Shown here: piece by piece, positions 1 to 64,000 of the stretch
Layout of the letters: every line of letters starts with the position of its first letter
How positions within the stretch are numbered: position 1 is the stretch's first letter
Assembly (NCBI RefSeq): GCF_004322755.1
Contig: NZ_CP036401.1
Location: forward strand, 2,046,001-2,110,000
Origin: Pseudoduganella albidiflava
GTDB lineage: Bacteria; Pseudomonadota; Gammaproteobacteria; Burkholderiales; Burkholderiaceae_D
Length of the DNA: 64,000 nt
Direction: 5' to 3'
Translations under genes and position numbers: made by a program
Notes under the pieces: model-generated
What the model saw: only the letters and a program-made list of their open reading frames with translations
Told to the model about the DNA's origin: nothing
Databases searched by the model: none

Positions 1-1306
1 CCAGCGCGGCATTGAAATCGTCGGCATCCAGGCCGTCCGCCATGCCGGTCACCATGCCGGTCACCTTATAGCGGAAGCACACGATGTTCAGCGACACCGG
101 CGCCAGCAGCTCGAAGGCGGGGCGCTGGCGCACCTCGCCGGCCAGGTAACGGGCCAGCGCGCAGGTGCCGGCGATCGCCGCGCCCATCCGGTCGGCGCCA
201 TGGGCCTGCAGCGTGAACCAGGTCTTCAGCGCGCGGAAGGAGCGGGACAGGTCCGGCCCGAAATCGCACGGCCACGGCGACCCGCCGGCCATGCCGCGCG
301 GTTCGCGTTTCAGGTAGCGGGGCGCCGCGGAGAAGGTGTCGCGGTGCAGCTCGCCGTCGCGCACCAGCACGAAGCCCGCGTCGTACGGCACCTGCGCCCA
401 CTTGTGGAAATCGAAGGCGATCGAGTCGGCCTGCTCGATGCCGTCGAGCAGTGGGGCCAGTTCCGCCGACAGCATCGCCATCGCGCCGAAGGCGCCGTCG
501 ACATGGAACCACAGGCCGTTGGCGCGGGCGATCGCCGCCACGCGCGCCAGCGGGTCGATCGCGGCGGTGTCCACGGTGCCGGCGGTGGCCGCCACGAAGA
601 AGGGCCGCAGGCCGGCCCGCACGTCGGCGGCGATGGCCTGTTCCAGCGCCGCGGTGTCCATGCGGTAGGCGTCGTCGAGCGGCACCAGGCGCAGCGCGGC
701 GCGGCCGATGCCGGTCAGGTCCATCGCCTGGGCGATGCAGTCGTGCGCCGCCGCCGACGTGTAGGCGACCAGGCCCTGTCCCATGCTGGCAAGGCCGGCG
801 TCGCGGACTTCTAGCCCCAGCATGCGGCGGCGCGCCACCAGGACGGCGATCATGTTGGCCATCGATGTGCCGGTGACGAAAATGCCGCTGGCACCGGCCG
901 GGAAGCGGAACAGCTCCGCCATCCAGCGCGCCACCTGGCGCTCGACTTCGACGGGAACCTGGTCGCGACCGCCGACGTTCGCGTTCAGCCCCGCCGCCAG
1001 CATCTCGGCCAGCATGCCGACCGGCGTGCCGCCGCCGTGCACCCAGCCGAAGAAGCCGGGGTGCGCATTGCCGACCGCGTAGGGCAGCACGTCGTCCATG
1101 AAGGTGCGATGGAGGCCGGCGAGGTCGCTGCCGGCGCGCGGCAGCGGCGCCTGGAATGTCGCGCGCACCTCGGCGGGCGCCGGCTGCCACACGGGCCGCT
1201 CGCGCAGGTGTTCCAGGTAGTCGAACATATCGTCGAGCATGCGGTGGCCCTGCTCGCGCAGCGCCGACCAGTCGTCGGGATCGAGGGAAGTCTTGTGCTC
1301 GGCCAT
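1..1306 (-). CDS. PLP-dependent group II decarboxylase (3' end outside window)
   Basis: Member of the pyridoxal-phosphate group II amino acid decarboxylase family (aromatic-L-amino-acid / glutamate / diaminobutyrate decarboxylases). The frame reads MAEHKTSLDPDDWSALREQG at its start and stays open to the left window edge, so the C-terminus is missing. The family hallmark is seen in DFHKW, whose lysine forms the Schiff base with PLP. HVDGAFGAM upstream of it is the usual cofactor-binding Asp region, and HPGFFGWVHGGG is the N-terminal substrate loop. The ATG at 1304-1306 is preceded by AAGGAG at good spacing. Substrate cannot be told from the sequence. No operon partner is visible, because the upstream neighbour is separated by a repeat-filled gap. 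Confidence 0.85.
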   Translation of the reverse strand, partial: MAEHKTSLDPDDWSALREQGHRMLDDMFDYLEHLRERPVWQPAPAEVRATFQAPLPRAGSDLAGLHRTFMDDVLPYAVGNAHPGFFGWVHGGGTPVGMLAEMLAAGLNANVGGRDQVPVEVERQVARWMAELFRFPAGASGIFVTGTSMANMIAVLVARRRMLGLEVRDAGLASMGQGLVAYTSAAAHDCIAQAMDLTGIGRAALRLVPLDDAYRMDTAALEQAIAADVRAGLRPFFVAATAGTVDTAAIDPLARVAAIARANGLWFHVDGAFGAMAMLSAELAPLLDGIEQADSIAFDFHKWAQVPYDAGFVLVRDGELHRDTFSAAPRYLKREPRGMAGGSPWPCDFGPDLSRSFRALKTWFTLQAHGADRMGAAIAGTCALARYLAGEVRQRPAFELLAPVSLNIVCFRYKVTGMVTGMADGLDADDFNAAL

Positions 1307-1387
1307 GGCAGCTCCTTGTTGCGGATGGCGGCACTATACTTCACGGACGCGTCCGGCAGGCGCAGGGGACGCCGGGCTTATCCGCTC

Positions 1388-1502
1388 ACGCTTACTTGCA
1401 AACGCTTACTTGCATACGCTTACTTGCAGGCGCTTGCTTGCAGGTGATTTGCTGATGCTTGTTTGCCGACGCTTGTTTGCCGACGCCCGCTTGCCAGCGC
1501 TT
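1388..1502. repeat. 14-bp imperfect tandem repeat (minisatellite)
   Basis: The gap between the decarboxylase start and the LysE stop holds about eight imperfect units of 14 bp, of the type ACGCTTACTTGCAA. The first three units differ only in the last base; later units drift (GCGCTTGCTTGCAG, ACGCTTGTTTGCCG). The array runs up to the LysE stop codon at 1501. No coding function is seen. It resembles the 13-bp arrays at 44989 and 57559 in period and intergenic placement. Confidence 0.8.
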
Positions 1503-2127
1503 AGCGGCTCACGATCAGCTTCAGCCCCAGCGCGATGAACACGGCGCCGGCCATGCGGTCGAGCACCACGCCGGCCCGCGGCTTGCGGCTCAGCCATCCG
1601 CCGATGGCGCCGGCGAACCAGCCCAGGAGGCCGAACAGCACGGCCGCCTGCAGCGTGAACGTGACCCCCAGCGCGGCCAGCTGCCAGGGCGCGTCGCCGC
1701 GCGACGCCACCACGAACTGGGGCAGGAACGACAGGAAGAACAGGACCACCTTGGGATTGATGGCATTGGCCAGGCAGCCTTTCCAGAACAGCCGGGCAGG
1801 GGACTCGGCCGGCACTCCCGCCGCCGCGAGGTTGACGGCGCCGGCATGGCGCCAGGCACCCCAGCCCAGCTTGATCAGGTACAGGCCGCCCGCCACCTTC
1901 AGCACCGTGAACGCCGTCGGCGATGCCGCGATCAGCGCGCTGACGCCCACCACCGCCAGCACCGTATGGCTGAGGCACCCGAACGCGCAGCCCAGCCCGA
2001 ACGCGATCCCCTGCCTGCGCCCCTTCGCCATCCCCATGCCGAGCACCATCAGGTTGTCGGGGCCGGGCGAGACCGTCAGCACCATCGCGGCCAGCAGGAA
2101 GGGGAAGAATTGGTCGGGTGTCAGCAT
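1501..2127 (-). CDS. LysE/RhtB family amino acid exporter
   Basis: Inner-membrane translocator of the LysE/RhtB family, which exports amino acids or their derivatives. The 208-residue length is normal for the family. The N-terminal signature is seen: VSPGPDNLMVLGMGMAKGRR followed by a glycine-rich first helix. About six hydrophobic segments are visible, with INPKVVLFFLSFLPQF as the conserved central motif. I chose the ATG at 2125-2127 (MLTPDQFFPF) because the open frame upstream is charged and unlike the family. No strong Shine-Dalgarno is visible. The substrate is not predictable. It is probably transcribed alone; a REP-like palindrome sits just upstream. Confidence 0.9.
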   Translation of the reverse strand: MLTPDQFFPFLLAAMVLTVSPGPDNLMVLGMGMAKGRRQGIAFGLGCAFGCLSHTVLAVVGVSALIAASPTAFTVLKVAGGLYLIKLGWGAWRHAGAVNLAAAGVPAESPARLFWKGCLANAINPKVVLFFLSFLPQFVVASRGDAPWQLAALGVTFTLQAAVLFGLLGWFAGAIGGWLSRKPRAGVVLDRMAGAVFIALGLKLIVSR

Positions 2128-2221
2128 CGGGGACTCGCGGGGGAAAAGCGCGAGTATACGGTACCGGCGGAGGTTGCTGGTGGCGTGGGAGAACCGGTGT
2201 GAGACGCTTATTTCGCATACA

Positions 2222-2318
2222 TAAGCCACCCCAAGTGCAAATTCCGGGATCAGACCCGGCGGGTCTGACCCCAGCCCTTCGCTGTTGGGGTGAATTCATG
2301 CGTTTTCAATGTGTCGAC
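2222..2318 (+). repeat. REP-like palindromic element, copy 1
   Basis: Copy of an intergenic element whose core is GGGGTCAGACCC, a 3-nt centre, then the reverse complement. Here the core is slightly degenerate (GGGATCAGACCC; conserved arms CAGACCC 2251-2257 and GGGTCTG 2261-2267). The flanks are also conserved with the other copies: CACCCCAAGTGCAAATTCC on the left, and CAGCCCTTCGCTGTTGGGGT plus GCGTTTTCAATGTG on the right. Same orientation as the copy at 34412, opposite to those at 7320 and 42438. Such elements are typically mobilised by RAYT (TnpA-REP) transposases; none is in the window. Confidence 0.85.
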
Positions 2319-2396
2319 TAACGCTTAACGTATTGGCATCAGTGTGTGACACCGGTGCTCGCCTGCCGCCGGCTACCGATGGACGCGCCGACTACC

Positions 2397-3197
2397 TCAA
2401 GGCGCAGCCGAAAACGACTCGTGCGACGGGAACCTGGCCATCATCCACTCGCGCCGCAGCTGCAGCGCGTCGACCACGTCGGCCGGCAGGGTGCCGATGG
2501 TTTCCGGGTCGTCGCTGGGCGTGTCTGCCAGCAGGCTGGCCAGGTGGATCACGCCGGCCAGCTGGCAGAACGGGCGGGCGGCCATCGGGTCGGACGAGCT
2601 TTCCAGCGCATGCACGATCCGGGCGGGGAAGTTCCAGCGGCGGCCCAGCTCGGCCGTGATCTGGCCTTCGGAAAAGCCCAGCAGGCGCTGTTCGCGTTCC
2701 CAGCGGCCGCCGGGCAGGTGCGGCTGCTGCTCGATTTCCGCGAACTGGGCGGGGGAGACCTGGTAGATCAGCAGTTCGCCCAGCCGCAGCATCATGCCGG
2801 CCAGCCAGGCTTCGCCGCCGTCGCAGCCCAGGCCCGTGGCCAGCCATTTCGAATAGCCGGCGCAGGCCATGCTGCTCTTCCAGAATTCGTCCGAGTCGAG
2901 GCCCGGCAGTTGCGGGAACGATTCGGCGAAGCAGGCGGCCAGCGCCAGCGTGCGGATGTGCGACAGGCCGGCCAGCGCCACCGCGTCGTCCAGCGAGCTC
3001 ACGCCGCGCGAGAAGCCGAAGCGGGCGCTGTTCGCCAGGCGCATCAGCTTGGCCGTCAGGGCGGGGTCGCGGGCGATGATCGCGGCCACGCTCTTCGACG
3101 AGGCATCCTCGTCGTCGAGCGTGGCGATCAGGGCATGCGCCACCTCGGGGATGACGGGCAGTTTAACGTCGGCAAAGAACTGGGTAAGCGTGGGCAT
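2397..3197 (-). CDS. HDOD domain signalling protein
   Basis: A 266-residue cytoplasmic protein made almost entirely of one HDOD domain, a catalytically inactive relative of HD phosphohydrolases that acts as a protein-interaction module in bacterial signalling. Family features are KLPVIPEVAHALIATLDD at the start, then ARDPALTAKLMRLANSA and VSSLDDAVALAGLSHIRTLA, the classic HDOD helices. The metal-binding HD pair of true phosphohydrolases is not seen. The ATG at 3195-3197 gives a full-length domain. It lies codirectionally with the diguanylate cyclase gene 147 bp upstream, which suggests but does not prove a link to c-di-GMP signalling. Confidence 0.88.
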   Translation of the reverse strand: MPTLTQFFADVKLPVIPEVAHALIATLDDEDASSKSVAAIIARDPALTAKLMRLANSARFGFSRGVSSLDDAVALAGLSHIRTLALAACFAESFPQLPGLDSDEFWKSSMACAGYSKWLATGLGCDGGEAWLAGMMLRLGELLIYQVSPAQFAEIEQQPHLPGGRWEREQRLLGFSEGQITAELGRRWNFPARIVHALESSSDPMAARPFCQLAGVIHLASLLADTPSDDPETIGTLPADVVDALQLRREWMMARFPSHESFSAAP

Positions 3198-3344
3198 CGG
3201 TGTCTCTCGGTTGATCGGTGCGGCGCCGCTGTCCGGATGCCGCTGGGGCCAGTGTAAGCCGGGAAAGTGCCGGAATCGCTAAAAGATTGCTTATGATCAA
3301 TGCCGACTGTTGCGGATACGCAAGTGTCCGCCAGGCAGGACCCG

Positions 3345-4706
3345 TCAGTCGTACTGCGCGCCCAGCGGCTGCCGGGGCGATTCCACGCCCGGCAACACCG
3401 GCGGCCCGGCCAGCACGACGCAATCGCGGCCTCCGGCTTTCGCCGCATACAGGGCGGCGTCGGCGCGCTTGATCACGGCGCCGATGTCCTCGTCCTGCGC
3501 GCGCGAGGCGATGCCGAACGACGCCGTGACCCGCAGGCCGGCCGGCCAGGCCGCCGCATGCAGCGCGGCGCGCAGCTTCTCGGCCAGCTGGCGCGCCTGT
3601 TCGGCACCGGTGGCGGGGCAGACGATCAGGAATTCCTCGCCGCCCCAGCGCACCAGCTTGTCGTTGGCGCGGATTTCCGAATGGATCGTCGCGGCGAAGT
3701 CGCGCAGCACGGCATCGCCGGTATCGTGGCCGTGCCGGTCGTTGACGCGCTTGAAGTGGTCGATGTCGGCGAACACCACCGCCATCGGCGGCGCCAGCAG
3801 CGATGAGGTGCTCATCAGCGCCGCCCGCAGCCCCTGCCGGTTCAGCGCCCCCGTCAGCGGATCGGTGTTGGCCTGCTCGACCAGTTCGCGCGCCTCCAGC
3901 TGCAGGGCGGCGTTGATTTCGCCCAGCAGGGCGAGGCGCCGGCCGCTGTCGCCCAGTTCGCGGCGCAGCTGCAGCGCGGCCAGGGCGGGCCAGCTGACCG
4001 CGCACAGGATCCACGCCGCCATCAGGCCCATGTACAGCTCGTCCGCGGTGAGCCACTTGCCATGCAGGCGCAGCGAGCGCAGTTCGATCACGTGCTCGCC
4101 GGCGGTGCTGGTGGCACCGGTCAGCAGTTCGATCCGCGTCACGTTATCGATGCGCATGTCGGTGTCGTCGAGCGGCACCTTCATGTAGTCGATCCACCAC
4201 GTCGCGGTATGGAGCACGTTCAGCGGCACGCGGATGACGCCGGGCGCGCCCACCTCGAATTCGACTTCGTTGACCTTCTGCGACATCGGGTTGTCCAGCT
4301 TCGAGATGCCCGCTTCGAAGTTCAGCACCATCAGGCGCAGCGAGCGGCGCCCGGGGCCACGGTAGGTCACATCGAAGGACACGCTGTCGAACTCCGACAG
4401 GTCGATGCCGGACTCCGTATCGGAAATGGCGAACTGGTACTTGCAGGCCGGCCAGTCGATCGTGCGCGCCAGCTGGCAGCGCATCGTCAGCGCATTGCCG
4501 TGGCGTTCGAGCGATACGCGGCTGGTGCCGCCCATCCACCGGTCGTCCATGACGTCGCGCCGCACGTCGGGCCGCGTGGTCAGGTCGATCACCCGTTCCA
4601 TGCCGTAGTGGTGCCACACCAGCAAGCCGGCCGTGATCATCGCCAGGGCGGCGATGACGCGGTGCATCAGGCGGTGCATGCGGCGGTTGGCTGGGGAAGA
4701 AGTCAC
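3345..4706 (-). CDS. Membrane-anchored diguanylate cyclase (GGDEF)
   Basis: Makes c-di-GMP from two GTP. A first hydrophobic segment (residues about 17-32) precedes a 190-residue periplasmic domain rich in beta-strand sequence that resembles CBM11/CIA30-like carbohydrate-binding folds (weak call). A second membrane segment lies near 225-245, followed by a short coiled linker and a GGDEF domain. Active-site signature RWGGEEF is at residues 353-359, DPLTGALNR at 282-290, and an RxxD inhibitory I-site (RAND, 346-349) sits exactly five residues before it, so product inhibition is expected. The first codon is GTG at 4706; ATGs at 4679 and 4667 are alternatives, and no clear Shine-Dalgarno decides between them. 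Confidence 0.88.
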   Translation of the reverse strand: MTSSPANRRMHRLMHRVIAALAMITAGLLVWHHYGMERVIDLTTRPDVRRDVMDDRWMGGTSRVSLERHGNALTMRCQLARTIDWPACKYQFAISDTESGIDLSEFDSVSFDVTYRGPGRRSLRLMVLNFEAGISKLDNPMSQKVNEVEFEVGAPGVIRVPLNVLHTATWWIDYMKVPLDDTDMRIDNVTRIELLTGATSTAGEHVIELRSLRLHGKWLTADELYMGLMAAWILCAVSWPALAALQLRRELGDSGRRLALLGEINAALQLEARELVEQANTDPLTGALNRQGLRAALMSTSSLLAPPMAVVFADIDHFKRVNDRHGHDTGDAVLRDFAATIHSEIRANDKLVRWGGEEFLIVCPATGAEQARQLAEKLRAALHAAAWPAGLRVTASFGIASRAQDEDIGAVIKRADAALYAAKAGGRDCVVLAGPPVLPGVESPRQPLGAQYD

Positions 4707-4764
4707 TTTGAAATCGATTTCGGGACGAACCCCGCGACGATACTCTTGATATTGCCTATCATCA

Positions 4765-4782
4765 ACTTATATTGCTATAAGT
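4765..4782. promoter_or_regulatory. Inverted repeat between divergent genes
   Basis: ACTTATA - TTGC - TATAAGT, perfect 7-bp arms, sits in the 199-bp gap between the divergently transcribed diguanylate cyclase and M28 peptidase genes. A second palindrome, GAAATCGATTTC (4710-4721), abuts the cyclase start. Placement suggests operator or overlapping promoter elements; no regulator is assigned. Confidence 0.3.
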
Positions 4783-4905
4783 GTTGTGCGTGGCGCACGG
4801 CGGGATGGCACATTCTGCCGTAATCCCGCGCTCGGCCGCGCAGCATTGACTGACCGGCAACTCCCATGCAATATTGAATGTTCTTCCTGTTAAGAAAGCG
4901 ATTGC

Positions 4906-6342
4906 ATGCGTCATCTCCTCACCGCACTTTCCCTCGCGCTCGCCGCCGCCGGCGCCAGCGCGCAGGCGCCTTCCGGCACCGTGGCCGACCGCATCTCGGC
5001 CGATTCGCTGCGCGGCCACCTGTCGTTCCTCTCCTCGGACCTGCTGGAAGGGCGGGGCACGCCGTCGCGCGGACTGGACCTGGCGGCCGAGTACATCGCC
5101 GCGCAATTCCGCCGCGCCGGCCTGGAAGCGGTGGGCGACGACGGCTATTTCCAGACGGCCCACTGGCAGCAGGCGCAGCGCGATGCGCGGGACTTCACGT
5201 TCACCGTGCAGGCGGGCGGCAAGACTTTCGCCGTGCCGCACTCGGCGGCCACCGCCAATTTCGTGCAGCCGGTGGCGCTGGCGGCCACGGGCGTGGTGCG
5301 CATGACATGGCAGGAAGCGCTGGCGGCGGGATCGGAAGTCGACGGCAAGGTGCTCGTGGTGCCCGCCGCGGCGGTGCCCGACGCCGCCGGGGTGCTGCGC
5401 GCCGGCCTGAAGTCGCGCCCGGCCCTGGTGGTGCTGGCCGATACCAAGGGCTACCAGCGCAACCGGGGCGACGGCTGGCTGATCGATCCGGAGCAGGTGG
5501 CGCCCGCCGGCGCTGCTCCGGTCGTCGTGCTGCACGACGCGGCGGCCGCCACGGCGCTGCAGGAGGCCGGCGCCACCGTGGCCGCCACGATCGCCGTGCC
5601 CCAGTTGCGCGCGGTGAAGCTGCGCAACGTCATCGGCGTGTTGCGCGGCACCGATCCGGCGCTGAAGAATACCTATGCGATGCTGACGGCGCACTACGAC
5701 CACCTGGGCATCCGCGACGGCGTGATCCATAACGGCGCCAACGACGACGGCAGCGGCACGGTAGCGGTGATCGACATCGCCGCCGCGCTGGCCGCCGAGA
5801 AGACCCGCCCGCGCCGCAGCATCGTGTTCATGGCGCTGTTCGGCGAGGAACTCGGCCTGCTCGGCTCGCGCTACTACGGCCGCCATCCGGTCTTCCCGCT
5901 GAAGGACACGGTGGCGCACCTGAACCTGGAACAGATCGGCCGCACCGACGACAGCGAAGGCGCCCAGGTGGGCACCGCCACGCTGACCGGCTTCGATTAT
6001 TCCACCGTGACCGAGTACCTGAAGAAGGCCGGCGAGCGCTCCGGCGTGCGCCTGTGGAAGCACGAGGCCAACAGCGACCGCTACTTCGCCCGCAGCGACA
6101 ACCAGGCGCTGGCCGACGTGGGCGTACCCGCGCACACGCTGGCCGTGGCCTTCGGCTTCCCCGACTACCACGGCAAGGACGACGACTGGTCAAAGCTGGA
6201 CTACGACAACATGGCGCGCGTCACGCGCATGGTCGCGCTGGGGCTGCAGGACATCGCCAACGATGCGAAGCGGCCGGCGTGGACCAATGCGCCGAAAGCC
6301 GCGCCGTACCTGGAGGCGGGAAGGAAGCTGATGGGGCAGTAG
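4906..6342 (+). CDS. Secreted M28 family metallopeptidase (aminopeptidase)
   Basis: Zinc-dependent exopeptidase of family M28, with a cleavable signal peptide (MRHLLTALSLALAAAGASA, then QAP), so periplasmic or secreted. After a protease-associated-like insert (about 100-230) the catalytic domain carries the expected co-catalytic zinc ligands: H263 in TAHYDHLG, D280 or D281 in NGANDDGSG, the E314/E315 pair in FGEELGLLGS, an aspartate in IGRTDD near 347-349, and H422 in DYHGKDDD. Its 478 residues suit an M28 protein with an inserted PA domain. The ATG at 4906 follows a weak AAGAAAG. Peptide substrate is unknown. It is monocistronic, ending at a strong palindrome. Confidence 0.9.
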   Translation: MRHLLTALSLALAAAGASAQAPSGTVADRISADSLRGHLSFLSSDLLEGRGTPSRGLDLAAEYIAAQFRRAGLEAVGDDGYFQTAHWQQAQRDARDFTFTVQAGGKTFAVPHSAATANFVQPVALAATGVVRMTWQEALAAGSEVDGKVLVVPAAAVPDAAGVLRAGLKSRPALVVLADTKGYQRNRGDGWLIDPEQVAPAGAAPVVVLHDAAAATALQEAGATVAATIAVPQLRAVKLRNVIGVLRGTDPALKNTYAMLTAHYDHLGIRDGVIHNGANDDGSGTVAVIDIAAALAAEKTRPRRSIVFMALFGEELGLLGSRYYGRHPVFPLKDTVAHLNLEQIGRTDDSEGAQVGTATLTGFDYSTVTEYLKKAGERSGVRLWKHEANSDRYFARSDNQALADVGVPAHTLAVAFGFPDYHGKDDDWSKLDYDNMARVTRMVALGLQDIANDAKRPAWTNAPKAAPYLEAGRKLMGQ

Positions 6343-6375
6343 GGGGTGATCAGGTCGCAGGAGCTTGGCGCCTGG

Positions 6376-6413
6376 TGTCAGACATTATTTTCGCAGGAAA
6401 ATAGTGTCTGACA
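6376..6413. repeat. Palindromic element TGTCAGACA type / bidirectional terminator
   Basis: Inverted repeat with 17-bp arms (TGTCAGACATTATTTTC, then GAAAATAGTGTCTGACA) and a 4-nt loop, one mismatch. It lies between the convergent peptidase and YciC-like genes, so its hairpin could terminate both transcripts. Its design (TCAGAC at the outer ends) recalls the GGGGTCAGACCC elements elsewhere in the window but the sequence is distinct. Confidence 0.75.
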
Positions 6414-6445
6414 TCGGTTTTAACGTGCGGTGGCAGGGGCCGGCG

Positions 6446-7225
6446 TCAAGCGGGCAGGCGATCCGACGGAGCCTGGCTGCGGCTCAGTGCCAGGTCGCGC
6501 AGTACCAGGTCGCGCAGTACAAGATCGTTGTAAAGCACGACCATGTTCGCTGATACGAACATCGGCACCAGGGCCGTGACGGCGGCCGAAAGCAGCAATG
6601 CGACGATCGCCCCGGCCAGGTTATCGGGCAGCGATACCGTGCTGATGTCGAAGCGATCGACCAATACCGCCACTCCAAGGACAAGGCAGTAGCCGATCGC
6701 CACGCGCCACCAGTGTCCCCGCACCAGGCGCCGGCTGGCCTTGAGCGCTTCGACCGGTCGCACACCGTCGATGACCAGCGCAGGCCACCAGAACGACAGC
6801 GCGACAAACAGGTAAAGGCCGGGCAGCAGCAGCAAAACCGCGCCGCTGCCCACCGCCAGCATGAACAGCGCGGATGCCGCCAGGCACGGCAGCAGGCAAC
6901 GCAGGCCGCGCGCCAGCGACTCGCGCGCGGTCGCAGGGCGCGCGTGGGCGCAGGCATGGACCTGGTGGAGCAGCGGCGACATCAGCGCCGGGCACAGCAG
7001 CAGTAGCAGGGCGCACAGGTAAAGGATCCACTCCCGGTCGCCATGCTCGCCGGCGACCCAGACCCCCAGGCCGAGCAGACCAAGCAGGAGCGCCACCGGC
7101 GCCAGCGCATACGGCAGGACCCGCAGGAAACTCTTGAAGAACAGGCGTTGCGTGGCACGCCCGACGTCGATCCAGCCCAGCGGAGTCGAGGATATGGTGA
7201 ACATGTCGTGATCTTTCGATAACAT
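6446..7225 (-). CDS. YciC/BPSS1780-like integral membrane protein
   Basis: A 259-residue polytopic inner-membrane protein with about five or six hydrophobic segments. It resembles the YciC (UPF0259) / glycerophosphodiesterase membrane-domain family: an N-terminal amphipathic stretch (DVGRATQRLFFKSFLRVLPY), helices with LLLLPGLYLFVALSFWWPAL, and the conserved cytoplasmic turn GVRPVEALKASRRLVRGHWW. The molecular function of this family is not established. The start at 7225 (MLSKDHDMF) lies 18 nt after AGGAGG, unusually far; the second ATG (7204) is an alternative. The C-terminus contains a doubled LVLRD encoded by a 15-bp repeat (6490-6519). Confidence 0.65.
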   Translation of the reverse strand: MLSKDHDMFTISSTPLGWIDVGRATQRLFFKSFLRVLPYALAPVALLLGLLGLGVWVAGEHGDREWILYLCALLLLLCPALMSPLLHQVHACAHARPATARESLARGLRCLLPCLAASALFMLAVGSGAVLLLLPGLYLFVALSFWWPALVIDGVRPVEALKASRRLVRGHWWRVAIGYCLVLGVAVLVDRFDISTVSLPDNLAGAIVALLLSAAVTALVPMFVSANMVVLYNDLVLRDLVLRDLALSRSQAPSDRLPA

Positions 7226-7319
7226 TTGACATCGAGAACATATCCTCCTGCCGGGCGCGCGTCAACCGCAAGACGGTGCATGATAGTCACGCAAGCGGCA
7301 TGCCACTAGCGCCAGTATT

Positions 7320-7390
7320 TAACCCAAGGGCGAAGGGCTGGGGTCAGACCCGCCGGGTCTGACCCCGGATTTTGCATGGGGTTGGCTAGA
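7320..7390 (-). repeat. REP-like palindromic element, copy 2
   Basis: Perfect core GGGGTCAGACCC - GCC - GGGTCTGACCCC at 7340-7366, with the conserved flanks AGGGCGAAGGGCT on one side and TTTTGCATGGGG on the other. The outer flank GGCTAGA contains the TAG stop of polB, exactly as copy 4 contains the stop of the kinase at 42526. Inverted relative to copies 1 and 3. Confidence 0.9.
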
Positions 7391-9887
7391 ACAGCACCCG
7401 CTGCCGGCTCGTCAACCCTGTAAAACTATCCCCCAAAAACGGCAGGATCGCATCGGCGATGGGCTTCAGCTGCCGGTCCAGGTAGTGCGCATAGTCGATC
7501 GGCGAGCGGCGCCGTTCCAGCGGTTCGGGGCCGGCGGTGGTCATCAGGTAGCGGATCCAGCCGCGGTTCTGGTATTGCAGCGGGCGGCCCTGCGCGGCGT
7601 TGACTTCGTCGGCGATGCGGGCGGCGCGCACGTGCGGCGGCACATTGCGGTCGTAGTCGCCCAGCGCGCGGCGCAGCCGCTTGCGGTAGACCAGCAGTTC
7701 ATCGAGTTCGCCGCGCAGCATCCGTTCGGCATAGTCGCGCACATAGTCCCGGTAGGGTTCGTTGCGGAAGACCAGGCCGTACAGCGTCTGCTGGAATTGC
7801 TGGGCCAGCGGCGTCCAGTCGGTGCGCACCGTTTCCAGGCCCTTGAAGACGATGTCGTCGCTGCCGTCGGGGCGCAGCACCAGGCCGGCGTAGCGCTTCT
7901 TGCTGCCTTCGTCGGAATCGCGTACGGTCGGCATCAGGAAGCGGCGGTAGTGCGTTTCGTATTGCAGTTCCAGCGCGCTTGCCAGCTTGAACTCGTCCCG
8001 CAGGTGCGCCTGCCACCACGCGTTGACGTGGGCGACCAGCGCGCGGCCGATGTCGTCCGCTTCCCGCGTGCCGTGGCCGCGGCCCAGCCACACGAAGGTG
8101 GAATCGGTATCGCCGTAGATCACCTGGTAGCCCCGTTCCTCGATCAGTTCGCGCGTGCGGTGCATGATCTCGTGGCCGCGCATGGTGATCGACGATGCCA
8201 GCCGCGGGTCGAAGAACCGGCAGCCGGACGAGCCCAGCACGCCGTAGAAGGCATTCATGATGATCTTCAGGGCCTGCGACAGCGGCTTGTTGCCATCGCG
8301 CTTGGCCGCCTCGCGGCCCTGCCAGACCCGCGTGACGATCTCCGGCAGGCAGTGCGCCTTGCGCGAGAAGCGCGCGCCCCGGAACCCGGGCACGGTATCG
8401 CTTTCCGGCTCGCGCAGGCCTTCGATCAGGCCGACCGGATCGATCAGGAAGGTGCGGATGATGGACGGGTACAGGCTCTTGTAGTCGAGCACCAGCACCG
8501 AATCGTACAGCCCGGAGCGCGAATCCATCACGAAGCCGCCCGGGCTGTCCGCATTGGCCACGTCGCCCAGCCGCGGCGCCACGAAGCCGGCGCGGTGCAT
8601 CAGCGGCATGTAGGAATGCTCGAAGGCGGCCACCGAGCCGCCACTGCGGTCGGCCGGCAGGCCCGTCACGCTGGCGCGCTCCAGCAGGAAGTCGAGGATG
8701 CCCGTGTGCGCGAAGATGCGCGTGACCAGTTCGCAGTCCTTCAGGTTGTAGCGGGCCAGCGCCGGCTTGTCCTCGGCGAACAGGCGGTTGATCTCGTCCA
8801 TGCGGTCGTACGGATTGTCGATCGCCTTGCCTTCGCCCAGCAGGGTCTGCGCCACGTTCTCCAGGCTGAACGAGGCGAAGCTCCAGGTGGCCGAGCGCAG
8901 CGCCTCGATGCCGTCGATCAGCAGTCGGCCCGGCGCGGCCGCGAAGAAGTGCTGGCCATTGGTGTGCTCGCGCCATTCCATCGGCGTGCCGCCGCGGCCC
9001 AGCAGCAGCGGCACGCCGAAGCGTTCCGCATGCTTCTGCAGCACGCGCAGGTCGAACTGGATGACGTTCCAGCCGATCACCGCATCCGGATCGTGGCGCG
9101 CCATCCAGCCGTTCAGCCGCGCCAGCAGTTCCGGGCGGTCGGCGCAATACGTGAGGTCGAAGTCGATGCCGGCCGGGTCGCCGTTCGGCGGTCCCAGCAT
9201 GTACACGTCGCGCGCGCCGCAGCCTTCCACCGCGATCGAGTACAGGTCCCCGTGCGCGGTGGTCTCGATATCGAGCGACGCCAGGCGCAGCGCCGGGCGG
9301 TAGCCGTAGTGCGGCTTGAGCCGCGCGTCGACGACGATGCCTCGAGCTTGTTGGTCTTCCTTGCCCTCCCAGCACACGGATGCCGTGATGAAGCGTTCCA
9401 TCAGGTAGCGTTCGGGAGGCCGCACGTCGGCTTCGTAGACGTCGATGCCGTGCTCGCGCAGGCGCTTTTCCAGCTTCAGGAGTTGCCGGTAATGGCGGCA
9501 ATACAGGCCGGCGACGGGGCGGTGGCGGAAGTCGCGCAAGGCCAGCGGCCGCAGTTCGCAGCCGCGCTCCGCGCGGAGCACCGCCTGCGCCGCCTCCAGC
9601 CACTCGGCCGGGATGAACGCGACCGACGGCTGCGGCGGCAGCCGCACGCAGCGCGGACCGTCTTCGGTGGCGATCCAGAATTCGACTTCGGTGCCGGCGT
9701 CGGTATCGCGCCAGTGGCGGGTCAGCAGGAAGCCGCAGCGCGGCCCGGCGGCCGGCGTGCCGTTTGCCTGCATGTCATTGGCGTACGTCGGATCTGGCGA
9801 CGATGCATCGGTATGCCCGTCATCCGCCTGCGGTTCGTCCATCTGTGTTTCGCCCGGTGGTTCGTGGCCCGCCTGCGCGCCGGTCAC
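7386..9887 (-). CDS. polB: DNA polymerase II (family B)
   Basis: Family B DNA polymerase with 3'-5' exonuclease, used for lesion bypass and replication restart. All motifs are present: ExoI DIETT (D206), ExoII region [11 protein letters not shown] (about 271-281), ExoIII YNLKDCE (about 380-386); polymerase motif [11 protein letters not shown] (468-477), motif [14 protein letters not shown] (541-553) and motif C YGDTDS (591-596). Length 833 against about 780 in E. coli. The annotated start is a GTG whose GTGA overlaps the stop of the GGDEF regulator upstream, implying translational coupling; the ATG at 9842 (MDEPQADD) is a shorter alternative. The acidic N-terminal 45 residues are not part of the family core. 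I saw no obvious LexA box nearby. Confidence 0.95.
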
Positions 9888-10782
9888 GGCGCGGCGCGCC
9901 AGACTACGCGGTCGCGGCCGGCCTGCTTGGCATGGTACAGGTGCGCATCGGCGGCCGCGAACAGCGCCGCCGCGTCCTCGCCGGGCAGCAGCGTGGCGCC
10001 GCCGACACTGGCTGTCAGCAGCGGCCCCACCGGCGACGCCACGTGGTCGATCGCCAGCCGGCCCAGCGCATCGCGCAGCTGGTCCACCACCGCGCCGGCC
10101 GTGGCGGCATCCGCGCCCGGCATCAGCAGCACGAGTTCCTCGCCGCCGTAGCGCGCCGCCAGGTCGCCGGGGCCGCGCACGCTGGCGGCGGCCGTGCGCG
10201 CCACGGCGCGCAGCGCGCGGTCGCCGGCCGGGTGGCCGTAGTGGTCGTTGTACTGCTTGAACGCGTCGATGTCGAGCAGCGCCAGCGACAGCGGCGTGCC
10301 GCGCCGGCGCGCCAGCGCATGTTCCGCTTCGAATGTCTCGTCGAAGCGGCGCCGGTTGGCCAGTTCCGTCAGCCCGTCCACGTGCGCCAGGCGCTCCAGC
10401 ATGCGGCGCTGGCGCACCATCTGCAGGTGCAGGGCCACGCGCGCCATCACCACGGTGGCGTTGAACGGCTTGGCGATGTAGTCGGAGGCACCCAGTTTCA
10501 GGCCCTGCGCTTCGTCCTCGGGCCGGCCCAGGCCGGAAACGAAGATCACCGCGATGTCCGCCGTGCGCGGATCGTCGCGCAGCCGGCGCAGCACTTCGAA
10601 GCCATCCATGTCCGGCATCAGCACATCCAGCAGGATCAGGTCGGGCAGGTGGCGCGTGGCACGTTCCAGCGCCTGCGTGCCATCCTTGGCAAGCAGCACG
10701 GTGTACTCGGGTTTCAGCAGCTCGGCGAGCACGCCGCGGTTGATCGCGTCGTCATCGGCCACCAGCACTTTTTGCAAGGCGT

Positions 10783-10786
<4 letters not shown>
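9884..10786 (-). CDS. Response regulator with GGDEF output (diguanylate cyclase)
   Basis: PleD/WspR-type two-component output. An N-terminal receiver (residues about 5-120) has the acidic pocket DDD and the phospho-acceptor aspartate in [15 protein letters not shown], the conserved FVSG and the KPF lysine. A GGDEF domain (about 130-295) has [14 protein letters not shown] and the active-site loop RYGGEEL, a variant usually still active. The sequence five residues before the loop is GPGD, so the RxxD inhibitory site is present only if the preceding arginine serves (RGPGD), which is uncertain. ATGA overlap with the upstream hybrid kinase marks the two as a cognate pair; the 3' end overlaps polB. 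Confidence 0.92.
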
Positions 10787-13971
<3,185 letters not shown>

Positions 13972-13983
13972 GGCGCTCTCCGC

Positions 13984-16215
13984 TTACTGGTAGCGGTAGT
14001 CGAAGCGCACGCCGACCACGCGCGGCGCACCTGGTACCGCCATGCCGAAACTGTCGATGGTGGCCGGCGCGATGCGGTTACCCAGGTTGTGCGCGTAGGC
14101 GGCCAGGGTCCACGGCGCATCGTCCGGGCGCCAGGCCAGCGTGGCGTCCACGGTGGCCATGGCCGGCACGCGGTACTGCACCAGCTTCGACGGCACGCCG
14201 ATCATGTAGGCCGCGCTGCGGCGCGCGTCGACGCCGGCGCGCACTTCATGGCCGGCCAGCCGCACGCGGCGCTGGTAGCCGGCCGTCAGCACGTGCGACG
14301 GCGAGCGGTCCAGCTTGCGCCCGTTCCATGAATGGACGCCGTCCGGCGTGTACGACACGTAGTGCGCATCGAGCAGGGTCAGGCCATAGCTGAAGCGGTC
14401 GTCCGCGCTGGCCTGCACCTTGCCGTCCAGTTCCAGGCCGCGCACGCTGGCGATGCCGGCATTGGTGGTGATGAAGCGGGGTGCGCCGGCGATGATGGCA
14501 TTGCCGGACAGTTGCAGGTTGGTGTAGTCGTACATGAACGCGGCCGCGTCCAGGCTGGCGCGCCGGTGCCAGAAGCGCGTCTTGGCGCCCAGTTCCAGGG
14601 CCTTCAGCGTCTCCGGCCGGTAGAACAGGTAGCCGGGCGCCACTGCCGCCGCCGCCGGGCAGGCCGGGCCGGCCAGGCAGCCGTCGTTGAAGCCGCCGGC
14701 CTTGTAGCCGGTGGACAGCGTGCCGTAGACGAACGTGGCCGGCAGGAAGGCCGACGGCGCGAGGTCGTAGTCGAGGCCCAGGCGCCAGGTGCGCTTGTCG
14801 GTCTCGATCCGCGCCGCGTTCGGCAGCTGGAAGTCGGTGGCGGGGTTGAAGGCCGGACCCTGCTGGAAGCTGGTGGCGCCCACCCGCGACTTTTCATCCT
14901 CCGTATGGCGCAGGCCGGCGGTGGCGCGCAGCCGGCCGGTGACGCGGTATGCCAGCTGGCCGAAGGCGGCCCGGCTCTTCGCCACGGTGGGGTCGGTGGG
15001 GAAGGCATAGTACGGCGTCAGGCCGATCGGGGCCAGGTCGCGGAACACGTAGTTCGAATGCGAGCGTTCGTCGAACCAGTACAGGCCCGCCTGCGCCGAC
15101 AGCGCGCCATCGCCGCTGGTGGCCACGCGCAGCTCGTGCGAATCCTGGCGCTGCCCGCCGGTGAAATTCTGGCGCACGCCCAGCGTGGCCTGCGGCGCCA
15201 CCCGGTAGATGTAGTTGGTGAGGAAATCCAGGTCGAACTTGCGGTGGGCGCCCAGGTAATGCAGCGTGGCCGGGCCCAGGTTCCACGTGAACTCGGCGCC
15301 GGCGCCGGCGCTGCGGTTGCGCCCCCAGCCCTGTTCCGGCACCACGTTGCGCGGCACGAAGCGGTTGGTCAGCCGGTCCCGCGCGGCGGCGCCGTACCAC
15401 TCCGGCTTGCCGCTGTCGGCGTGGCGGAAGAAGTTGTTGTCGGACACGAAGCTGTCCGGGTTGTAGTCGTTGCGGGCGTGATCGGCGCGCAGCAGCAGCG
15501 AAGCGGCGGGGCCCAGCGCCACCCTGGCCGACAGCCGGGCGGCGCGGCGGCCGGCGTCCTGGCCCGGCGTGTGCGGCGTGCCCTGGCCATTGCGCAGGTA
15601 AGCGTTGTGGCGGTCGACGGCGACGGCGGCGCGCAGCGCCAGCCAGCCGGTGATGGGCACGTTCAGCATGCCGTTCGCCTTGCGGCTGCGGAAGTTGCCC
15701 GCCTCCACGCCGAACGCCCCTTCCAGCGCGCGCGTCGGCGCCCGCGAGATCACATGGACGACGCCGGCCGTCGTGTTGCGGCCGTACAGCGTGCCCTGCG
15801 GGCCGCGCAGCACTTCGATCCGGTCCACGTCCAGCAGCAGGCCGTTCTGGTTCTGCGGACGGGCGATGTAGATCCCGTCCAGCATGAAGGCGGCGGAAGG
15901 ATCGCCCTTGTCGGTGGCATCCGAATTCGACATGCCGCGGATCGTGATGCGCAGGCCGTCGGCGGCACCGTCGAGGTGCACGTTCGGCAGGCGCTTGGCC
16001 AGTTCCGCCGGCGTGCCGAAGCCGGCCTCGCGCAGCGCCTCGCCGGACAGCACGCTCATGGCGACCGGCGTCTTCGATTCGAGCGAGGTGGTGCGCTGCG
16101 CGGTGACGACGACTTCCTGGAGCTGTCCATCGGCCACCTGCGCGTGCGCGGCATTGGCGCATGCGGCGGCCGCCAGGACGGCCAGCAGGGTGGGGTTACC
16201 GCGGTGATGTTGCAT
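13984..16215 (-). CDS. TonB-dependent outer membrane receptor
   Basis: Outer-membrane, TonB-driven transporter of 743 residues. I chose the ATG at 16213-16215 (MQHHRGNPTLLAVLAAA) because it gives a signal peptide ending near AHAQ and has GAGAAG-like purines upstream; the longer open frame is not a leader. A TonB box-like VVVTAQR follows, then the plug domain (TPVAMSVLSGEALREAGFG; RITIRGMSNSD; VEVLRGPQGTLYGRNTTAG motif present as IEVLRGPQGTLYGRNTTAGV) and a beta-barrel. It has the layout of siderophore or polyphenol-type receptors common in environmental proteobacteria; substrate unknown. First gene of an apparent operon with hybrid kinase, GGDEF regulator and polB. Confidence 0.9.
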   Translation of the reverse strand: MQHHRGNPTLLAVLAAAACANAAHAQVADGQLQEVVVTAQRTTSLESKTPVAMSVLSGEALREAGFGTPAELAKRLPNVHLDGAADGLRITIRGMSNSDATDKGDPSAAFMLDGIYIARPQNQNGLLLDVDRIEVLRGPQGTLYGRNTTAGVVHVISRAPTRALEGAFGVEAGNFRSRKANGMLNVPITGWLALRAAVAVDRHNAYLRNGQGTPHTPGQDAGRRAARLSARVALGPAASLLLRADHARNDYNPDSFVSDNNFFRHADSGKPEWYGAAARDRLTNRFVPRNVVPEQGWGRNRSAGAGAEFTWNLGPATLHYLGAHRKFDLDFLTNYIYRVAPQATLGVRQNFTGGQRQDSHELRVATSGDGALSAQAGLYWFDERSHSNYVFRDLAPIGLTPYYAFPTDPTVAKSRAAFGQLAYRVTGRLRATAGLRHTEDEKSRVGATSFQQGPAFNPATDFQLPNAARIETDKRTWRLGLDYDLAPSAFLPATFVYGTLSTGYKAGGFNDGCLAGPACPAAAAVAPGYLFYRPETLKALELGAKTRFWHRRASLDAAAFMYDYTNLQLSGNAIIAGAPRFITTNAGIASVRGLELDGKVQASADDRFSYGLTLLDAHYVSYTPDGVHSWNGRKLDRSPSHVLTAGYQRRVRLAGHEVRAGVDARRSAAYMIGVPSKLVQYRVPAMATVDATLAWRPDDAPWTLAAYAHNLGNRIAPATIDSFGMAVPGAPRVVGVRFDYRYQ

Positions 16216-16263
16216 TGCTTCTCTTTCAGGTCGGGACCCCGCGCGCGACGTGATGAAATTGTT

Positions 16264-16341
16264 AATTACTGTCGGCGGCGAGGTGAAATCAACCTGCAAG
16301 TCTATCAGCTCGGCTTGCAGAGTTATAGTCAATTACTGTCG
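16264..16341. promoter_or_regulatory. Direct and inverted repeats between two divergent TonB receptors
   Basis: The 258-bp gap between divergent receptor genes holds an 11-bp direct repeat AATTACTGTCG at 16264-16274 and 16331-16341, 67 bp apart, and between them an inverted repeat CTGCAAG (16294-16300) / CTTGCAG (16314-16320). The region is locally AT-rich compared with the flanking genes, as expected for a divergent promoter. No known regulator site is recognised. Confidence 0.35.
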
Positions 16342-16473
16342 AGCAAGTGCTCCTGTCCACCCGCTGTCGCGGCCAAGCCACTGGCCGGCGGGGAAGGCCG
16401 GACTGTCATGGCGTCGTCACATCCACTCTTTAACATTCGGCACAGTTTTCATTCAGCTAACTTTGACCGAAAG

Positions 16474-18726
16474 ATGCCGATGCGCCAGCCTCAGCTTTGC
16501 CCGCTTCTGTTCCGCCCACGCCTGAAACCCCTCTGCCTGTCACTGCTGGCCGCGCTGCCGTCGCTCGCGTTCGCAGCCGACCCGGCGCCGGACCCGGCCG
16601 GGGCACCGCCGATGGCGATCGTGGAAGTGACGGGCACCGGCCAGTCGCGCCAGGTGCAGAACATCACCCGTGCCGACCTGCAGCAGGCGGCACCCGGCAC
16701 CAGCCCCCTGAAGACGCTGGAAAAACTGCCCGGGGTGAGCTTCCAGTCGGCCGACCCGTTCGGCAGCTACGAATGGTCGACGCGCTTCTCGATCCGTGGT
16801 TTCAACCAAAACCAGCTGGGCTTCACGCTCGACGACATCCCGCTGGGCGACATGAGCTACGGGAACAACAACGGCCTGCACATTTCCCGCGCCATCTCCG
16901 CCGAGAACATCGGCCGCGTCGCCGTGTCGCAGGGCGCCGGCGCGCTGGGCACCGCGTCGACCAACAACCTGGGCGGCACCGTGCAGTTCGTCACGCTGGG
17001 CCCGGCCAGCGAACAGGCCATCACGGCCGCGCAAACGCTGGGCAGCGACGACACGGCGCGCACCTTCGTGCGCTTCGACAGCGGCGATTTCGCCGGCGGC
17101 ACCCGGTTCTATATCAGCGGCACGCGCATGCGCTCGGAAAAATGGAAAGGCGCCGGCCCGCAGGACCAGGACCAGTTCAACAGCAAGGTCGAACGCCGCA
17201 TCGGCGAGCACACGCTGTCGGCCTTCTTCAACTACTCGGACCGCCGCGAGGTGGACTACCAGGACCTGTCGCACGAGATGGCGCGCCGCCTGGGCATGGA
17301 CTGGGACAATTACTACCCGGACTGGCAGCGTGCCGTGAACGCGTCGAAGGGCATCTACAGCGGCGCGGTCAACAGCCTGGACGACGCCTACTACCTGGGC
17401 CAGGGCCTGCGCAAGGACAAGCTGGGCGGCGCCACGCTCGACCTGCAGCTGGCGCCGGCGCTGGCCGGCAAGCTCACCGCCTACCACCACGGCAACGAAG
17501 GCCAGGGCCACTGGTACACGCCGTACACCCCCACGTCGGCCGAGGTGCCGATCTCGATCCGCACCACCGAGTACACGATCAGCCGCAACGGCGTGCTGGG
17601 CGACGTGACGTGGGAACTGGGCATGCATACGCTGAACGCCGGCTTCTGGGCCGAGCGCAACAAGCACGAGCTGACGCGCAATTTCTATGCCGTGACCGAC
17701 GGCCGCTACATCGACGACTTCCTGCGCGACCCGATGAGCACCGGCTTCCGCCAGTCGTTCGTCACCGATACCCGCCAGTTCTACGTGCAGGACACCATCG
17801 CGCTGCTGGATGGCCGCCTGAAGATCAACGCCGGTTTCAAGAGCCCGAAGGTGGAGATCGACGCGCACACCTTCACCGGCGACCGTGCCGATGGTTCGAT
17901 CACGGCGAAGAAGACCTTCCTGCCGCAGGCGGGCGTGACTTACCAGCTGTCGCGCAGCGACGAGCTGTTCGCCTCGGGCGCGAAGAACATGCGTTCGTAC
18001 CAGCCGGGCGTGAACGGCCCGTTCTCGCAGACCCGGGCCGGCTACGCGCTGTCGATCGCCGGCCTGAAACCGGAGACCTCGACCACGTTCGACGCCGGCA
18101 TGCGCTTCAAGCGCGATGCTGTGCAGGGTTCGGTCGCCGTCTACTACGCCAAGTTCGACGACCGCCAGATGGGGATCGCCACCTGCGCCGGCATCGTCGG
18201 CTGCGCCGGCACGATCGTCAACGTGGGCAAGGTGGAGACGCGCGGCCTGGAAGCGCTGGCCGTGTGGAAGATCGCTCCGTCGGTCAGCTGGTTCAACACC
18301 TTCACGTACAACGATTCCACCTACGAATCGAACTACACGGACAACGGCAAGCTGGTCGCGGTGAAAGGCAAGCAGGTGGTCGACGCGCCGAAGAAGATGT
18401 TCAACACCGAGCTGGCGTACGACGCCAACGGCTTCTACGCCCGCCTGGGCGCGAAATACACGGACAAGCGCTACTACACCTACCTGAACGACAATTCGGT
18501 GCCGTCCTTCGTGGTGGCCAACCTGTCCGGCGGCTACCGCCTCGGCTCGGCCGGCATGGTCAAGGACCTGACCCTGCAGGTGAACGTGACGAACCTGTTC
18601 GACCGGAGCTACTTCGGCACCATCGGCTCGAACGGCTTCTCGGCCTCCGACCCCCAGGGCACCTCGATGACGCTGCTGTCCGGCGCGCCGCGCCAGGTGT
18701 TCTTCACGCTGTCCGGCAAGCTGTAA
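16474..18726 (+). CDS. TonB-dependent outer membrane receptor
   Basis: A 750-residue TonB-dependent receptor. It has an N-terminal signal peptide with positively charged head and hydrophobic core ending near LAFAADP, then a plug (IVEVTGTGQSRQVQNITRADL; TLEKLPGVSFQSADPFGSYE; FSIRGFNQNQLGFTLDDIPLG) and a beta-barrel ending in VFFTLSGKL. The plug motifs resemble receptors annotated for siderophores or for thiamine and vitamin transport, but the ligand cannot be set from sequence. The frame is open far upstream only because it reads antisense through the divergent receptor; the ATG at 16474 (or 16480) is the first that gives a signal peptide, preceded by a weak GAAAG. Confidence 0.9.
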   Translation: MPMRQPQLCPLLFRPRLKPLCLSLLAALPSLAFAADPAPDPAGAPPMAIVEVTGTGQSRQVQNITRADLQQAAPGTSPLKTLEKLPGVSFQSADPFGSYEWSTRFSIRGFNQNQLGFTLDDIPLGDMSYGNNNGLHISRAISAENIGRVAVSQGAGALGTASTNNLGGTVQFVTLGPASEQAITAAQTLGSDDTARTFVRFDSGDFAGGTRFYISGTRMRSEKWKGAGPQDQDQFNSKVERRIGEHTLSAFFNYSDRREVDYQDLSHEMARRLGMDWDNYYPDWQRAVNASKGIYSGAVNSLDDAYYLGQGLRKDKLGGATLDLQLAPALAGKLTAYHHGNEGQGHWYTPYTPTSAEVPISIRTTEYTISRNGVLGDVTWELGMHTLNAGFWAERNKHELTRNFYAVTDGRYIDDFLRDPMSTGFRQSFVTDTRQFYVQDTIALLDGRLKINAGFKSPKVEIDAHTFTGDRADGSITAKKTFLPQAGVTYQLSRSDELFASGAKNMRSYQPGVNGPFSQTRAGYALSIAGLKPETSTTFDAGMRFKRDAVQGSVAVYYAKFDDRQMGIATCAGIVGCAGTIVNVGKVETRGLEALAVWKIAPSVSWFNTFTYNDSTYESNYTDNGKLVAVKGKQVVDAPKKMFNTELAYDANGFYARLGAKYTDKRYYTYLNDNSVPSFVVANLSGGYRLGSAGMVKDLTLQVNVTNLFDRSYFGTIGSNGFSASDPQGTSMTLLSGAPRQVFFTLSGKL

Positions 18727-18846
18727 GCCGTATCTGCCTTCGTGGCAGCGCAGGCGGTGGCGCTGCCGGGGGAGTTGCATTCATGGCAAGGCGAAGCTAA
18801 GCTGGCGGCCGAGAGACCGATTGACCAACCCAGCCGAACCCTGACC

Positions 18847-19803
18847 GTGACGACCCTGATATCCACCTGGCGGAACGCGCTGCTTGCAGCGGCCGCATTC
18901 GCCATCCTGGGCGCGCCGGCCCACGCCGCGCGCGTGATCGAAGAACATCCGATCGCGATCGACGGCCAGCCGGGCCGCTACTTCCGCCTGCACGATACCG
19001 AAGCGCAGGAGGGCGCGCAGGTCATCGTTGTCGTCAGCGGTTCCGGTTGCGCGGAATTCGGTTCGCGCCTGCCGTATTTCTTTGAAAAGTATCCGGCGCC
19101 GGTGGATGTCTACCATCTCGAGAAGCCCCATGTCGGCAAGGGGGCGACCGGCGAGCCCGGCACCTGTTCGCCGGCATTCGAGCAGGCCGACAACCTGCAG
19201 CGCCGGGTGCGGGACACGCTGGCGTTCCTGGAGCAGCAACCGGTGCTGGCACGCTCGGCACCGCGCGGCATTGCGCTGGTGGGATTCTCCGAAGGCGGCC
19301 GCGTGGCGCCGATCGTGGCCGGCCGCAGCGGCAAGGTCGGCTGGCTGGCGGTGGCGGGCAAGGGCGGCATGCGGCAGTCCGACGGTTTCCTCGTGTTCGC
19401 GGACCGCGGCGTCGCGCCGTACGCCAATCCTTCTTCCAGGGCGCTGCTGGAAAAGCAGTTCGCCGCCATCGCCGCCGACCCGTCCGCGCTGGACAAATCG
19501 TTCTTCGGGCATCCGTATGCCTACTGGAGCTCGCACCTGTTCCATGACTCGCTGCCCGACTTCGCCCGGCTGGACATCCCGGTGGTGGTGGCGATGGGCG
19601 AGAAGGATGAAAGCGAACCGATCGAGTCCGGCAGGGCGCTGAAGGATTTCTACAAGCGCCATCCGGACAAGCCGTTCCGGTTCATCGAATACGAAGGCGC
19701 CAGCCACGGGCTGCAGCGCGGCGACAGGCGCCATGTGCAGGACTTCGTGGCCAGCCTCGCCGGGTGGATCAGGAACGATCCGCGTGCCTTCGACGAGCGG
19801 TGA
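18847..19803 (+). CDS. Secreted alpha/beta hydrolase
   Basis: Alpha/beta-fold hydrolase, 318 residues from the GTG at 18847 (read MTTLISTWRNALLAAAAFAI), which gives a signal peptide cleaved near AHAA; the longer open frame from 18742 lacks this logic. The nucleophile elbow is GFSEGG, the acidic member of the triad is likely the aspartate in MGEKDESEP and the histidine the one in EGASHGL, so the triad looks complete. The oxyanion region VVVSGSGCAEFGSR contains an unusual extra cysteine. The substrate is unknown; dienelactone hydrolase-like or esterase activity is possible. It lies 120 bp after the TonB receptor on the same strand. Confidence 0.75.
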   Translation: MTTLISTWRNALLAAAAFAILGAPAHAARVIEEHPIAIDGQPGRYFRLHDTEAQEGAQVIVVVSGSGCAEFGSRLPYFFEKYPAPVDVYHLEKPHVGKGATGEPGTCSPAFEQADNLQRRVRDTLAFLEQQPVLARSAPRGIALVGFSEGGRVAPIVAGRSGKVGWLAVAGKGGMRQSDGFLVFADRGVAPYANPSSRALLEKQFAAIAADPSALDKSFFGHPYAYWSSHLFHDSLPDFARLDIPVVVAMGEKDESEPIESGRALKDFYKRHPDKPFRFIEYEGASHGLQRGDRRHVQDFVASLAGWIRNDPRAFDER

Positions 19804-19883
19804 ACCTGACGGGCACGCCGGAAGCGTGGCAGGACATCACGGTGCGCCACCTCCCGAGCCATGCATCCGGCCTTGGCGATATG
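19803..19883 (+). pseudogene. Relic of a beta-lactamase-like serine hydrolase gene
   Basis: Directly after the hydrolase stop, one frame encodes NLTGTPEAWQDITVRHLPSH then ASGLGDM. This is the highly characteristic block ITVRHLLSHTSGL of class C beta-lactamase / serine-hydrolase (PF00144) proteins, with small changes. Nothing before or after it in the 122-bp gap matches the family: the SxxK motif and the C-terminal half are absent. I read it as a short remnant of a deleted gene rather than a functional ORF. Confidence 0.55.
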
Positions 19884-19925
19884 GCCTGCGCGATTCAATT
19901 TTCGGCTGTATTTGGCAATTCCACG

Positions 19926-22076
19926 CTACCCGCCGAAGCGGCTGTCGAGTTCGAGTGCCGTGCGGCACAGGTGCACCAGCATCAATGCATTGGCGGCGCA
20001 CGGGGCGGCGAGCCAGGTATCCGTGGCATGCACCAGCACGTCCAGCCCCGTTGCCAGCCAGAAGCGCCGCGCGGCGTCGACCTGATGACGTTCGCGCGCC
20101 GTCGGCGCATGCCGGCCCGTCATGCAATGGTGTTCGAGCACCGCGAGCACGGCGCCGAGCCGTTGCCCGTGGGCCGATGCGGCGATAGCGGGGAAGGGCG
20201 CCATGGCGGCCGCCGGCGCGGGATTCGCCGCCGGGCGCATCAGGCGGGCCAGCCTTGCCAGCAGGCCCGGGTTGGCGGCGCCGGCGCGCGGTGCCTGGAA
20301 GTCAAGCGCGATGGCGCGCAGGCGTCCGGCGCCGGCGATGAGCAGGGAGACGGGTTCCAGCCACGCGGCACCGGCATCCCGCTCGACCGCCGCGAGTATG
20401 CCGGCGATCCGGTCCACCGCCGGGCCAACCGTCGGGCCCACCGCGAGGCCGGCCGCGGCAACCCACGCATCGAGGTTTTCGATGCGCTCGCGGCGTAACA
20501 CATCGCACGGTACCTGCAGGGGGAGCGAGCGGCCGTGCCGGTCGAGCACTGTCCAGGTGAGCCGCTGCCGCGCCTCGTGCAACTGCGGCGTTTCATGGCC
20601 GGCCGGCCGCAGGAATACATAGGAAGGGCCGCTTTCCAGCCCGGCGCCGCCACGCAGCGTGGTCCCCAGTTCCACCCAGTCGTCGAACCCGGCATCTTGC
20701 CAGAGCGGGTCGTCCGCGGCGCAGGGCGGCAGGGGTTCGGCGCGGGTGGCGCCGCCGACGCCGAGCCGGCCATCCGCCGACAGGCGCGCGCCCCGCAGCG
20801 ACCAGTGCCCGGCGGCGACGGCGCGCTCGCACGTCACGCCCTGCCACAGCGGATCGACGGTCCAGGCGGCCCCGCGATGGAATGCGCGGTCGGCGCCATC
20901 GCGGCGCGCCAGCACGGCTTGCACGATGGTGCGGCTGGCCGGGTCCCAGAACGGTACCGCCAGGCCGCGCGCGCCACCGCGCCGTTGCCACCAGTGCGCG
21001 CCCAGGGACAGCAGTTGCAGTGCGGCCCCATCGGCGAAGGTGCGGCGCTCGCTGCCGCGCAAGCTTGCGGGCACTTCGCCTTCGGCGCTGGCAAGCGCGG
21101 TGCACAGCGCGTGGATGCGCGCCGCCAGCCCGATCGCTTCGCGCTCGTCCGCATGCGCGTCGCGCCGCTGCAGCAGTGCCGCCGTGCCGGCCAGCTCGCG
21201 CAGCATGCCGGCCAGCCTGGGAAAGGCTTCGATGCGGGCCGACGTGCCGAGCGCGCGCAGTTGTGCAGTGGCGTAATCGTGAGAATGAGCCGGCAGGTGT
21301 GACCAGCCGATGCCGCACAGTTCCAGCACCAGCCGGCCGGCATGGGCCAGGAAGTCCCGCTCGGCCGGTGCCAGGCCCGCTGGCGGCGCGGGCGTATCGT
21401 CCGCCGGCCAGGGCACCGCATGGCCGTGCTGCTGCCAGACCGCCGCCAGCGCCAGCAGGTGCAGCGCCTTGCGCGACGCCGCCGGCGCCTCGGAAACCAT
21501 GCCGGCCAGCCCGCCGCCGCCGATGTAGCGGCACGTGAAATCCAGCTCGGGCAGCGCGACGCGCAGCACGCCGCCGCTGGCTTCGCAGTCGGGCGGGCCG
21601 GCGCGGGGGAGCAGCGCGGCCGCCTTGTGCACGGCGGCCCGCCCGGCTTCCTTCAGCACGGCCGGACGGTCCAGCGCGAGCACCTCGGCCAGCACGTCCG
21701 GCGCCGCCACGGCCGCGCGAGCGCCGCCGGCTACCTCATTGGCTACCTCATTGGCGACCATATTGGCCGCGCTGTCGACGCCGCCGCCGCCGGCACCGGT
21801 CTCTTCCGTACGCAGCCACAGCACGGCGGCCAGCACATGCTTGCAGATGCCGGGCGCCGGGCAGTCGCACGTGGCGCCGGCCGGTCCGTTCGCGCCGATG
21901 GCGACCCGCTGGCCATCGACGCGGAACGTGCCGCCGGCCGGGCCGGCCGGCCCCTCCCAGGCCACCTTGCCGGCTTCCACGTCCTTGGCGGCGCGGCGCA
22001 GCAGGCCGGTGCTGGCGAGGGCGGCCAGCGCGTCGTCGTCGAAATTGCGGCACAGCGCCGCCCAGGGCGCGGTCAT
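19926..22076 (-). CDS. SWIM zinc-finger protein (YehQ-like)
   Basis: A 716-residue cytoplasmic protein with an N-terminal SWIM zinc finger: C70 and C72 (CDC), C78 and H80 (CKH), fitting CxCx(n)CxH, a fold that binds nucleic acid or protein. The remaining 600 residues have no recognised domain, only long helical stretches rich in alanine. Start is the ATG at 22074-22076, overlapping the VWA stop as ATGA. Last gene of the six-gene MoxR locus; E. coli YehQ, also SWIM and also last, is the likely counterpart. A 12-bp in-frame repeat encodes a tripled VANE-like stretch (21731-21766). Role inferred only from context. Confidence 0.75.
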   Translation of the reverse strand: MTAPWAALCRNFDDDALAALASTGLLRRAAKDVEAGKVAWEGPAGPAGGTFRVDGQRVAIGANGPAGATCDCPAPGICKHVLAAVLWLRTEETGAGGGGVDSAANMVANEVANEVAGGARAAVAAPDVLAEVLALDRPAVLKEAGRAAVHKAAALLPRAGPPDCEASGGVLRVALPELDFTCRYIGGGGLAGMVSEAPAASRKALHLLALAAVWQQHGHAVPWPADDTPAPPAGLAPAERDFLAHAGRLVLELCGIGWSHLPAHSHDYATAQLRALGTSARIEAFPRLAGMLRELAGTAALLQRRDAHADEREAIGLAARIHALCTALASAEGEVPASLRGSERRTFADGAALQLLSLGAHWWQRRGGARGLAVPFWDPASRTIVQAVLARRDGADRAFHRGAAWTVDPLWQGVTCERAVAAGHWSLRGARLSADGRLGVGGATRAEPLPPCAADDPLWQDAGFDDWVELGTTLRGGAGLESGPSYVFLRPAGHETPQLHEARQRLTWTVLDRHGRSLPLQVPCDVLRRERIENLDAWVAAAGLAVGPTVGPAVDRIAGILAAVERDAGAAWLEPVSLLIAGAGRLRAIALDFQAPRAGAANPGLLARLARLMRPAANPAPAAAMAPFPAIAASAHGQRLGAVLAVLEHHCMTGRHAPTARERHQVDAARRFWLATGLDVLVHATDTWLAAPCAANALMLVHLCRTALELDSRFGG

Positions 22077-23194
22077 CCGATCACCTCGGCCAGCCAGCCG
22101 GCAAAGCGGGCGGGCGTCAGGGCGGCGATTTCCATGCCCCGCGCGGCCAGCCGCTGCGCCATGTCGCGGTCGTACACGGGCTGTGCGCGCGCGTCGAGCG
22201 CGGCGAGGCCGAGCAGGCGCACGCGCGCCTGCGCCAGCCGCTGCACGCAGGCCAGCAGCGCTCCGGGCGGCGCGCCTTCGGCGAAGTCGCTGACCAGCGC
22301 GACGATGGTGCGCTGCGGCGCCGTCACCAGCTGCTCGCAGTAGCGCATGGCGCGGCCCACATCGGTGCCGCCGCCCAGCTGCACGGTCAGCAATACCTCG
22401 ACCGGATCGGCCGCCATGCGCGTGAGGTCCACCACATTCGTGTCGAACACCACCAGCCGGATGTTCACGGACGGCAGCGACACGAGGATGCCGGCCACGA
22501 TCGCGCTGTACAGCACGGAGTCCAGCATCGAGGCGCTCTGGTCGACGCACAGGATGACGTCCCACGGCAGCTGGCGCTTGACGCGGCTGTTGAAGCGGGG
22601 CCGCTCGATCACCAGCCGGCGGCTGGCCACGTCGTAGTGGCGCAGGTTGGCGGCGATGGTGGCGCGCCAGTCGAAATTCTGCGCGCTGGGCACCATCGAG
22701 CGGCGGAAGCGGTTGCGGCGGCCGGACAGGGCGTTGACGAAGTCGTGGCGCAGGCGCCGCGTGATGTCCTGCACCACCTTGCCGATCACGTCGCGCACGG
22801 CGTCCTGCATGTCCGCGCCCAGCCGGCCGCGCATCGCCAGCAGGGCGCGCGCCAGGTTCTCGTCCGGTTCCAGCGCGCGCAGCGTGGCCGGGTCGCGCAG
22901 GATCTCGTTCAGGCCGAACTTGTCCAGCGCATGGCGCTGCACGCGTTCGTACACGTCCTGCGGGAACAGCTCGCGCGTGCGCTGCAGCCAGTCGAGCGCC
23001 GTGACCTGGCTGGCATCGAGGCCGCCCTGGCCGCCCCTGCGCAGCAGGCCTTGCCGGTCGTAGGCGCGGCCGTAAAGGTAATCGAGCGCATCGTCGACCC
23101 GGCGGTCGGCGGCGGACAGCGCGTCGCCGGTGTCGGGCTCGGCATAGCGGCCCAGCACCAGGCGCCAGCGGCGCAGCGTGTCGGCGCCGCTCAT
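22073..23194 (-). CDS. VWA domain protein, CoxE-like (YehP-like)
   Basis: A 373-residue protein whose C-terminal half is a von Willebrand factor A domain with an intact metal-ion-dependent adhesion site: DQSAS (DxSxS), the threonine in GGGTDVG and the aspartate in LVSDFAEG. The N-terminal half is helical, with YLYGRAYDRQGLLRRGGQGG, as in CoxE/YehP proteins. VWA proteins are standard partners of MoxR AAA+ ATPases, acting as adaptor or substrate-recruiting subunit. ATGA overlaps at both ends (with DUF5682 upstream and SWIM downstream) imply coupled translation and fixed stoichiometry. The start at 23194 was chosen for that overlap; the longer open frame is antisense noise. Confidence 0.85.
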   Translation of the reverse strand: MSGADTLRRWRLVLGRYAEPDTGDALSAADRRVDDALDYLYGRAYDRQGLLRRGGQGGLDASQVTALDWLQRTRELFPQDVYERVQRHALDKFGLNEILRDPATLRALEPDENLARALLAMRGRLGADMQDAVRDVIGKVVQDITRRLRHDFVNALSGRRNRFRRSMVPSAQNFDWRATIAANLRHYDVASRRLVIERPRFNSRVKRQLPWDVILCVDQSASMLDSVLYSAIVAGILVSLPSVNIRLVVFDTNVVDLTRMAADPVEVLLTVQLGGGTDVGRAMRYCEQLVTAPQRTIVALVSDFAEGAPPGALLACVQRLAQARVRLLGLAALDARAQPVYDRDMAQRLAARGMEIAALTPARFAGWLAEVIG

Positions 23195-25872
23195 GGCTCG
23201 CCTCCCGTCACCGCCTCGCCCGTCCGTGGCTTTTCCGTCCCTGGCGTTGTCGTTGCTGACGTTATCGTCCCTGACGTTATCGTCCCTGGCGTTGTCGTTG
23301 CGGATGTTCTCGTCCATGATTGCAAGCCATCGCGCGCCAGCACCGCCAGCAGGTCCGCGTGCAGCGCCGCGCCGGCCAGCATGTCCGCTTCCGATGCCTC
23401 CAGCTCGCCTTGCCAACCGAGGCCGGCATCGTCCGCCACGGCCAGCGCCGCCGCCAGCTGCGCCGTTTCGGCCGGCTTCAGTCGCGTGAAGGCATGGCGC
23501 AGGTCCGGCAGGTGGCGCAGGAACGTCCGTTCGTCCCAGCTGGCCATGACGGTATCGACGGCCTGGCGCAGCGCCGGCTGCGTCAGCAGCAGCTCCGGCC
23601 CCGCCGCCAGCAGGCCCTGCAGGGCGCGCGCCGCGTCGTCGCGTTCGGCGCCGGGGCCCAGGGTGGCTGCCAGCACGGCGCACAGGCGCTCCTCGCTCCA
23701 CGCGCCGTCCAGGAACAGCAGCACGGCGGCGGCGCTGGCGATGCCGGGCGCCGCACGGGGCGCCGTCACCAGCGCCGCCAGCACGCGCGCCCAGCGGCCG
23801 GCGCCGTCGTCGTCCTTGTTGTCGTCGTCCTTGTTGTCGTCGTCCTTGCTGTCGCCGTCATTGGCGTCGCCGCCCGCCGCGGCGTGCGCCAGCGCGTGGC
23901 GGAAGGCGCGCAGCGACAGCAAGCTGCCGATCGCCGCTTCCTCGCCTTCGCGCGCCGTGTCGGCCAGTTGCGGCAGCAGATACAGCGCAGCGTCCCATGC
24001 ACGCAGCAGCAGCGCGTGCAGCGCCGGATCGTCCTTCACGCCCAGCGGCTCGCGGGCCCGCCACAGTGCCAGCAGCTGGTGGCAGCCGGCGATCACGGAC
24101 GCCGGGGCGCCATCCTCGTCCAGGCGCGCCGCGACCATCGCCAGCAGGTCGGGCAGCCGCTCGTGCAGGCCGACCAGGCAGCCGCGCGTGAGCAGGCCGG
24201 CGGCCGCGCCGGCCGAACGGGCCAGGCCGCGCTCCGCCAGCGCCGCCTCGTCGCGCCGCAGCCGGGCCAGCGCCACGTCCTGCAGCGTGGCGCCCTCGGC
24301 GGACAGGGCCACCAGCCGGGCCTCGACCAGCGGCGTCCACGCCACCTGCCATTCCTCGATCAGCAACTCCAGCCGGGTGCCGGCCAGGAAGTCCGGACCG
24401 CCGCGCCACTGCGCCAGCTCCAGCCCCAGCCAGTCGGCCAGGTGCAGGAAGCGGCTGCGCTCGCGGTGGCCTTCGTCGCGGTAGATGTCCAGCCGCACGG
24501 TGCGGGGAGCGCTGTCGTCGAGGCGCACGCCCAGCCGCGCCGCCAGGCGCCGCGCATCGTCCACCAGTGGCGGCACGGCCGCCGTGGCCGGTATGTCGCC
24601 CAGCGCGTGGCCGCACAGCAGGCGGCGCACGTCGGCATCGAAGCCGGCCATGCCGTCGCCCAGCGCGCCCTTGACGAAGCACGACCGGATCGCGTCCAGC
24701 ACGTCTTCCCGGCCCGGCCCGGCATGGCCGCGCAGCGCGGCCAGCCGCCCGGCCTGCAGCACGGCGGCGCCCACGTCCGCCGTGGACACCTGCTCGGCCA
24801 GCCCCAGGGTACGCGTTTCGCGCGCCAGTTCCGCCAGGCAGGCGGCGGCCACCTCGTGCAGCGCGGGGCCGGCGGGATCGTCGACGGCACTGTTCCAGAC
24901 GCGCTGGTACCAGCCCGGCGCGGGCATCCCGGCGGCATAGCCGTTCAGCGCATCGAGGTGGTCGAAGCTGTAGCGGATCAGCCAGTTGCCGCTGCCGGCG
25001 GCGCCGCGCGGCCGCGGCGGCGATGCCGCGGGAGCCGCCTTCGGCGCGGCCAAGGGTTCGGCCAGCATGGCCTGCAGGCCGGGGGTATGGAAGCCGCCCG
25101 TCACCACCACGATCGCACCGTTCGTTTCCTGCAGGTGCCGGCGGATGTGCGCCGCCATGTGCCGCTCGCGCGGCAGGCTGCCTTCCGCTTCCAGCACCTG
25201 GGGCTCGTAGTCGTGGCGCGCCATCGCGCAATACGCATACACGTCGGCCAGCAGCGTGCGCCAGTCGCGCAGGGCGACCGGGCCGCGCAGCTCGAACAGG
25301 TGGTCCCACAGGTCGTCCTGGGCGCGGCAGCCGCTGCGCGCCGCCAGTGCCTTCAGGTAGGTGCTGTGGGCCAGGTGGCGCTCGGCCATCAGCGTGTGCG
25401 CGGCGGTATCGGTGTCGTCCGCCGCGCGCGCCGTCCATGGCTGGTCGATGAAGGCGAGGCGGGCGCCGGCATCGGCACCGGCGCGCAGGGCTACCCATTC
25501 GGGGCTGTAGTCGCAGAACGGGAAGAAGGCCGGGCGGCTGCCGCCGCCGGGCCGCGGCGCCAGGCTCAGTATCGCCACCGGCGGGCGCGTGGCGCCGTCC
25601 AGCAGTGCCGGCAGCAGGGCATCGAAGTCGTCCGGCCCCTCGACCAGCACGGCGGCCGGCCGTACTTCGCGGATCAACTCGCGCACCGCCAGCGCGCACG
25701 CAGGGCTGTGGTGGCGCACCGGCGCGAAGAACAGCCGTCCGCCGTGCCCGCCGTGCAGGCTGGCCAAGCCATCGCGTACATCGGGCGGCACGCCGTCGGC
25801 CGGTACCCCTTCTGCCGCAACCGCGCCGTTCAGGGCCACAGCGCGCGCCCGGCGTCGCGGAAGAGTTTCCAT
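23191..25872 (-). CDS. DUF5682 family protein (YehM-like)
   Basis: Large protein (893 residues) of the DUF5682 family, function unknown. Conserved N-terminal features are RLFFAPVRHHSPACALAV, VLVEGPDDFDALLP and, further on, VVVTGGFHTPGL; these resemble the TraB/ChaN-like fold (GPxx, then GxxH), which is my inference. Two in-frame 15-bp tandem repeats are seen: KDDDN units (23806-23865) and a threonine-rich tail of TTTPGTITS-like units (23237-23311). Both are probably disordered. The ATG at 25872 overlaps the MoxR gene by 43 nt; a GTG at 25839 is an alternative with only a 10-nt overlap. Third element of the MoxR/VWA locus, matching YehM position. Confidence 0.78.
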   Translation of the reverse strand: METLPRRRARAVALNGAVAAEGVPADGVPPDVRDGLASLHGGHGGRLFFAPVRHHSPACALAVRELIREVRPAAVLVEGPDDFDALLPALLDGATRPPVAILSLAPRPGGGSRPAFFPFCDYSPEWVALRAGADAGARLAFIDQPWTARAADDTDTAAHTLMAERHLAHSTYLKALAARSGCRAQDDLWDHLFELRGPVALRDWRTLLADVYAYCAMARHDYEPQVLEAEGSLPRERHMAAHIRRHLQETNGAIVVVTGGFHTPGLQAMLAEPLAAPKAAPAASPPRPRGAAGSGNWLIRYSFDHLDALNGYAAGMPAPGWYQRVWNSAVDDPAGPALHEVAAACLAELARETRTLGLAEQVSTADVGAAVLQAGRLAALRGHAGPGREDVLDAIRSCFVKGALGDGMAGFDADVRRLLCGHALGDIPATAAVPPLVDDARRLAARLGVRLDDSAPRTVRLDIYRDEGHRERSRFLHLADWLGLELAQWRGGPDFLAGTRLELLIEEWQVAWTPLVEARLVALSAEGATLQDVALARLRRDEAALAERGLARSAGAAAGLLTRGCLVGLHERLPDLLAMVAARLDEDGAPASVIAGCHQLLALWRAREPLGVKDDPALHALLLRAWDAALYLLPQLADTAREGEEAAIGSLLSLRAFRHALAHAAAGGDANDGDSKDDDNKDDDNKDDDGAGRWARVLAALVTAPRAAPGIASAAAVLLFLDGAWSEERLCAVLAATLGPGAERDDAARALQGLLAAGPELLLTQPALRQAVDTVMASWDERTFLRHLPDLRHAFTRLKPAETAQLAAALAVADDAGLGWQGELEASEADMLAGAALHADLLAVLARDGLQSWTRTSATTTPGTITSGTITSATTTPGTEKPRTGEAVTGGEP

Positions 25873-26954
25873 TGGCGATCGCGGCGGGCCCGCTCCTGCA
25901 CCACGGTGTCGAAATAGTGCTGCACGCGGCGCAGGTCGTCCGCGCTATCCTTCAGCACCACGCCCTGCAGCTGGTTGGCCAGTTCGCGCGGCGTGAGGCG
26001 CCCGTCGCCGAAATGGCGCGCCTCCAGCGCGGCGGCATAGGCCACGTTGACCGCCTCGGCCGTCGACATGACCGCATCGGGTGTCTTCAGGGCCGTGCCT
26101 TCGCTGGTACGGCCGGCGCGCAGTTCCTGGAAGGTGGTGACCAGCAGCGCGACCACGTCGCGTTCCACCTCGACCTGCACGCCGGCGCTTTCCAGGTCGC
26201 GCCGCACCTGGCCCATCACCAGTTCCAGCTCGAACGCGTGGTCGGCGATCGGGCGCACGGTCTCGAAGTTGAAGCGCCGCTTCAGTGCCGACGACATGTC
26301 GTGCACGCCGCGGTCGCGCAGGTTCGCCGTGGCGATCACGTTGAAGCCGCGCCGCGCGTGCAGGCGCGCCGCGTCGCCCAGCTCCGGCACCATGAGCTGC
26401 TTTTCCGACATCAGCGAGATCATCACGTCCTGGATCTCGGGCGGGCAGCGGGTGATTTCCTCGAACCGCACCAGCTTGCCGGCGGCCATGGCCCGGTACA
26501 GCGGCGATGGCACCAGCGCGCGCCGGCTCGGCCCCTCGGCCAGCAGCAGCGCATAGTTCCAGGAATACTTGATGTGGTCTTCCGTGGTGCCGGCGGTGCC
26601 CTGGATGGTCAGCGCGGAATCGCCGGTGATGGCCGCGCTCAGCAGCTCGGACAGCAGCGATTTCGCGGTGCCCGGCTCGCCCACCAGCATCAGGCCCTGG
26701 TGGCCCATCAGCGTGACGATGGCGCGCTCCACCAGCGGATCGTCGCCGTAGAACTTGCGCCCGATGCCGAGCGCCTCGTCGCCCAGGATGAAGGCGCGTA
26801 CGGCGCGCGGCGACAGCTGCCAGCCCTCGGGCCGCGTGCCGGCGTCGCTGTCGCGCAGGCGCGCCAGTTCGTCCGCGTAACGGTGCTCGGCGCTGCTGCG
26901 CAGGATGCCTGCCGGATCGCCGTCGTGGAGTGTGTCTTCTTGCATGATCACCAT
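25830..26954 (-). CDS. MoxR family AAA+ ATPase (YehL-like)
   Basis: AAA+ ATPase of the MoxR superfamily, 374 residues. Walker A is GEPGTAKS at residues 92-99. The Walker B region is LVRFEEITRCPPEIQD, with EE where most MoxR proteins have DE. Sensor-1 is FNVIATANLRDRG and the arginine finger region DMSSALKRRFNFE. MoxR proteins work as chaperone-like remodelling ATPases with a VWA partner, here encoded two genes downstream. The ATG at 26954 has GAAGG five nt upstream and overlaps the DUF4132 stop by 7 nt. Known grouping: the YehL branch of MoxR proteins. The client is unknown. Confidence 0.88.
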   Translation of the reverse strand: MVIMQEDTLHDGDPAGILRSSAEHRYADELARLRDSDAGTRPEGWQLSPRAVRAFILGDEALGIGRKFYGDDPLVERAIVTLMGHQGLMLVGEPGTAKSLLSELLSAAITGDSALTIQGTAGTTEDHIKYSWNYALLLAEGPSRRALVPSPLYRAMAAGKLVRFEEITRCPPEIQDVMISLMSEKQLMVPELGDAARLHARRGFNVIATANLRDRGVHDMSSALKRRFNFETVRPIADHAFELELVMGQVRRDLESAGVQVEVERDVVALLVTTFQELRAGRTSEGTALKTPDAVMSTAEAVNVAYAAALEARHFGDGRLTPRELANQLQGVVLKDSADDLRRVQHYFDTVVQERARRDRQWKLFRDAGRALWP

Positions 26955-29900
26955 TGCGCCTTCTTTTCCCATTGTTCGTCGAACGCGCCCACGCCGGCCA
27001 CGGCGTGGTAGTCGCCATAGGCCTCGGCCAGCAGCACGGGCGGAATGCCGCCCAGGGGCAGCGGCTGGTGCGCGCGGCGCGGCGCCAGCGAATAGAAGCC
27101 CAGCTTCGTGACGGCGGCCGGGATATTCTCTTCCGGCAGCATGCTGCCCGTGAAGTCGATCGCCACGCGGATGCCCGTTGCCGGAAAATCCTTGTGGTAC
27201 GAGGTAAACACCCCGCCATCCTCGGCGGGCGCGCGCTGGTAGCCCAGTTTCGTGAAGGCGCCGCGCAGCGTAAACGCGTCGCTCAGCCAGCCCTGGCGGT
27301 CGGCGATCTCGCGCTGCGCCGGGTTTTGCTGCAGGTCCAACGCCGGTTGCGCGCGCGTCATCTGGGCGAACAGGGGGACCACCTTGTAGTCCTTGAAGTG
27401 GACTTGCCACGCTTTGGCCGATGCCTCCCTGCTCGATACCATGCCGTCCGGCGCGGCGTCGAGCAGGCATGCATGGGCCAGCCGCACGGTGGCGCCATCG
27501 CGCAAGGTCACCTCGTCGTCGTTCGTGTCGACCAGGCTGCCATCCTCGGTGGGGCGGAAGGCGATGCCATCGTCCGTCAGCCAGACCAGCCGCTGCACCA
27601 GGCGGCCCGCCAGCGGGTGGGCTTGCAGGTACTCGCGCCATTCCGCCGCCGGCCAGATGCGGCCTGCGCACATGGCTTCATACAGGCGCGCCGCCTGGAT
27701 CGCCACCACCTGCTTGACTTCCTTCCTGCACAGCGCCAGCTGCTGCTTTGCTTCGCGCGCCGCATCGGCATCGTCGTCCTGGCGCGGCGCGGGCAGGGCG
27801 GCGACCCCCTTGCCTTCGGGATTGCGCAGCACGATCTTCATGGCCGCGTCCAGCGTGACCGTGAAGTCGCGGGCGCCGTAGCAGAGCCGCAGCGTGCCGG
27901 TTTCATCCAGCCCGCCGGTGGGGATCGTGCGGTCGGCCAGTTCATCCTGTGTCCAGCCGTTGCGGGCGGCGATGCGTTCGACCAGCACGCGGGCCCGTTC
28001 CTGCACGGACGCGGTGCGGTAGCGGCGCGCGATGGCCAGCACGAACTGGATGGCGGCCGGATCGTCGGACGCCGCGGCGGCTTCCACCAGCGCCTCGACC
28101 TGGGCCCGGCGCGGATAATGGTCGCGCATGTACTGCGTGATGATCGCCGCCATCGCATGGCCCGGCATGCCGGACGCCAGCGCGAGGATGCCTTTCTCGC
28201 CGATCGCCGTGCCGAGGTATTCGGCCATCTTCTGGCGCGCGATGCGCTCGGCCACCTGGTCCAGCGTCAGGCGGCCCTCTTCGGCGTAGTAGTCCGGATA
28301 GCGTTGCGCCAGCGCCTGGTATTGCGCGAGCTGCTGGGGCGCCTGCTGGCTGGCCAGCGCCGCCGCTTCTTCATGGGACGGATGGCGCGTGTCATGGGCG
28401 ATGAACTGCAGCAGCAGGTGGCTGCCGAGCCGGGCGCGGCTCGCGCCGTCCAGCAGGGCCAGGTAGCGGTCGAACAGGGGATTGCCACCCGGTTCCTTCA
28501 GCTTGCAGGCCACCACGACCCACCACTGGATGACCTCCGGCGGTACCGGCGTGCCATCCTGCCAGCTGCAGGCGGGCAGCAGTGACAGGTCGAGCCAGGC
28601 CAGGCCGGCCGGCGCCTTGCCCTTCAACGCCTTCGTGGCCTGCGCCAGCAGCCGCTCCGGTGCCAGCAGCGGGGCGATATCTTCGCCCAGCGTTTCCAGC
28701 GCGGACAGCATGGCGGCGCTGGCCGATTCGCGGCTTTCCTTCGCCAGCGCCGCGCGCAGGGCGGGAACCGCTTCGCGCCAGCCCATGCGCGCCAGCCACT
28801 GGGCCGCTTCGATCCGCACTTCCTGCTTGCTGGAGCCCAGTGCCTCGCACACCTGGCGGCCGATGTCCGGCACCGCGCCCAGCACATCCTGGGCCGCCAG
28901 GCGGTGCGTCTTGCCTTCGCCCAGCGCCAGTTCCATCAGGCGGGGCAGCCAGCGCGGCGCGATGGCGGGGAAGGTGCGCAGCACTTCCAGCGTTCGGCCC
29001 AGCTCAGGCTCGAAGCGCGTGCCGGCGGGCGGCGCGGCCATGCCCAGGCCCGCGTCGATGTATTCCGGGTGATCCGCGAAGTATGGCCAGATCCGATGGG
29101 GCGGCAGCACCGCTTGCGGCGGTTCGATGATCCATCGGGTGTTCAGGCAGGCAAAGGCAGTGTCGTCCTCCGCCAGGCCGGCCGCACGGCTCAGCTGCGC
29201 CAACTGGCGCAAGTCCACCTGTTCCGGGTCGCCGATGGATTCCCGCGCAAGGGAGTCGTACCAGAACGGCGTGTTCCGGCTGGCGGCGACGAACCAGCGC
29301 AACGCCTGGTGGATGCCGAAATCGGCGCGTGCGGCCAGGCGTCCGCCGTGCTGCAGCGTCGAGCGGACCATGCCGTTGGCGAGGCATTTCATGGCCCGTT
29401 CGCCCGTGTCGCCGTTCAAGGCCGCCAGCGCCAGCCGGAAATCGTCCGGCTTCAGCGCCCGTTGCGCGTCGTAGTTGCGCTGCGCGTAGTCCCAGCGATG
29501 CTTGGCGGTGGCATTGCGTTCCGCTTCCTCCCGCGCCTGGCGTTGCAGAGCCTGCAACCGCTCCGCGTGATTGGCCAGCAGCAGGTCGAGCGCATCGGCG
29601 CCCAGCGTGCGTTCTTCCAGTTCGGGCAGCGGTGGCGGCGGTGGCAAGCCGGTGCCGGCCGCATCGCGGGCCGCCGCGACTCGGCCGATGGCATCGCGCA
29701 GCGCCTGCTGCACCGCCTTGCCCCGTTCGAGGGCCAGCGCGGCTTCCAGCGCCGGCAGCGCATCGGCGCCGCGGACCCGTGCCAGCAGTTCGGCGGCGTT
29801 GGCGCGCTGGCCGGCCGGGCCTTCCGCCAGGACACGCTCGAGCACTTCCGTGAAGGCGGCGTCCGCCGTCACGAAGCGCGCGGCGGCGGCGCGCACCGTC

Positions 29901-30685
29901 TTGCCGTCGCCGACCGCCAGCTCCACCAGCAGCGGTGCGAACGCCGCCGCCAGCGCCGGGTTGCCGCCAAGGCGCTGGCACAGCATTGTCTTGCCGGCGA
30001 CGGAGAGCATCCCGGCGCACGCGATAACGTCTTCCCGATGGCTGTCCAGGTAGCGGTCCAGCGTGGCCGGATCGAGCAGCGGGCGGTAGACCCTGTCCCG
30101 GTAGTAGTCGTAGACGTCTTCGCGTTCGAACACGATGACGAGGGCCAGCGGCGCTGGCAGTTCCTCATGCGCCACGATGGCCGACAGCAGTTGCACGGTC
30201 CACGCGGCACGGGTTTCCGTGTCGGCGACGCTGCCCCGGCACTCGCAGGTCGCCCACAGCGCGTCGTTCAGCAGGTAATGCAGCCAGTCGGGCATCGCGG
30301 CGCCGGTGCGCTGCAGCGATGCGCCACCGTCGGCGGCCGCCAGCACCTTGCCCAGGCGGACCAGCACCGGGATGTCGGGGGCATCCGCATCGACTTTCGT
30401 GTACAGCGCCGCGCGTGCCTTCAGGGCCGCGTTGCCTTGTTCGGAAGTGCCATAGGTGGCGTGCAGCCGGCCCGGCGAGCCGAGGAACGTGCCGGCGCGG
30501 GGCGCCGCCGCCTGCAGGTCGGCCAGCACCTCGACGCCATCGCCACGGGCGATGAAGGCGGCCGCGCGGGCGCCGAGCGGCGTGTCGAGCGCATCGAGGC
30601 TGGCGACGCCGCCCTTGATCAGCGATTCATCGGAGCGCAGGACGCGCACGGTTGCGCCGATGGCGCCGAGCAGTGCTTTGAACAT
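26948..30685 (-). CDS. DUF4132 / MolR-like protein, long paralogue (YehI-like)
   Basis: A 1245-residue cytoplasmic protein with a C-terminal DUF4132 domain, preceded by HEAT-like helical repeats. Two internal segments are homologous: about 255-320 (GDGKTVRAAAARFV ... DALPALEAALALE) and about 585-650 (GEGKTHRLAAQDVL ... AVPALRAALAKE). Between them lies a helical, charged block with ATAKHRWDYAQRNYDAQRAL, absent from the neighbouring paralogue. DUF4132 occurs in E. coli MolR and YehI; function unknown. The ATG at 30685 is preferred over the TTG at 30691. A promoter-like block shared with the short paralogue lies upstream. The 3' end overlaps MoxR. Confidence 0.85.
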   Translation of the reverse strand: MFKALLGAIGATVRVLRSDESLIKGGVASLDALDTPLGARAAAFIARGDGVEVLADLQAAAPRAGTFLGSPGRLHATYGTSEQGNAALKARAALYTKVDADAPDIPVLVRLGKVLAAADGGASLQRTGAAMPDWLHYLLNDALWATCECRGSVADTETRAAWTVQLLSAIVAHEELPAPLALVIVFEREDVYDYYRDRVYRPLLDPATLDRYLDSHREDVIACAGMLSVAGKTMLCQRLGGNPALAAAFAPLLVELAVGDGKTVRAAAARFVTADAAFTEVLERVLAEGPAGQRANAAELLARVRGADALPALEAALALERGKAVQQALRDAIGRVAAARDAAGTGLPPPPPLPELEERTLGADALDLLLANHAERLQALQRQAREEAERNATAKHRWDYAQRNYDAQRALKPDDFRLALAALNGDTGERAMKCLANGMVRSTLQHGGRLAARADFGIHQALRWFVAASRNTPFWYDSLARESIGDPEQVDLRQLAQLSRAAGLAEDDTAFACLNTRWIIEPPQAVLPPHRIWPYFADHPEYIDAGLGMAAPPAGTRFEPELGRTLEVLRTFPAIAPRWLPRLMELALGEGKTHRLAAQDVLGAVPDIGRQVCEALGSSKQEVRIEAAQWLARMGWREAVPALRAALAKESRESASAAMLSALETLGEDIAPLLAPERLLAQATKALKGKAPAGLAWLDLSLLPACSWQDGTPVPPEVIQWWVVVACKLKEPGGNPLFDRYLALLDGASRARLGSHLLLQFIAHDTRHPSHEEAAALASQQAPQQLAQYQALAQRYPDYYAEEGRLTLDQVAERIARQKMAEYLGTAIGEKGILALASGMPGHAMAAIITQYMRDHYPRRAQVEALVEAAAASDDPAAIQFVLAIARRYRTASVQERARVLVERIAARNGWTQDELADRTIPTGGLDETGTLRLCYGARDFTVTLDAAMKIVLRNPEGKGVAALPAPRQDDDADAAREAKQQLALCRKEVKQVVAIQAARLYEAMCAGRIWPAAEWREYLQAHPLAGRLVQRLVWLTDDGIAFRPTEDGSLVDTNDDEVTLRDGATVRLAHACLLDAAPDGMVSSREASAKAWQVHFKDYKVVPLFAQMTRAQPALDLQQNPAQREIADRQGWLSDAFTLRGAFTKLGYQRAPAEDGGVFTSYHKDFPATGIRVAIDFTGSMLPEENIPAAVTKLGFYSLAPRRAHQPLPLGGIPPVLLAEAYGDYHAVAGVGAFDEQWEKKAQW

Positions 30686-30713
30686 AAGCAATCAACAGGA
30701 CAGGAGTGCCCGT

Positions 30714-30742
30714 ATGCTGCCATGGGGAAGGACCATTTACAA
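30714..30742 (-). promoter_or_regulatory. Putative promoter of the long DUF4132 gene
   Basis: Read leftward: TTGTAA (30742-30737), 17 bp, CAGCAT (30719-30714). The block CATGGCAGCATACG is identical in the same position before the short paralogue, with the same 17-bp spacing. The -35 is good; the -10 is weak. Conservation between paralogues is the main argument. Confidence 0.35.
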
Positions 30743-30798
30743 GGCTGCAAGAAACATTCATCCAGCAAGCCAGTCCTGCCGCGACGGCACATCCCTTT

Positions 30799-33519
30799 TT
30801 ATGACTGCCACGGCACCTTCTTTTGCCAATGTTCGTCGAACCGGGACGATGCCGCCACGGCGTGATAGTCGCCATACGCTTCGGCCAGCAGCACCGGCGG
30901 TACCTGGGCCAGCGGCAACTGGCTGTCGGCCTGGCCGCGCGGGGTGATCGCCTGGAAGGCCAGCGTCTTCACGGCGGCAGGCACGTTTTCCTCGGGCAGT
31001 GCATTGCCGGTGAATTCGATCGCCACGCGGATACCGGCGGCCGGGAATTCCTTGTGGTAGGTGGTGAAGAAATGGCCTTCGAAGTCGGCGGTGCGCTGGT
31101 AGCCCAGCTTCGTGAACGCGCCGCGCAGCGTGAACGCGTCGCTCAGCCAGCCCTGGCGGTCGGCGATCTCCAGCGGCGCCGAATTTCCCTCCCCCTTGCG
31201 CTGCAGGTCCAGCGCCGGCAGCGTGCGCGTCATCTGGGCGAACAGCGGCGCCAGCTTGTAGTCCTTGAAATGCTTCAGCCAGGCCGCGGCCTGCTCGGCC
31301 GGCAGCAGGGCGGCGTGGGCCAGCCGCACGGTGGCGCCTTCGTCCAGGGCGACGTCGTCGTCGTTCGTGTCGACCAGCGTGCCGTCGCCGGCCGGCCGGA
31401 AACACAGGCCGCCATCGGTCATCCACGCCAGCCGCTGCGCCAGCCGGCCGACCAGCGGATGCCGTTCCACGTACTCCCGCCAGTCCGCCAGCGGCCAGGC
31501 CCGGCCGGCGCACATCGCTTCGTACAGCCGGGCGGTCTGCTGTTCGATGACCTGCCTGACTTCTTTCTTGCACTGCGTGAGCTGCTGTTTGGCTTCGGCG
31601 ATGGCTTCGGCGTCGTCGTCCTTGCGGGGCTCGGGCAGGGCGGCGACGGTCTTGCCTTCGGCATTGCGCAGCACGATCTTCATCGCCGCATCCAGCGTGA
31701 CGGTGAACTCGCGGCTGCCGTAGTGGAGCTGCAGCGTGCCGCTTTCATCCAGCCCGCCGGTGGGCACGGTGCGGTCGGCCAGTTCATCTGCCGACCAGCC
31801 GTTGCGCGCGGCGATTCGGTCAACCAGCATGCGCGCCTTTTCCTTCACGGAGCGGGTGCGGTAGCGCCGCGCGGTGGCCAGCACGAACTGGATCGCCGCC
31901 GGATCGTCGGACGCGGCGGCCGCTTCCAGCAGCGCCTCGACCTGCGCGCGCCGCGGGTAATGGTCGCGCATGTATTGCCGGATGGCGGTGACCATTTCAT
32001 GGCCGGCCATGCCGGAGGCCAGCGCCAGGATGCCTTTCTCGTTGATCGCGGTGCCCAGGTAGATGTCCAGCTTCTCGCGCTTGCACTGCTCGAACACTTC
32101 CTCGTAGGTGAGCTTGCCCTTTTCGGCGAACCATACGGGTTCGCGCTGCGCCAGTTCCTGGTAGTCCGCATACAGTTGCGGCGCCTTGCCGTTCGCATAC
32201 GCCACCGCTTCGTCGTGCGACGCGCCGCGCGTATCCTGCGCGATGAACTGCCGCAGCACGTGGCTGCCCAGCGCCGCGCGGCTGGCCCGGTCCAGCAGGC
32301 CCAGGTAGCGGTCGAACAGCGGATTGCCGCCCGGTTCCTTCAACTTGTACGCCAGGGCGACCCACCACTGGATGATCTCGGGCGGCACCGGGCTGCCATC
32401 TTCCCAGCGGCAGGCAGGCAACTGCGCCATGTCGAACCAGGCCAGGCCGGCCGGCGGCTTGCCCTTCAACGCCTTCTTCGCCTGGGCCAGCAGCCGTTCC
32501 GGCGCCAGCAGCGGCGCGATATCCTCGCCCAGCCTTTCCAGTGCCGTCAGCATGGCCGCGCTGGCCGTCTCGCGGGTTTCCTTCGCCAGCGCGGCGTGCA
32601 GGGCAGGAATCGCCGTCCGCCCGCGTTCGGCACCCAGCCAGGCCAGCCAGTTTGCCGCCTCGATACGCACTTCCAGCTTGTTCGATGCCAGCAGGCCGGC
32701 CAGCGTCGGGGCAAATGCCGCACTGGCGGTGACCAGGGCGGCGGCGGCCGTGCGTACGCTAATGGTGTCGCTGCATGCCAGCTCGGCCAGCAGTGGTGCG
32801 AACGCCTCCGCCAGCGCGCTGTCGGCGCCGAGGCGCGTTGCCAGCATCACCTTGCCGCTGTTCGACATTTCCCGCGCGCACGCTGCCACGCGATCCGGGG
32901 CCGCCAGCAGCCAGGCGTCCAGCGCGCCGGGCGCCAGCAGCGGGCGGTACGTCTGGCCATGGTAGAACTCGCGCAGCGCACCTCGCTCGAACACGATGGG
33001 CAGCGCCATCGTGTCGGGCAGGCCTTCGTGGCGCAGGATGGCAGCCAGCAGGTCGACCGTCCACGCGGTGCGGGGCGGCGGCTCGGCCCGATAGTGGCTC
33101 GGGATGCAGGTGACACACAGCGCGTCGTTCAGCAGGTAATGCAGCCAGTCGGGCATCGGTGCGCCGGTCTTTTCCAGCGACATGCCGCCATCGGCGGCCG
33201 CGAGCACCTTGCCGAGGCGGACCAGCATGGCAATGTTCGTGGCGGAAGGGGCGACATCGCGGTATAGCGTGTTTCGCAGGCCATCCGTCAGGCCCTCGCC
33301 CGGCCAGACCCGCACGCGGCCCGGCGCACCGAGCGCGTCGCGACCGCCCACACCCAGCTTCGACAGCTCTTCCAGGACCCCGGCACCGGCACCGTCGATG
33401 ACGAAGGCGGCGGCGCGGGCGCCGAGGGACGGGACGAGGGCGTCGAGGCCGCGCAGGCTGGCGTGGATCAGCGTTGCGGTGTCGATGGCGGCAGTCGCGC
33501 CAGGCAGGGTAATCGTCAT
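30799..33519 (-). CDS. DUF4132 / MolR-like protein, short paralogue
   Basis: A 906-residue paralogue of the downstream long DUF4132 protein, collinear at both ends: N-terminal LGARAAAFVIDG, LVRLGKVLAAADGG and PDWLHYLLNDAL, and the C-terminal DUF4132 domain with QGWLSDAFTLRGAFTKLGYQ nearly identical. About 335 residues present in the long copy between its two HEAT-like repeats are missing here, and the join combines the start of repeat 1 with the end of repeat 2 (LEVRIEAANWLAWLG). I chose the ATG at 33517-33519 (MTITLPG) because upstream residues have no counterpart in the paralogue. First gene of the six-gene locus. Its reading frame is intact, so it is not an obvious pseudogene. Confidence 0.82.
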   Translation of the reverse strand: MTITLPGATAAIDTATLIHASLRGLDALVPSLGARAAAFVIDGAGAGVLEELSKLGVGGRDALGAPGRVRVWPGEGLTDGLRNTLYRDVAPSATNIAMLVRLGKVLAAADGGMSLEKTGAPMPDWLHYLLNDALCVTCIPSHYRAEPPPRTAWTVDLLAAILRHEGLPDTMALPIVFERGALREFYHGQTYRPLLAPGALDAWLLAAPDRVAACAREMSNSGKVMLATRLGADSALAEAFAPLLAELACSDTISVRTAAAALVTASAAFAPTLAGLLASNKLEVRIEAANWLAWLGAERGRTAIPALHAALAKETRETASAAMLTALERLGEDIAPLLAPERLLAQAKKALKGKPPAGLAWFDMAQLPACRWEDGSPVPPEIIQWWVALAYKLKEPGGNPLFDRYLGLLDRASRAALGSHVLRQFIAQDTRGASHDEAVAYANGKAPQLYADYQELAQREPVWFAEKGKLTYEEVFEQCKREKLDIYLGTAINEKGILALASGMAGHEMVTAIRQYMRDHYPRRAQVEALLEAAAASDDPAAIQFVLATARRYRTRSVKEKARMLVDRIAARNGWSADELADRTVPTGGLDESGTLQLHYGSREFTVTLDAAMKIVLRNAEGKTVAALPEPRKDDDAEAIAEAKQQLTQCKKEVRQVIEQQTARLYEAMCAGRAWPLADWREYVERHPLVGRLAQRLAWMTDGGLCFRPAGDGTLVDTNDDDVALDEGATVRLAHAALLPAEQAAAWLKHFKDYKLAPLFAQMTRTLPALDLQRKGEGNSAPLEIADRQGWLSDAFTLRGAFTKLGYQRTADFEGHFFTTYHKEFPAAGIRVAIEFTGNALPEENVPAAVKTLAFQAITPRGQADSQLPLAQVPPVLLAEAYGDYHAVAASSRFDEHWQKKVPWQS

Positions 33520-33550
33520 GGTCTGGGCAGGGTCGAATAAAGTGCTGCGT

Positions 33551-33579
33551 ATGCTGCCATGAAGGCTATCGGTTAGCAA
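33551..33579 (-). promoter_or_regulatory. Putative promoter of the short DUF4132 gene and locus
   Basis: Read leftward: TTGCTA (33579-33574), 17 bp, CAGCAT (33556-33551), within the same CATGGCAGCATACG block found before the long paralogue. It lies 32 to 60 nt upstream of the start codon. Probably the main promoter of the cluster, shared by duplication. Confidence 0.35.
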
Positions 33580-33664
33580 TAAGGCAATGTCACTTGCGGC
33601 TTGAAAGCCTTGGGGCGCCCGCCGCGGCGCCATCTCCGGTATCAATCTCCGGTATCATTCGGGG

Positions 33665-34306
33665 ATGAACGATATTTCCTACCTACCGTTCGTCATTGGT
33701 GTTGCAGGCGGAAGCGGCAGTGGCAAGTCGACGGTATCCCAGCAGGTGCTGGCTTCCTTTGGTGCCGAGACGGTGTCGGTGGTGATGCAGGACGATTACT
33801 ACCGCGACCAGTCCGACCTCACGCCCGACGTGCGCCGCAAGCAGAATTACGACCATCCCGACGCCTTCGACTGGCCGCTGCTGGTCGAGCACGTGGCGGC
33901 CCTGCGCAGTGGCGCGGCGATCGAGATGCCCGTGTACGATTTCACGATCGACAACCGCTCCAGCCAGACCATCACGGTGAAGCCGGCCCCGGTCATCGTG
34001 ATCGAGGGCCTGTTCGCGCTGTACGACGCCGACCTGCGCGACATGATGTCGCTGAAGATCTTCGTCGACACCGCCGCCGATGTCCGCTTCATCCGCCGGA
34101 TGCAGCGCGATATCGCCGAGCGTGGCCGCTCGGTCGACAGCATCGTCGGCCAGTACCTGGAAACCGTGCGCCCCATGCACAAGCAGTTCATCGAGCCGAC
34201 CAAGCGCCACGCCGATGTCATCCTGCCGCATGGCGCCAATGTGCCCGCGGTCGATGTCATCACGACCAAGGTGGCCAGTGTCATCGGGCGGTTGAAGCAG
34301 CCCTGA
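33665..34306 (+). CDS. udk: Uridine kinase
   Basis: Phosphorylates uridine and cytidine to UMP and CMP in pyrimidine salvage. The 213-residue protein has the P-loop GVAGGSGSGKST near the N-terminus, the substrate-binding DDYYRDQSDL and the conserved NYDHPDAFDW, and the later signature IFVDTAADVRFIRRMQRDIAERGRS region, all standard for Udk. The length matches E. coli Udk (213). The ATG at 33665 follows a weak GGGG purine stretch. It is divergent from the DUF4132 locus with a 145-bp shared upstream region and appears monocistronic. Confidence 0.95.
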   Translation: MNDISYLPFVIGVAGGSGSGKSTVSQQVLASFGAETVSVVMQDDYYRDQSDLTPDVRRKQNYDHPDAFDWPLLVEHVAALRSGAAIEMPVYDFTIDNRSSQTITVKPAPVIVIEGLFALYDADLRDMMSLKIFVDTAADVRFIRRMQRDIAERGRSVDSIVGQYLETVRPMHKQFIEPTKRHADVILPHGANVPAVDVITTKVASVIGRLKQP

Positions 34307-34626
34307 TCTCGGCACGTGATCACGCTGCTGCTGAAACAGGGATGGTTAAGTTCGATTGCGTGCATTCCGGTCTCTTCAGCCAAAAGCCGGGTCGGTCGAA
34401 ATGCCGCTTGAATAAATCAACCCCAAGTGCAGAATCCGGGGTCAGACCCGCCGGGTCTGACCCCAGCAGTTCGCGGTTGGGGTAACTACACGCGCCAGCG
34501 GCATGCCAGTACGCCCAAGGTAAGCGGCATCAGGGTCAGCCCCCTTGGTCATGGCCGGCGATCAGAATAGCGCCACCAACTGTCGGGGAGAGACCTTTGC
34601 GGCTCTACAGAGGCAAGCGACGCAGC
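34307..34626. other. 320-bp intergenic region between convergent genes
   Basis: Between the 3' ends of udk and the SGNH-like gene. It contains REP-like copy 3 and, after it, shorter related fragments (AGCGGCATGCCAGTAC, AGCGGCATCAGGGTCAGCCC). I find no credible ORF, RNA gene or T-tailed terminator in the rest. Confidence 0.6.
34412..34486 (+). repeat. REP-like palindromic element, copy 3
   Basis: Perfect core GGGGTCAGACCC - GCC - GGGTCTGACCCC at 34438-34464, flanked by AACCCCAAGTGCAGAATCC and AGCAGTTCGCGGTTGGGGT. Located between convergent genes, so its hairpin could act as a terminator for udk. Same orientation as copy 1. Confidence 0.9.
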
Positions 34627-35448
34627 TCAGCGGGCGATACCGTAGCGCCGCAGGGCGGGCAGCCAGGCCGTTTCGAACAGGCGTTCGAAGCCCCGGTTGG
34701 TCGGATGCATTTCGTTGGACCAGTCATCCGTATAGCTGCCGCTGTTCCGCAGGATCCCCCGGCTGTCGATGTGGATCACGTGCCCGTCGGGATCGTGCAG
34801 GGGGGCGAAGACGTCGTCGTTCAGCCGGTCGATCAGTTCCCGGGCGATGTCGCGCCGCAGCGCCATGTCGGCCGGCACGCGGCACAGGTCCATCGCCGGC
34901 GCCAGCCAGGGGCCGGAGCGGATCAGGCCGAAGCCGAAGCCGCGCCCGTCCGGCACCGGGTAATCGTAGCCGTGGATGAAGATGGGGCGGGGCAGCACGG
35001 TGGCACGCGTGCCGGCGCGGATCGCGGCGACCAGCAGGTCCAGCGCGGCGGCCAGGTCGCCCAGCAGCTCGTCCATCCGCACGTCGTCGATGCAGTCGGC
35101 GGCGCTGCGGGCGCCGCTGCAATCGGGGTGCAGCGCCAGGCGCACGTCCACCGCGTCGTTGCCGGCGCCGCTGATATAGAACTCGCTGAACGTTTCCGCA
35201 TAGGGCGGCTGGAGGAAATGGGCGACGGTGTCGGCGAAGCGGCCGTCGCCGACGTAGTCCTGCAGGCGGGCGCCGTTGTAGCCGACCAGCTGCACGTTGC
35301 TGTGGTCGGCCGACATGTCCGGGTGCCGCACCAGCGTGCCCAGCATGCTGTCGTTCAGGTACCAGAACCAGGAGTCGCCGATCGCCAGGGCGGCCGGGAA
35401 GCCGGTCTCCGTGTTCCAGTGCTCTTCCGGCTTGTAGATATGCTGCAT
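34627..35448 (-). CDS. SGNH/GDSL hydrolase-like protein
   Basis: A 273-residue protein without signal peptide. Block I is AIGDSWFWY (nucleophile S26), block III is ISGAGND (GxND), and the C-terminal DWSNEMHPT supplies the expected Asp/His pair before the end, so the SGNH triad seems complete. Block II (glycine) is less clear, GYNGARLQDY being the candidate. The ATG at 35446-35448 has GGAG eight nt upstream, which decides the start against the longer open frame. Substrate is unknown; similar proteins are usually annotated as hypothetical. Neighbours give no functional clue. Confidence 0.7.
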   Translation of the reverse strand: MQHIYKPEEHWNTETGFPAALAIGDSWFWYLNDSMLGTLVRHPDMSADHSNVQLVGYNGARLQDYVGDGRFADTVAHFLQPPYAETFSEFYISGAGNDAVDVRLALHPDCSGARSAADCIDDVRMDELLGDLAAALDLLVAAIRAGTRATVLPRPIFIHGYDYPVPDGRGFGFGLIRSGPWLAPAMDLCRVPADMALRRDIARELIDRLNDDVFAPLHDPDGHVIHIDSRGILRNSGSYTDDWSNEMHPTNRGFERLFETAWLPALRRYGIAR

Positions 35449-35654
35449 GGCGTTCTCCGGTTCCCGTCCCTTGAGATATCGTACCGCCGTTGACGCGGGT
35501 GTGAAGCCGGGTTGGCGGCAGGCGTGCCAGTGCCGCTTCGGCACCTCGATGTCCGGACGATCGCTGCCGATCGGTATCGGTGAAAAGTTGCCGACCAGTT
35601 GCACGCGCCATTCCCGGGTTATAGTCGGCTGCCCAACGCTACGAGGAGAAACGC

Positions 35655-36038
35655 ATGCCCCTGGTCCGCATCGATATCCGCAGGAATCCCGACCCTTCCC
35701 ATGTCCGCAAGCTCGGCGCCGTGGTCTACGAGGCGCTGAAAGCCACGATCGGCGTGCCCGACCGCGACAACTTCCAGATCCTCAACGAGCACGACGAGCA
35801 GCACTTCGTCTACGATCCCGCCTACCTCGGCATCGAGCGTACCGACGGGATGGTGTTCATTCAGATCACCATCAGCGAAGGCCGCACCGTGGAGCAGAAG
35901 AAGCTGCTCTACCAGCGTATCGCCGAAGGCCTCCATGCCGAAGCGGGCGTGCGGCCGGAAGATGTGTTCATCAACCTGCTCGAAGTGAAGAAGGAGAACT
36001 GGTCGTTCGGCAACGGGCAGGCGCAGTATGTGACGTAA
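35655..36038 (+). CDS. Tautomerase family protein
   Basis: Small (127-residue) protein of the tautomerase / 4-oxalocrotonate tautomerase superfamily, longer MSAD or cis-CaaD-like size class. After removal of the initiator Met, Pro1 (MPLVRIDIR) would be the catalytic general base. The conserved central block NFQILNEHDEQHFVYDPAYL and the C-terminal VFINLLEVKKENWSFGNGQ are typical of the tautomerase_2-like group. The ATG at 35655 has AGGAG eight nt upstream. A TATAGT hexamer lies 30 nt before the start but its -35 partner is too close (15 bp). Substrate unknown. Confidence 0.85.
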   Translation: MPLVRIDIRRNPDPSHVRKLGAVVYEALKATIGVPDRDNFQILNEHDEQHFVYDPAYLGIERTDGMVFIQITISEGRTVEQKKLLYQRIAEGLHAEAGVRPEDVFINLLEVKKENWSFGNGQAQYVT

Positions 36039-36108
36039 GTGGGCGTCACTGCGACGTGAGGCGCACCGCCGCGCGATCCGCTGCCGCTGCGGCGCCGGCG
36101 GCAGCGGA

Positions 36109-36507
36109 TCAGGCGGAAGGCCCGGCTACCTCGACCTTGCCGAAGAAGCCATATTGCAGGCTGGCGGCGATGCGTTTCGCCACCACCAGCAACTCGTCGG
36201 CCACCGGCGTCTCGAACAGGCGGCGCGCGGTGGCGTCGAACAGGTCCAGCCAGCGCTGGAAATGCGCCGGCGTGACGCCTTCGAGCGTCATGTGCTTGCC
36301 GTAGACATTGCCCTGGAAGGGCGGCACGCCGGGCCTGCGGCCCAGCATCACATCGCTCCAGAATGCCACCATGCGCGCCAGGTGCGCATCCCAGTCGTCG
36401 CCGATGCGGGGGCCGAACACGGCGGCCAGCAGGGCATCGCGCCGTACGTCGGCGTAGAATTCGTGGACCAGGCGGGTGAGGGATGCGGGATCGGCGGCGG
36501 CGTACAT
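36109..36507 (-). CDS. Group III truncated haemoglobin
   Basis: A 132-residue single-domain globin of the truncated group III (trHbP / Ctb type), which binds haem and oxygen or NO. Evidence: the N-terminal LVHEFYADVRRDALLAAVFG, the central FWSDVMLGRRPGVPPFQGNV then YGKH, and the proximal histidine in TPAHFQRWLDLF. Such proteins are linked to protection from nitrosative stress or to oxygen handling under low oxygen. The start at 36507 (MYAAADP) gives the family's normal length; longer open frames are antisense to the MATE gene. It is divergent from the MATE transporter with only 54 bp between starts, so the promoters must overlap. Confidence 0.88.
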   Translation of the reverse strand: MYAAADPASLTRLVHEFYADVRRDALLAAVFGPRIGDDWDAHLARMVAFWSDVMLGRRPGVPPFQGNVYGKHMTLEGVTPAHFQRWLDLFDATARRLFETPVADELLVVAKRIAASLQYGFFGKVEVAGPSA

Positions 36508-36561
36508 GGCGGCGTTGCAAAATGGGGGAATGCGCCATTGTAGCCGTCCGGAGCACGTACA

Positions 36562-37953
36562 ATGGCGGATTACCCAGCCGCCGCCATGTCCTTTTCCACC
36601 ACTACCCCCCGTCCCCACATCTTCACGCTCGCGTGGCCCCTGCTCGTCGAACTCGTCCTGGCCGTCGCCATCGGCGTCGCCGGCACCTGGCTGGCGTCGC
36701 ACCTGTCCGACACGGCCGGCGCGGCGTTCGCGTTCGCCCATAACATTTCCGTCACCCTGTTCCTGCTGTTCCGCATCGTCGGTTCCGGCGTCGGCGTGGT
36801 CATCACGCAAAGCCTTGGGGCGGGGCACCGCGAGGGCGCCAACCGGGTGGCGCTGGCGTCGGTCGGCGCGAGCACCTGGATCGGTGTCGTCACGGCGCTG
36901 GTAGCGCTATTCGGCGCCGGGCCGCTGCTGGAACTGCTGCAGACGCCGGACGACGTCTTCCCGCTAGCGGCGCCGTTCCTGATGGCGCTGGCGCCGGCGC
37001 TGCTGTTCGATGCCTGGAATGCCTCGATGGCGGCCGTGATGCGCGCCCACCTGCGCACCCGCGACACGCTGCTGGTGCTGCTGGCCATGCACACCACGCA
37101 CGTGCTGCTGGCGGTGCCGCTGATGCAGGGCTGGGGCCCGGTGCCGGCCATGGGCCTGCCGGGCTTCGCCGTCGCGCTCACGCTCAGCCGCGCGCTCGGC
37201 CTGGTGCTGCACCTCGTGCTGTGGCGCCAGCATCTCGGCCTGGTCACCCGCGCGCCGGACTGGTGGCACCTGCCGCGCCGGGAACTGGCCGAGGTGCTGC
37301 ACATCGGCATTCCGGCGGCGGCCGAGAACATCGCCTGGCGGCTGGCCTTCATGGCCGCGATGGCCGCCGCCGGCACGCTGGGTGCCGCGGCGCTGGCCAC
37401 GCACGCCTACGTGCAGCAGATCGGCAGCATGGTGATCGTGTTCAGCCTGGCCACCGCGTTCGCCGTGGAAATCATGGTCGGCCACATGGTCGGCGCGGGC
37501 GAACTGGGCGAGGCGCACCGGCTGGTGCGCACGTCGCTGGGGCGCGGGCTCGTCATCAGCGGCGTGGTGGCGGGCGCCGTGGCGCTGGCCGGCCCGTGGC
37601 TGCTGGGCGCCTTTACCAGCGACCCGGCGATCATCGCCGAAGGCTGCATTTTGCTGTGGATTGGCGTGCTGGTGGAACTGGGCCGCACCTTCAACCTGGT
37701 GGTCATCAACGCGCTGCGCGCCACCGGCGACGTGCGCTTCCCCGTGATGGCCGGCGCGGCTTCGATGGCGCTGGTACTGGCCGGCGGCAGCTGGGTGCTG
37801 GGCATCCACTTCGGCTTCGGCCTGGCCGGCCTGTATATCGCCTTCGCCGCGGACGAATGGATTCGCGGCCTGATCATGTGGCGGCGCTGGGCCGTGCAGG
37901 CCTGGGTGCCGCATGCGCGGGCGGCGCGCCGCAAGCTGCGCCCGAGGATGTAG
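36562..37953 (+). CDS. MATE family efflux transporter
   Basis: Inner-membrane multidrug and toxic compound extrusion protein, 463 residues with about twelve hydrophobic segments in two similar halves (FTLAWPLLVELVLAVAIGVA at the start of the first; VLHIGIPAAAENIAWRLAF at the start of the second). Such proteins use Na+ or H+ gradients to export cationic drugs. The ATG at 36562 has GGAG nine nt upstream; the ATG at 36586 would remove eight residues. Divergent from the truncated haemoglobin. Substrate unknown. Confidence 0.9.
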   Translation: MADYPAAAMSFSTTTPRPHIFTLAWPLLVELVLAVAIGVAGTWLASHLSDTAGAAFAFAHNISVTLFLLFRIVGSGVGVVITQSLGAGHREGANRVALASVGASTWIGVVTALVALFGAGPLLELLQTPDDVFPLAAPFLMALAPALLFDAWNASMAAVMRAHLRTRDTLLVLLAMHTTHVLLAVPLMQGWGPVPAMGLPGFAVALTLSRALGLVLHLVLWRQHLGLVTRAPDWWHLPRRELAEVLHIGIPAAAENIAWRLAFMAAMAAAGTLGAAALATHAYVQQIGSMVIVFSLATAFAVEIMVGHMVGAGELGEAHRLVRTSLGRGLVISGVVAGAVALAGPWLLGAFTSDPAIIAEGCILLWIGVLVELGRTFNLVVINALRATGDVRFPVMAGAASMALVLAGGSWVLGIHFGFGLAGLYIAFAADEWIRGLIMWRRWAVQAWVPHARAARRKLRPRM

Positions 37954-38068
37954 CCGGCCCGGCTGCAATCCATGCCGCGCAACCGGCAGTCTGTCGCATG
38001 GCCCGGGTCCCCATGGCCGGTCCCGTCGTACAGTAGCGCCTCCATGAACCCCACAGGAGACCAACCGG

Positions 38069-39190
38069 ATGCCGCGACATAGAACCCGCCTGCTGATCGC
38101 TACCCTGCTGTACGCCGCGGCCACGGCCGCGGGCGCCCGGCAGCCATTCGACCCGGCTGCCCTCAAGGGACCGGCGAAGGGAACGCCGAATGAAGTGATG
38201 GTGCTCGGCACGCCCCATTTGCGCTCGCTTCCGGACACGTTCCGGCCGGCCAGCCTCGGGCTCCTGCAGGAACGCCTGGCTGCCTGGAAACCCCGCATCG
38301 TCGCCATCGAGGCGCGCTCCGGTCCGCAGTGCGATTTCATGCGGCGGTATCCGAGCCGCTTCAAGGAGACGGTGCAGGCATTCTGCAAGTGGGATCCGGA
38401 GCCGGCGCGCGCCGCGACCGGCCTCGATGTACCGGCCGCCACCGCCGAGATCGACCGGTTGCTGGCGGGCTGGCCCACGGCCCCCACGCCGGCCCAGCGC
38501 CGCCGCCTTGCCGCCGTGTTCCTGGCCGGCGGAGAACCCGTGTCGGCGCTGGTGCAGTGGCTGCGCTTGCCGGACGCGGAGCGGCGCGCCGATGGCGGCC
38601 TCGATGCCACGCTGGTCGCGGCGCTCGACAACTTGCGCGAACGGCGCAGCGAAGATACGCTGATCGCCGCGCCGCTGGCGGCGGTGCTGGGTCTCGAACG
38701 CGTGATCGCGATGGATGACCAGACAGCGGCCGCGCCGGATGCCGATCCGGTAGCGTACGGCGCGGCCATTTCCAAAGCCTGGGACAATCCCGCGACCGCC
38801 CGGCGCAAGCAGCTGGACGAGCAGTTCGCGGCGGGACTGGGCAAGCCGGAGGGGATACTGGCGATGTACCGGGCCATGAACGATCCAGCGCAGGCAAGGC
38901 TCATCTACGACAGCGATTTCGGCGCGGCCCTCGAGGAACCTTCGCCGCAACAGTTCGGCCGCGGCTACCTGGGCTACTGGGAAACGCGCAACCTGCGCAT
39001 GGCCTCGAATATCCGCGAGGCCATCGCCACCGTGCCGGGAAGCCGCACCCTGGTCATCGTGGGCGCCAGTCACAAGTGGTACCTGGAAGCCTACCTGGAC
39101 CGGATGCACGACGTGCGCATCGTGCCATCCGGCCAGGTATTGGGGGAGGTATCGGGGCAGGGGAGTGACGGGCCTCCCCAGGTTCCCTAG
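38069..39190 (+). CDS. Secreted DUF5694 family protein
   Basis: A 373-residue protein with signal peptide (MPRHRTRLLIATLLYAAATA, cleavage near AGA) and the features of DUF5694: VMVLGTPHLRSLPD close to the N-terminus, IVAIEARSGPQCDF, and the C-terminal NLRMASNIREAIATVPGSRT followed by LVIVGASHKWYLEAYL. The pattern GTPHL ... E ... R.A.NI ... GxxH resembles the TraB/ChaN/EreA-like fold, known for metal-dependent or haem-related enzymes; this is inference. AGGAGA eight nt before the ATG supports the start. Its TAG stop and the stop of the convergent TonB receptor share one CTAG, so the two genes overlap by 4 nt. Confidence 0.75.
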   Translation: MPRHRTRLLIATLLYAAATAAGARQPFDPAALKGPAKGTPNEVMVLGTPHLRSLPDTFRPASLGLLQERLAAWKPRIVAIEARSGPQCDFMRRYPSRFKETVQAFCKWDPEPARAATGLDVPAATAEIDRLLAGWPTAPTPAQRRRLAAVFLAGGEPVSALVQWLRLPDAERRADGGLDATLVAALDNLRERRSEDTLIAAPLAAVLGLERVIAMDDQTAAAPDADPVAYGAAISKAWDNPATARRKQLDEQFAAGLGKPEGILAMYRAMNDPAQARLIYDSDFGAALEEPSPQQFGRGYLGYWETRNLRMASNIREAIATVPGSRTLVIVGASHKWYLEAYLDRMHDVRIVPSGQVLGEVSGQGSDGPPQVP

Positions 39191-42100
39191 AAGTTGACGC
39201 GCAGCTTGGCCGAATAGCGCGGCCCCGAGGCGAACCACGCGCGGCCCTTCATGCCGATGTGCTGCTGCATCACCTGGCGGAAGATCGCATCGGTCAGGTT
39301 GGTGCCTTCCAGCCCGAAGGTCATGTGCTCGTTGATCTTGTAGAACAGCGAGGCGTCGACCTGGCCATACTGGTCGGTCCATACCGGCAGGCTCCAGTTC
39401 AGGTTGCGCTGGCCGAAGGTGGGGCTGGCCGGGTTGGTGTCGAGCGCTTCGCCGCCGCGCGTGCCGCTGGCCGTCAGCAGGCTTTTCGAACGCCATGCAT
39501 AGGCCACCCGCGCCGACCACGGTCCCTTGTCGTACATGAACGCCAGGTTGGCGGCGCGCTTGGACAGGCCTTCGAGCGGCAGGTTGCCGAAGGTGCGGCC
39601 ATCCGTGTCGCAGCCGTTCAGCGCCATGTTCAGGTTGGACTGGGTGGAGCCGCCCGAGCAGTATTCCTGGAAGACCGGGTTGTACAGGTCCTTCTCGCTG
39701 TCGACATAGGTGAAGTTGGCCTGCACGCCGAAGCCGGACAGCCAGCCGGGCAGCATGTCGCTCAGTTGATCAAAATATTGTTGATAGGCCAGCTCGATGC
39801 CGCGGGCGCGGCCCTTGGCACCGTTGACGGGCGAATCGACGACGAACTCCTGCGGATTGCCGGACGTGTCGTCGACCGTGAACGTCGACAGCTGCTTGAT
39901 GATGATGTCCTTCAGGTCCTTGTTGAACAGGGCCACCGTGAACGAGCCGACCTGCGACCAGTAGTACTCGGCGGTGAGGTCGAGCTGTTTCGACGACACC
40001 GGTTTCAGGTACGGATTGCCGGACGCCGTGCCGGTGAGGTTGTTGCTCGACACGACCAGCTGCTGGGAGGCCGCGTCGGGCGATGCGGTGATCGACTGGC
40101 TCAGGCTCGTGTAGCCCTGCAGCTGTGAAAAGTCGGGCCGCGAAATCCCCTTGGAAAACGCCAGGCGCAGTTGCAGCCTGTCGTTCACCTTCATGCGCAG
40201 GTTCAGGCTGGGCAGCACGTTGCCGTAGCTGCGTTCATAGTCGCGCGCTTCGGCATAGGCGGGAATCTGCGGCACGGCCGGGCCGATCACCGTGTAACCC
40301 GGCGGCACGAGGTTGGCGGGCGGCGTGAAGGTGACGTAGCCGGCCGCCTTCATGTTGGTCCGCACATAGCGCACGCCCACGTTGCCGTCGACCGGGTAGG
40401 GCAGGTCGTCCCAGCCGAAGCGCAGCTGGGTGTAGAGCGCCTTGGTCTTTTCCTCCTGCCGGTTGATGCCGGCCGGGTTGGTGCCCCACTCGGCCGGCTT
40501 CCACGGCTGGCAGGTGGAACCGAATTCCGCGCACAGGATCTCGTGGTAGCTGTGCAGCTTGGCGTAGCTGCCCGGATAGCCGGTGGTCAGGGCCACGTCC
40601 GGGAACAGCATCGGCGGCGGCGCCGGGGCGTCGCCATTGAAGTAGTTGGGGAAGGTGCGCAGCGAGGCGCCGCCGGCGAAGCGCGGGTCGCCCAGCGAGG
40701 CCAGCTGGCCGATCTGCGAGCCCAGCATCCACGGTTCGGACACGGCCGCCCAGTTGTAGCTGGGGTTCGAGTTCGTGTTCAGCGAATCGCGGTCCGTCAT
40801 GCGCACGCCGAAGCGCAGGTCGCGCAGCACCGGGTGGTCGAACGTGTATTTCGCATCCGTGCGCCAGGCCGTCTCGTTGGCCACGCTGGCGTCGCGGTGC
40901 TCCATCGTGAAGTCCCAGAAGTAATTCTTGGGGTCGACCAGGAAGGCGCGGTCGGCATCGTCGAAGGTGATGTGCGGCACGCCGCGGGTCAGGTCGAGCC
41001 GTTCCTTCGGTACCAGTATGCCGGTGGCGATCAGCGAATCGAAGGCGGCGGTACGGGCACGGATGCGCTGCACGTCGGCCGACAGCGTCCAGGCCTGGCT
41101 GGGGCGCCATTCGGCGTTCCAGGCCAGATCGGTGGTCGACGATTCGCGGTCCGCCGAGCGCGTGTCGTTGCCGAAGTTGATGCCGGTCGAGTTGGGCGTT
41201 TCCAGCGTGCCGACCAGCATCACGCCGTTGGCGTCGTACACCGTGTCGGCGCTGGGCTTCACGCGGTACGGTTCGGCCGAGGCGAACACCGCGTTTTCAT
41301 CCCAGTGGATCTTGTACTTCGACTTGAAGTAGGTGAGCGAGCTTTTCAGCTCGTTGTTCAGCTTCCACTGCAGCGCGCCGTAGATGCCGTCGCGTTCGCG
41401 GTCGTACGTCATGGTGCGCCACTGGGCCGCCTTCGGTACCCAGACGCGGCTGCCCGGCTTCACGTCGTCGCGCGGGAAGTAGGCGTCGACCTGGAAGCCG
41501 TCGGTGCGCACCTTGCTGTTGGACGAGGCCACGTCGATCAGCGCGCCGAATTCGCCCAGGCCGGTCTTCCACCGGTGGGACACCAGCACCGAGCCGCTCG
41601 GGGTATCGCGGTCCTTGCGCAGTTCGGAATACGTGGTGTCGAGCGACGCGCCGAACTTGAAGCCCTTGAAGTCGAACGGCATCGCCGTGCGCAGGTTGAC
41701 CAGGCCGCCCACCGCGCCTTCGATCTGCTCGGCCGACGGGCTTTTGTAGACATCCACGCCGGCCATCAGCTCGGGCGGCACGTCCTCGAAGTTGAGCGCC
41801 CGGCCGCCGTTGGCCGAGAACGAATCGCGCCCGTTCAGTTCCGAGCGCACGTAGTTCAGCCCGCGGATCGACACGCCCGAGCCTTCCACCGAAAAGTGCT
41901 CGTCGTCGCCCTTGGCCAGCATGCGGTCGATGGTCACGCCCACCACGCGCTGCAGCACTTCGGTGACCGACTTGTCCGGCAGCTTGCCGATATCCTCGGC
42001 GACGATCGAATCGACGATCTCGTCCGATTGCTGCTTGATCTTCTGTGCGGAGTTCAGTGCCGCGCGCTGCCCGGTGACCGTGACCACGGCGGCGGCCGGG

Positions 42101-42213
42101 GCTTCCTGTTCCGCGCTTGCCTGCTGCGCCCAGGCCGAGCTGGCGGCCAGCATGGCGACCTGCGCCACGCCGGCGGCGATGGCTGTTTTCCTCAGCTGTA
42201 CCTTGATGCCCAT
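39187..42213 (-). CDS. Caulobacter-type TonB-dependent receptor (oligosaccharide type)
   Basis: A 1008-residue outer-membrane receptor of the TIGR01782-like Caulobacter group, generally involved in uptake of plant oligosaccharides. Features: signal peptide ending at SSAWAQ, VVTVTGQRAAL, then the diagnostic DEIVDSIVAEDIGKLPDKSV and VLQRVVGVTIDR plug sequence, GSGVSIRGLNYVRSELNGRD, and a large barrel ending in SAKLRVNF with the C-terminal phenylalanine used by the BAM machinery. GGGAG seven nt before the ATG. A perfect LacI-family operator lies 83 nt upstream, so repression by a sugar-sensing regulator is likely; no LacI gene is in the window. Confidence 0.92.
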   Translation of the reverse strand: MGIKVQLRKTAIAAGVAQVAMLAASSAWAQQASAEQEAPAAAVVTVTGQRAALNSAQKIKQQSDEIVDSIVAEDIGKLPDKSVTEVLQRVVGVTIDRMLAKGDDEHFSVEGSGVSIRGLNYVRSELNGRDSFSANGGRALNFEDVPPELMAGVDVYKSPSAEQIEGAVGGLVNLRTAMPFDFKGFKFGASLDTTYSELRKDRDTPSGSVLVSHRWKTGLGEFGALIDVASSNSKVRTDGFQVDAYFPRDDVKPGSRVWVPKAAQWRTMTYDRERDGIYGALQWKLNNELKSSLTYFKSKYKIHWDENAVFASAEPYRVKPSADTVYDANGVMLVGTLETPNSTGINFGNDTRSADRESSTTDLAWNAEWRPSQAWTLSADVQRIRARTAAFDSLIATGILVPKERLDLTRGVPHITFDDADRAFLVDPKNYFWDFTMEHRDASVANETAWRTDAKYTFDHPVLRDLRFGVRMTDRDSLNTNSNPSYNWAAVSEPWMLGSQIGQLASLGDPRFAGGASLRTFPNYFNGDAPAPPPMLFPDVALTTGYPGSYAKLHSYHEILCAEFGSTCQPWKPAEWGTNPAGINRQEEKTKALYTQLRFGWDDLPYPVDGNVGVRYVRTNMKAAGYVTFTPPANLVPPGYTVIGPAVPQIPAYAEARDYERSYGNVLPSLNLRMKVNDRLQLRLAFSKGISRPDFSQLQGYTSLSQSITASPDAASQQLVVSSNNLTGTASGNPYLKPVSSKQLDLTAEYYWSQVGSFTVALFNKDLKDIIIKQLSTFTVDDTSGNPQEFVVDSPVNGAKGRARGIELAYQQYFDQLSDMLPGWLSGFGVQANFTYVDSEKDLYNPVFQEYCSGGSTQSNLNMALNGCDTDGRTFGNLPLEGLSKRAANLAFMYDKGPWSARVAYAWRSKSLLTASGTRGGEALDTNPASPTFGQRNLNWSLPVWTDQYGQVDASLFYKINEHMTFGLEGTNLTDAIFRQVMQQHIGMKGRAWFASGPRYSAKLRVNF

Positions 42214-42525
42214 GTTGCGTCTCCCATCGATGGTTGTTGTTCGCTGTTGTCTTCTATTTATAAAAACCCAAAGGCATGGGAATCATCCGAGGGTTTGCAA
42301 TCGTTTTCAACTAAGAGAACGACGAAACGACATTATGAAATTCACAAGTTCGCTCATGGGGATGAGCGGGAGGCGGTGGTGGATGTCAAAGTCAGAACCA
42401 GGGTCTGGCCCCAGGCCGTTAAGGCAAGCGGCCCGGCACATTGAAAGCGCATGCATTCACCCCAACAGCGAAGGGCTGGGGTCAGACCCGATGGGTCTGA
42501 CCCCGGAATTTGCACTTGGGGTGGG
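42214..42525. other. 312-bp intergenic region upstream of the TonB receptor
   Basis: Contains the LacI-type operator, an AT-rich stretch (TATAAAT read leftward at about 42264-42257) that may serve as the receptor's -10 region, REP-like copy 4, and a degenerate fragment AGAACCAGGGTCTGGCCCC. No credible ORF or RNA gene is seen. Confidence 0.55.
42296..42309. promoter_or_regulatory. LacI-family operator
   Basis: TGCAATCGTTTTCA fits the LacI/GalR-family consensus TGnAAnCGnTTnCA at every fixed position, including the central CG. It stands 83 nt before the start of the oligosaccharide-type TonB receptor, a normal position for transcriptional control. The cognate regulator is not in the window. Confidence 0.6.
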
Positions 42526-42530
42526 CTAGA
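42438..42530 (-). repeat. REP-like palindromic element, copy 4
   Basis: Core GGGGTCAGACCC - GAT - GGGTCTGACCCC at 42478-42504. Flanks match copy 1 in reverse complement over about 90 bp (CACATTGAAAGCGCATGCAT and CCCCAACAGCGAAGGGCT on one side, GGAATTTGCACTTGGGGT on the other). The outermost GGCTAGA supplies the TAG stop of the adjacent kinase gene. Confidence 0.9.
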
Positions 42531-44844
42531 CGGTGGCGAGCGGGAGGGTGACGGTGAACAGGGCGCCCTTGCCGGGGCCGGCGCTGGCGGCGTCGATGGT
42601 GCCGCCGTGGGCGCTGACGAGGCTGCGGGCCAGCGCCAGGCCCAGCCCCAGGCCGCCCTGCGAGCGGGCGATGCTCTGGTCGGCCTGGGCGAACACGTCG
42701 AAGGCCCGTTCGAGGAAATCGGCGCTCATGCCCACGCCGTTGTCGCGCACCGTGACCACGGCGGTGCTGGCGGCGAGGGCCAGCCCGATGTCGATCCGGC
42801 CGCCGTCGGGCGTGTACTTGACGGCGTTGTTGAGCAGGTTGGCGACGACCTGCACGAGGCGCTTCTCGTCGCCGTCGACGCAGGCCTGCAGATCGGGCAG
42901 CCCGACGGTGAGCCGGTGGCCGCGCCGCTCGGCCAGCGGACGCACTTGCTCGAGCGCGGCACCGATCACGGCGGCCATGTCGCAGCGGCGCTTTTCCAGC
43001 CGCACGAAACCGCGCTTGACGCGCGAAACGTCGAGCAGGTCGTCGACCAGGCTGGCCATGTGCCGCACCTGGCGGCCGATGACGGCGCTGGCCATCGAGA
43101 CCTTGGCCGTATCCGCGCCGGCCACCGCCAGCACCTGGGCGGCGGCGCCGATCGGCGCGAGCGGATTGCGCAGTTCGTGGGCCAGCATGGCGAGGAATTC
43201 ATCCTTGCGGGCATCGGCTTCGCGCAGCGCCTGCTCGGAACGTTTATGGGCCGTGATGTCGTAGACGATGCCCAGCAGGCGCCAGCCGGTGGAGGGATCG
43301 TCGCTGTAGCGGCTGCCGTGGGCTGCCACCCACCGTTCCCTGCCGTCCGCGCCGACCAGCCGGCACTCGTCGCGCCACGGCCGGTCCGCCGCGACAGCCG
43401 CGCGGAAACTGGCCTCCAGCCGGGGCAGGTCGTCCGGGTGCACCCGGGCCGTCACCGTGCCCAGTTCCCACTCCGCGGCACTGGCATCGCAACCGAGCAA
43501 CCGCGCCAGCCGCGCCGAGCCGCCGACGCTGCGGCGCACCGGATCGTAGACCCAGTCGGCGATCTGCGCGGAATCGAGCGTGAACTGCAGCCGCGTGTTG
43601 GCTACCCGCAGCGCTTCCTGGGCATGGCGGATATCGGTCACGTCGAGGCAGTTGCCGACCCACTCGACGGCCGTTTCGCCGGCGCGCACGGCGGCACCGC
43701 GCGACAGCATGTAGCGGTATTCGCCATCGTGCCGGCGCAACCGGTAGCTGGCCACGTACGGATGCCCATGCGTGAAGGCCGAGTGCCATGCGGCCGCGGC
43801 GGCGGGCCGGTCGTGCGGGTGCAGCGCGTCCATCCACCCGGCCCCCGCGTATTCCTCCGGCAACTGGCCGGTAAACGCCGACCAGCTGGGGTTCTCGCCG
43901 GCGCGCATGCAGTCGCCTTCCATGTGCCAGATCACGGCGGACATCGTCTCGACGAGGGTACGGTAGCGGGCCTCCTTCGACTGCAGCGTGCGCGCGATGC
44001 GGCCCCGTTCGATCGATTCGCGGCAGCGCTCGGCCACCGCCACCAGCAGCGAGACTTCGTCCGTGCGCCAGCGGCGCGGCGTGACCGTGTGCACCGCCAT
44101 CGCGGCCACGAAGCGGCCTTCCTTGCGCACCGGCACGCAGATTACCGAGTAGATGCCGCTCTGCCGGTAGCGGTCCAGCGTGGCGGCCGTGCGCGGGTCG
44201 GTCTCGGCATCCTCGACGACGTAGGGCACGCCTTCGCGCATGGCGGCCAGGCAGGCGGCGCCGAACTCGGCGAAGCGGTAGCGGCCGACGATGCTGGCTA
44301 CGCCGGCGTTGTAGTCGCCGGTAAGGTTGAAGGTGTCCTCGTCCGCTTCCACGTCGGCGAAGGCGCAGCGGTTGACGCGCAGGTGCCGGCCCAGCAGGCT
44401 GGCGGCGGCCAGCGCGATGTCGCCCGGGTCGTCCAGGTGGCGGAAGGCATCGTCGACCTGTTGCAGCAGGCGGTACCGGGCATTGCGCCGGGCCCGCACG
44501 CGGGCGCCGTTCAGCGTGGCCAGGATGCGCGCGGCGAACGCTTCGGCCGTGCTGGCGGCCAGGTCGACCACGTCGTCGAACTCGACACGGCCGTCATCGC
44601 ACGCCGGCGACAGGGCCACCATGGCGCAATCCTGCAGTGCCGGCAGCACGCGCAGCCGGGCCAGCAGGCCGGCGTCGACGGTGGGCGCGCACAGCACCAG
44701 CCGCACGCCATGCCACGGCTGGGCGGCCGCCAGCCAGGTATCGGTGACCGCACGCACGCGGAACGGCAGCGCGCGCAGCCATTCGCGTGCCCGCGGCGCA
44801 TGGCCGAGGATGAAGATGTCGGTATCGCTTGGTTCGGCTGTCAT
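42526..44844 (-). CDS. Sensor histidine kinase (GAF, PAS, PAS, HisKA, HATPase)
   Basis: A 772-residue kinase with no clear membrane segment, thus probably cytoplasmic. Residues 1-110 look like a degenerate receiver-type fold without a recognisable phospho-acceptor. A GAF domain (about 125-280) has CVPVRKEGRFVAAMAVH, then two PAS/PAC domains (about 290-410 and 415-535), HisKA with H556 in LAMLAHELRNPL, and HATPase with NLLNNAVKYTPDGG and GGLGLGLALAR. No partner response regulator is adjacent, so it is an orphan here. The stop codon lies inside the flank of REP-like copy 4. Signal unknown; GAF/PAS suggest a small-molecule or redox cue. Confidence 0.9.
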   Translation of the reverse strand: MTAEPSDTDIFILGHAPRAREWLRALPFRVRAVTDTWLAAAQPWHGVRLVLCAPTVDAGLLARLRVLPALQDCAMVALSPACDDGRVEFDDVVDLAASTAEAFAARILATLNGARVRARRNARYRLLQQVDDAFRHLDDPGDIALAAASLLGRHLRVNRCAFADVEADEDTFNLTGDYNAGVASIVGRYRFAEFGAACLAAMREGVPYVVEDAETDPRTAATLDRYRQSGIYSVICVPVRKEGRFVAAMAVHTVTPRRWRTDEVSLLVAVAERCRESIERGRIARTLQSKEARYRTLVETMSAVIWHMEGDCMRAGENPSWSAFTGQLPEEYAGAGWMDALHPHDRPAAAAAWHSAFTHGHPYVASYRLRRHDGEYRYMLSRGAAVRAGETAVEWVGNCLDVTDIRHAQEALRVANTRLQFTLDSAQIADWVYDPVRRSVGGSARLARLLGCDASAAEWELGTVTARVHPDDLPRLEASFRAAVAADRPWRDECRLVGADGRERWVAAHGSRYSDDPSTGWRLLGIVYDITAHKRSEQALREADARKDEFLAMLAHELRNPLAPIGAAAQVLAVAGADTAKVSMASAVIGRQVRHMASLVDDLLDVSRVKRGFVRLEKRRCDMAAVIGAALEQVRPLAERRGHRLTVGLPDLQACVDGDEKRLVQVVANLLNNAVKYTPDGGRIDIGLALAASTAVVTVRDNGVGMSADFLERAFDVFAQADQSIARSQGGLGLGLALARSLVSAHGGTIDAASAGPGKGALFTVTLPLATV

Positions 44845-44988
44845 GTCGCCCGGTGTCTGCCACTTCGCGGGGCTGGTGCACCGCTGGAGTTTGCATGGTA
44901 GCAGCTCGGTCCTGGCTCTTTTGTACGCCCGCGTACGCTGGAGATGTGCTGCTTGCGCCTACAATAAAGGACATCTGCCAGACCCTGG

Positions 44989-45052
44989 CCCCGACCCTGA
45001 TCCCTGACCCTGATCCCTGACCCTAGTCCCTGACCCTAATCCCTTGACCCTT
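44989..45052. repeat. 13-bp tandem repeat upstream of the PRPP synthetase gene
   Basis: About five units of 13 bp (CCCTGACCCTGAT type; the first begins CCCC, the third and fourth end AGT and AAT, the last is partial). The array ends 20 nt before the start codon at 45073, so it occupies the promoter or leader of the gene and any change in copy number would alter its spacing. Confidence 0.8.
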
Positions 45053-45072
45053 TGAATACTTTGCACGAGACG

Positions 45073-46029
45073 ATGAACGCACCCCTGCACCTGTTCGCGC
45101 TGGCTGGCAGCGCACCGCTCGGCCAGCGCGTGGCCATGCACCTGGGCATGCCGCTGGCGGCCCACGAGGAAAAGGAATTCGATGACGGCGAGTACGTGGT
45201 GCGCGCCCCGGCCACCGTGCGCGGCGGCCATGCCTGCGTGATCCATTCGCTGGCCGGCGGGCCGGGGCAGGGCAGCGGCGACCGCCTGTGCCGGCTGCTG
45301 TTCTTCATCGGCGCGCTGCGCGATGCCGGCGCCGCGCGCGTCACGGCCGTGCTGCCCTACGTGGCGTTCGCGCGGCAGGACACGCGGCACCAGGTCGGCG
45401 ATCCGCTGACCCTGCGCTACGTGGCCACGCTGCTGGAGGCGGCCGGCGCCGACACGGTGCTGGCGCTGGACGTGCACAACCTGTCGGCCTTCCAGAACGC
45501 CTTCCGCTGCCGCACCGAGCACCTGGACGGCGCCGCGCTGTTCGCCGCGCATTTCGCCGGCGTGGCGGGAAGCGACGAGGTGTGCGTGGTGGCGCCGGAT
45601 GGCGGCGGCATTCGCCGGGCCGAAGGCTTGCGGGCGGCGCTGGCACGCGAGCTGGGCCGGCCGGTCTCGCTGGCCTTCGTCGAGAAGCACCGCCGCGGCC
45701 GCGAACTGACGGGCGACCTGATGGCCGGCGATGTGTCCGGCAAGCTGGCCATCGTGTTCGACGACATCATCGGCACCGGCAGCACGATGGCGCGCGCCGT
45801 CGAAGCCAGTCGGGAACACGGCGCGGCTCGGGTGATGGCGGCGGCCACGCATGCCGTGTTCGCCGGCGACGCGGCCGGTACGCTGGCCCGCGCCGGGCTC
45901 GACGCGGGCGCCGTGGCCGACACCGTGCACGACGGCACCCGCGCCGGCCCCCTGTTCACGGTGCTGGACAGCGGCGCACTGTTCGCCCGTGCGATCCGGG
46001 CGCTGCATGACGAGGTACCGCTGCAATGA
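45073..46029 (+). CDS. Divergent ribose-phosphate pyrophosphokinase (PRPP synthetase)
   Basis: Makes PRPP from ribose 5-phosphate and ATP if active. The 318 residues align with PRPP synthetases, but key blocks differ from the housekeeping class I enzyme: RQDTRHQVGDPLTLRYVATL where RQDRK...ITAK is usual, LDVHNLSAFQNAF for VDLHAEQIQGFF, and the PRPP loop VFDDIIGTGSTM for DDMIDTGGT. Acidic and glycine residues of the loop are kept, so activity is plausible. The ATG at 45073 has GAGA just upstream; the earlier TTG is less likely. A 13-bp repeat array lies directly before it and amn follows after 117 bp. I treat it as a paralogue, not the essential prs. Confidence 0.8.
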   Translation: MNAPLHLFALAGSAPLGQRVAMHLGMPLAAHEEKEFDDGEYVVRAPATVRGGHACVIHSLAGGPGQGSGDRLCRLLFFIGALRDAGAARVTAVLPYVAFARQDTRHQVGDPLTLRYVATLLEAAGADTVLALDVHNLSAFQNAFRCRTEHLDGAALFAAHFAGVAGSDEVCVVAPDGGGIRRAEGLRAALARELGRPVSLAFVEKHRRGRELTGDLMAGDVSGKLAIVFDDIIGTGSTMARAVEASREHGAARVMAAATHAVFAGDAAGTLARAGLDAGAVADTVHDGTRAGPLFTVLDSGALFARAIRALHDEVPLQ

Positions 46030-46146
46030 TCGTCTTCCGCTGCGATGAACGTCGCAGCCCTCGCCACACCCGGTACGGCCTGCCATGCCGCCGCCGCTCA
46101 TGCTAGGATCACATCAAGAACAACAACAGAAGAACAGGAGTGCACC

Positions 46147-47643
46147 GTGTCCACCCGCCCCTTCATCCCCCCGGAACGATTCGACGATCCCGCCGCCGCG
46201 CTGGCGCGCGTGCAGGAAATCTATGACGGCAGCATCCGCCACCTGCGCGAGAGCCTGCAGCGCTTCGTGGAGGGCGAAACGCCGAGCCACGTGCGCGCGT
46301 GCTACCCGTTCGTGCGCGTGCAGACGGAAACGTTCGCGCGCGCCGACACCCGGCTTTCGTATGGTTTCGTCGAAGGTCCCGGCACCTATGAAACCACGCT
46401 GACGCGTCCCGACCTGTTCGCGCGCTACTACCATGAACAATTCCGGCTGCTGCTGAAGAACCACGGCCAGCAGCACGTGCAGCTGGAGGTGGGCCTGTCG
46501 GCGCAGCCGATCCCGATCCATTTCTCGTTCGCCGAGCACGACCACATCGAAGGCAGCATGAGCCCGGAGCGCCGCGCGATGATGCGCGACGTGTTCGACC
46601 TGCCGAACCTGGCCGCGATGGATGACGGCATCGCCAACGGCACCTGCGATCCGGCACCGGGCGAGGCGCTGCCGCTGTCGCTGTTCACCGGGCCGCGCGT
46701 CGACTATTCGCTGCAGCGGCTGCGCCATTACACGGGAACGTCGCCGGAACACTTCCAGAAGTTCGTGCTGTTCACGAACTACCAGTTCTACATCGACGAA
46801 TTCGTGCGCCTCGGCCATGCCATCATGAGCCGCGAACCGGCCAGCGAGGAAGACAAGTACGTGGCTTTCGTCGAACCGGGCAACCTCGTCACGCGCCGCG
46901 CGGGCCAGGATGCCCGGCCGGGGGACACGCTGGGCGCGCCGCCGCTGCGCCTGCCGCAGATGCCGGGCTACCACCTGGTGCGCGAGGATGGCAGCGGCAT
47001 CAGCATGGTCAACATCGGCGTCGGCCCCGCCAACGCCAAGACGATCACCGACCACGTGGCCGTGCTGCGCCCGCATGCCTGGCTGATGCTGGGCCACTGC
47101 GCCGGCCTGCGCAACACGCAGCAGCTGGGCGACTACGTGCTAGCCCACGGCTACGTGCGCGAAGACCACGTGCTGGACGAAGACCTGCCGCTATGGGTGC
47201 CGATCCCCGCACTGGCCGAGGTGCAGGTGGCTATCGAAGGCGCGGTGGCGGAGGTCACGCAACTGACGGGCCACGACCTGAAGCGCGTGCTGCGCACCGG
47301 CACGGTGGCCAGCACCGACAACCGCAACTGGGAACTGCTGCCGCAGCGCACGCCGGAGCGGCGCTTCTCGCAAAGCCGCGCGGTGGCGCTGGACATGGAA
47401 AGCGCCACCATCGCCGCCAACGGCTTCCGCTTCCGGGTGCCGTACGGCACGCTGCTGTGCGTGTCCGACAAGCCGCTGCACGGCGAGATCAAGCTGCCGG
47501 GCATGGCCAACCAGTTCTACCGGGACCGCGTGGACCAGCACCTGCGCATCGGCATCCGGGCGCTGGAACTGCTGCGCGCCCTGGGCGTGGACCGGCTGCA
47601 CAGCCGCAAGCTGCGCAGCTTTGCCGAGGTGGCGTTCCAGTAA
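46147..47643 (+). CDS. amn: AMP nucleosidase
   Basis: Hydrolyses AMP to adenine and ribose 5-phosphate. The 498 residues are close to E. coli Amn (484). The N-terminal AMN-specific domain has RPDLFARYYHEQFRLLLKNH and QPIPIHFSF; the C-terminal nucleoside-phosphorylase fold has VNIGVGPANAKTITDHVAVL, WLMLGHCAGLR and VALDMESATIAANGFRFRVP followed by GTLLCVSDKPLHGE. A GTG at 46147 with AGGAG seven nt upstream is the start; the open frame before it is not conserved-looking. Gene order after the PRPP synthetase suggests linked ribose-phosphate and adenine turnover. Confidence 0.93.
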   Translation: MSTRPFIPPERFDDPAAALARVQEIYDGSIRHLRESLQRFVEGETPSHVRACYPFVRVQTETFARADTRLSYGFVEGPGTYETTLTRPDLFARYYHEQFRLLLKNHGQQHVQLEVGLSAQPIPIHFSFAEHDHIEGSMSPERRAMMRDVFDLPNLAAMDDGIANGTCDPAPGEALPLSLFTGPRVDYSLQRLRHYTGTSPEHFQKFVLFTNYQFYIDEFVRLGHAIMSREPASEEDKYVAFVEPGNLVTRRAGQDARPGDTLGAPPLRLPQMPGYHLVREDGSGISMVNIGVGPANAKTITDHVAVLRPHAWLMLGHCAGLRNTQQLGDYVLAHGYVREDHVLDEDLPLWVPIPALAEVQVAIEGAVAEVTQLTGHDLKRVLRTGTVASTDNRNWELLPQRTPERRFSQSRAVALDMESATIAANGFRFRVPYGTLLCVSDKPLHGEIKLPGMANQFYRDRVDQHLRIGIRALELLRALGVDRLHSRKLRSFAEVAFQ

Positions 47644-47656
47644 GCAGGGCCGCGGG

Positions 47657-48247
47657 CTACTCCGCGGCCGGGCGGGCTGCTCCCGCCAGCAGGCAGTCGA
47701 GGGCCCGGCCATATTGTTCCCGCATCGCCGCGGCGGCCTGCGCATCGCCGCGCGCGGCCATCAGCGCCAGCCCGCTGCCATGCGCATGGTCGACCAGCAC
47801 GTCGCGCCACAGCAGGTGCGCTGGCGTGAGCATTGCCAGAAGGGTCTCCAGCCGTTCGGTGATGCGCCGCGTGACCCCGGCAAAGGCGGCCGGCTCGGCG
47901 AAGATCGCCAGCGTCAGCTGGGGATGCCGGCCCACGGCATCGTGGTAGCGCACCAGCAGCGCGCGCAGTTCCGCGCGGCATTCTTCAGGAGGACCTGCCG
48001 CCGAACCGGTGGCGTCCGGGGGCACCATCACTTCGCCGTACACCATGTCCGACAAGGCCACCAGCAGGGCGGTCCGGTCGGCCACGTGGTGGTACAGGCT
48101 CATCGGCGTGACGCCCAGCCGCGCCGCCAGGCCCCTCATCGTCAGGCCGGCGCCATTGCCTTCTTCCAGCAGGGCCAGCGCGGCGGCGAGGATGGCGTCG
48201 CGCGCCACGCCGCTGCCCTGGGCGGGACGGCCACGGGGCCGCGTCAC
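47657..48247 (-). CDS. TetR family transcriptional regulator
   Basis: A 196-residue repressor-type regulator. The N-terminal helix-turn-helix is clear: AILAAALALLEEGNGAGLTM then RGLAARLGVTPMSLYHHVAD. The C-terminal domain resembles TetR_C types with AELRALLVRYHDAVGRHPQL. The start is a GTG at 48247 overlapping the DHFR-like stop as GTGA, so both are translated together and the regulator probably controls its own operon through the palindrome at 48795. The ligand is not predictable. Confidence 0.88.
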   Translation of the reverse strand: MTRPRGRPAQGSGVARDAILAAALALLEEGNGAGLTMRGLAARLGVTPMSLYHHVADRTALLVALSDMVYGEVMVPPDATGSAAGPPEECRAELRALLVRYHDAVGRHPQLTLAIFAEPAAFAGVTRRITERLETLLAMLTPAHLLWRDVLVDHAHGSGLALMAARGDAQAAAAMREQYGRALDCLLAGAARPAAE

Positions 48248-48780
48248 GGCAGCAGCCGGTAGGTCGATTGCACCAGGCCCGACGGGAAGCTGCGGCTGGC
48301 CACCAGTTGCAGGTCCCGGTCGCGCGGCAGGGCGCCGAACAGCGGCCGGCCGGCGCCGATCAGCACGGGCACCGTGGTGATCACCATGTCCTCGATGAGC
48401 CCCTCGCGCAGGAACGATTGCACCAGCTGCCCGCCGTCGACATACACGCGGCGCACGCCATCCTTGTCCAGTTGCGCCAGCGCCTGCGCCGGGTCGAGGC
48501 TGGAAAAGCTTACGTTGCCGCGCAGCGCGGCCGGCACCGGCGTGTCCGCCAGCTGCTTCGACAGCACCAGCACCGGCAGGCCGTACGGCCACGGATCGAA
48601 CGTGACCGCCTTTTCATAGCTGCCGCGGCCCATCACGATGGCATCCTTGCCGGCGATGAAGGCGTCGTAGCCGTGGTCTTCGGCCGGATCGTCCCGGGCG
48701 AGCAGCCAGTCGATGTCGCCATCGGGGCGGGCGATGAAGCCATCCAGGCTGGTGGCGATGAAGACGTGTCCCGTGGTCAT
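48244..48780 (-). CDS. Dihydrofolate reductase family protein (RibD C-terminal type)
   Basis: A 178-residue protein of the RibD C-terminal / DHFR-like reductase group, probably NADPH dependent. Features: VFIATSLDGFIARPDGDIDW at the N-terminus, DAIVMGRGSYEK, and RRVYVDGGQLVQSFLREGL followed by TTVPVLIGAGRPLFG. This group includes many uncharacterised reductases next to TetR or MarR genes and is not the folate enzyme itself. It forms a two-gene operon with TetR, with an operator-like palindrome 15 nt before its ATG. Confidence 0.88.
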   Translation of the reverse strand: MTTGHVFIATSLDGFIARPDGDIDWLLARDDPAEDHGYDAFIAGKDAIVMGRGSYEKAVTFDPWPYGLPVLVLSKQLADTPVPAALRGNVSFSSLDPAQALAQLDKDGVRRVYVDGGQLVQSFLREGLIEDMVITTVPVLIGAGRPLFGALPRDRDLQLVASRSFPSGLVQSTYRLLP

Positions 48781-48794
48781 GCGATTCTCCTATT

Positions 48795-48813
48795 AAATAT
48801 ACGCAGTATATTT
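48795..48813. promoter_or_regulatory. Palindromic operator, probable TetR site
   Basis: AAATATAC - GCA - GTATATTT, perfect 8-bp arms around a 3-nt centre. It lies 15 nt upstream of the first gene of the DHFR-like/TetR operon and would overlap the promoter or leader. Size and symmetry suit a TetR-family dimer; autoregulation is inferred from position. Confidence 0.5.
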
Positions 48814-48862
48814 TAGGGCGCTTCGACCGCCGTGCCAAGCTTTTCCGCCGGACCAAGCTGCT

Positions 48863-49309
48863 TTACCGTTCCTCTTCGTGGTCGAGCGTTTCGTACCAGT
48901 CCGCATACGGCGTGTTCTTTGCCATATGCCGGTTGACGTCGGGAGCGCCGTCGGTCCACCAGACCGGGCCCCGTTCGCCGAGGGCGCGCTTGGCCTCGTC
49001 GACGGCGGCGCGGGCGCTGCGTTCGGCCTGGGCGTCGCCGGCCTTTTTCGCGACACCGACCTGGCGGCGCGCATCCATGAGCCGCTCCACCAGGCGCTGC
49101 CTCACGTCGGGCGCCAGGTGCGGATTGCTGGTGCGCCACAAGCGGCCCTTGACGACGAAATAGCGCCCATCCGGCGTGACGGGGTAGGGGGCAGGACTGG
49201 AGGCTGGTCTGGGTGGCTTGGCCGCCTTGACCGCTTTGGCCGATTTGGCCGATTTGACCTGGGTAGTCGATTTGCCGGGCAAGGCAGGCTTTTTCGCGGA
49301 TGCCGGCAT
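48863..49309 (-). CDS. Conserved protein of unknown function
   Basis: A 148-residue basic protein. The N-terminal 45 residues are low-complexity and lysine/alanine rich (KSAKSAKAVKAAKPPRP), probably disordered. The C-terminal 100 residues form a conserved-looking core: DGRYFVVKGRLWRTSNPHL, VRQRLVERLMDARRQVG, and RGPVWWTDGAPDVNRHMAKN then TPYADWYETL. I recall similar proteins in rhizobia and Burkholderiales, sometimes labelled biopolymer transporter Tol, a label with no visible support here. It starts 4 nt after the hybrid kinase stop, so it is probably the last gene of that operon. No function is proposed. Confidence 0.7.
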   Translation of the reverse strand: MPASAKKPALPGKSTTQVKSAKSAKAVKAAKPPRPASSPAPYPVTPDGRYFVVKGRLWRTSNPHLAPDVRQRLVERLMDARRQVGVAKKAGDAQAERSARAAVDEAKRALGERGPVWWTDGAPDVNRHMAKNTPYADWYETLDHEEER

Positions 49310-49313
49310 GCGG

Positions 49314-52300
49314 TCAATCCATTCCCTGCTCGCCGGTCTCCTGCCGCTGCAGGCGCAATTGCGCGAGGATCTCTTCCACGGCATCGATGCGGTAAGGCTT
49401 GAAGAGGAAGCGCACGCCGGGCGGCACGTCGTCGCCGAGGGCGCGGCCGCTGACGATCACCACCGGCAGCTCGGGATTGTCGGCCAGGCGCTGCGCCAGC
49501 GCCAGCCCGCTCATGCCGGGCAGTTCCACGTCGGTGAAGACGGCGCCGATGCCGCCCGCTTCCAGCGATTCGAGCGCGGCCTCGGCGCTGCCCACTCCGG
49601 TGGCCTGCCAGCCCAGCGCCATGATCATCTCGCACGTGAGGTCGCGCAGGTCGTCGTTGTCTTCCACCACCAGCACGCGCTGCGGGGCCAGCGGCGAGTC
49701 CTGAGGCGGCGGGTCGGACCGCTCATCGAGCACGGCGCGCACCTTGCTGGCCAGTTCGTCGCGGCGGTAGGGCTTGGACAGCAGGTGCGTGCCCGGTTCC
49801 AGCTGGCCGCCATGCTGGGCCGCATCCTGCGTGTAGCCGGAGGTGAACAGCACGGCCAGGCCGGGCCGCAGGTGCCGCGCCACCCGCGCCAGCTCGGACA
49901 CGGGCAGGGTGCCGGGCATGACGACGTCGGTGAACAGCAGGTCCACCGGCGCCCCGGTGCGCAGCACGCGGATCGCCTCGTCCGCGTCGGCCGCTTCCAG
50001 CACCGTGTAGCGCAGCCCGCGCAGCATCGCCGTCACGGTCTCGCGCACGTCCGCGTCGTCGTCCACCAGCAGGATGGTTTCCGTGCCGCCGGTGGCCGGC
50101 GGCGGCACGTCCGGCGGCGCGGCTTCCGGCGCACCGGAGCGGGGGAAGTACAGGCGCATCGTAGTGCCCACGCCCACTTCGCTGTAGAGGCGGATGTGGC
50201 CGCCGGTCTGGCGCACGAAACCATAGGCCATCGAGAGGCCGAGGCCGGTGCCTTCGCCTTCCGGCTTGGTGGTGAAGAAGGGCTCGAACACGCGCTCCTG
50301 CACTTCCGGCGGCATGCCGCTGCCGGTATCGGAAACCGCCAGCAGCACATAGTCGCCGGGCACCGCGTCCGGCACCACGGCGGCGTAGTGCTCGTCCAGC
50401 ACGGCGTTCGACAGTTCGATCGTCAGCCGGCCCTGGCCCGCCATCGCATCGCGGGCGTTGATCGCCAGGTTCAGCACCACGTTTTCCAGCTGGTTCGGAT
50501 CGGCCAGCGTGTTCCACAGCCCCGCTTCCACGCGCGTCGCCAGTTCGATGCCTTCGCCGAGCGCGCGGTGCAGCAGGTCGTCGATATTGCGCAGCAGGCG
50601 TGCCAGGTTGATCACCACGGGGGCCAACGGCTGGCGCCGGGCAAACGCCAGCAGCTGGCGCGACAGGTTGGCGCCCCGCTCGACGGCGGCCAGCGCACCG
50701 GCCAGCCGGCGCGGCGTATCCGGGGCACGCGGCGCCATCGCCACCGCCTGCACATTGCCGTAGATGACTTGCAGGACATTGTTGAAGTCGTGGGCCACGC
50801 CACCCGTCAGCTTGCCGACCGCTTCCAGTTTCTGCGCCCGGCTCAGCGCCTGCCGGGCCTGCTGAAGGTCTTGCTGGCGCTGTGCTTCGCGCGTGGCCGC
50901 GGCCTTGCTTGCCGACAGGTCGCGGATGAAACCGTGCAGGGCCGGCGCACCGTCGCTGTCCACGCGCGAACACGACAGCTCGACCGGTACCGGCAAGCCT
51001 TCCCGGGTGGCCGCCACCAGTTCCAGGCGCCGGCCACGGCCGTTCTCGAACGCGCTGGCGTCGAACGCCAGCAGGCGGTCCAGTTCCGGCTGTTCGCCGG
51101 GGAACAGGTGGCGCAGCGGTCGGCCCAGCGCCTCGGTGACGTTCCAGCCGAAGATGCGCTCGGCCTGCGCGTTCCAGTACGTGATCGCCCCGGCCGCATC
51201 CACGGCCACGAACGCATCGTTGGCGTTATCGAGGATGCTGATCAGCCGGCTGCGTTCATGGCGCAGCTTGCCGTACGAGCGCTGCAGGTCTTCGGTGATG
51301 CGGCGGGCCAGCTGGCGGGCCCGGTCGCGGCCTTGCGCGAGCAGCCACACCAGCAGGGCCGACAGGATGCTGACGATGATGCCCGCCACGCCGGCCCAGG
51401 CCGCCTGCTGCGATGCCATGCGCTCCTCGAACACGGGATTGCTGCGCACCCGCAGGATCCACGGACGGCCGGCGACGGCGATGGTGCGCAGCTCGTCCAG
51501 GCGCGCCGTGCCGTCCGGGTAGGCGCAGCCATACATGCAGTTCGGCGGCTCGGGCGTGGCGTCGTACACGGCCACGTGCAGGTCGGCTTCGCGCTCGCCG
51601 TTCAGTCCCGTCATGAAGTCGTGCATGCGGAAGGCGCCGTAGACCCAGCCCTGGAAGGCCCGCCCGCGCTTTGCCGCGTTGTTCGTCACGTTGTTCGTCA
51701 CGTTGTTCGCCGCACCCATCGGCATGTCCTGCGCGGCTTGCGCGTACAGCGGCAGGTACATCAGGAAGCCCGGCTGCCCCGTGCCGCTGCCTTCCTGCAC
51801 CAGGCGCACCTGGCCCGACAGCGCCGCATCGCCGGTGTCGCGGGCGCGTTCCATCGCCGCGCGGCGTACCGGTTCGGCGAACATGTCGTAGCCCAGCGCG
51901 CGGCGGTTCATCACGTCCAGCGGCTCGATCATCACCACGCTGCTGCGCTGCGTGCCCGCCGGCATGGTCGCGCCGCGCTCGACCAGGGCGATACCGATGC
52001 CCTGGATGCCGGGATAGTCCTGGCGCAGCTGCAAGGTGCCGACATAGGTGCGGAACGCGGCGGCGCCGGGCAGCGGCGGGGTGGCCAGCGCATAGGCCTG
52101 GGCGCCGCGCAGCACCTGCTGGTAGGTGGCCATGCGCCGGGCGATGCGCGCTTGCAGTTCGCGCACCCGGTAGTCGAACTCGGCGCGTACCTCGCGGTCG
52201 TGCCCTTCGCGCAGGCCGTTCCACACCAGCGCCGTGGCGGCCAGCCCCGCGCACAGCGTGCCCAGCGCCAGCGCGCGTCGCAGCAGGCGCGCGGCACGGT

Positions 52301-52334
52301 CGGGCTCCGGTGGAAGGTGGGCGGACATCGGCAT
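49314..52334 (-). CDS. CHASE-type hybrid sensor histidine kinase with two receivers
   Basis: A 1006-residue inner-membrane kinase. A first transmembrane helix (about 20-38), a periplasmic CHASE domain (about 60-290, with GIQGIGIALVERG and the conserved LGYDMFAEPVRRAAMERARD), a second helix (312-333), PAS (about 360-475), HisKA with H515 in GGVAHDFNNVLQ, HATPase with NLAINARDAMAG and GTGLGLSMAYGFV, then two receivers (VLLVDDDADVRE with FTDVVMPG; VLVVEDNDDLRD with FTDVELPG). A 12-bp repeat encodes NNVTNNVTNN inside CHASE. The LuxR-type regulator 132 bp upstream on the same strand is the likely partner. ATG at 52334 or 52328. Confidence 0.92.
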   Translation of the reverse strand: MPMSAHLPPEPDRAARLLRRALALGTLCAGLAATALVWNGLREGHDREVRAEFDYRVRELQARIARRMATYQQVLRGAQAYALATPPLPGAAAFRTYVGTLQLRQDYPGIQGIGIALVERGATMPAGTQRSSVVMIEPLDVMNRRALGYDMFAEPVRRAAMERARDTGDAALSGQVRLVQEGSGTGQPGFLMYLPLYAQAAQDMPMGAANNVTNNVTNNAAKRGRAFQGWVYGAFRMHDFMTGLNGEREADLHVAVYDATPEPPNCMYGCAYPDGTARLDELRTIAVAGRPWILRVRSNPVFEERMASQQAAWAGVAGIIVSILSALLVWLLAQGRDRARQLARRITEDLQRSYGKLRHERSRLISILDNANDAFVAVDAAGAITYWNAQAERIFGWNVTEALGRPLRHLFPGEQPELDRLLAFDASAFENGRGRRLELVAATREGLPVPVELSCSRVDSDGAPALHGFIRDLSASKAAATREAQRQQDLQQARQALSRAQKLEAVGKLTGGVAHDFNNVLQVIYGNVQAVAMAPRAPDTPRRLAGALAAVERGANLSRQLLAFARRQPLAPVVINLARLLRNIDDLLHRALGEGIELATRVEAGLWNTLADPNQLENVVLNLAINARDAMAGQGRLTIELSNAVLDEHYAAVVPDAVPGDYVLLAVSDTGSGMPPEVQERVFEPFFTTKPEGEGTGLGLSMAYGFVRQTGGHIRLYSEVGVGTTMRLYFPRSGAPEAAPPDVPPPATGGTETILLVDDDADVRETVTAMLRGLRYTVLEAADADEAIRVLRTGAPVDLLFTDVVMPGTLPVSELARVARHLRPGLAVLFTSGYTQDAAQHGGQLEPGTHLLSKPYRRDELASKVRAVLDERSDPPPQDSPLAPQRVLVVEDNDDLRDLTCEMIMALGWQATGVGSAEAALESLEAGGIGAVFTDVELPGMSGLALAQRLADNPELPVVIVSGRALGDDVPPGVRFLFKPYRIDAVEEILAQLRLQRQETGEQGMD

Positions 52335-52466
52335 GCCGCCATCGTACTCCCTGGACCGGCTCGTCAGCGCGCGCTTATTGACTGAACGGCCATGAACCGC
52401 ACGACGCTCGGCCGAACCATCACGAAATCATGCGGGCATATCGGATTGCAACTGAAAAACTGGAAC

Positions 52467-53105
52467 TCAGGGTTCGAGGATGCCGCGGCGGATCGCGATC
52501 GTGACGGCATGCGTGCGGTCGCGTGCGCCCAGCTTGCCGAGCACGGTGCTCATGTGGGCCTTGACGGTTTCCTCGGCAATGCCGAGCGCCTGGGCCACGC
52601 GCTTGTTGGAATTGCCGTCGGCGACCAGGCCGAGTACCTCGGTCTCGCGGGCGGACAGGGCATCCGCATCGATATGCGCCGCCAGTTCGATGGCGATCTC
52701 GGGCGGGATGTGGCGCTGCCCGGCGACCACGCGGTTGATGGCATCGGCCAGCTCGGTGCGCAGCATGCTTTTCAACAGGTAGCCCATCGCGCCCGCCTTC
52801 AGCGCGCGCAGCACCTGCACGTCGCCCTTGTAGGTGGTCAGCACGATGATGCGCGCCTGCGGCGCGATCTCGCGGATCGCCACGATGGCATCGAGCCCAT
52901 TCATCACCGGCATCTGCAAGTCCATCAGCACCACGTCCGGCTGGTGGCGCACGAACTGTTCCAGCGCTTCGCGGCCATCGCCCGCCTCGGCCACCAGTTC
53001 GAAGCGGCCGCTGACCGGCAGCACGGCGGCGATCCCTTCGCGCATCAACGGATGATCGTCCACCACCATCACGCGCACCGGCGCGCCGCCCAAGGTTTCC
53101 CGCAT
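52467..53105 (-). CDS. NarL/LuxR family response regulator
   Basis: A 213-residue response regulator. Receiver: acidic pair in VMVVDDHPLMREG, phospho-acceptor aspartate in VVLMDLQMPVMNG, TTYKGD and the KSML lysine region. C-terminal LuxR helix-turn-helix: LSARETEVLGLVADGNSNKR followed by VAQALGIAEETVKAHMSTVLGKL. The ATG at 53103-53105 has GGGAG eight nt upstream and is preferred over the ATG at 53132. It is adjacent to the CHASE hybrid kinase. The region before its start holds three CCC-N-GGG dyads, possible binding sites for its own dimer. Confidence 0.92.
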   Translation of the reverse strand: MRETLGGAPVRVMVVDDHPLMREGIAAVLPVSGRFELVAEAGDGREALEQFVRHQPDVVLMDLQMPVMNGLDAIVAIREIAPQARIIVLTTYKGDVQVLRALKAGAMGYLLKSMLRTELADAINRVVAGQRHIPPEIAIELAAHIDADALSARETEVLGLVADGNSNKRVAQALGIAEETVKAHMSTVLGKLGARDRTHAVTIAIRRGILEP

Positions 53106-53177
53106 GCTGCCGCTCCCGCCAAAAAAGCGCATCTTACACCCGGCAAACGGGGCTGGCAGCCCCGCGTCGCCGGGCCT

Positions 53178-53237
53178 CCCCTAACGGGGGATCGCGGCAC
53201 CCGCATATCGGGGCACTGGATGCCGCCCCGTTATGGG
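53178..53237. promoter_or_regulatory. Three dyad sites in a divergent promoter region
   Basis: CCCCTAACGGGG (53178-53189), CCCGCATATCGGG (53200-53212) and CCCCGTTATGGG (53226-53237; its reverse complement nearly equals the first). Centres are about 22 and 25 bp apart. They lie between the divergent LuxR-type regulator and winged-helix ATPase genes. LuxR-type regulators often bind such short GC-armed dyads; assignment is inference. Confidence 0.4.
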
Positions 53238-53273
53238 ATGGGCCGCGGCGCCCTGGCCACGTACCCTTCGGCC

Positions 53274-54713
53274 ATGGAAACAGACACTATGGGCGCACTG
53301 GCGTTCGGCCGGCACACCTTCGATCCGGCGCGCTGCGAACTGCGCACGGCAGGGGGCGCGCCGGTGCCGCTGGGGCAGCGCGCCGCCCGCCTGCTGCAGG
53401 CACTGATCGAGGCGGGCGGGCGCGTGCTGAGCCGCGACGACCTGCTGCGGCGCGCCTGGCCGGGCCAGGACATCGACGACGGCAACCTGCGCGTGCAGAT
53501 CGCCGCGCTGCGCCGCGCGCTGGCCGACGACCGCGCGCTGATCGGCACCGTGGCCGGGCGCGGCTACCTGTTCGCCGGCCGGGCCGAGCGCCGCGCCGCT
53601 GCCCGGCCACGGCTGCCAGGGCCGGCCCCGCACCTGGTCGGCCGTGTGTCGGCCGGTCCTGGCTTGGTCGACGATGTGCTGGCGCGCGTCGCCGCGAGCC
53701 GTTTCGTCACCCTGGCGGGGGCACCGGGCATCGGCAAGACGGCGCTGGCACTGGCGGCCGCGCACCGCGATGGCGGCACCGTGGCCTGGGCCGGGCTCGA
53801 CGCGGCCGGCACGGAAGAGGGCATGCTGGCCATCGTCGCCGCGGCGCTGGGGTGCATGCCGGGCCAGCGCTGGAGCTCGGCCGCTGGACTGGCGGCCCGG
53901 CTGCCGGCCGCGCCGCGTTTCGCCCCCGCGCTGCTGGTACTCGACAATTGCGAACACCTGGCCGACGCCTGCAGCCGGCTGGTGGAAACGCTGCTGGCGC
54001 AGTGCCCGGAACTGCGCGTGCTGGCGACCAGCCGGCAGCCGCTGCTGGCCAGCGGCGAAACGGTGCTGCGCGTGCCCGCGCTGGACCTGCCTCCGCCCGG
54101 GGAAACGGATCCGGCCCGGCTGGCCGGTAGCGGCGCCGTCGCGCTGTTCGTGGCGCGCGCCGCCGTGGCCAGCACCGCCTCGCCTCGTGCCTCCACGCCT
54201 GCCGGGTCGATGCATGACGCCTCCACGCATGTCTGCTCACCCGATGTCGCCTCGACCGCCTTCCTGCCCGATGCGGCCGACCTGATGTCGATCGCGGCGA
54301 TCTGCCGCCGGCTCGACGGCCTGCCGCTGGCGATCGAGCTGGCCGCCGCGCAGGTGCCGGCACTGGGCCTGCGCCGGATCGCGGCGGGGCTGGACGACAT
54401 GCTGCGCCTGCTGCAAGGCCCGCCAGGCGCCACCACCCGCCACCGCACGCTGCGTGCCGCGCTGGACTGGAGCCATGTGCTGCTGCCGCCGGCGGCGCAG
54501 GAGGCGCTGCGCCGCCTGGCGCGATTGCCGGCCTGGTTCACGCTCGATGAAGCAGCCGCGGTGCTGCGCCCGTCGCAATCGGCCTACGAAGCGATCGACA
54601 GCCTCGCCGTGCTGGCGGCCCATTCGCTGCTCGTGGTCGAGCACGGCCATGGCGCCCGCTTCCGTCTCCTCTCTACAACACGGGCCTACGCATTGTCTCT
54701 CGGCAATAGCTGA
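53274..54713 (+). CDS. Winged-helix STAND-type ATPase regulator, truncated
   Basis: A 479-residue protein with an OmpR-type winged helix at the N-terminus (FGRHTFDPARCELRTAGG ... LRVQIAALRRALADD ... VAGRGYLFAG, about 8-100) followed by an NB-ARC/STAND-like ATPase: Walker A GAPGIGKT, Walker B LLVLDNCEHL, LRVLATSRQPLL and DGLPLAIELAAA. Family members normally continue for 400 or more residues of TPR-like repeats after FRLLxTTRAYAL; here the protein stops just after RFRLLSTTRAYALSLGNS. No continuation is found in the other frames, so the sensing part appears deleted. ATG 53274 or 53289. It may be a degenerating gene. A repetitive low-complexity insert (ASTASPRASTPAGS) lies near residue 300. Confidence 0.75.
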   Translation: METDTMGALAFGRHTFDPARCELRTAGGAPVPLGQRAARLLQALIEAGGRVLSRDDLLRRAWPGQDIDDGNLRVQIAALRRALADDRALIGTVAGRGYLFAGRAERRAAARPRLPGPAPHLVGRVSAGPGLVDDVLARVAASRFVTLAGAPGIGKTALALAAAHRDGGTVAWAGLDAAGTEEGMLAIVAAALGCMPGQRWSSAAGLAARLPAAPRFAPALLVLDNCEHLADACSRLVETLLAQCPELRVLATSRQPLLASGETVLRVPALDLPPPGETDPARLAGSGAVALFVARAAVASTASPRASTPAGSMHDASTHVCSPDVASTAFLPDAADLMSIAAICRRLDGLPLAIELAAAQVPALGLRRIAAGLDDMLRLLQGPPGATTRHRTLRAALDWSHVLLPPAAQEALRRLARLPAWFTLDEAAAVLRPSQSAYEAIDSLAVLAAHSLLVVEHGHGARFRLLSTTRAYALSLGNS

Positions 54714-54745
54714 CCGTTTCGCGCCAGAACGCATCGTCACGCCGT

Positions 54746-54819
54746 AAAATGATCAGGCAACTGATCATTTTGCTCATCCAGTGAGCATCCGATACCAAAA
54801 ATGATATTGCAAATTGGTA
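54746..54819. promoter_or_regulatory. Cluster of three inverted repeats, putative operators
   Basis: AAAATGATCA / TGATCATTTT (54746-54755 and 54762-54771, perfect), TGCTCA / TGAGCA (54771-54776 and 54782-54787), and TACCAA / TTGGTA (54793-54798 and 54814-54819). The first could also act as terminator of the truncated ATPase gene. The last arms recall GntR-type sites for sugar-acid regulators. They precede the arabinoside cluster. Confidence 0.4.
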
Positions 54820-54900
54820 AAATTTGATTGGATCGTTTTCGGCGGCCCGCCTAAGATCGGTCCAGGCCAGCAGTTCACGCTGCCTGGTCGCTTGCCGCAC

Positions 54901-54948
54901 ACAAAACAAGCAAAAACAAAGCAAAAACAAAGCAAAGCAAAACAAAAG
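54901..54948 (+). promoter_or_regulatory. A-rich leader, possible Hfq-binding segment
   Basis: A run built of CAAAAACAAAG-like units, nearly free of T and with G only at intervals, in an otherwise GC-rich genome. It contains several AAnAAnAA matches, the type of sequence bound by the Hfq distal face in catabolite-repressed mRNAs of Pseudomonas. It sits in the presumed 5' UTR of the transporter. Function is inferred. Confidence 0.3.
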
Positions 54949-54983
54949 ATTAAGCAATACACAAGAAAGAAACGTCGGAGACC

Positions 54984-55121
54984 ATGAAGCCCATCTCCCC
55001 AGGCATCGCCATGCCCGGCTCCACTTCTTCCATCCCGAACGTTTCGTGCGAACTGTCGACGGCGCTTGCCGGCCCGGTCCGCCCATTGGTTCGCGCCTGC
55101 GCCCCGTGCGCGGCGCGGTAG
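54984..55121 (+). CDS. Possible short leader ORF
   Basis: ATG at 54984 with GGAG four nt upstream opens a 45-codon frame (MKPISPGIAMPGSTSSIPNV ... CAPCAAR, stop TAG). It resembles nothing I know and has no obvious arrest motif. It is listed because of the good ribosome-binding site and its position in the leader, followed by a stem-loop before the transporter start. It may well be chance. Confidence 0.2.
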   Translation: MKPISPGIAMPGSTSSIPNVSCELSTALAGPVRPLVRACAPCAAR

Positions 55122-55169
55122 TAGTACCGCTGTTCCAGCCCGGACTTTCGGGCTATTGAAGAGGAAGAC

Positions 55170-56522
55170 ATGGAGACTAAGAAACTCACCACGCTGGAGA
55201 AGGTCGGCTTCGGCGCCGGCGACATGGCGTTGAACGTCGTGATCTCGTCGATGATGCTGATCATTACCTTCTTCTATACCGACATCTACGGCCTGCGCGT
55301 CGAAGACCTGGCGATGCTGCTGCTGGTCGTGAAGGTGGTCGGCGCGATCTCCGACCTGGCCATGGGCCAGATCACCGACCGGTATACCAACAAGTGGGGC
55401 CGCTACCGCCCATGGTTCCTGTTCCTGGCGGTGCCGTACGGGATCTCGGTGTTCTTCGTGTTCATGACGCCGGACTTCCAGTACGACGCCAAGCTGCTGT
55501 GGGCCTACTCGACCTACATCCTGATGACGCTGATGACGTCCGGCGTGGGCGTTTCCTACATTTCCCTGCCCAGCGCGCTGACGGCCGATCCGCAGGAACG
55601 CCTGTCCGCCAACGGCTACCGGCTGTTCTTCGCCAAGATCGGCGCGTTCATGGTGACCATCATCGTGCCGATCCTGGCCGAGCGCTGGGGCAACGGCAGC
55701 CCGGCCGCCGGCTACCAGGCGGCGATGGCCGTGATGGCGGCGATGGGCGTGGCGCTGTTCCTGTTCTGCTTCTTCACGACCACCGAGCGCGTGCGCCACG
55801 TGGTGGAACGCCAGTCGCTGTGGGCGCAGCTGAAGGTGCTGCTGAAGAACGACCAGTGGCTGCTGCTGTGCGGCGCCTGCGTGACAGGCACCATCGGCTA
55901 CGTGATCCGCGGCTCGGTGGCGATCTACTATGCCAAGTACTACCTGGGCGGCGACGCCACCGTGGTGTCGGCCTTCCTGTCCACCGGCGTGGCGGCAGCG
56001 ATCATCTCCATGATCGCGTCGACCTGGATCACCAAGTCCTACTGCAAGGTAAAGCTGTTCCGCAACTCGCAGGTGCTGGTGGCGCTGATCAGCGTGGCGA
56101 TCTACGTGTTCGTCAAGCCGGGCGACATGATGCTGGCGTTCGTCCTGTACTTCCTGCTGTCGTTCATCGTCGACCTGCATGCTCCGGTGTTCTGGTCGGC
56201 CATCGCCGAGACCATCGACTACGGCCACGTGAAGACGGGCAAGCGCGTTTCCGGTTTCGCCTTTGGCGGCATCTCGGTGTGCCAGAAGGCCGGCATGGGC
56301 GTCGCCGGCGCCATCGTCGGCGGCCTGTTCACCTATTTCCACTATGTGCCGAACGCCACGCAATCGGCCCATGCGCTGAACGGCATCGCGCTGATGCTGA
56401 CCGTGATCCCGGGCTTTTTCCACCTGCTGATGGGCCTGTTCATGTTCAAGTACCGCATCAGCGATTCCTACTATGTCGAATTGAAGGCCGACATGAACAG
56501 GCGCGGCTACGCAGCCGGCTGA
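55170..56522 (+). CDS. GPH-family MFS sugar transporter
   Basis: Inner-membrane symporter of the glycoside-pentoside-hexuronide family (XynP/MelB-like), 450 residues with about twelve hydrophobic segments. Family markers: KVGFGAGDMALNVV at the N-terminus, the loop GQITDRYTNKWGRYRPWFLF (the DRTxxxxGRxRPxL-type motif of the family) and the central TTTERVRHVVERQSLW. It probably imports arabinosides, arabinose or xylosides with H+ or Na+. AGAGGAAG stands before the ATG. It leads a rightward cluster with GH43 glycosidases and L-arabinose oxidation genes; the first GH43 follows after 24 nt, so they are co-transcribed. Confidence 0.9.
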   Translation: METKKLTTLEKVGFGAGDMALNVVISSMMLIITFFYTDIYGLRVEDLAMLLLVVKVVGAISDLAMGQITDRYTNKWGRYRPWFLFLAVPYGISVFFVFMTPDFQYDAKLLWAYSTYILMTLMTSGVGVSYISLPSALTADPQERLSANGYRLFFAKIGAFMVTIIVPILAERWGNGSPAAGYQAAMAVMAAMGVALFLFCFFTTTERVRHVVERQSLWAQLKVLLKNDQWLLLCGACVTGTIGYVIRGSVAIYYAKYYLGGDATVVSAFLSTGVAAAIISMIASTWITKSYCKVKLFRNSQVLVALISVAIYVFVKPGDMMLAFVLYFLLSFIVDLHAPVFWSAIAETIDYGHVKTGKRVSGFAFGGISVCQKAGMGVAGAIVGGLFTYFHYVPNATQSAHALNGIALMLTVIPGFFHLLMGLFMFKYRISDSYYVELKADMNRRGYAAG

Positions 56523-56546
56523 CCATTGAAATCCAAGGTAACAGAT

Positions 56547-57512
56547 ATGACCACTGAAAAAACCGCCGTTGAAAAACTGTCCCCGCTGATCCTGCAGCGC
56601 GCCGACCCGCACATCTACCGCCACAGCGACGGCTACTATTACTTCACGGCCTCGGTGCCGCAATACGACCGCATCGAGATCCGCCGCGCCACCACGATCG
56701 CCGGCCTGGCCGAGGCGGCGCCGAAGGATGTCTGGACCAAGCCTGACAGCGGAGCGTACAGCGAATTGCTGTGGGCTCCGGAACTGCATTTCAACGAAGG
56801 CGCGTGGTACGTGTACTTCGCCGCCGCGCCCAGCCGCGACATCAAGGATGACCTGTTCCAGCACCGCATGTACTGCGTGCGCAACCAGAATGCCAATCCG
56901 CTGGAAGGCGAGTGGGAATTCATGGGGCAGATCGACACCGGCATCGATACGTTCTGCCTGGATGCCACCACCTTCACCCACAAGGGCCAGCTGTACTACC
57001 TGTGGGCGCAGAAGGACAAGGAGATCCGCGGCAACTCGAACCTGTACATCGCGCCGATGAGCAACCCATGGACCATCGCGGGCAAGCCGGTCATGCTGAG
57101 CAAGCCCGAGTACGACTGGGAAATCGAGCGTTTCTGGGTCAACGAAGGCCCGTCGGTGGTCAAGCGCAACGGCAGGATCTTCATCACGTATTCGGCCAGC
57201 GGCACCGGCATCGAATACGCCATGGGCCTGCTGTGGGCCGATGAAAACGCCGACCTGCTCGATCCGGCGTCGTGGACGAAGTCGAAGGAGCCGGTGCTGC
57301 AAAGCTGCCTGGAACACGGCATCTACGGCCCTGGCCACAATTCGTTCACGGTGTCCGAGGATGGCGAAGGCGTGATGCTGGTCTACCACGCGCGCACCTA
57401 CACCGAGATCATCGGCGACCCGCTGTGGAATCCGGACCGCCACACGTTCGTGAAGCCGCTGCGCTGGGACGAGCAGGGCATGCCGGTGTTCGGCCGGCCG
57501 TCGATCGCCTGA
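56547..57512 (+). CDS. GH43 family glycosidase (arabinofuranosidase/arabinanase type), copy 1
   Basis: A 321-residue family 43 glycoside hydrolase without signal peptide, so cytoplasmic, acting on imported oligosaccharides. The five-blade fold's catalytic acids are visible: general base D20 in RADPHIY, the pKa-tuning aspartate in DTFCLDATTF, and the general acid glutamate in VNEGPSVV. The N-terminal YRHSDGYYYFTASVPQYDRI places it with arabinofuranosidase-like GH43 members. The ATG at 56547 has AAGG ten nt upstream; the TTG at 56526 is less likely. A second, diverged copy follows at 57754. Exact linkage is not predictable, though L-arabinose release fits the cluster. Confidence 0.87.
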   Translation: MTTEKTAVEKLSPLILQRADPHIYRHSDGYYYFTASVPQYDRIEIRRATTIAGLAEAAPKDVWTKPDSGAYSELLWAPELHFNEGAWYVYFAAAPSRDIKDDLFQHRMYCVRNQNANPLEGEWEFMGQIDTGIDTFCLDATTFTHKGQLYYLWAQKDKEIRGNSNLYIAPMSNPWTIAGKPVMLSKPEYDWEIERFWVNEGPSVVKRNGRIFITYSASGTGIEYAMGLLWADENADLLDPASWTKSKEPVLQSCLEHGIYGPGHNSFTVSEDGEGVMLVYHARTYTEIIGDPLWNPDRHTFVKPLRWDEQGMPVFGRPSIA

Positions 57513-57558
57513 TGCGCCACGCCGCCGGCGCATGACTGGCGGCAATCGGTGACGGCAA

Positions 57559-57649
57559 CCTCGGGCGGCAATCAGTGGCAGCAACCCGAGGCAGCAACCC
57601 GCGGCGGCATCCCGTGGCAGCATCCCGAGGCAGCATCCCGAGGCAGCGA
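57559..57649. repeat. 13-bp tandem repeat between the two GH43 genes
   Basis: Seven units of 13 bp, the last five well preserved (CCCGAGGCAGCAT type, 57585-57649), the first two more degenerate. It lies in the 241-bp gap between the tandem GH43 genes; nothing else is recognised there except the strong GGAGG ribosome-binding site of the second gene. Confidence 0.8.
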
Positions 57650-57753
57650 TTCCTCGACTGTAATCCCGAACTTCTTCCACTGGCTGATGGGCTTCCCGTT
57701 CCGGCACGCATCGGCGTTTTCCACTGTAACGAACGGCATGCGGAGGCACGACC

Positions 57754-58737
57754 ATGTGGCAGGCTGGATTTCTGGAAATGGAGAATGACGTGGGCGACAT
57801 CCCCGAACCGCTGATCGAGCAGCGCGCCGATCCCTGCATCTACCGCCATACGGACGGCTATTACTACTTCACCGCCTCGGTGCCGCAGTACGACCGCGTC
57901 GAGCTGCGCCGCGCCAAGACCATCGAAGGCCTGGCCTCGGCGCAGACGCGCAGCGTGTGGCGCAAGGGCGCCGGCGGGCCATGCCCCGAACTGATCAGGG
58001 CGCCGGAAATCCACTTCAGCGGCGGGGCCTGGTACGTGTACTTCGCCGCGGCGCCGTCGCGCGAGCCGCGTGGCAGGCTGTCCCGGCACCGCATCTACGC
58101 GATCCGCAATGCCAGCGCCAATCCGCTTGCCGGCGAGTGGGAATTCATGGGGCAGGTGGACACGGGCAACGACACGTCCTGCCTGGACGCCGCCACGTTC
58201 ACGCACAAGGGCCAGCTGTACGGCCTGTGGGCGCAGCAGCACGGCGGCGCCGACGGCAGCGCGAACCTGTACATCGCGCCGATGGCGACGCCATGGCAGG
58301 TCGGCGGCGCGCCGGTCATGCTGAGCAGGCCGGAATTCGACTGGGAATGCCGTGGCTTGCCCGTCAACGAAGCCCCGTCGGTGCTGAAGAAGCACGGCAG
58401 GGTCTTCATCGGCTACTCGGCCGGCGCCACCGGCCACGACCAGGCGATGGGCCTGCTGTGGGCCGGCGAGGATGCCGACCTGCTGGACCCCGCGTCCTGG
58501 ACCAAGTCGCGCGAGCCGGTGCTGCAGGCCGGTGACGGGCACGCCACCCATGGTCCGGGCCACACCGGCTTCACGGTGGCCGAGGATGGGTCAACCGTGC
58601 TCCTGGTGTACCATGCGCGGACTTATACTGAAATCGACGGCGATCCCCTGTGGAATCCGGATCGCCATACCTTCGTCAAACCCTTGCGTTGGTGCGATGA
58701 CGGCATGCCGGACTTTGGCCGGCCCGCGGTGGCTTGA
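57754..58737 (+). CDS. GH43 family glycosidase, copy 2
   Basis: A 327-residue paralogue of the preceding GH43, collinear over its whole length (for example DGYYYFTASVPQYDR, EWEFMGQ, NPDRHTFVKPLRW are shared). The three catalytic acids are kept: D in RADPCIY, D in DTSCLDAATF and E in VNEAPSVL. Differences cluster around substrate loops (GGPCPELIRAPE for SGAYSELLWAPE; WECRGLPVNEA for WEIERFWVNEG; loss of the aromatic residues FW), so its specificity has probably changed. GGAGG seven nt before the ATG at 57754 decides the start. Cytoplasmic. Confidence 0.87.
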   Translation: MWQAGFLEMENDVGDIPEPLIEQRADPCIYRHTDGYYYFTASVPQYDRVELRRAKTIEGLASAQTRSVWRKGAGGPCPELIRAPEIHFSGGAWYVYFAAAPSREPRGRLSRHRIYAIRNASANPLAGEWEFMGQVDTGNDTSCLDAATFTHKGQLYGLWAQQHGGADGSANLYIAPMATPWQVGGAPVMLSRPEFDWECRGLPVNEAPSVLKKHGRVFIGYSAGATGHDQAMGLLWAGEDADLLDPASWTKSREPVLQAGDGHATHGPGHTGFTVAEDGSTVLLVYHARTYTEIDGDPLWNPDRHTFVKPLRWCDDGMPDFGRPAVA

Positions 58738-58791
58738 TGCCGCCGATGAGCGATTGCCCGATCCCGCCGGCGCCTCCAGGAAAACCTACGG

Positions 58792-59856
58792 ATGGAATTG
58801 AGCATTGAGCAGGAACCGTTCGGCACCGCGCCGGATGGCCAGTCGCTGAGCCTCTACACGCTGCGCAACCGCAGCGGCATGGTCGTCAAGATCACCAACT
58901 TCGGCGGCATCATCACCGAGCTGCACGTGCCGGACAAGCAGGGCAACCTGGCGGACGTGACCTTCGGCTTCGACGAGGCGGCGCCGTACTTCACCGACGC
59001 GGTGCCGTATTTCGGCGCGCTGATCGGCCGCTACGGCAACCGCATCGCCGGCGGCCGCTTCGTGCTGGATGGCCAGCCGGTGCAGCTGGAAGTGAACAAT
59101 GGCAAGAATCACCTGCATGGCGGCACGCTGGGCTTCCACCGGCAGGTATGGCACGCCGTGCCGCTGGTGACGGACCTGACGATCGGCCTGAAGCTCACCT
59201 ACACCAGTCCGGACGGCGACCATGGCTACCCGGGCAAGCTGGAAGTCACGGTCACCTACGAGCTGAACGACGCGAACGAGCTGCTGGTGAAGTACCACGC
59301 CACCACCGACAAGGCCACGCCCGTCAACCTCACGCAGCACGCCTATTTCAACCTGGCCGGCCGCGGGTCGATCCTCGACCACGAGCTGACCATCCATGCC
59401 GACCGCTATACGCCGATCGATGCCGATTCGATCCCGCTGGGGCCGCTGGCGCCCGTGGAAGGCACACCGTTCGACTTCCGCACGCCGCGTACCGTCGGCT
59501 CGCGGATCGATGTCGCCGACGAACAGTTGAAAAATGGCCTCGGCTACGACCACAACTTCGTGCTGAACAAGCCCGACTCCAACGTGCTGGGCCTGGCCGC
59601 CACGCTGCGCGACCCGGTCTCCGGCCGCGTGCTGGAGCTGTACACGCAGGAACCGGGCGTCCAGTTCTACAGCGGCAACTTCCTGGACGGCTCGCTGACC
59701 GGCAAGGGCTGGCAATTCGGCCACCGCGAAGCGCTGTGCCTGGAACCGCAGCACTTCCCGGACTCGCCGAACCGCCCGGACTACCCGAGCACCATCCTGC
59801 GCCCCGGTCAGACGTATTCGACGCGGTCGCTGTACCGGTTTACAGTTCAGTCCTAA
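58792..59856 (+). CDS. Aldose 1-epimerase
   Basis: Interconverts alpha and beta anomers of aldoses (mutarotase), here most likely L-arabinose, feeding the form used by the sugar dehydrogenase. 354 residues without signal peptide. Motifs: TNFGGIITELHVPD, LIGRYGNRIAGGRF, NHLHGGTLGFHRQVW (catalytic His), TQHAYFNLAG (second His) and TQEPGVQFYSGN (catalytic Glu), plus YDHNFVLN. AGGA stands nine nt before the ATG. It lies 54 nt after the second GH43 and ends at a strong terminator-like palindrome, so the transporter-GH43-GH43-epimerase block is probably one transcript. Confidence 0.92.
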   Translation: MELSIEQEPFGTAPDGQSLSLYTLRNRSGMVVKITNFGGIITELHVPDKQGNLADVTFGFDEAAPYFTDAVPYFGALIGRYGNRIAGGRFVLDGQPVQLEVNNGKNHLHGGTLGFHRQVWHAVPLVTDLTIGLKLTYTSPDGDHGYPGKLEVTVTYELNDANELLVKYHATTDKATPVNLTQHAYFNLAGRGSILDHELTIHADRYTPIDADSIPLGPLAPVEGTPFDFRTPRTVGSRIDVADEQLKNGLGYDHNFVLNKPDSNVLGLAATLRDPVSGRVLELYTQEPGVQFYSGNFLDGSLTGKGWQFGHREALCLEPQHFPDSPNRPDYPSTILRPGQTYSTRSLYRFTVQS

Positions 59857-59874
59857 ACTAGTTACTTCAAAAAA

Positions 59875-59928
59875 GGGGACGTACCCTATTTTTCGGGAAA
59901 TATTTCCTGAAAAATGGGGTACGTCCCC
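59875..59928. terminator. GGGGACGTACCCC-type palindrome with T-tract
   Basis: 20-bp arms (GGGGACGTACCCTATTTTTC; GAAAAATGGGGTACGTCCCC) with one mismatch; the loop itself contains the palindrome GGAAATATTTCC. A run of seven T follows (59930-59936), giving a full intrinsic-terminator layout after the epimerase. The same sequence type is also known as a dispersed repeat in related bacteria, so it may be a repeat element used as terminator. Confidence 0.7.
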
Positions 59929-60085
59929 ATTTTTTTGGCAATTTTTTCCGAGCCGATATCTTTTTTCATATCGCTGACCATTTTTTATTCATTGGAATAG
60001 AATCGTTCCGTTCTTTAACATTCTGGACATCACCAGCTCGACGAGGATTGCCATTCGCCGGGCGCAGAACAACCCGGAGAATCGA

Positions 60086-61828
60086 ATGTCTGAGACGAAA
60101 AAGAACGTAAAACTGCGGTCCGCCGAATGGTTCGGCACCCAGGACAAGAATGGCTTCATGTACCGCAGCTGGATGAAGAACCAGGGCATTCCCGATCATG
60201 AATTCCAGGGCAAGCCCATCATCGGCATCTGCAACACCTGGTCTGAACTGACCCCCTGCAACGCCCACTTCCGCAAGATCGCCGAGCACGTCAAGAAAGG
60301 CATCATCGAGGCCGGTGGCTGGCCGGTGGAATTCCCCGTGTTCTCCAGCGGCGAATCGAACCTGCGCCCGACCGCCATGCTGACCCGTAACCTGGCATCG
60401 ATGGATGTCGAGGAATCGATCCGCGGCAATCCGATGGATGCCGTCGTGCTGCTGGTCGGCTGCGACAAGACCACCCCGGCCCTGCTGATGGGCGCCGCAT
60501 CGTGCGACATCCCGGCGATCGTCGTCACCGGCGGCCCGATGCTGAACGGCAAACTGAACGGCAAGAGCATCGGCTCCGGCACCGCCGTGTGGCAGCTGCA
60601 CGAGCAGGTCAAGGCGGGCGAGATCTCGATGCACGACTTCCTGGCCGCCGAAGCGGGCCACTCCCGCTCGGCCGGTACCTGCAACACGATGGGCACCGCT
60701 TCCACCATGGCCTGCATGGCCGAGGCGCTGGGCACGTCGCTGCCGCACAACGCCGCGATTCCCGCCGTCGACGCGCGCCGCTACGTGCTGGCGCACATGT
60801 CCGGCATGCGCATCGTCGACATGGTGTGGGAAGACCTGCGCCTGTCCAAGATCCTGACCAAGGAAGCCTTTGAAAACGCGATCCGCGTGAACGCCGCGAT
60901 CGGCGGTTCCACCAACGCCGTGATCCACCTGAAGGCCATCGCCGGCCGCATGGGCGTGGAGCTGGAGCTGGAAGACTGGACCCGCGTCGGCCGCGGCACG
61001 CCGACGGTCGTCGACCTGCTGCCGTCGGGCCGCTTCCTGATGGAAGAGTTCTACTACGCCGGCGGCCTGCCGGGCGTGCTGCGCCGCCTGGGCGAGAACG
61101 GCCTGCTGCCGAACCCGGAAGCGCTGACCGCCAACGGCAAGACGATCTGGGAAAACAACAAGGATGCGCCGATCTACGACGAGGAAGTCATCCGCCCGCT
61201 GGACAACCCGCTGATCAAGGATGGCGGCATCTGCATCCTGCGCGGCAACCTGGCGCCGCGCGGCGCCGTGCTGAAACCGTCCGCCGCCTCGCCGCACCTG
61301 ATGCAGCACCGCGGCCGCGCCATCGTGTTCGAGGACTTCGACCACTACAAGACGCGCATCATGGATCCGGACCTGGATGTCGATGAAAACTGCGTGCTGG
61401 TGATGAAGAACTGCGGCCCGAAAGGCTACCCGGGCATGGCCGAAGTGGGCAACATGGGCCTGCCGCCGAAGATCCTGGCCAAGGGCATCAAGGACATGGT
61501 GCGCATTTCCGATGCGCGCATGAGCGGCACCGCCTACGGTACCGTGGTGCTGCACGTGGCGCCGGAAGCAATGGCCGGCGGCCCGCTGGGCATCGTCAAG
61601 GATGGCGACATCGTGTCGCTGGACTGCGCCGGCGGCCGCCTCGACCTGGAGATCTCGGACGAAGAGATGGCTGCCCGCCTGGCCGCCCGCGCCGAGCTGA
61701 AGAACGACCTGCCGAAGACCGGTTATGCCGGCCTGTACGTGGACCACGTGCTGCAGGCCGACGAAGGCTGCGACTTCGACTTCCTGGTCGGCATGCGCGG
61801 TTCCAAGGTGCCCAAGCACTCGCACTGA
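60086..61828 (+). CDS. L-arabonate-type dehydratase (IlvD/Edd family)
   Basis: Dehydrates a pentonic acid, probably L-arabonate, to 2-keto-3-deoxy-L-arabonate. It is a 580-residue IlvD/Edd enzyme. Iron-sulfur cysteines C58 (TWSELTPCNAHF), C126 (GCDKTT, followed by the Mg-binding K128) and C199 (SAGTCNTMGTA) match, with an offset of one, those I remember for the Rhizobium leguminosarum L-arabinonate dehydratase. The catalytic-serine region is RISDARMSGTAYGT near residue 475. GGAG eight nt before the ATG. The promoter is probably separate from the transporter operon because a terminator intervenes; GguC-like and aldehyde dehydrogenase genes follow. Confidence 0.92.
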   Translation: MSETKKNVKLRSAEWFGTQDKNGFMYRSWMKNQGIPDHEFQGKPIIGICNTWSELTPCNAHFRKIAEHVKKGIIEAGGWPVEFPVFSSGESNLRPTAMLTRNLASMDVEESIRGNPMDAVVLLVGCDKTTPALLMGAASCDIPAIVVTGGPMLNGKLNGKSIGSGTAVWQLHEQVKAGEISMHDFLAAEAGHSRSAGTCNTMGTASTMACMAEALGTSLPHNAAIPAVDARRYVLAHMSGMRIVDMVWEDLRLSKILTKEAFENAIRVNAAIGGSTNAVIHLKAIAGRMGVELELEDWTRVGRGTPTVVDLLPSGRFLMEEFYYAGGLPGVLRRLGENGLLPNPEALTANGKTIWENNKDAPIYDEEVIRPLDNPLIKDGGICILRGNLAPRGAVLKPSAASPHLMQHRGRAIVFEDFDHYKTRIMDPDLDVDENCVLVMKNCGPKGYPGMAEVGNMGLPPKILAKGIKDMVRISDARMSGTAYGTVVLHVAPEAMAGGPLGIVKDGDIVSLDCAGGRLDLEISDEEMAARLAARAELKNDLPKTGYAGLYVDHVLQADEGCDFDFLVGMRGSKVPKHSH

Positions 61829-61963
61829 TTCTGGCGAACTGACACTTTTCGCCGGCGCCGCTGCCCACTCCCACCCCCTCGTGGCGGCGCCGGCACCCAA
61901 TTCAATCGAGACGTCCGCGCCGGCAGGCCATGCGGGTTGCGGACGGCTCCAGGAGACTCCGAC

Positions 61964-62944
61964 ATGCTGCTCGTACAATTCAAGAACAAAGAAGGCGCCC
62001 GCCACGTGGGCATCCTGGAAAACGACACGCTGCGCGTGATCGACGGCTTCACCACCACCTACGCGCTGGCGCAAGCCGCCATCCGCAGCAAGCAGGGCCT
62101 GGCCGCGCTGGCCGAAGCCTCGGCCGGTTCGACCACCGTGGCCTATGCCGACGTGACCCCCCTGGCCCCGCTGGACCATGAAGACGCGGCCCACACCTAC
62201 GTGACCGGCACCGGCCTGACGCACCTGGGTTCGGCCGATGCGCGCGACGCGATGCACAAGAAGATCGGCGGCGACGTCGAAACGCTGTCGGACTCGATGA
62301 AGATGTTCCGCATGGGCGTCGAAGGCGGCAAGCCCGCGGCGGGCGAAGCGGGCGTGCAGCCGGAATGGTTCTACAAGGGCGACGGTTCGATCGTGGCCGC
62401 CACCAACGAAGCGCTGGCGATGCCCGATTTCGCGCTGGACGGCGGCGAAGAACCGGAAATCGCCGGCCTGTACGTGATCGGCGACGATGGCCAGCCTTAC
62501 CGCCTGGGCTACGCGATCGGCAACGAATTCTCCGACCACGTGACGGAACGCCAGAACTACCTGTACCTGGCCCACTCGAAGCTGCGCGTATGCGGCGTGG
62601 GCCCGGCGCTGCTGGTGGGCGAGCTGCCGGCGCACATCGACGGCGTGTCGCGCGTGCTCGATACCGACGGCAAGGTGCGCTGGGAAAAGGCCTTCGTGTC
62701 CGGCGAAAACAATATGTCGCACACCATCGCCAACCTGGAACACCACCACTTCAAGTACCAGCTGTTCAAGCGCCCGGGCGACGTGCACGTGCACTTCTTC
62801 GGCACCGCCACGCTGAGCTTCGCGGACAACATCTCCGTGCAGCCGGGCGAGACGTTCGAAGTGGAAGCACCGGCCTTCGGCCCGGCGCTGCGCAACAAGC
62901 TGACCGTCGTCGAAACCCAGGTGGCACAGGTCAAGGCCTTATGA
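61964..62944 (+). CDS. GguC / AraD1 family protein (2-keto-3-deoxy-L-arabonate dehydratase-like)
   Basis: A 326-residue protein of the fumarylacetoacetate hydrolase superfamily, GguC/AraD1 branch. Expected role: second dehydration, 2-keto-3-deoxy-L-arabonate to 2,5-dioxopentanoate. Family markers: the N-terminal [39 protein letters not shown], and the metal-binding acidic cluster in [19 protein letters not shown] then [12 protein letters not shown], with [14 protein letters not shown] near the C-terminus. The ATG at 61964 has AGGAG eight nt upstream; the open frame before it is noise. Its stop overlaps the aldehyde dehydrogenase start as ATGA. Confidence 0.88.
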
Positions 62945-64000
62945 TCGGAAGCCCGATGATTACCGGCGAATCGCTCATCGGTGGCGTTGCCGTGCAAGGC
63001 AACGGCAGCGACTTCAAGGCCTGGAACCCGGGCCTGAACAGCCACATCGAGCCGTCGTTCCGCACGGCCGATGCGGACCAGATCGACCAGGCGTGCCGCC
63101 TGGCCGGCGCGGCGTTCGACACGTTCCGCGCCACGTCCGACGCGCAGCGCGCCAGCTTCCTCGAGACCGTGGCGGAGCAGATCGTGGCCATCGGCGACGA
63201 ACTGATCGTGCGCGCGATGGCGGAAACGGGCCTGCCGCGCGCGCGCCTGGAAGGCGAGCGTGGCCGCACGGTCAACCAGCTGAAGCTGTTCGCCGACCTG
63301 CTGCGCGAAGGCTCGTACCGCGACGTGCGCATCGATACGCCGCTGCCGGAACGCACGCCGCCGCGGCCGGACCTGCGCTATCGCCTGATCGGCGTGGGCC
63401 CGGTGGCCGTGTTCGGCGCCTCCAATTTCCCGCTGGCGTTTTCGGTGGCCGGCGGCGATACCGCCTCCGCATTCGCCGCCGGCTGCCCGGTGGTGCTGAA
63501 GGCGCACCCGGCGCACCCTGGCACTTCCGAGCTGGTCGGCCGCGCGGTGGTGAAAGCCGTCGAACTGGCGGGCCTGCCGGCCGGCACGTTCGCGCTGCTG
63601 ACGGGCGTGGGCAATGACATCGGCCAGCAGCTGGTGGCGCATCCGGAAATCCAGGCCGTGGGCTTCACCGGTTCGCGCTTCGGTGGCCTGGCCCTGATGG
63701 CGGTGGCGGCGGCGCGTCCGCAGCCGATCCCCGTCTATGCCGAGATGAGCAGCATCAATCCGCTGTTCCTGCTGCCGGGCGCCCTGAAGGCGCGCGGCGC
63801 CGAGATCGCGCAGCAGTTCGCCGGCTCCCTGACGCTGGGCGTGGGCCAGTTCTGCACCAACCCCGGCCTGGTGCTCGGCATCGCCGGCCCGGACTTCGAT
63901 GCCTTCGCCCATGCCGCGGCTGCCGCGCTGGGTGGCATCGCGGCGAGCCCGATGCTGACGGCCGGTATCGCCAGTGCCTACCAGCAGGGCGTGGCCGCGC
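62941..64000 (+). CDS. 2,5-dioxovalerate dehydrogenase (3' end outside window)
   Basis: NAD(P)-dependent aldehyde dehydrogenase oxidising 2,5-dioxopentanoate (alpha-ketoglutarate semialdehyde) to 2-oxoglutarate, the last step of oxidative pentose catabolism. The visible 353 residues show the family's own pattern: [51 protein letters not shown], the general-base glutamate in [10 protein letters not shown] and the catalytic cysteine in [11 protein letters not shown]. The ATG at 62941 overlaps the GguC-like stop (ATGA); MITGES at 62956 is an alternative start. L-arabinose dehydrogenase and lactonase genes are not in the window. Confidence 0.92.

Follow-up and report, generated by a model that had tools for sequence, protein, structure and literature searches.

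A conserved module of MoxR, VWA, DUF5682, SWIM and large helical proteins in about seven bacterial phyla, with DUF5682 as its predicted effector

A conserved module links the genes for a MoxR ATPase, a VWA protein, a DUF5682 protein and a SWIM protein with that for a large helical protein, which is DUF4132 or, in one subtype, DUF5691, as shown by a survey of DUF5682 loci from about seven phyla. Within this module, DUF5682 is strongly inferred to be the likely effector, a predicted protease or other hydrolase. The copy analysed here lies in a stretch of 64,000 nucleotides from Pseudoduganella albidiflava (hereafter the window), where it runs along the minus strand from 33519 to 19926 as six genes encoding 4,507 amino acids in total, as judged by open frames and Pfam (Table 1). 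An earlier sequence-only reading had given the same gene set, order and single strand, all confirmed to the base, and about 4,500 residues, which agrees with the sum over the trimmed genes. No description of the module was found in the literature within the search scope, outside which lay most subscription papers and bioRxiv; three papers name DUF5682, DUF5691 or DUF4132, and what they say of DUF4132 does not concern the module.

Table 1. The six genes of the locus in window coordinates, given with trimmed starts
Feature	Position	Strand	Properties
DUF4132 protein a	30799..33519	-	906 aa; Pfam DUF4132 E 5.9e-34; HEAT-like region, DUF4132 core and YugN-like alpha/beta end
DUF4132 protein b	26948..30685	-	1245 aa; Pfam DUF4132 E 2.4e-31; tandem paralogue, N-terminal part longer
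MoxR-type AAA+ ATPase, YehL counterpart	25830..26954	-	374 aa; AAA_5 E 6.1e-36
DUF5682 protein, YehM counterpart	23191..25872	-	893 aa; Pfam DUF5682 E 1.1e-105
CoxE-type VWA protein, YehP counterpart	22073..23194	-	373 aa; VWA_CoxE E 1.4e-48
SWIM zinc-finger protein, YehQ counterpart	19926..22076	-	716 aa; SWIM E 2.2e-4, 21.1 bits against a cut-off of 19.6

As the last four genes each overlap their upstream neighbour (MoxR by 7, DUF5682 by 43, VWA by 4 and SWIM by 4 bases), they are likely to be translationally coupled. Conservation of the DUF5682 protein begins near residue 45, which suggests that its true start may lie downstream of the called one.

The neighbourhood survey took in 80 DUF5682 loci from GTDB species genomes, picked by an RHH motif pattern. 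All five families were present in 56 of the 58 loci whose flanks reach 6 kb or more on each side and in 64 of the 80 overall, the remainder being mostly on truncated contigs, and chance grouping of the genes is thereby excluded. Conservation between beta- and gammaproteobacteria had been proposed earlier; the conservation holds, but the range was drawn too narrowly, and rare co-occurrence elsewhere, named then as the result that would speak against a module, is not what the well-flanked loci showed. Gene order varied, with DUF4132-MoxR-DUF5682-VWA-SWIM (H-M-T-V-S) in 24 loci, M-T-V-S-H in 17, V-S-H-M-T in 2, and other orders besides. The trees of the five proteins were correlated over 61 loci (rho 0.66-0.87; best of 200 permutations, 0.13), shared species history contributing to these values. 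Among 195 genomes of the same family, all 16 DUF5682 places of 305-361 bits had a DUF4132 gene no more than 5 kb away on their own contig. Three surveyed DUF5682 loci (L023, L031 and L065) stand alone, with DUF4132 located elsewhere in those genomes. WGR was found in only 7 of the 80 loci and, by Pfam, in none of the window proteins.

The E. coli yeh locus has the same families as the window in the same order (in K-12, yehH as a pseudogene, then yehI-yehK-yehL-yehM-yehP-yehQ), a match that the sequence-only reading had named correctly. By BLASTP, identity between the two loci was 53% for MoxR over 351 columns (against YehL), 45% for VWA over 366 and 30% for DUF5682 over 773. The E. coli DUF4132 protein was 31% and 29% identical to the two window proteins over 236 and 250 columns, and the SWIM proteins were 36% identical over 74 columns only, the alignment being confined to the finger. 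The window carries two intact DUF4132 genes, whereas K-12 has one and a pseudogene, together with the small yehK in between and the WGR gene yehF upstream.

The window MoxR protein has an intact Walker A motif (GEPGTAKS at 92) and Walker B motif (FEEI at 164); the Walker A residues G103, P105, G106, T107 and K109 and the Walker B residues E176-E177 were present in 100% of 79 MoxR sequences. These motifs and orthology to YehL, a named MoxR subfamily in the accessible text of PMC3893208, place it as a predicted YehL-type MoxR AAA+ ATPase. The VWA gene is a close neighbour of the MoxR gene, as in a MoxR-VWA pair, and its MIDAS (DxSxS/T/D) is intact as claimed before, with DQSAS at 218, GGGT at 274 and SDF at 302; the MIDAS residues were present in 100% of 79 aligned sequences. 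MoxR and VWA proteins act as ATP-driven remodelling pairs, and this family knowledge supports the remodelling role given to the two proteins in the earlier reading. The SWIM finger (CxC..CxH) is likewise intact (CDCPAPGICKH at 70 in the window protein). Its C, C, C and H were invariant in one set of 39 sequences and 94% conserved in a set of 74, and the SWIM protein had no useful match among PDB sequence profiles.

A MoxR AAA+ ATPase beside a CoxE-type VWA protein with an intact MIDAS is also the arrangement of NorQD, CbbQO and CoxDE. CbbQO and CoxDE have a known client enzyme. So does NorQD (PMC13036017). The constant partners here are DUF5682, SWIM and DUF4132 or DUF5691. A further likeness is to the MoxR-vWA-VMAP/iSTAND ternary systems, which, in the accessible text of Kaur et al. 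2020 (PMC7159879), share the MoxR-vWA switch with additional components, a helical module that varies and effectors of the peptidase type; here, however, the effector would be a separate protein of another fold. The terms yehI, molR, SWIM, DUF4132, TIKI, EreA and WGR were not found in the accessible main text of that paper, where HEAT occurs once, as a repeat type.

The DUF5682 protein was given no role in the sequence-only reading, which we correct here: read as a TIKI-type hydrolase from its fold, motif and profile, it is the likely business end of the module. It joins a TIKI/ChaN-type N-terminal domain to a helical C-terminal half, and the combination of this domain with an invariant His/Glu/His set resembling an active site points to its being the likely effector. 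With good confidence we assign the N-terminal domain (about residues 45-275) to the TIKI/ChaN fold; that DUF5682 is an active enzyme is predicted with moderate confidence. The predicted model of the domain has the central beta-sheet of the TIKI fold and gave a fold match, and a Foldseek search with the DUF5682 model returned no PDB match at E <= 0.001. Residues H54, E78 and H262 were present in 134 of 134 DUF5682 sequences that had not been picked by motif. They were also present in 100% of 87 sequences from the loci picked by the RHH motif, in which conservation of R53/H54/H55 arises partly by construction. H55 is replaced by Phe in 3 of 14 proteins, so that H54 is invariant and H55 is not. 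In the predicted structure, H54 follows strand 47-52, E78 lies within 74-80 and H262 follows 254-259.

Comparison of profiles with hhalign aligned DUF5682 to ChaN with a probability of 60-66% and a score of 42.5-43.5 over a 31-column motif only, in register on the DUF5682 motif RExxMA..GGFH (RExxMA...GGxH). Unrelated families gave 0.0-0.2%, and the best of 100 column shuffles of the ChaN comparison scored 22.2, save one pinned to the template end. The match to TraB was 4-4.5% (score 26.7-26.9), barely more than the 2.6% (25.3) of an unrelated VWA-TraB pair, with a best shuffle of 17.2, save four pinned to the template end; the very high shuffle scores thus came from 5 of 200 alignments, all pinned to the template's last columns. 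Against the Ere profile, DUF5682 scored 17.7, below its own shuffles (up to 26.7). By themselves, the profiles of TraB and Ere lend no support to membership of the superfamily, the TraB profile did not retrieve the Tetrahymena chain, and DUF5682 had no useful match among PDB sequence profiles. TIKI enzymes carry a 2His/2Glu motif (PMC6254334, accessible text). DUF5682 resembles the TIKI/TraB/ChaN/EreA superfamily in the fold of its N-terminal domain and in the motif aligned to that of ChaN, but it lacks the first Glu of E-x-H, having Val, Ile or Leu two residues before H54, and it differs in its added helical C-terminal half and its place in an AAA+ operon.

The two DUF4132 proteins of the window share 68% identity over 680 columns on the C-terminal side. 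HEAT_PBS matched protein b at 22.8 bits (cut-off 20.9) and HEAT_2 at 25.4 bits, below its cut-off of 27.7; protein a gave no Pfam HEAT match. Because the profile of the family finds alphaRep/HEAT structures at E 1.5e-26, we class DUF4132 as predicted HEAT-repeat proteins. For the C-terminal model the fold match (YugN) was limited to about the last 110 residues, and Foldseek found no PDB match for it at E <= 0.001. Tandem DUF4132 arrays occurred in three species, with up to 11 frames beside one engine; eight orthologue groups were common to at least two of the species and six of these to all three. Omega was 0.09-0.54 in 10 array orthologue pairs, indicating that the copies are maintained; positive selection on the DUF4132 halves was looked for in these values and not seen. 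When 24 full-length array members were all compared pairwise, identity averaged 60-73% in columns 700-1200 and 38-50% in columns 200-700. The first 100 columns averaged 56% and the last 100, approximately the YugN-like end, only 44%, so that a conserved C-terminal side is true of the DUF4132 core only. DUF5691 was present and DUF4132 absent in all six examined loci of the high-scoring DUF5682 type, and an hhalign comparison of the two families for common origin gave 26%, in the HEAT region. MoxR and VWA had been proposed in the sequence-only reading to act on the DUF4132 proteins. The array data, the divergence of the HEAT part and the swap for DUF5691 together suggest that DUF4132 is an exchangeable adaptor or sensor.

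We tentatively favour a reading of the locus as a multi-protein, ATP-switched effector machine in which DUF4132 recognises, MoxR-VWA switches and DUF5682 cuts. The conserved DUF4132 core would dock to the machine, and the divergent HEAT part, with WGR in some lineages, would recognise a target, which is probably a nucleic acid or protein that signals genome damage or invasion. A MoxR hexamer and the VWA protein with its MIDAS would then remodel the adaptor-effector complex at the expense of ATP and set the threshold for activation. SWIM may help to bind nucleic acid or a partner protein, and the likely outcome would be the cutting of a specific target by DUF5682 under stress. The module would thus probably serve in the stress response or in self-defence.

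Regulation by DNA damage is likely in some lineages only. E. coli molR is presumably yehF/yehH. The accessible texts of PMC11039860, PMC3978071 and PMC4576408 list molR as a LexA-regulated or SOS gene, and in that of PMC8533742 the D. radiodurans genes DRA0166 (DUF4132) and DR2173 (WGR) are DdrO targets that rise after mitomycin C. Three Proteus loci, which are not independent, and one Xenorhabdus locus share a conserved LexA-like site that starts 33 bp upstream of their first DUF4132 frame. SOS-type boxes with one mismatch were counted at 53 countable loci of 55 chosen. In gamma- and betaproteobacteria, 4 were seen against 1.8 expected over 16 loci, and these four are the sites just named from Proteus and Xenorhabdus. 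There was no clear excess in alphaproteobacteria (5 against 2.7 over 9 loci, without a shared position), Firmicutes (2 against 2.4 over 17 loci) or Actinobacteria (0 against 2.3 over 11 loci), and no box was seen at the window genes. The exact pattern CTGTN8ACAG, which is too strict, was absent near 81 operon starts. In E. coli, yehF is preceded by a one-mismatch site that ends 10 bp ahead of it; over the 30 kb of that locus, 13 such sites were seen against a mean of 8.45, and 13 of 100 shuffles reached 13, which is not above chance. General SOS control of the module was rejected, as among the counted loci only those of Proteus and Xenorhabdus carry a conserved site.

A DNA-damage repair or recovery complex, in which proteins carrying WGR or SWIM would attach to broken DNA and the machine would remove or degrade the proteins found there, would fit the molR listing, the Proteus and Xenorhabdus sites and the DdrO control in D. 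radiodurans. The WGR domains of PARPs bind DNA, which also favours it. The box counts in the other three groups, the scarcity of WGR and the want of a constant extra partner argue against this account, and we give it little credence. An anti-phage or anti-plasmid conflict system would have DUF4132, WGR or SWIM sense foreign nucleic acid or a phage protein and DUF5682 kill or arrest the cell. The architecture parallels the variable helical sensor, MoxR-vWA switch and peptidase effectors of the ternary systems (PMC7159879, accessible text), distribution is patchy, and plasmids carry some of the copies, in one case next to a type I restriction system and transposases. Single ORFs among the neighbours also gave strong hits to candidate defence models (PDC-S19, 4e-138; PDC-S14, 1e-94). 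However, none of the six locus proteins matched a PADLOC 2023 model at E <= 0.01. Neighbours showed no visible excess of PADLOC families, with 37 in 102 ORFs (of 110 drawn from 315 eligible) and 40 in 102 controls; this is a weak test, as the controls lie beside TraB/Ere/ChaN genes, differ in phylum mix and include at least one ChaN gene (in L136). Only one of the 25 neighbour families listed had more than one member, while the 25 control families listed had two each, largely E1-E2 models. A motif scan of IMG/VR viral contigs yielded 12 matches to the pattern, of which tblastn showed none to be a relative. These results led us to reject a defence-island reading; with no sign of positive selection in the DUF4132 halves and the near-core status in E. 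coli, they make a conflict system unlikely. Of the stress or defence complex proposed earlier, the stress part has partial regulatory support and the defence part gained none from PADLOC, the neighbours or the viral contigs.

MoxR-VWA may instead be a dedicated maturation chaperone that remodels a single client enzyme to insert a metal or cofactor, in the manner of NorQD, CbbQO and CoxDE. DUF4132, DUF5682 and SWIM would then be the client and its scaffolds, and there would be no conflict or protease role. The VWA protein is of the CoxE type, and ChaN binds haem, which makes it a non-protease TIKI member. Other non-protease members of the superfamily include one for ester hydrolysis (PMC6254334), and characterised MoxR-VWA pairs act in maturation (PMC13036017; PMC7159879), according to the accessible texts. 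The locus is also nearly core in E. coli (5284 of 5426 genomes), which mobile defence loci typically are not. Against this, the module has a patchy distribution beyond E. coli, with 27 of 195 genomes of the same family and 14 of 398 of the same phylum carrying it, and no non-core neighbour cluster, all without functional annotation, occurred in more than 8 of the 80 loci, so that no constant client gene is seen beside it. One client would also hardly explain DUF4132 arrays with divergent HEAT parts, and we consider maturation rather doubtful.

The ATP-switched effector machine could take a more specific, and improbable, form: one MoxR-VWA-SWIM engine and a TIKI-fold protease, DUF5682, fed by interchangeable giant receptors (WGR-HEAT-DUF4132 in up to 11 tandem frames, or DUF5691 in the other subtype), each with its own target, docking by a common core and, in some lineages at least, induced by DNA damage. 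If this is true, bacteria would possess a counterpart of an adaptor-fed protease whose receptors form a repertoire encoded in the genome and whose motor is a MoxR-VWA pair. A module of about seven phyla with predicted active-site residues, an ATP switch and an adaptor bank is testable in E. coli, where the K-12 copy is still annotated as 'putative' or 'uncharacterized'.

The locus can be partly explained as an ATP-driven MoxR-VWA system joined to a predicted TIKI-fold hydrolase (DUF5682) and putative exchangeable HEAT adaptors (DUF4132). A defence role for the module, as the sequence-only reading had proposed, gained no direct support and stays hypothetical.

The six-gene finding itself is real, and the span given in that reading matched exactly (see table). 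The last four genes (MoxR, DUF5682, VWA and SWIM) overlap their upstream neighbours by 7, 43, 4 and 4 bases, respectively, and the two DUF4132 genes lie 113 bases apart. Over 680 columns towards the C-terminus, DUF4132a and DUF4132b share 68% identity, and their N-terminal parts differ in length. The Pseudoduganella albidiflava genome, a single 7.44-Mb contig, holds one DUF5682 match, and the nearest named relative of this protein is from Pseudoduganella lutea (83% identical). A third DUF4132 domain lies at 4.03 Mb in a diverged frame roughly 720 residues long, similar to those in several genomes of the window's family; no MoxR, DUF5682, VWA or SWIM gene was found within the 18 kb inspected around it. 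Short imperfect repeats were observed at the DUF5682 tail, where it meets VWA, DN-rich in one frame and TTPGT-like in the other. A DUF5694 protein, possibly TraB-like, is encoded 4.5 kb past the locus. In the TonB-dependent receptor frame nearby, the plug begins only at residue 773, and the long preceding stretch has no Pfam match.

Features and their locations (window positions unless a locus or genome:contig is named)
Feature	Location	Strand	Detail
DUF4132a, DUF4132b, MoxR, DUF5682, VWA, SWIM (gene order)	33519-19926	minus	4,507 residues in total
DUF5682/VWA junction repeats	23170-23330		
DUF5694 protein	38069-39190	plus	Pfam E 1.6e-15
TonB-dependent receptor frame	14332-18726	plus	1464 residues
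Third DUF4132 domain	G000:C1:4030178-4030612 (genome of the window)		
yehF and yehH of E. coli K-12	L005, 6475-10270		ahead of yehI
DUF4132 arrays with one MoxR-DUF5682-VWA-SWIM set	G138:C29, G159:C55, G181:C361 (L145-L153); also G192:C99		8-11 frames in the three read

A motif scan built on a DUF5682 alignment and run over the GTDB species genomes returned at least 593 stretches, 576 of them relatives, and the best 80 of these 576 were surveyed as loci. Loci were annotated with profiles from the window, E. coli, Sinorhizobium-plasmid and Methylosinus proteins, then rebuilt from the loci themselves, and a family was counted as present at 100 bits or more. Among the 58 loci with at least 6 kb on either side of DUF5682, 56 contained all five families and the other two only DUF5682. 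Eight of the remaining 22 also held all five, and the rest were mostly cut by contig ends. By record title, the 80 loci came from Pseudomonadota, Actinomycetota, Planctomycetota, Verrucomicrobiota, Acidobacteriota, Bacillota and Spirochaetota; the module proposed by the sequence-only reading is conserved across about seven phyla, more broadly than it had supposed. With H for DUF4132, M for MoxR, T for DUF5682, V for VWA and S for SWIM, gene order was H-M-T-V-S in 24 of the 80 loci, M-T-V-S-H in 17, two or three H ahead of M-T-V-S in 15, and V-S-H-M-T in two. That the set stays intact while its order is re-shuffled speaks for functional coupling. Distances in the five protein trees were also correlated (rho 0.66-0.87, 61 loci; best of 200 permutations, 0.13), and shared species history contributes to this correlation. 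Three loci (L023, L031 and L065) had DUF5682 without partner genes nearby, L031 with flanks of 5.6 and 9.9 kb, and their genomes carry DUF4132 elsewhere (6, 1 and 1 matches).

In the 195 genomes of the window's family, DUF5682 separated into clear score classes. DUF4132 lay within 5 kb at all 16 places scoring 305-361 bits, and on the same contig at none of the 18 above 790 bits, many of them in drafts; of the last two places, one was a contig fragment and the other scored below threshold. All six loci fetched from the 18 (L154-L159) had a SWIM-type protein and DUF5691 upstream of MoxR-DUF5682-VWA, and Pfam, run on two of them, gave DUF5691 in both and SWIM at the cut-off in one. DUF4132 was absent from these loci and from L008, of the same subtype. 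A Methylosinus plasmid likewise begins SWIM-DUF5691-MoxR-DUF5682, followed by several partial VWA frames. As DUF5691 takes the place of DUF4132, this subtype swaps the large third component and retains MoxR, DUF5682, VWA and SWIM. We distinguished DUF4132, DUF5691 and DUF4132-array subtypes.

The array subtype, in three species of one genus, has 8-11 consecutive DUF4132 frames directly ahead of MoxR, mostly of 1,140-1,260 residues, some truncated or split. Between species, the majority of positions hold orthologues: among the 24 frames longer than 1,000 residues, eight orthologue groups recur in at least two species (78-94% identical), six of them in all three. Paralogues of one and the same array share 43-67% identity. 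Averaged over all pairs of the 24, orthologues included, identity was 56% in the first 100 alignment columns, 38-50% in columns 200-700, 60-73% in columns 700-1200 and 44% in columns 1200-1300, approximately the YugN-like end. Omega in ten orthologue pairs was 0.15-0.54 over the first 700 columns and 0.09-0.33 over the remainder, and the copies are therefore maintained under purifying selection rather than being products of a recent burst. Many copies beside one engine, with a conserved core and a divergent HEAT part, have the look of an adaptor or receptor repertoire. The one array member scanned has an N-terminal WGR domain. Runs of three to five DUF4132 genes, spaced about 2.4-4.2 kb, occurred in 10 of 23 further genomes, 16 picked for a locus with at least two DUF4132 genes and seven with one.

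DUF5682 is patchy in most lineages examined and near-core in E. coli. Matches were found in 27 of the 195 family genomes (26 above the cut-off), in 14 of 398 genomes of the phylum sample, and in 5284 of 5426 E. coli genomes (at least 80% of the gene in 5166). The E. coli K-12 copy may be incomplete, since a DUF4132 pseudogene, yehH, and a WGR-domain gene, yehF (yehF/yehH corresponding to molR), precede yehI. Plasmid records from Iodobacter, rhizobia and Methylosinus carry the system; the Iodobacter copy has the order of the window, with transposases and a type I restriction system alongside. In an E. coli IncF plasmid (L012), IS26 copies bracket the yeh locus as a segment of chromosomal DNA, and resistance genes flank it on both sides.

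DNA-damage control is likely in some lineages and conjectural for the module at large. No clear excess of SOS-type boxes was seen in groups other than Proteus and Xenorhabdus, and the window locus yielded no sigma-70-like promoter. In Proteus and Xenorhabdus, the first DUF4132 frame is preceded by a LexA-like site that starts 33 bp upstream of it. Three papers list E. coli molR among LexA or SOS genes (PMC11039860, PMC3978071, PMC4576408), and a fourth names DUF4132 and WGR genes as DdrO targets in D. radiodurans (PMC8533742).
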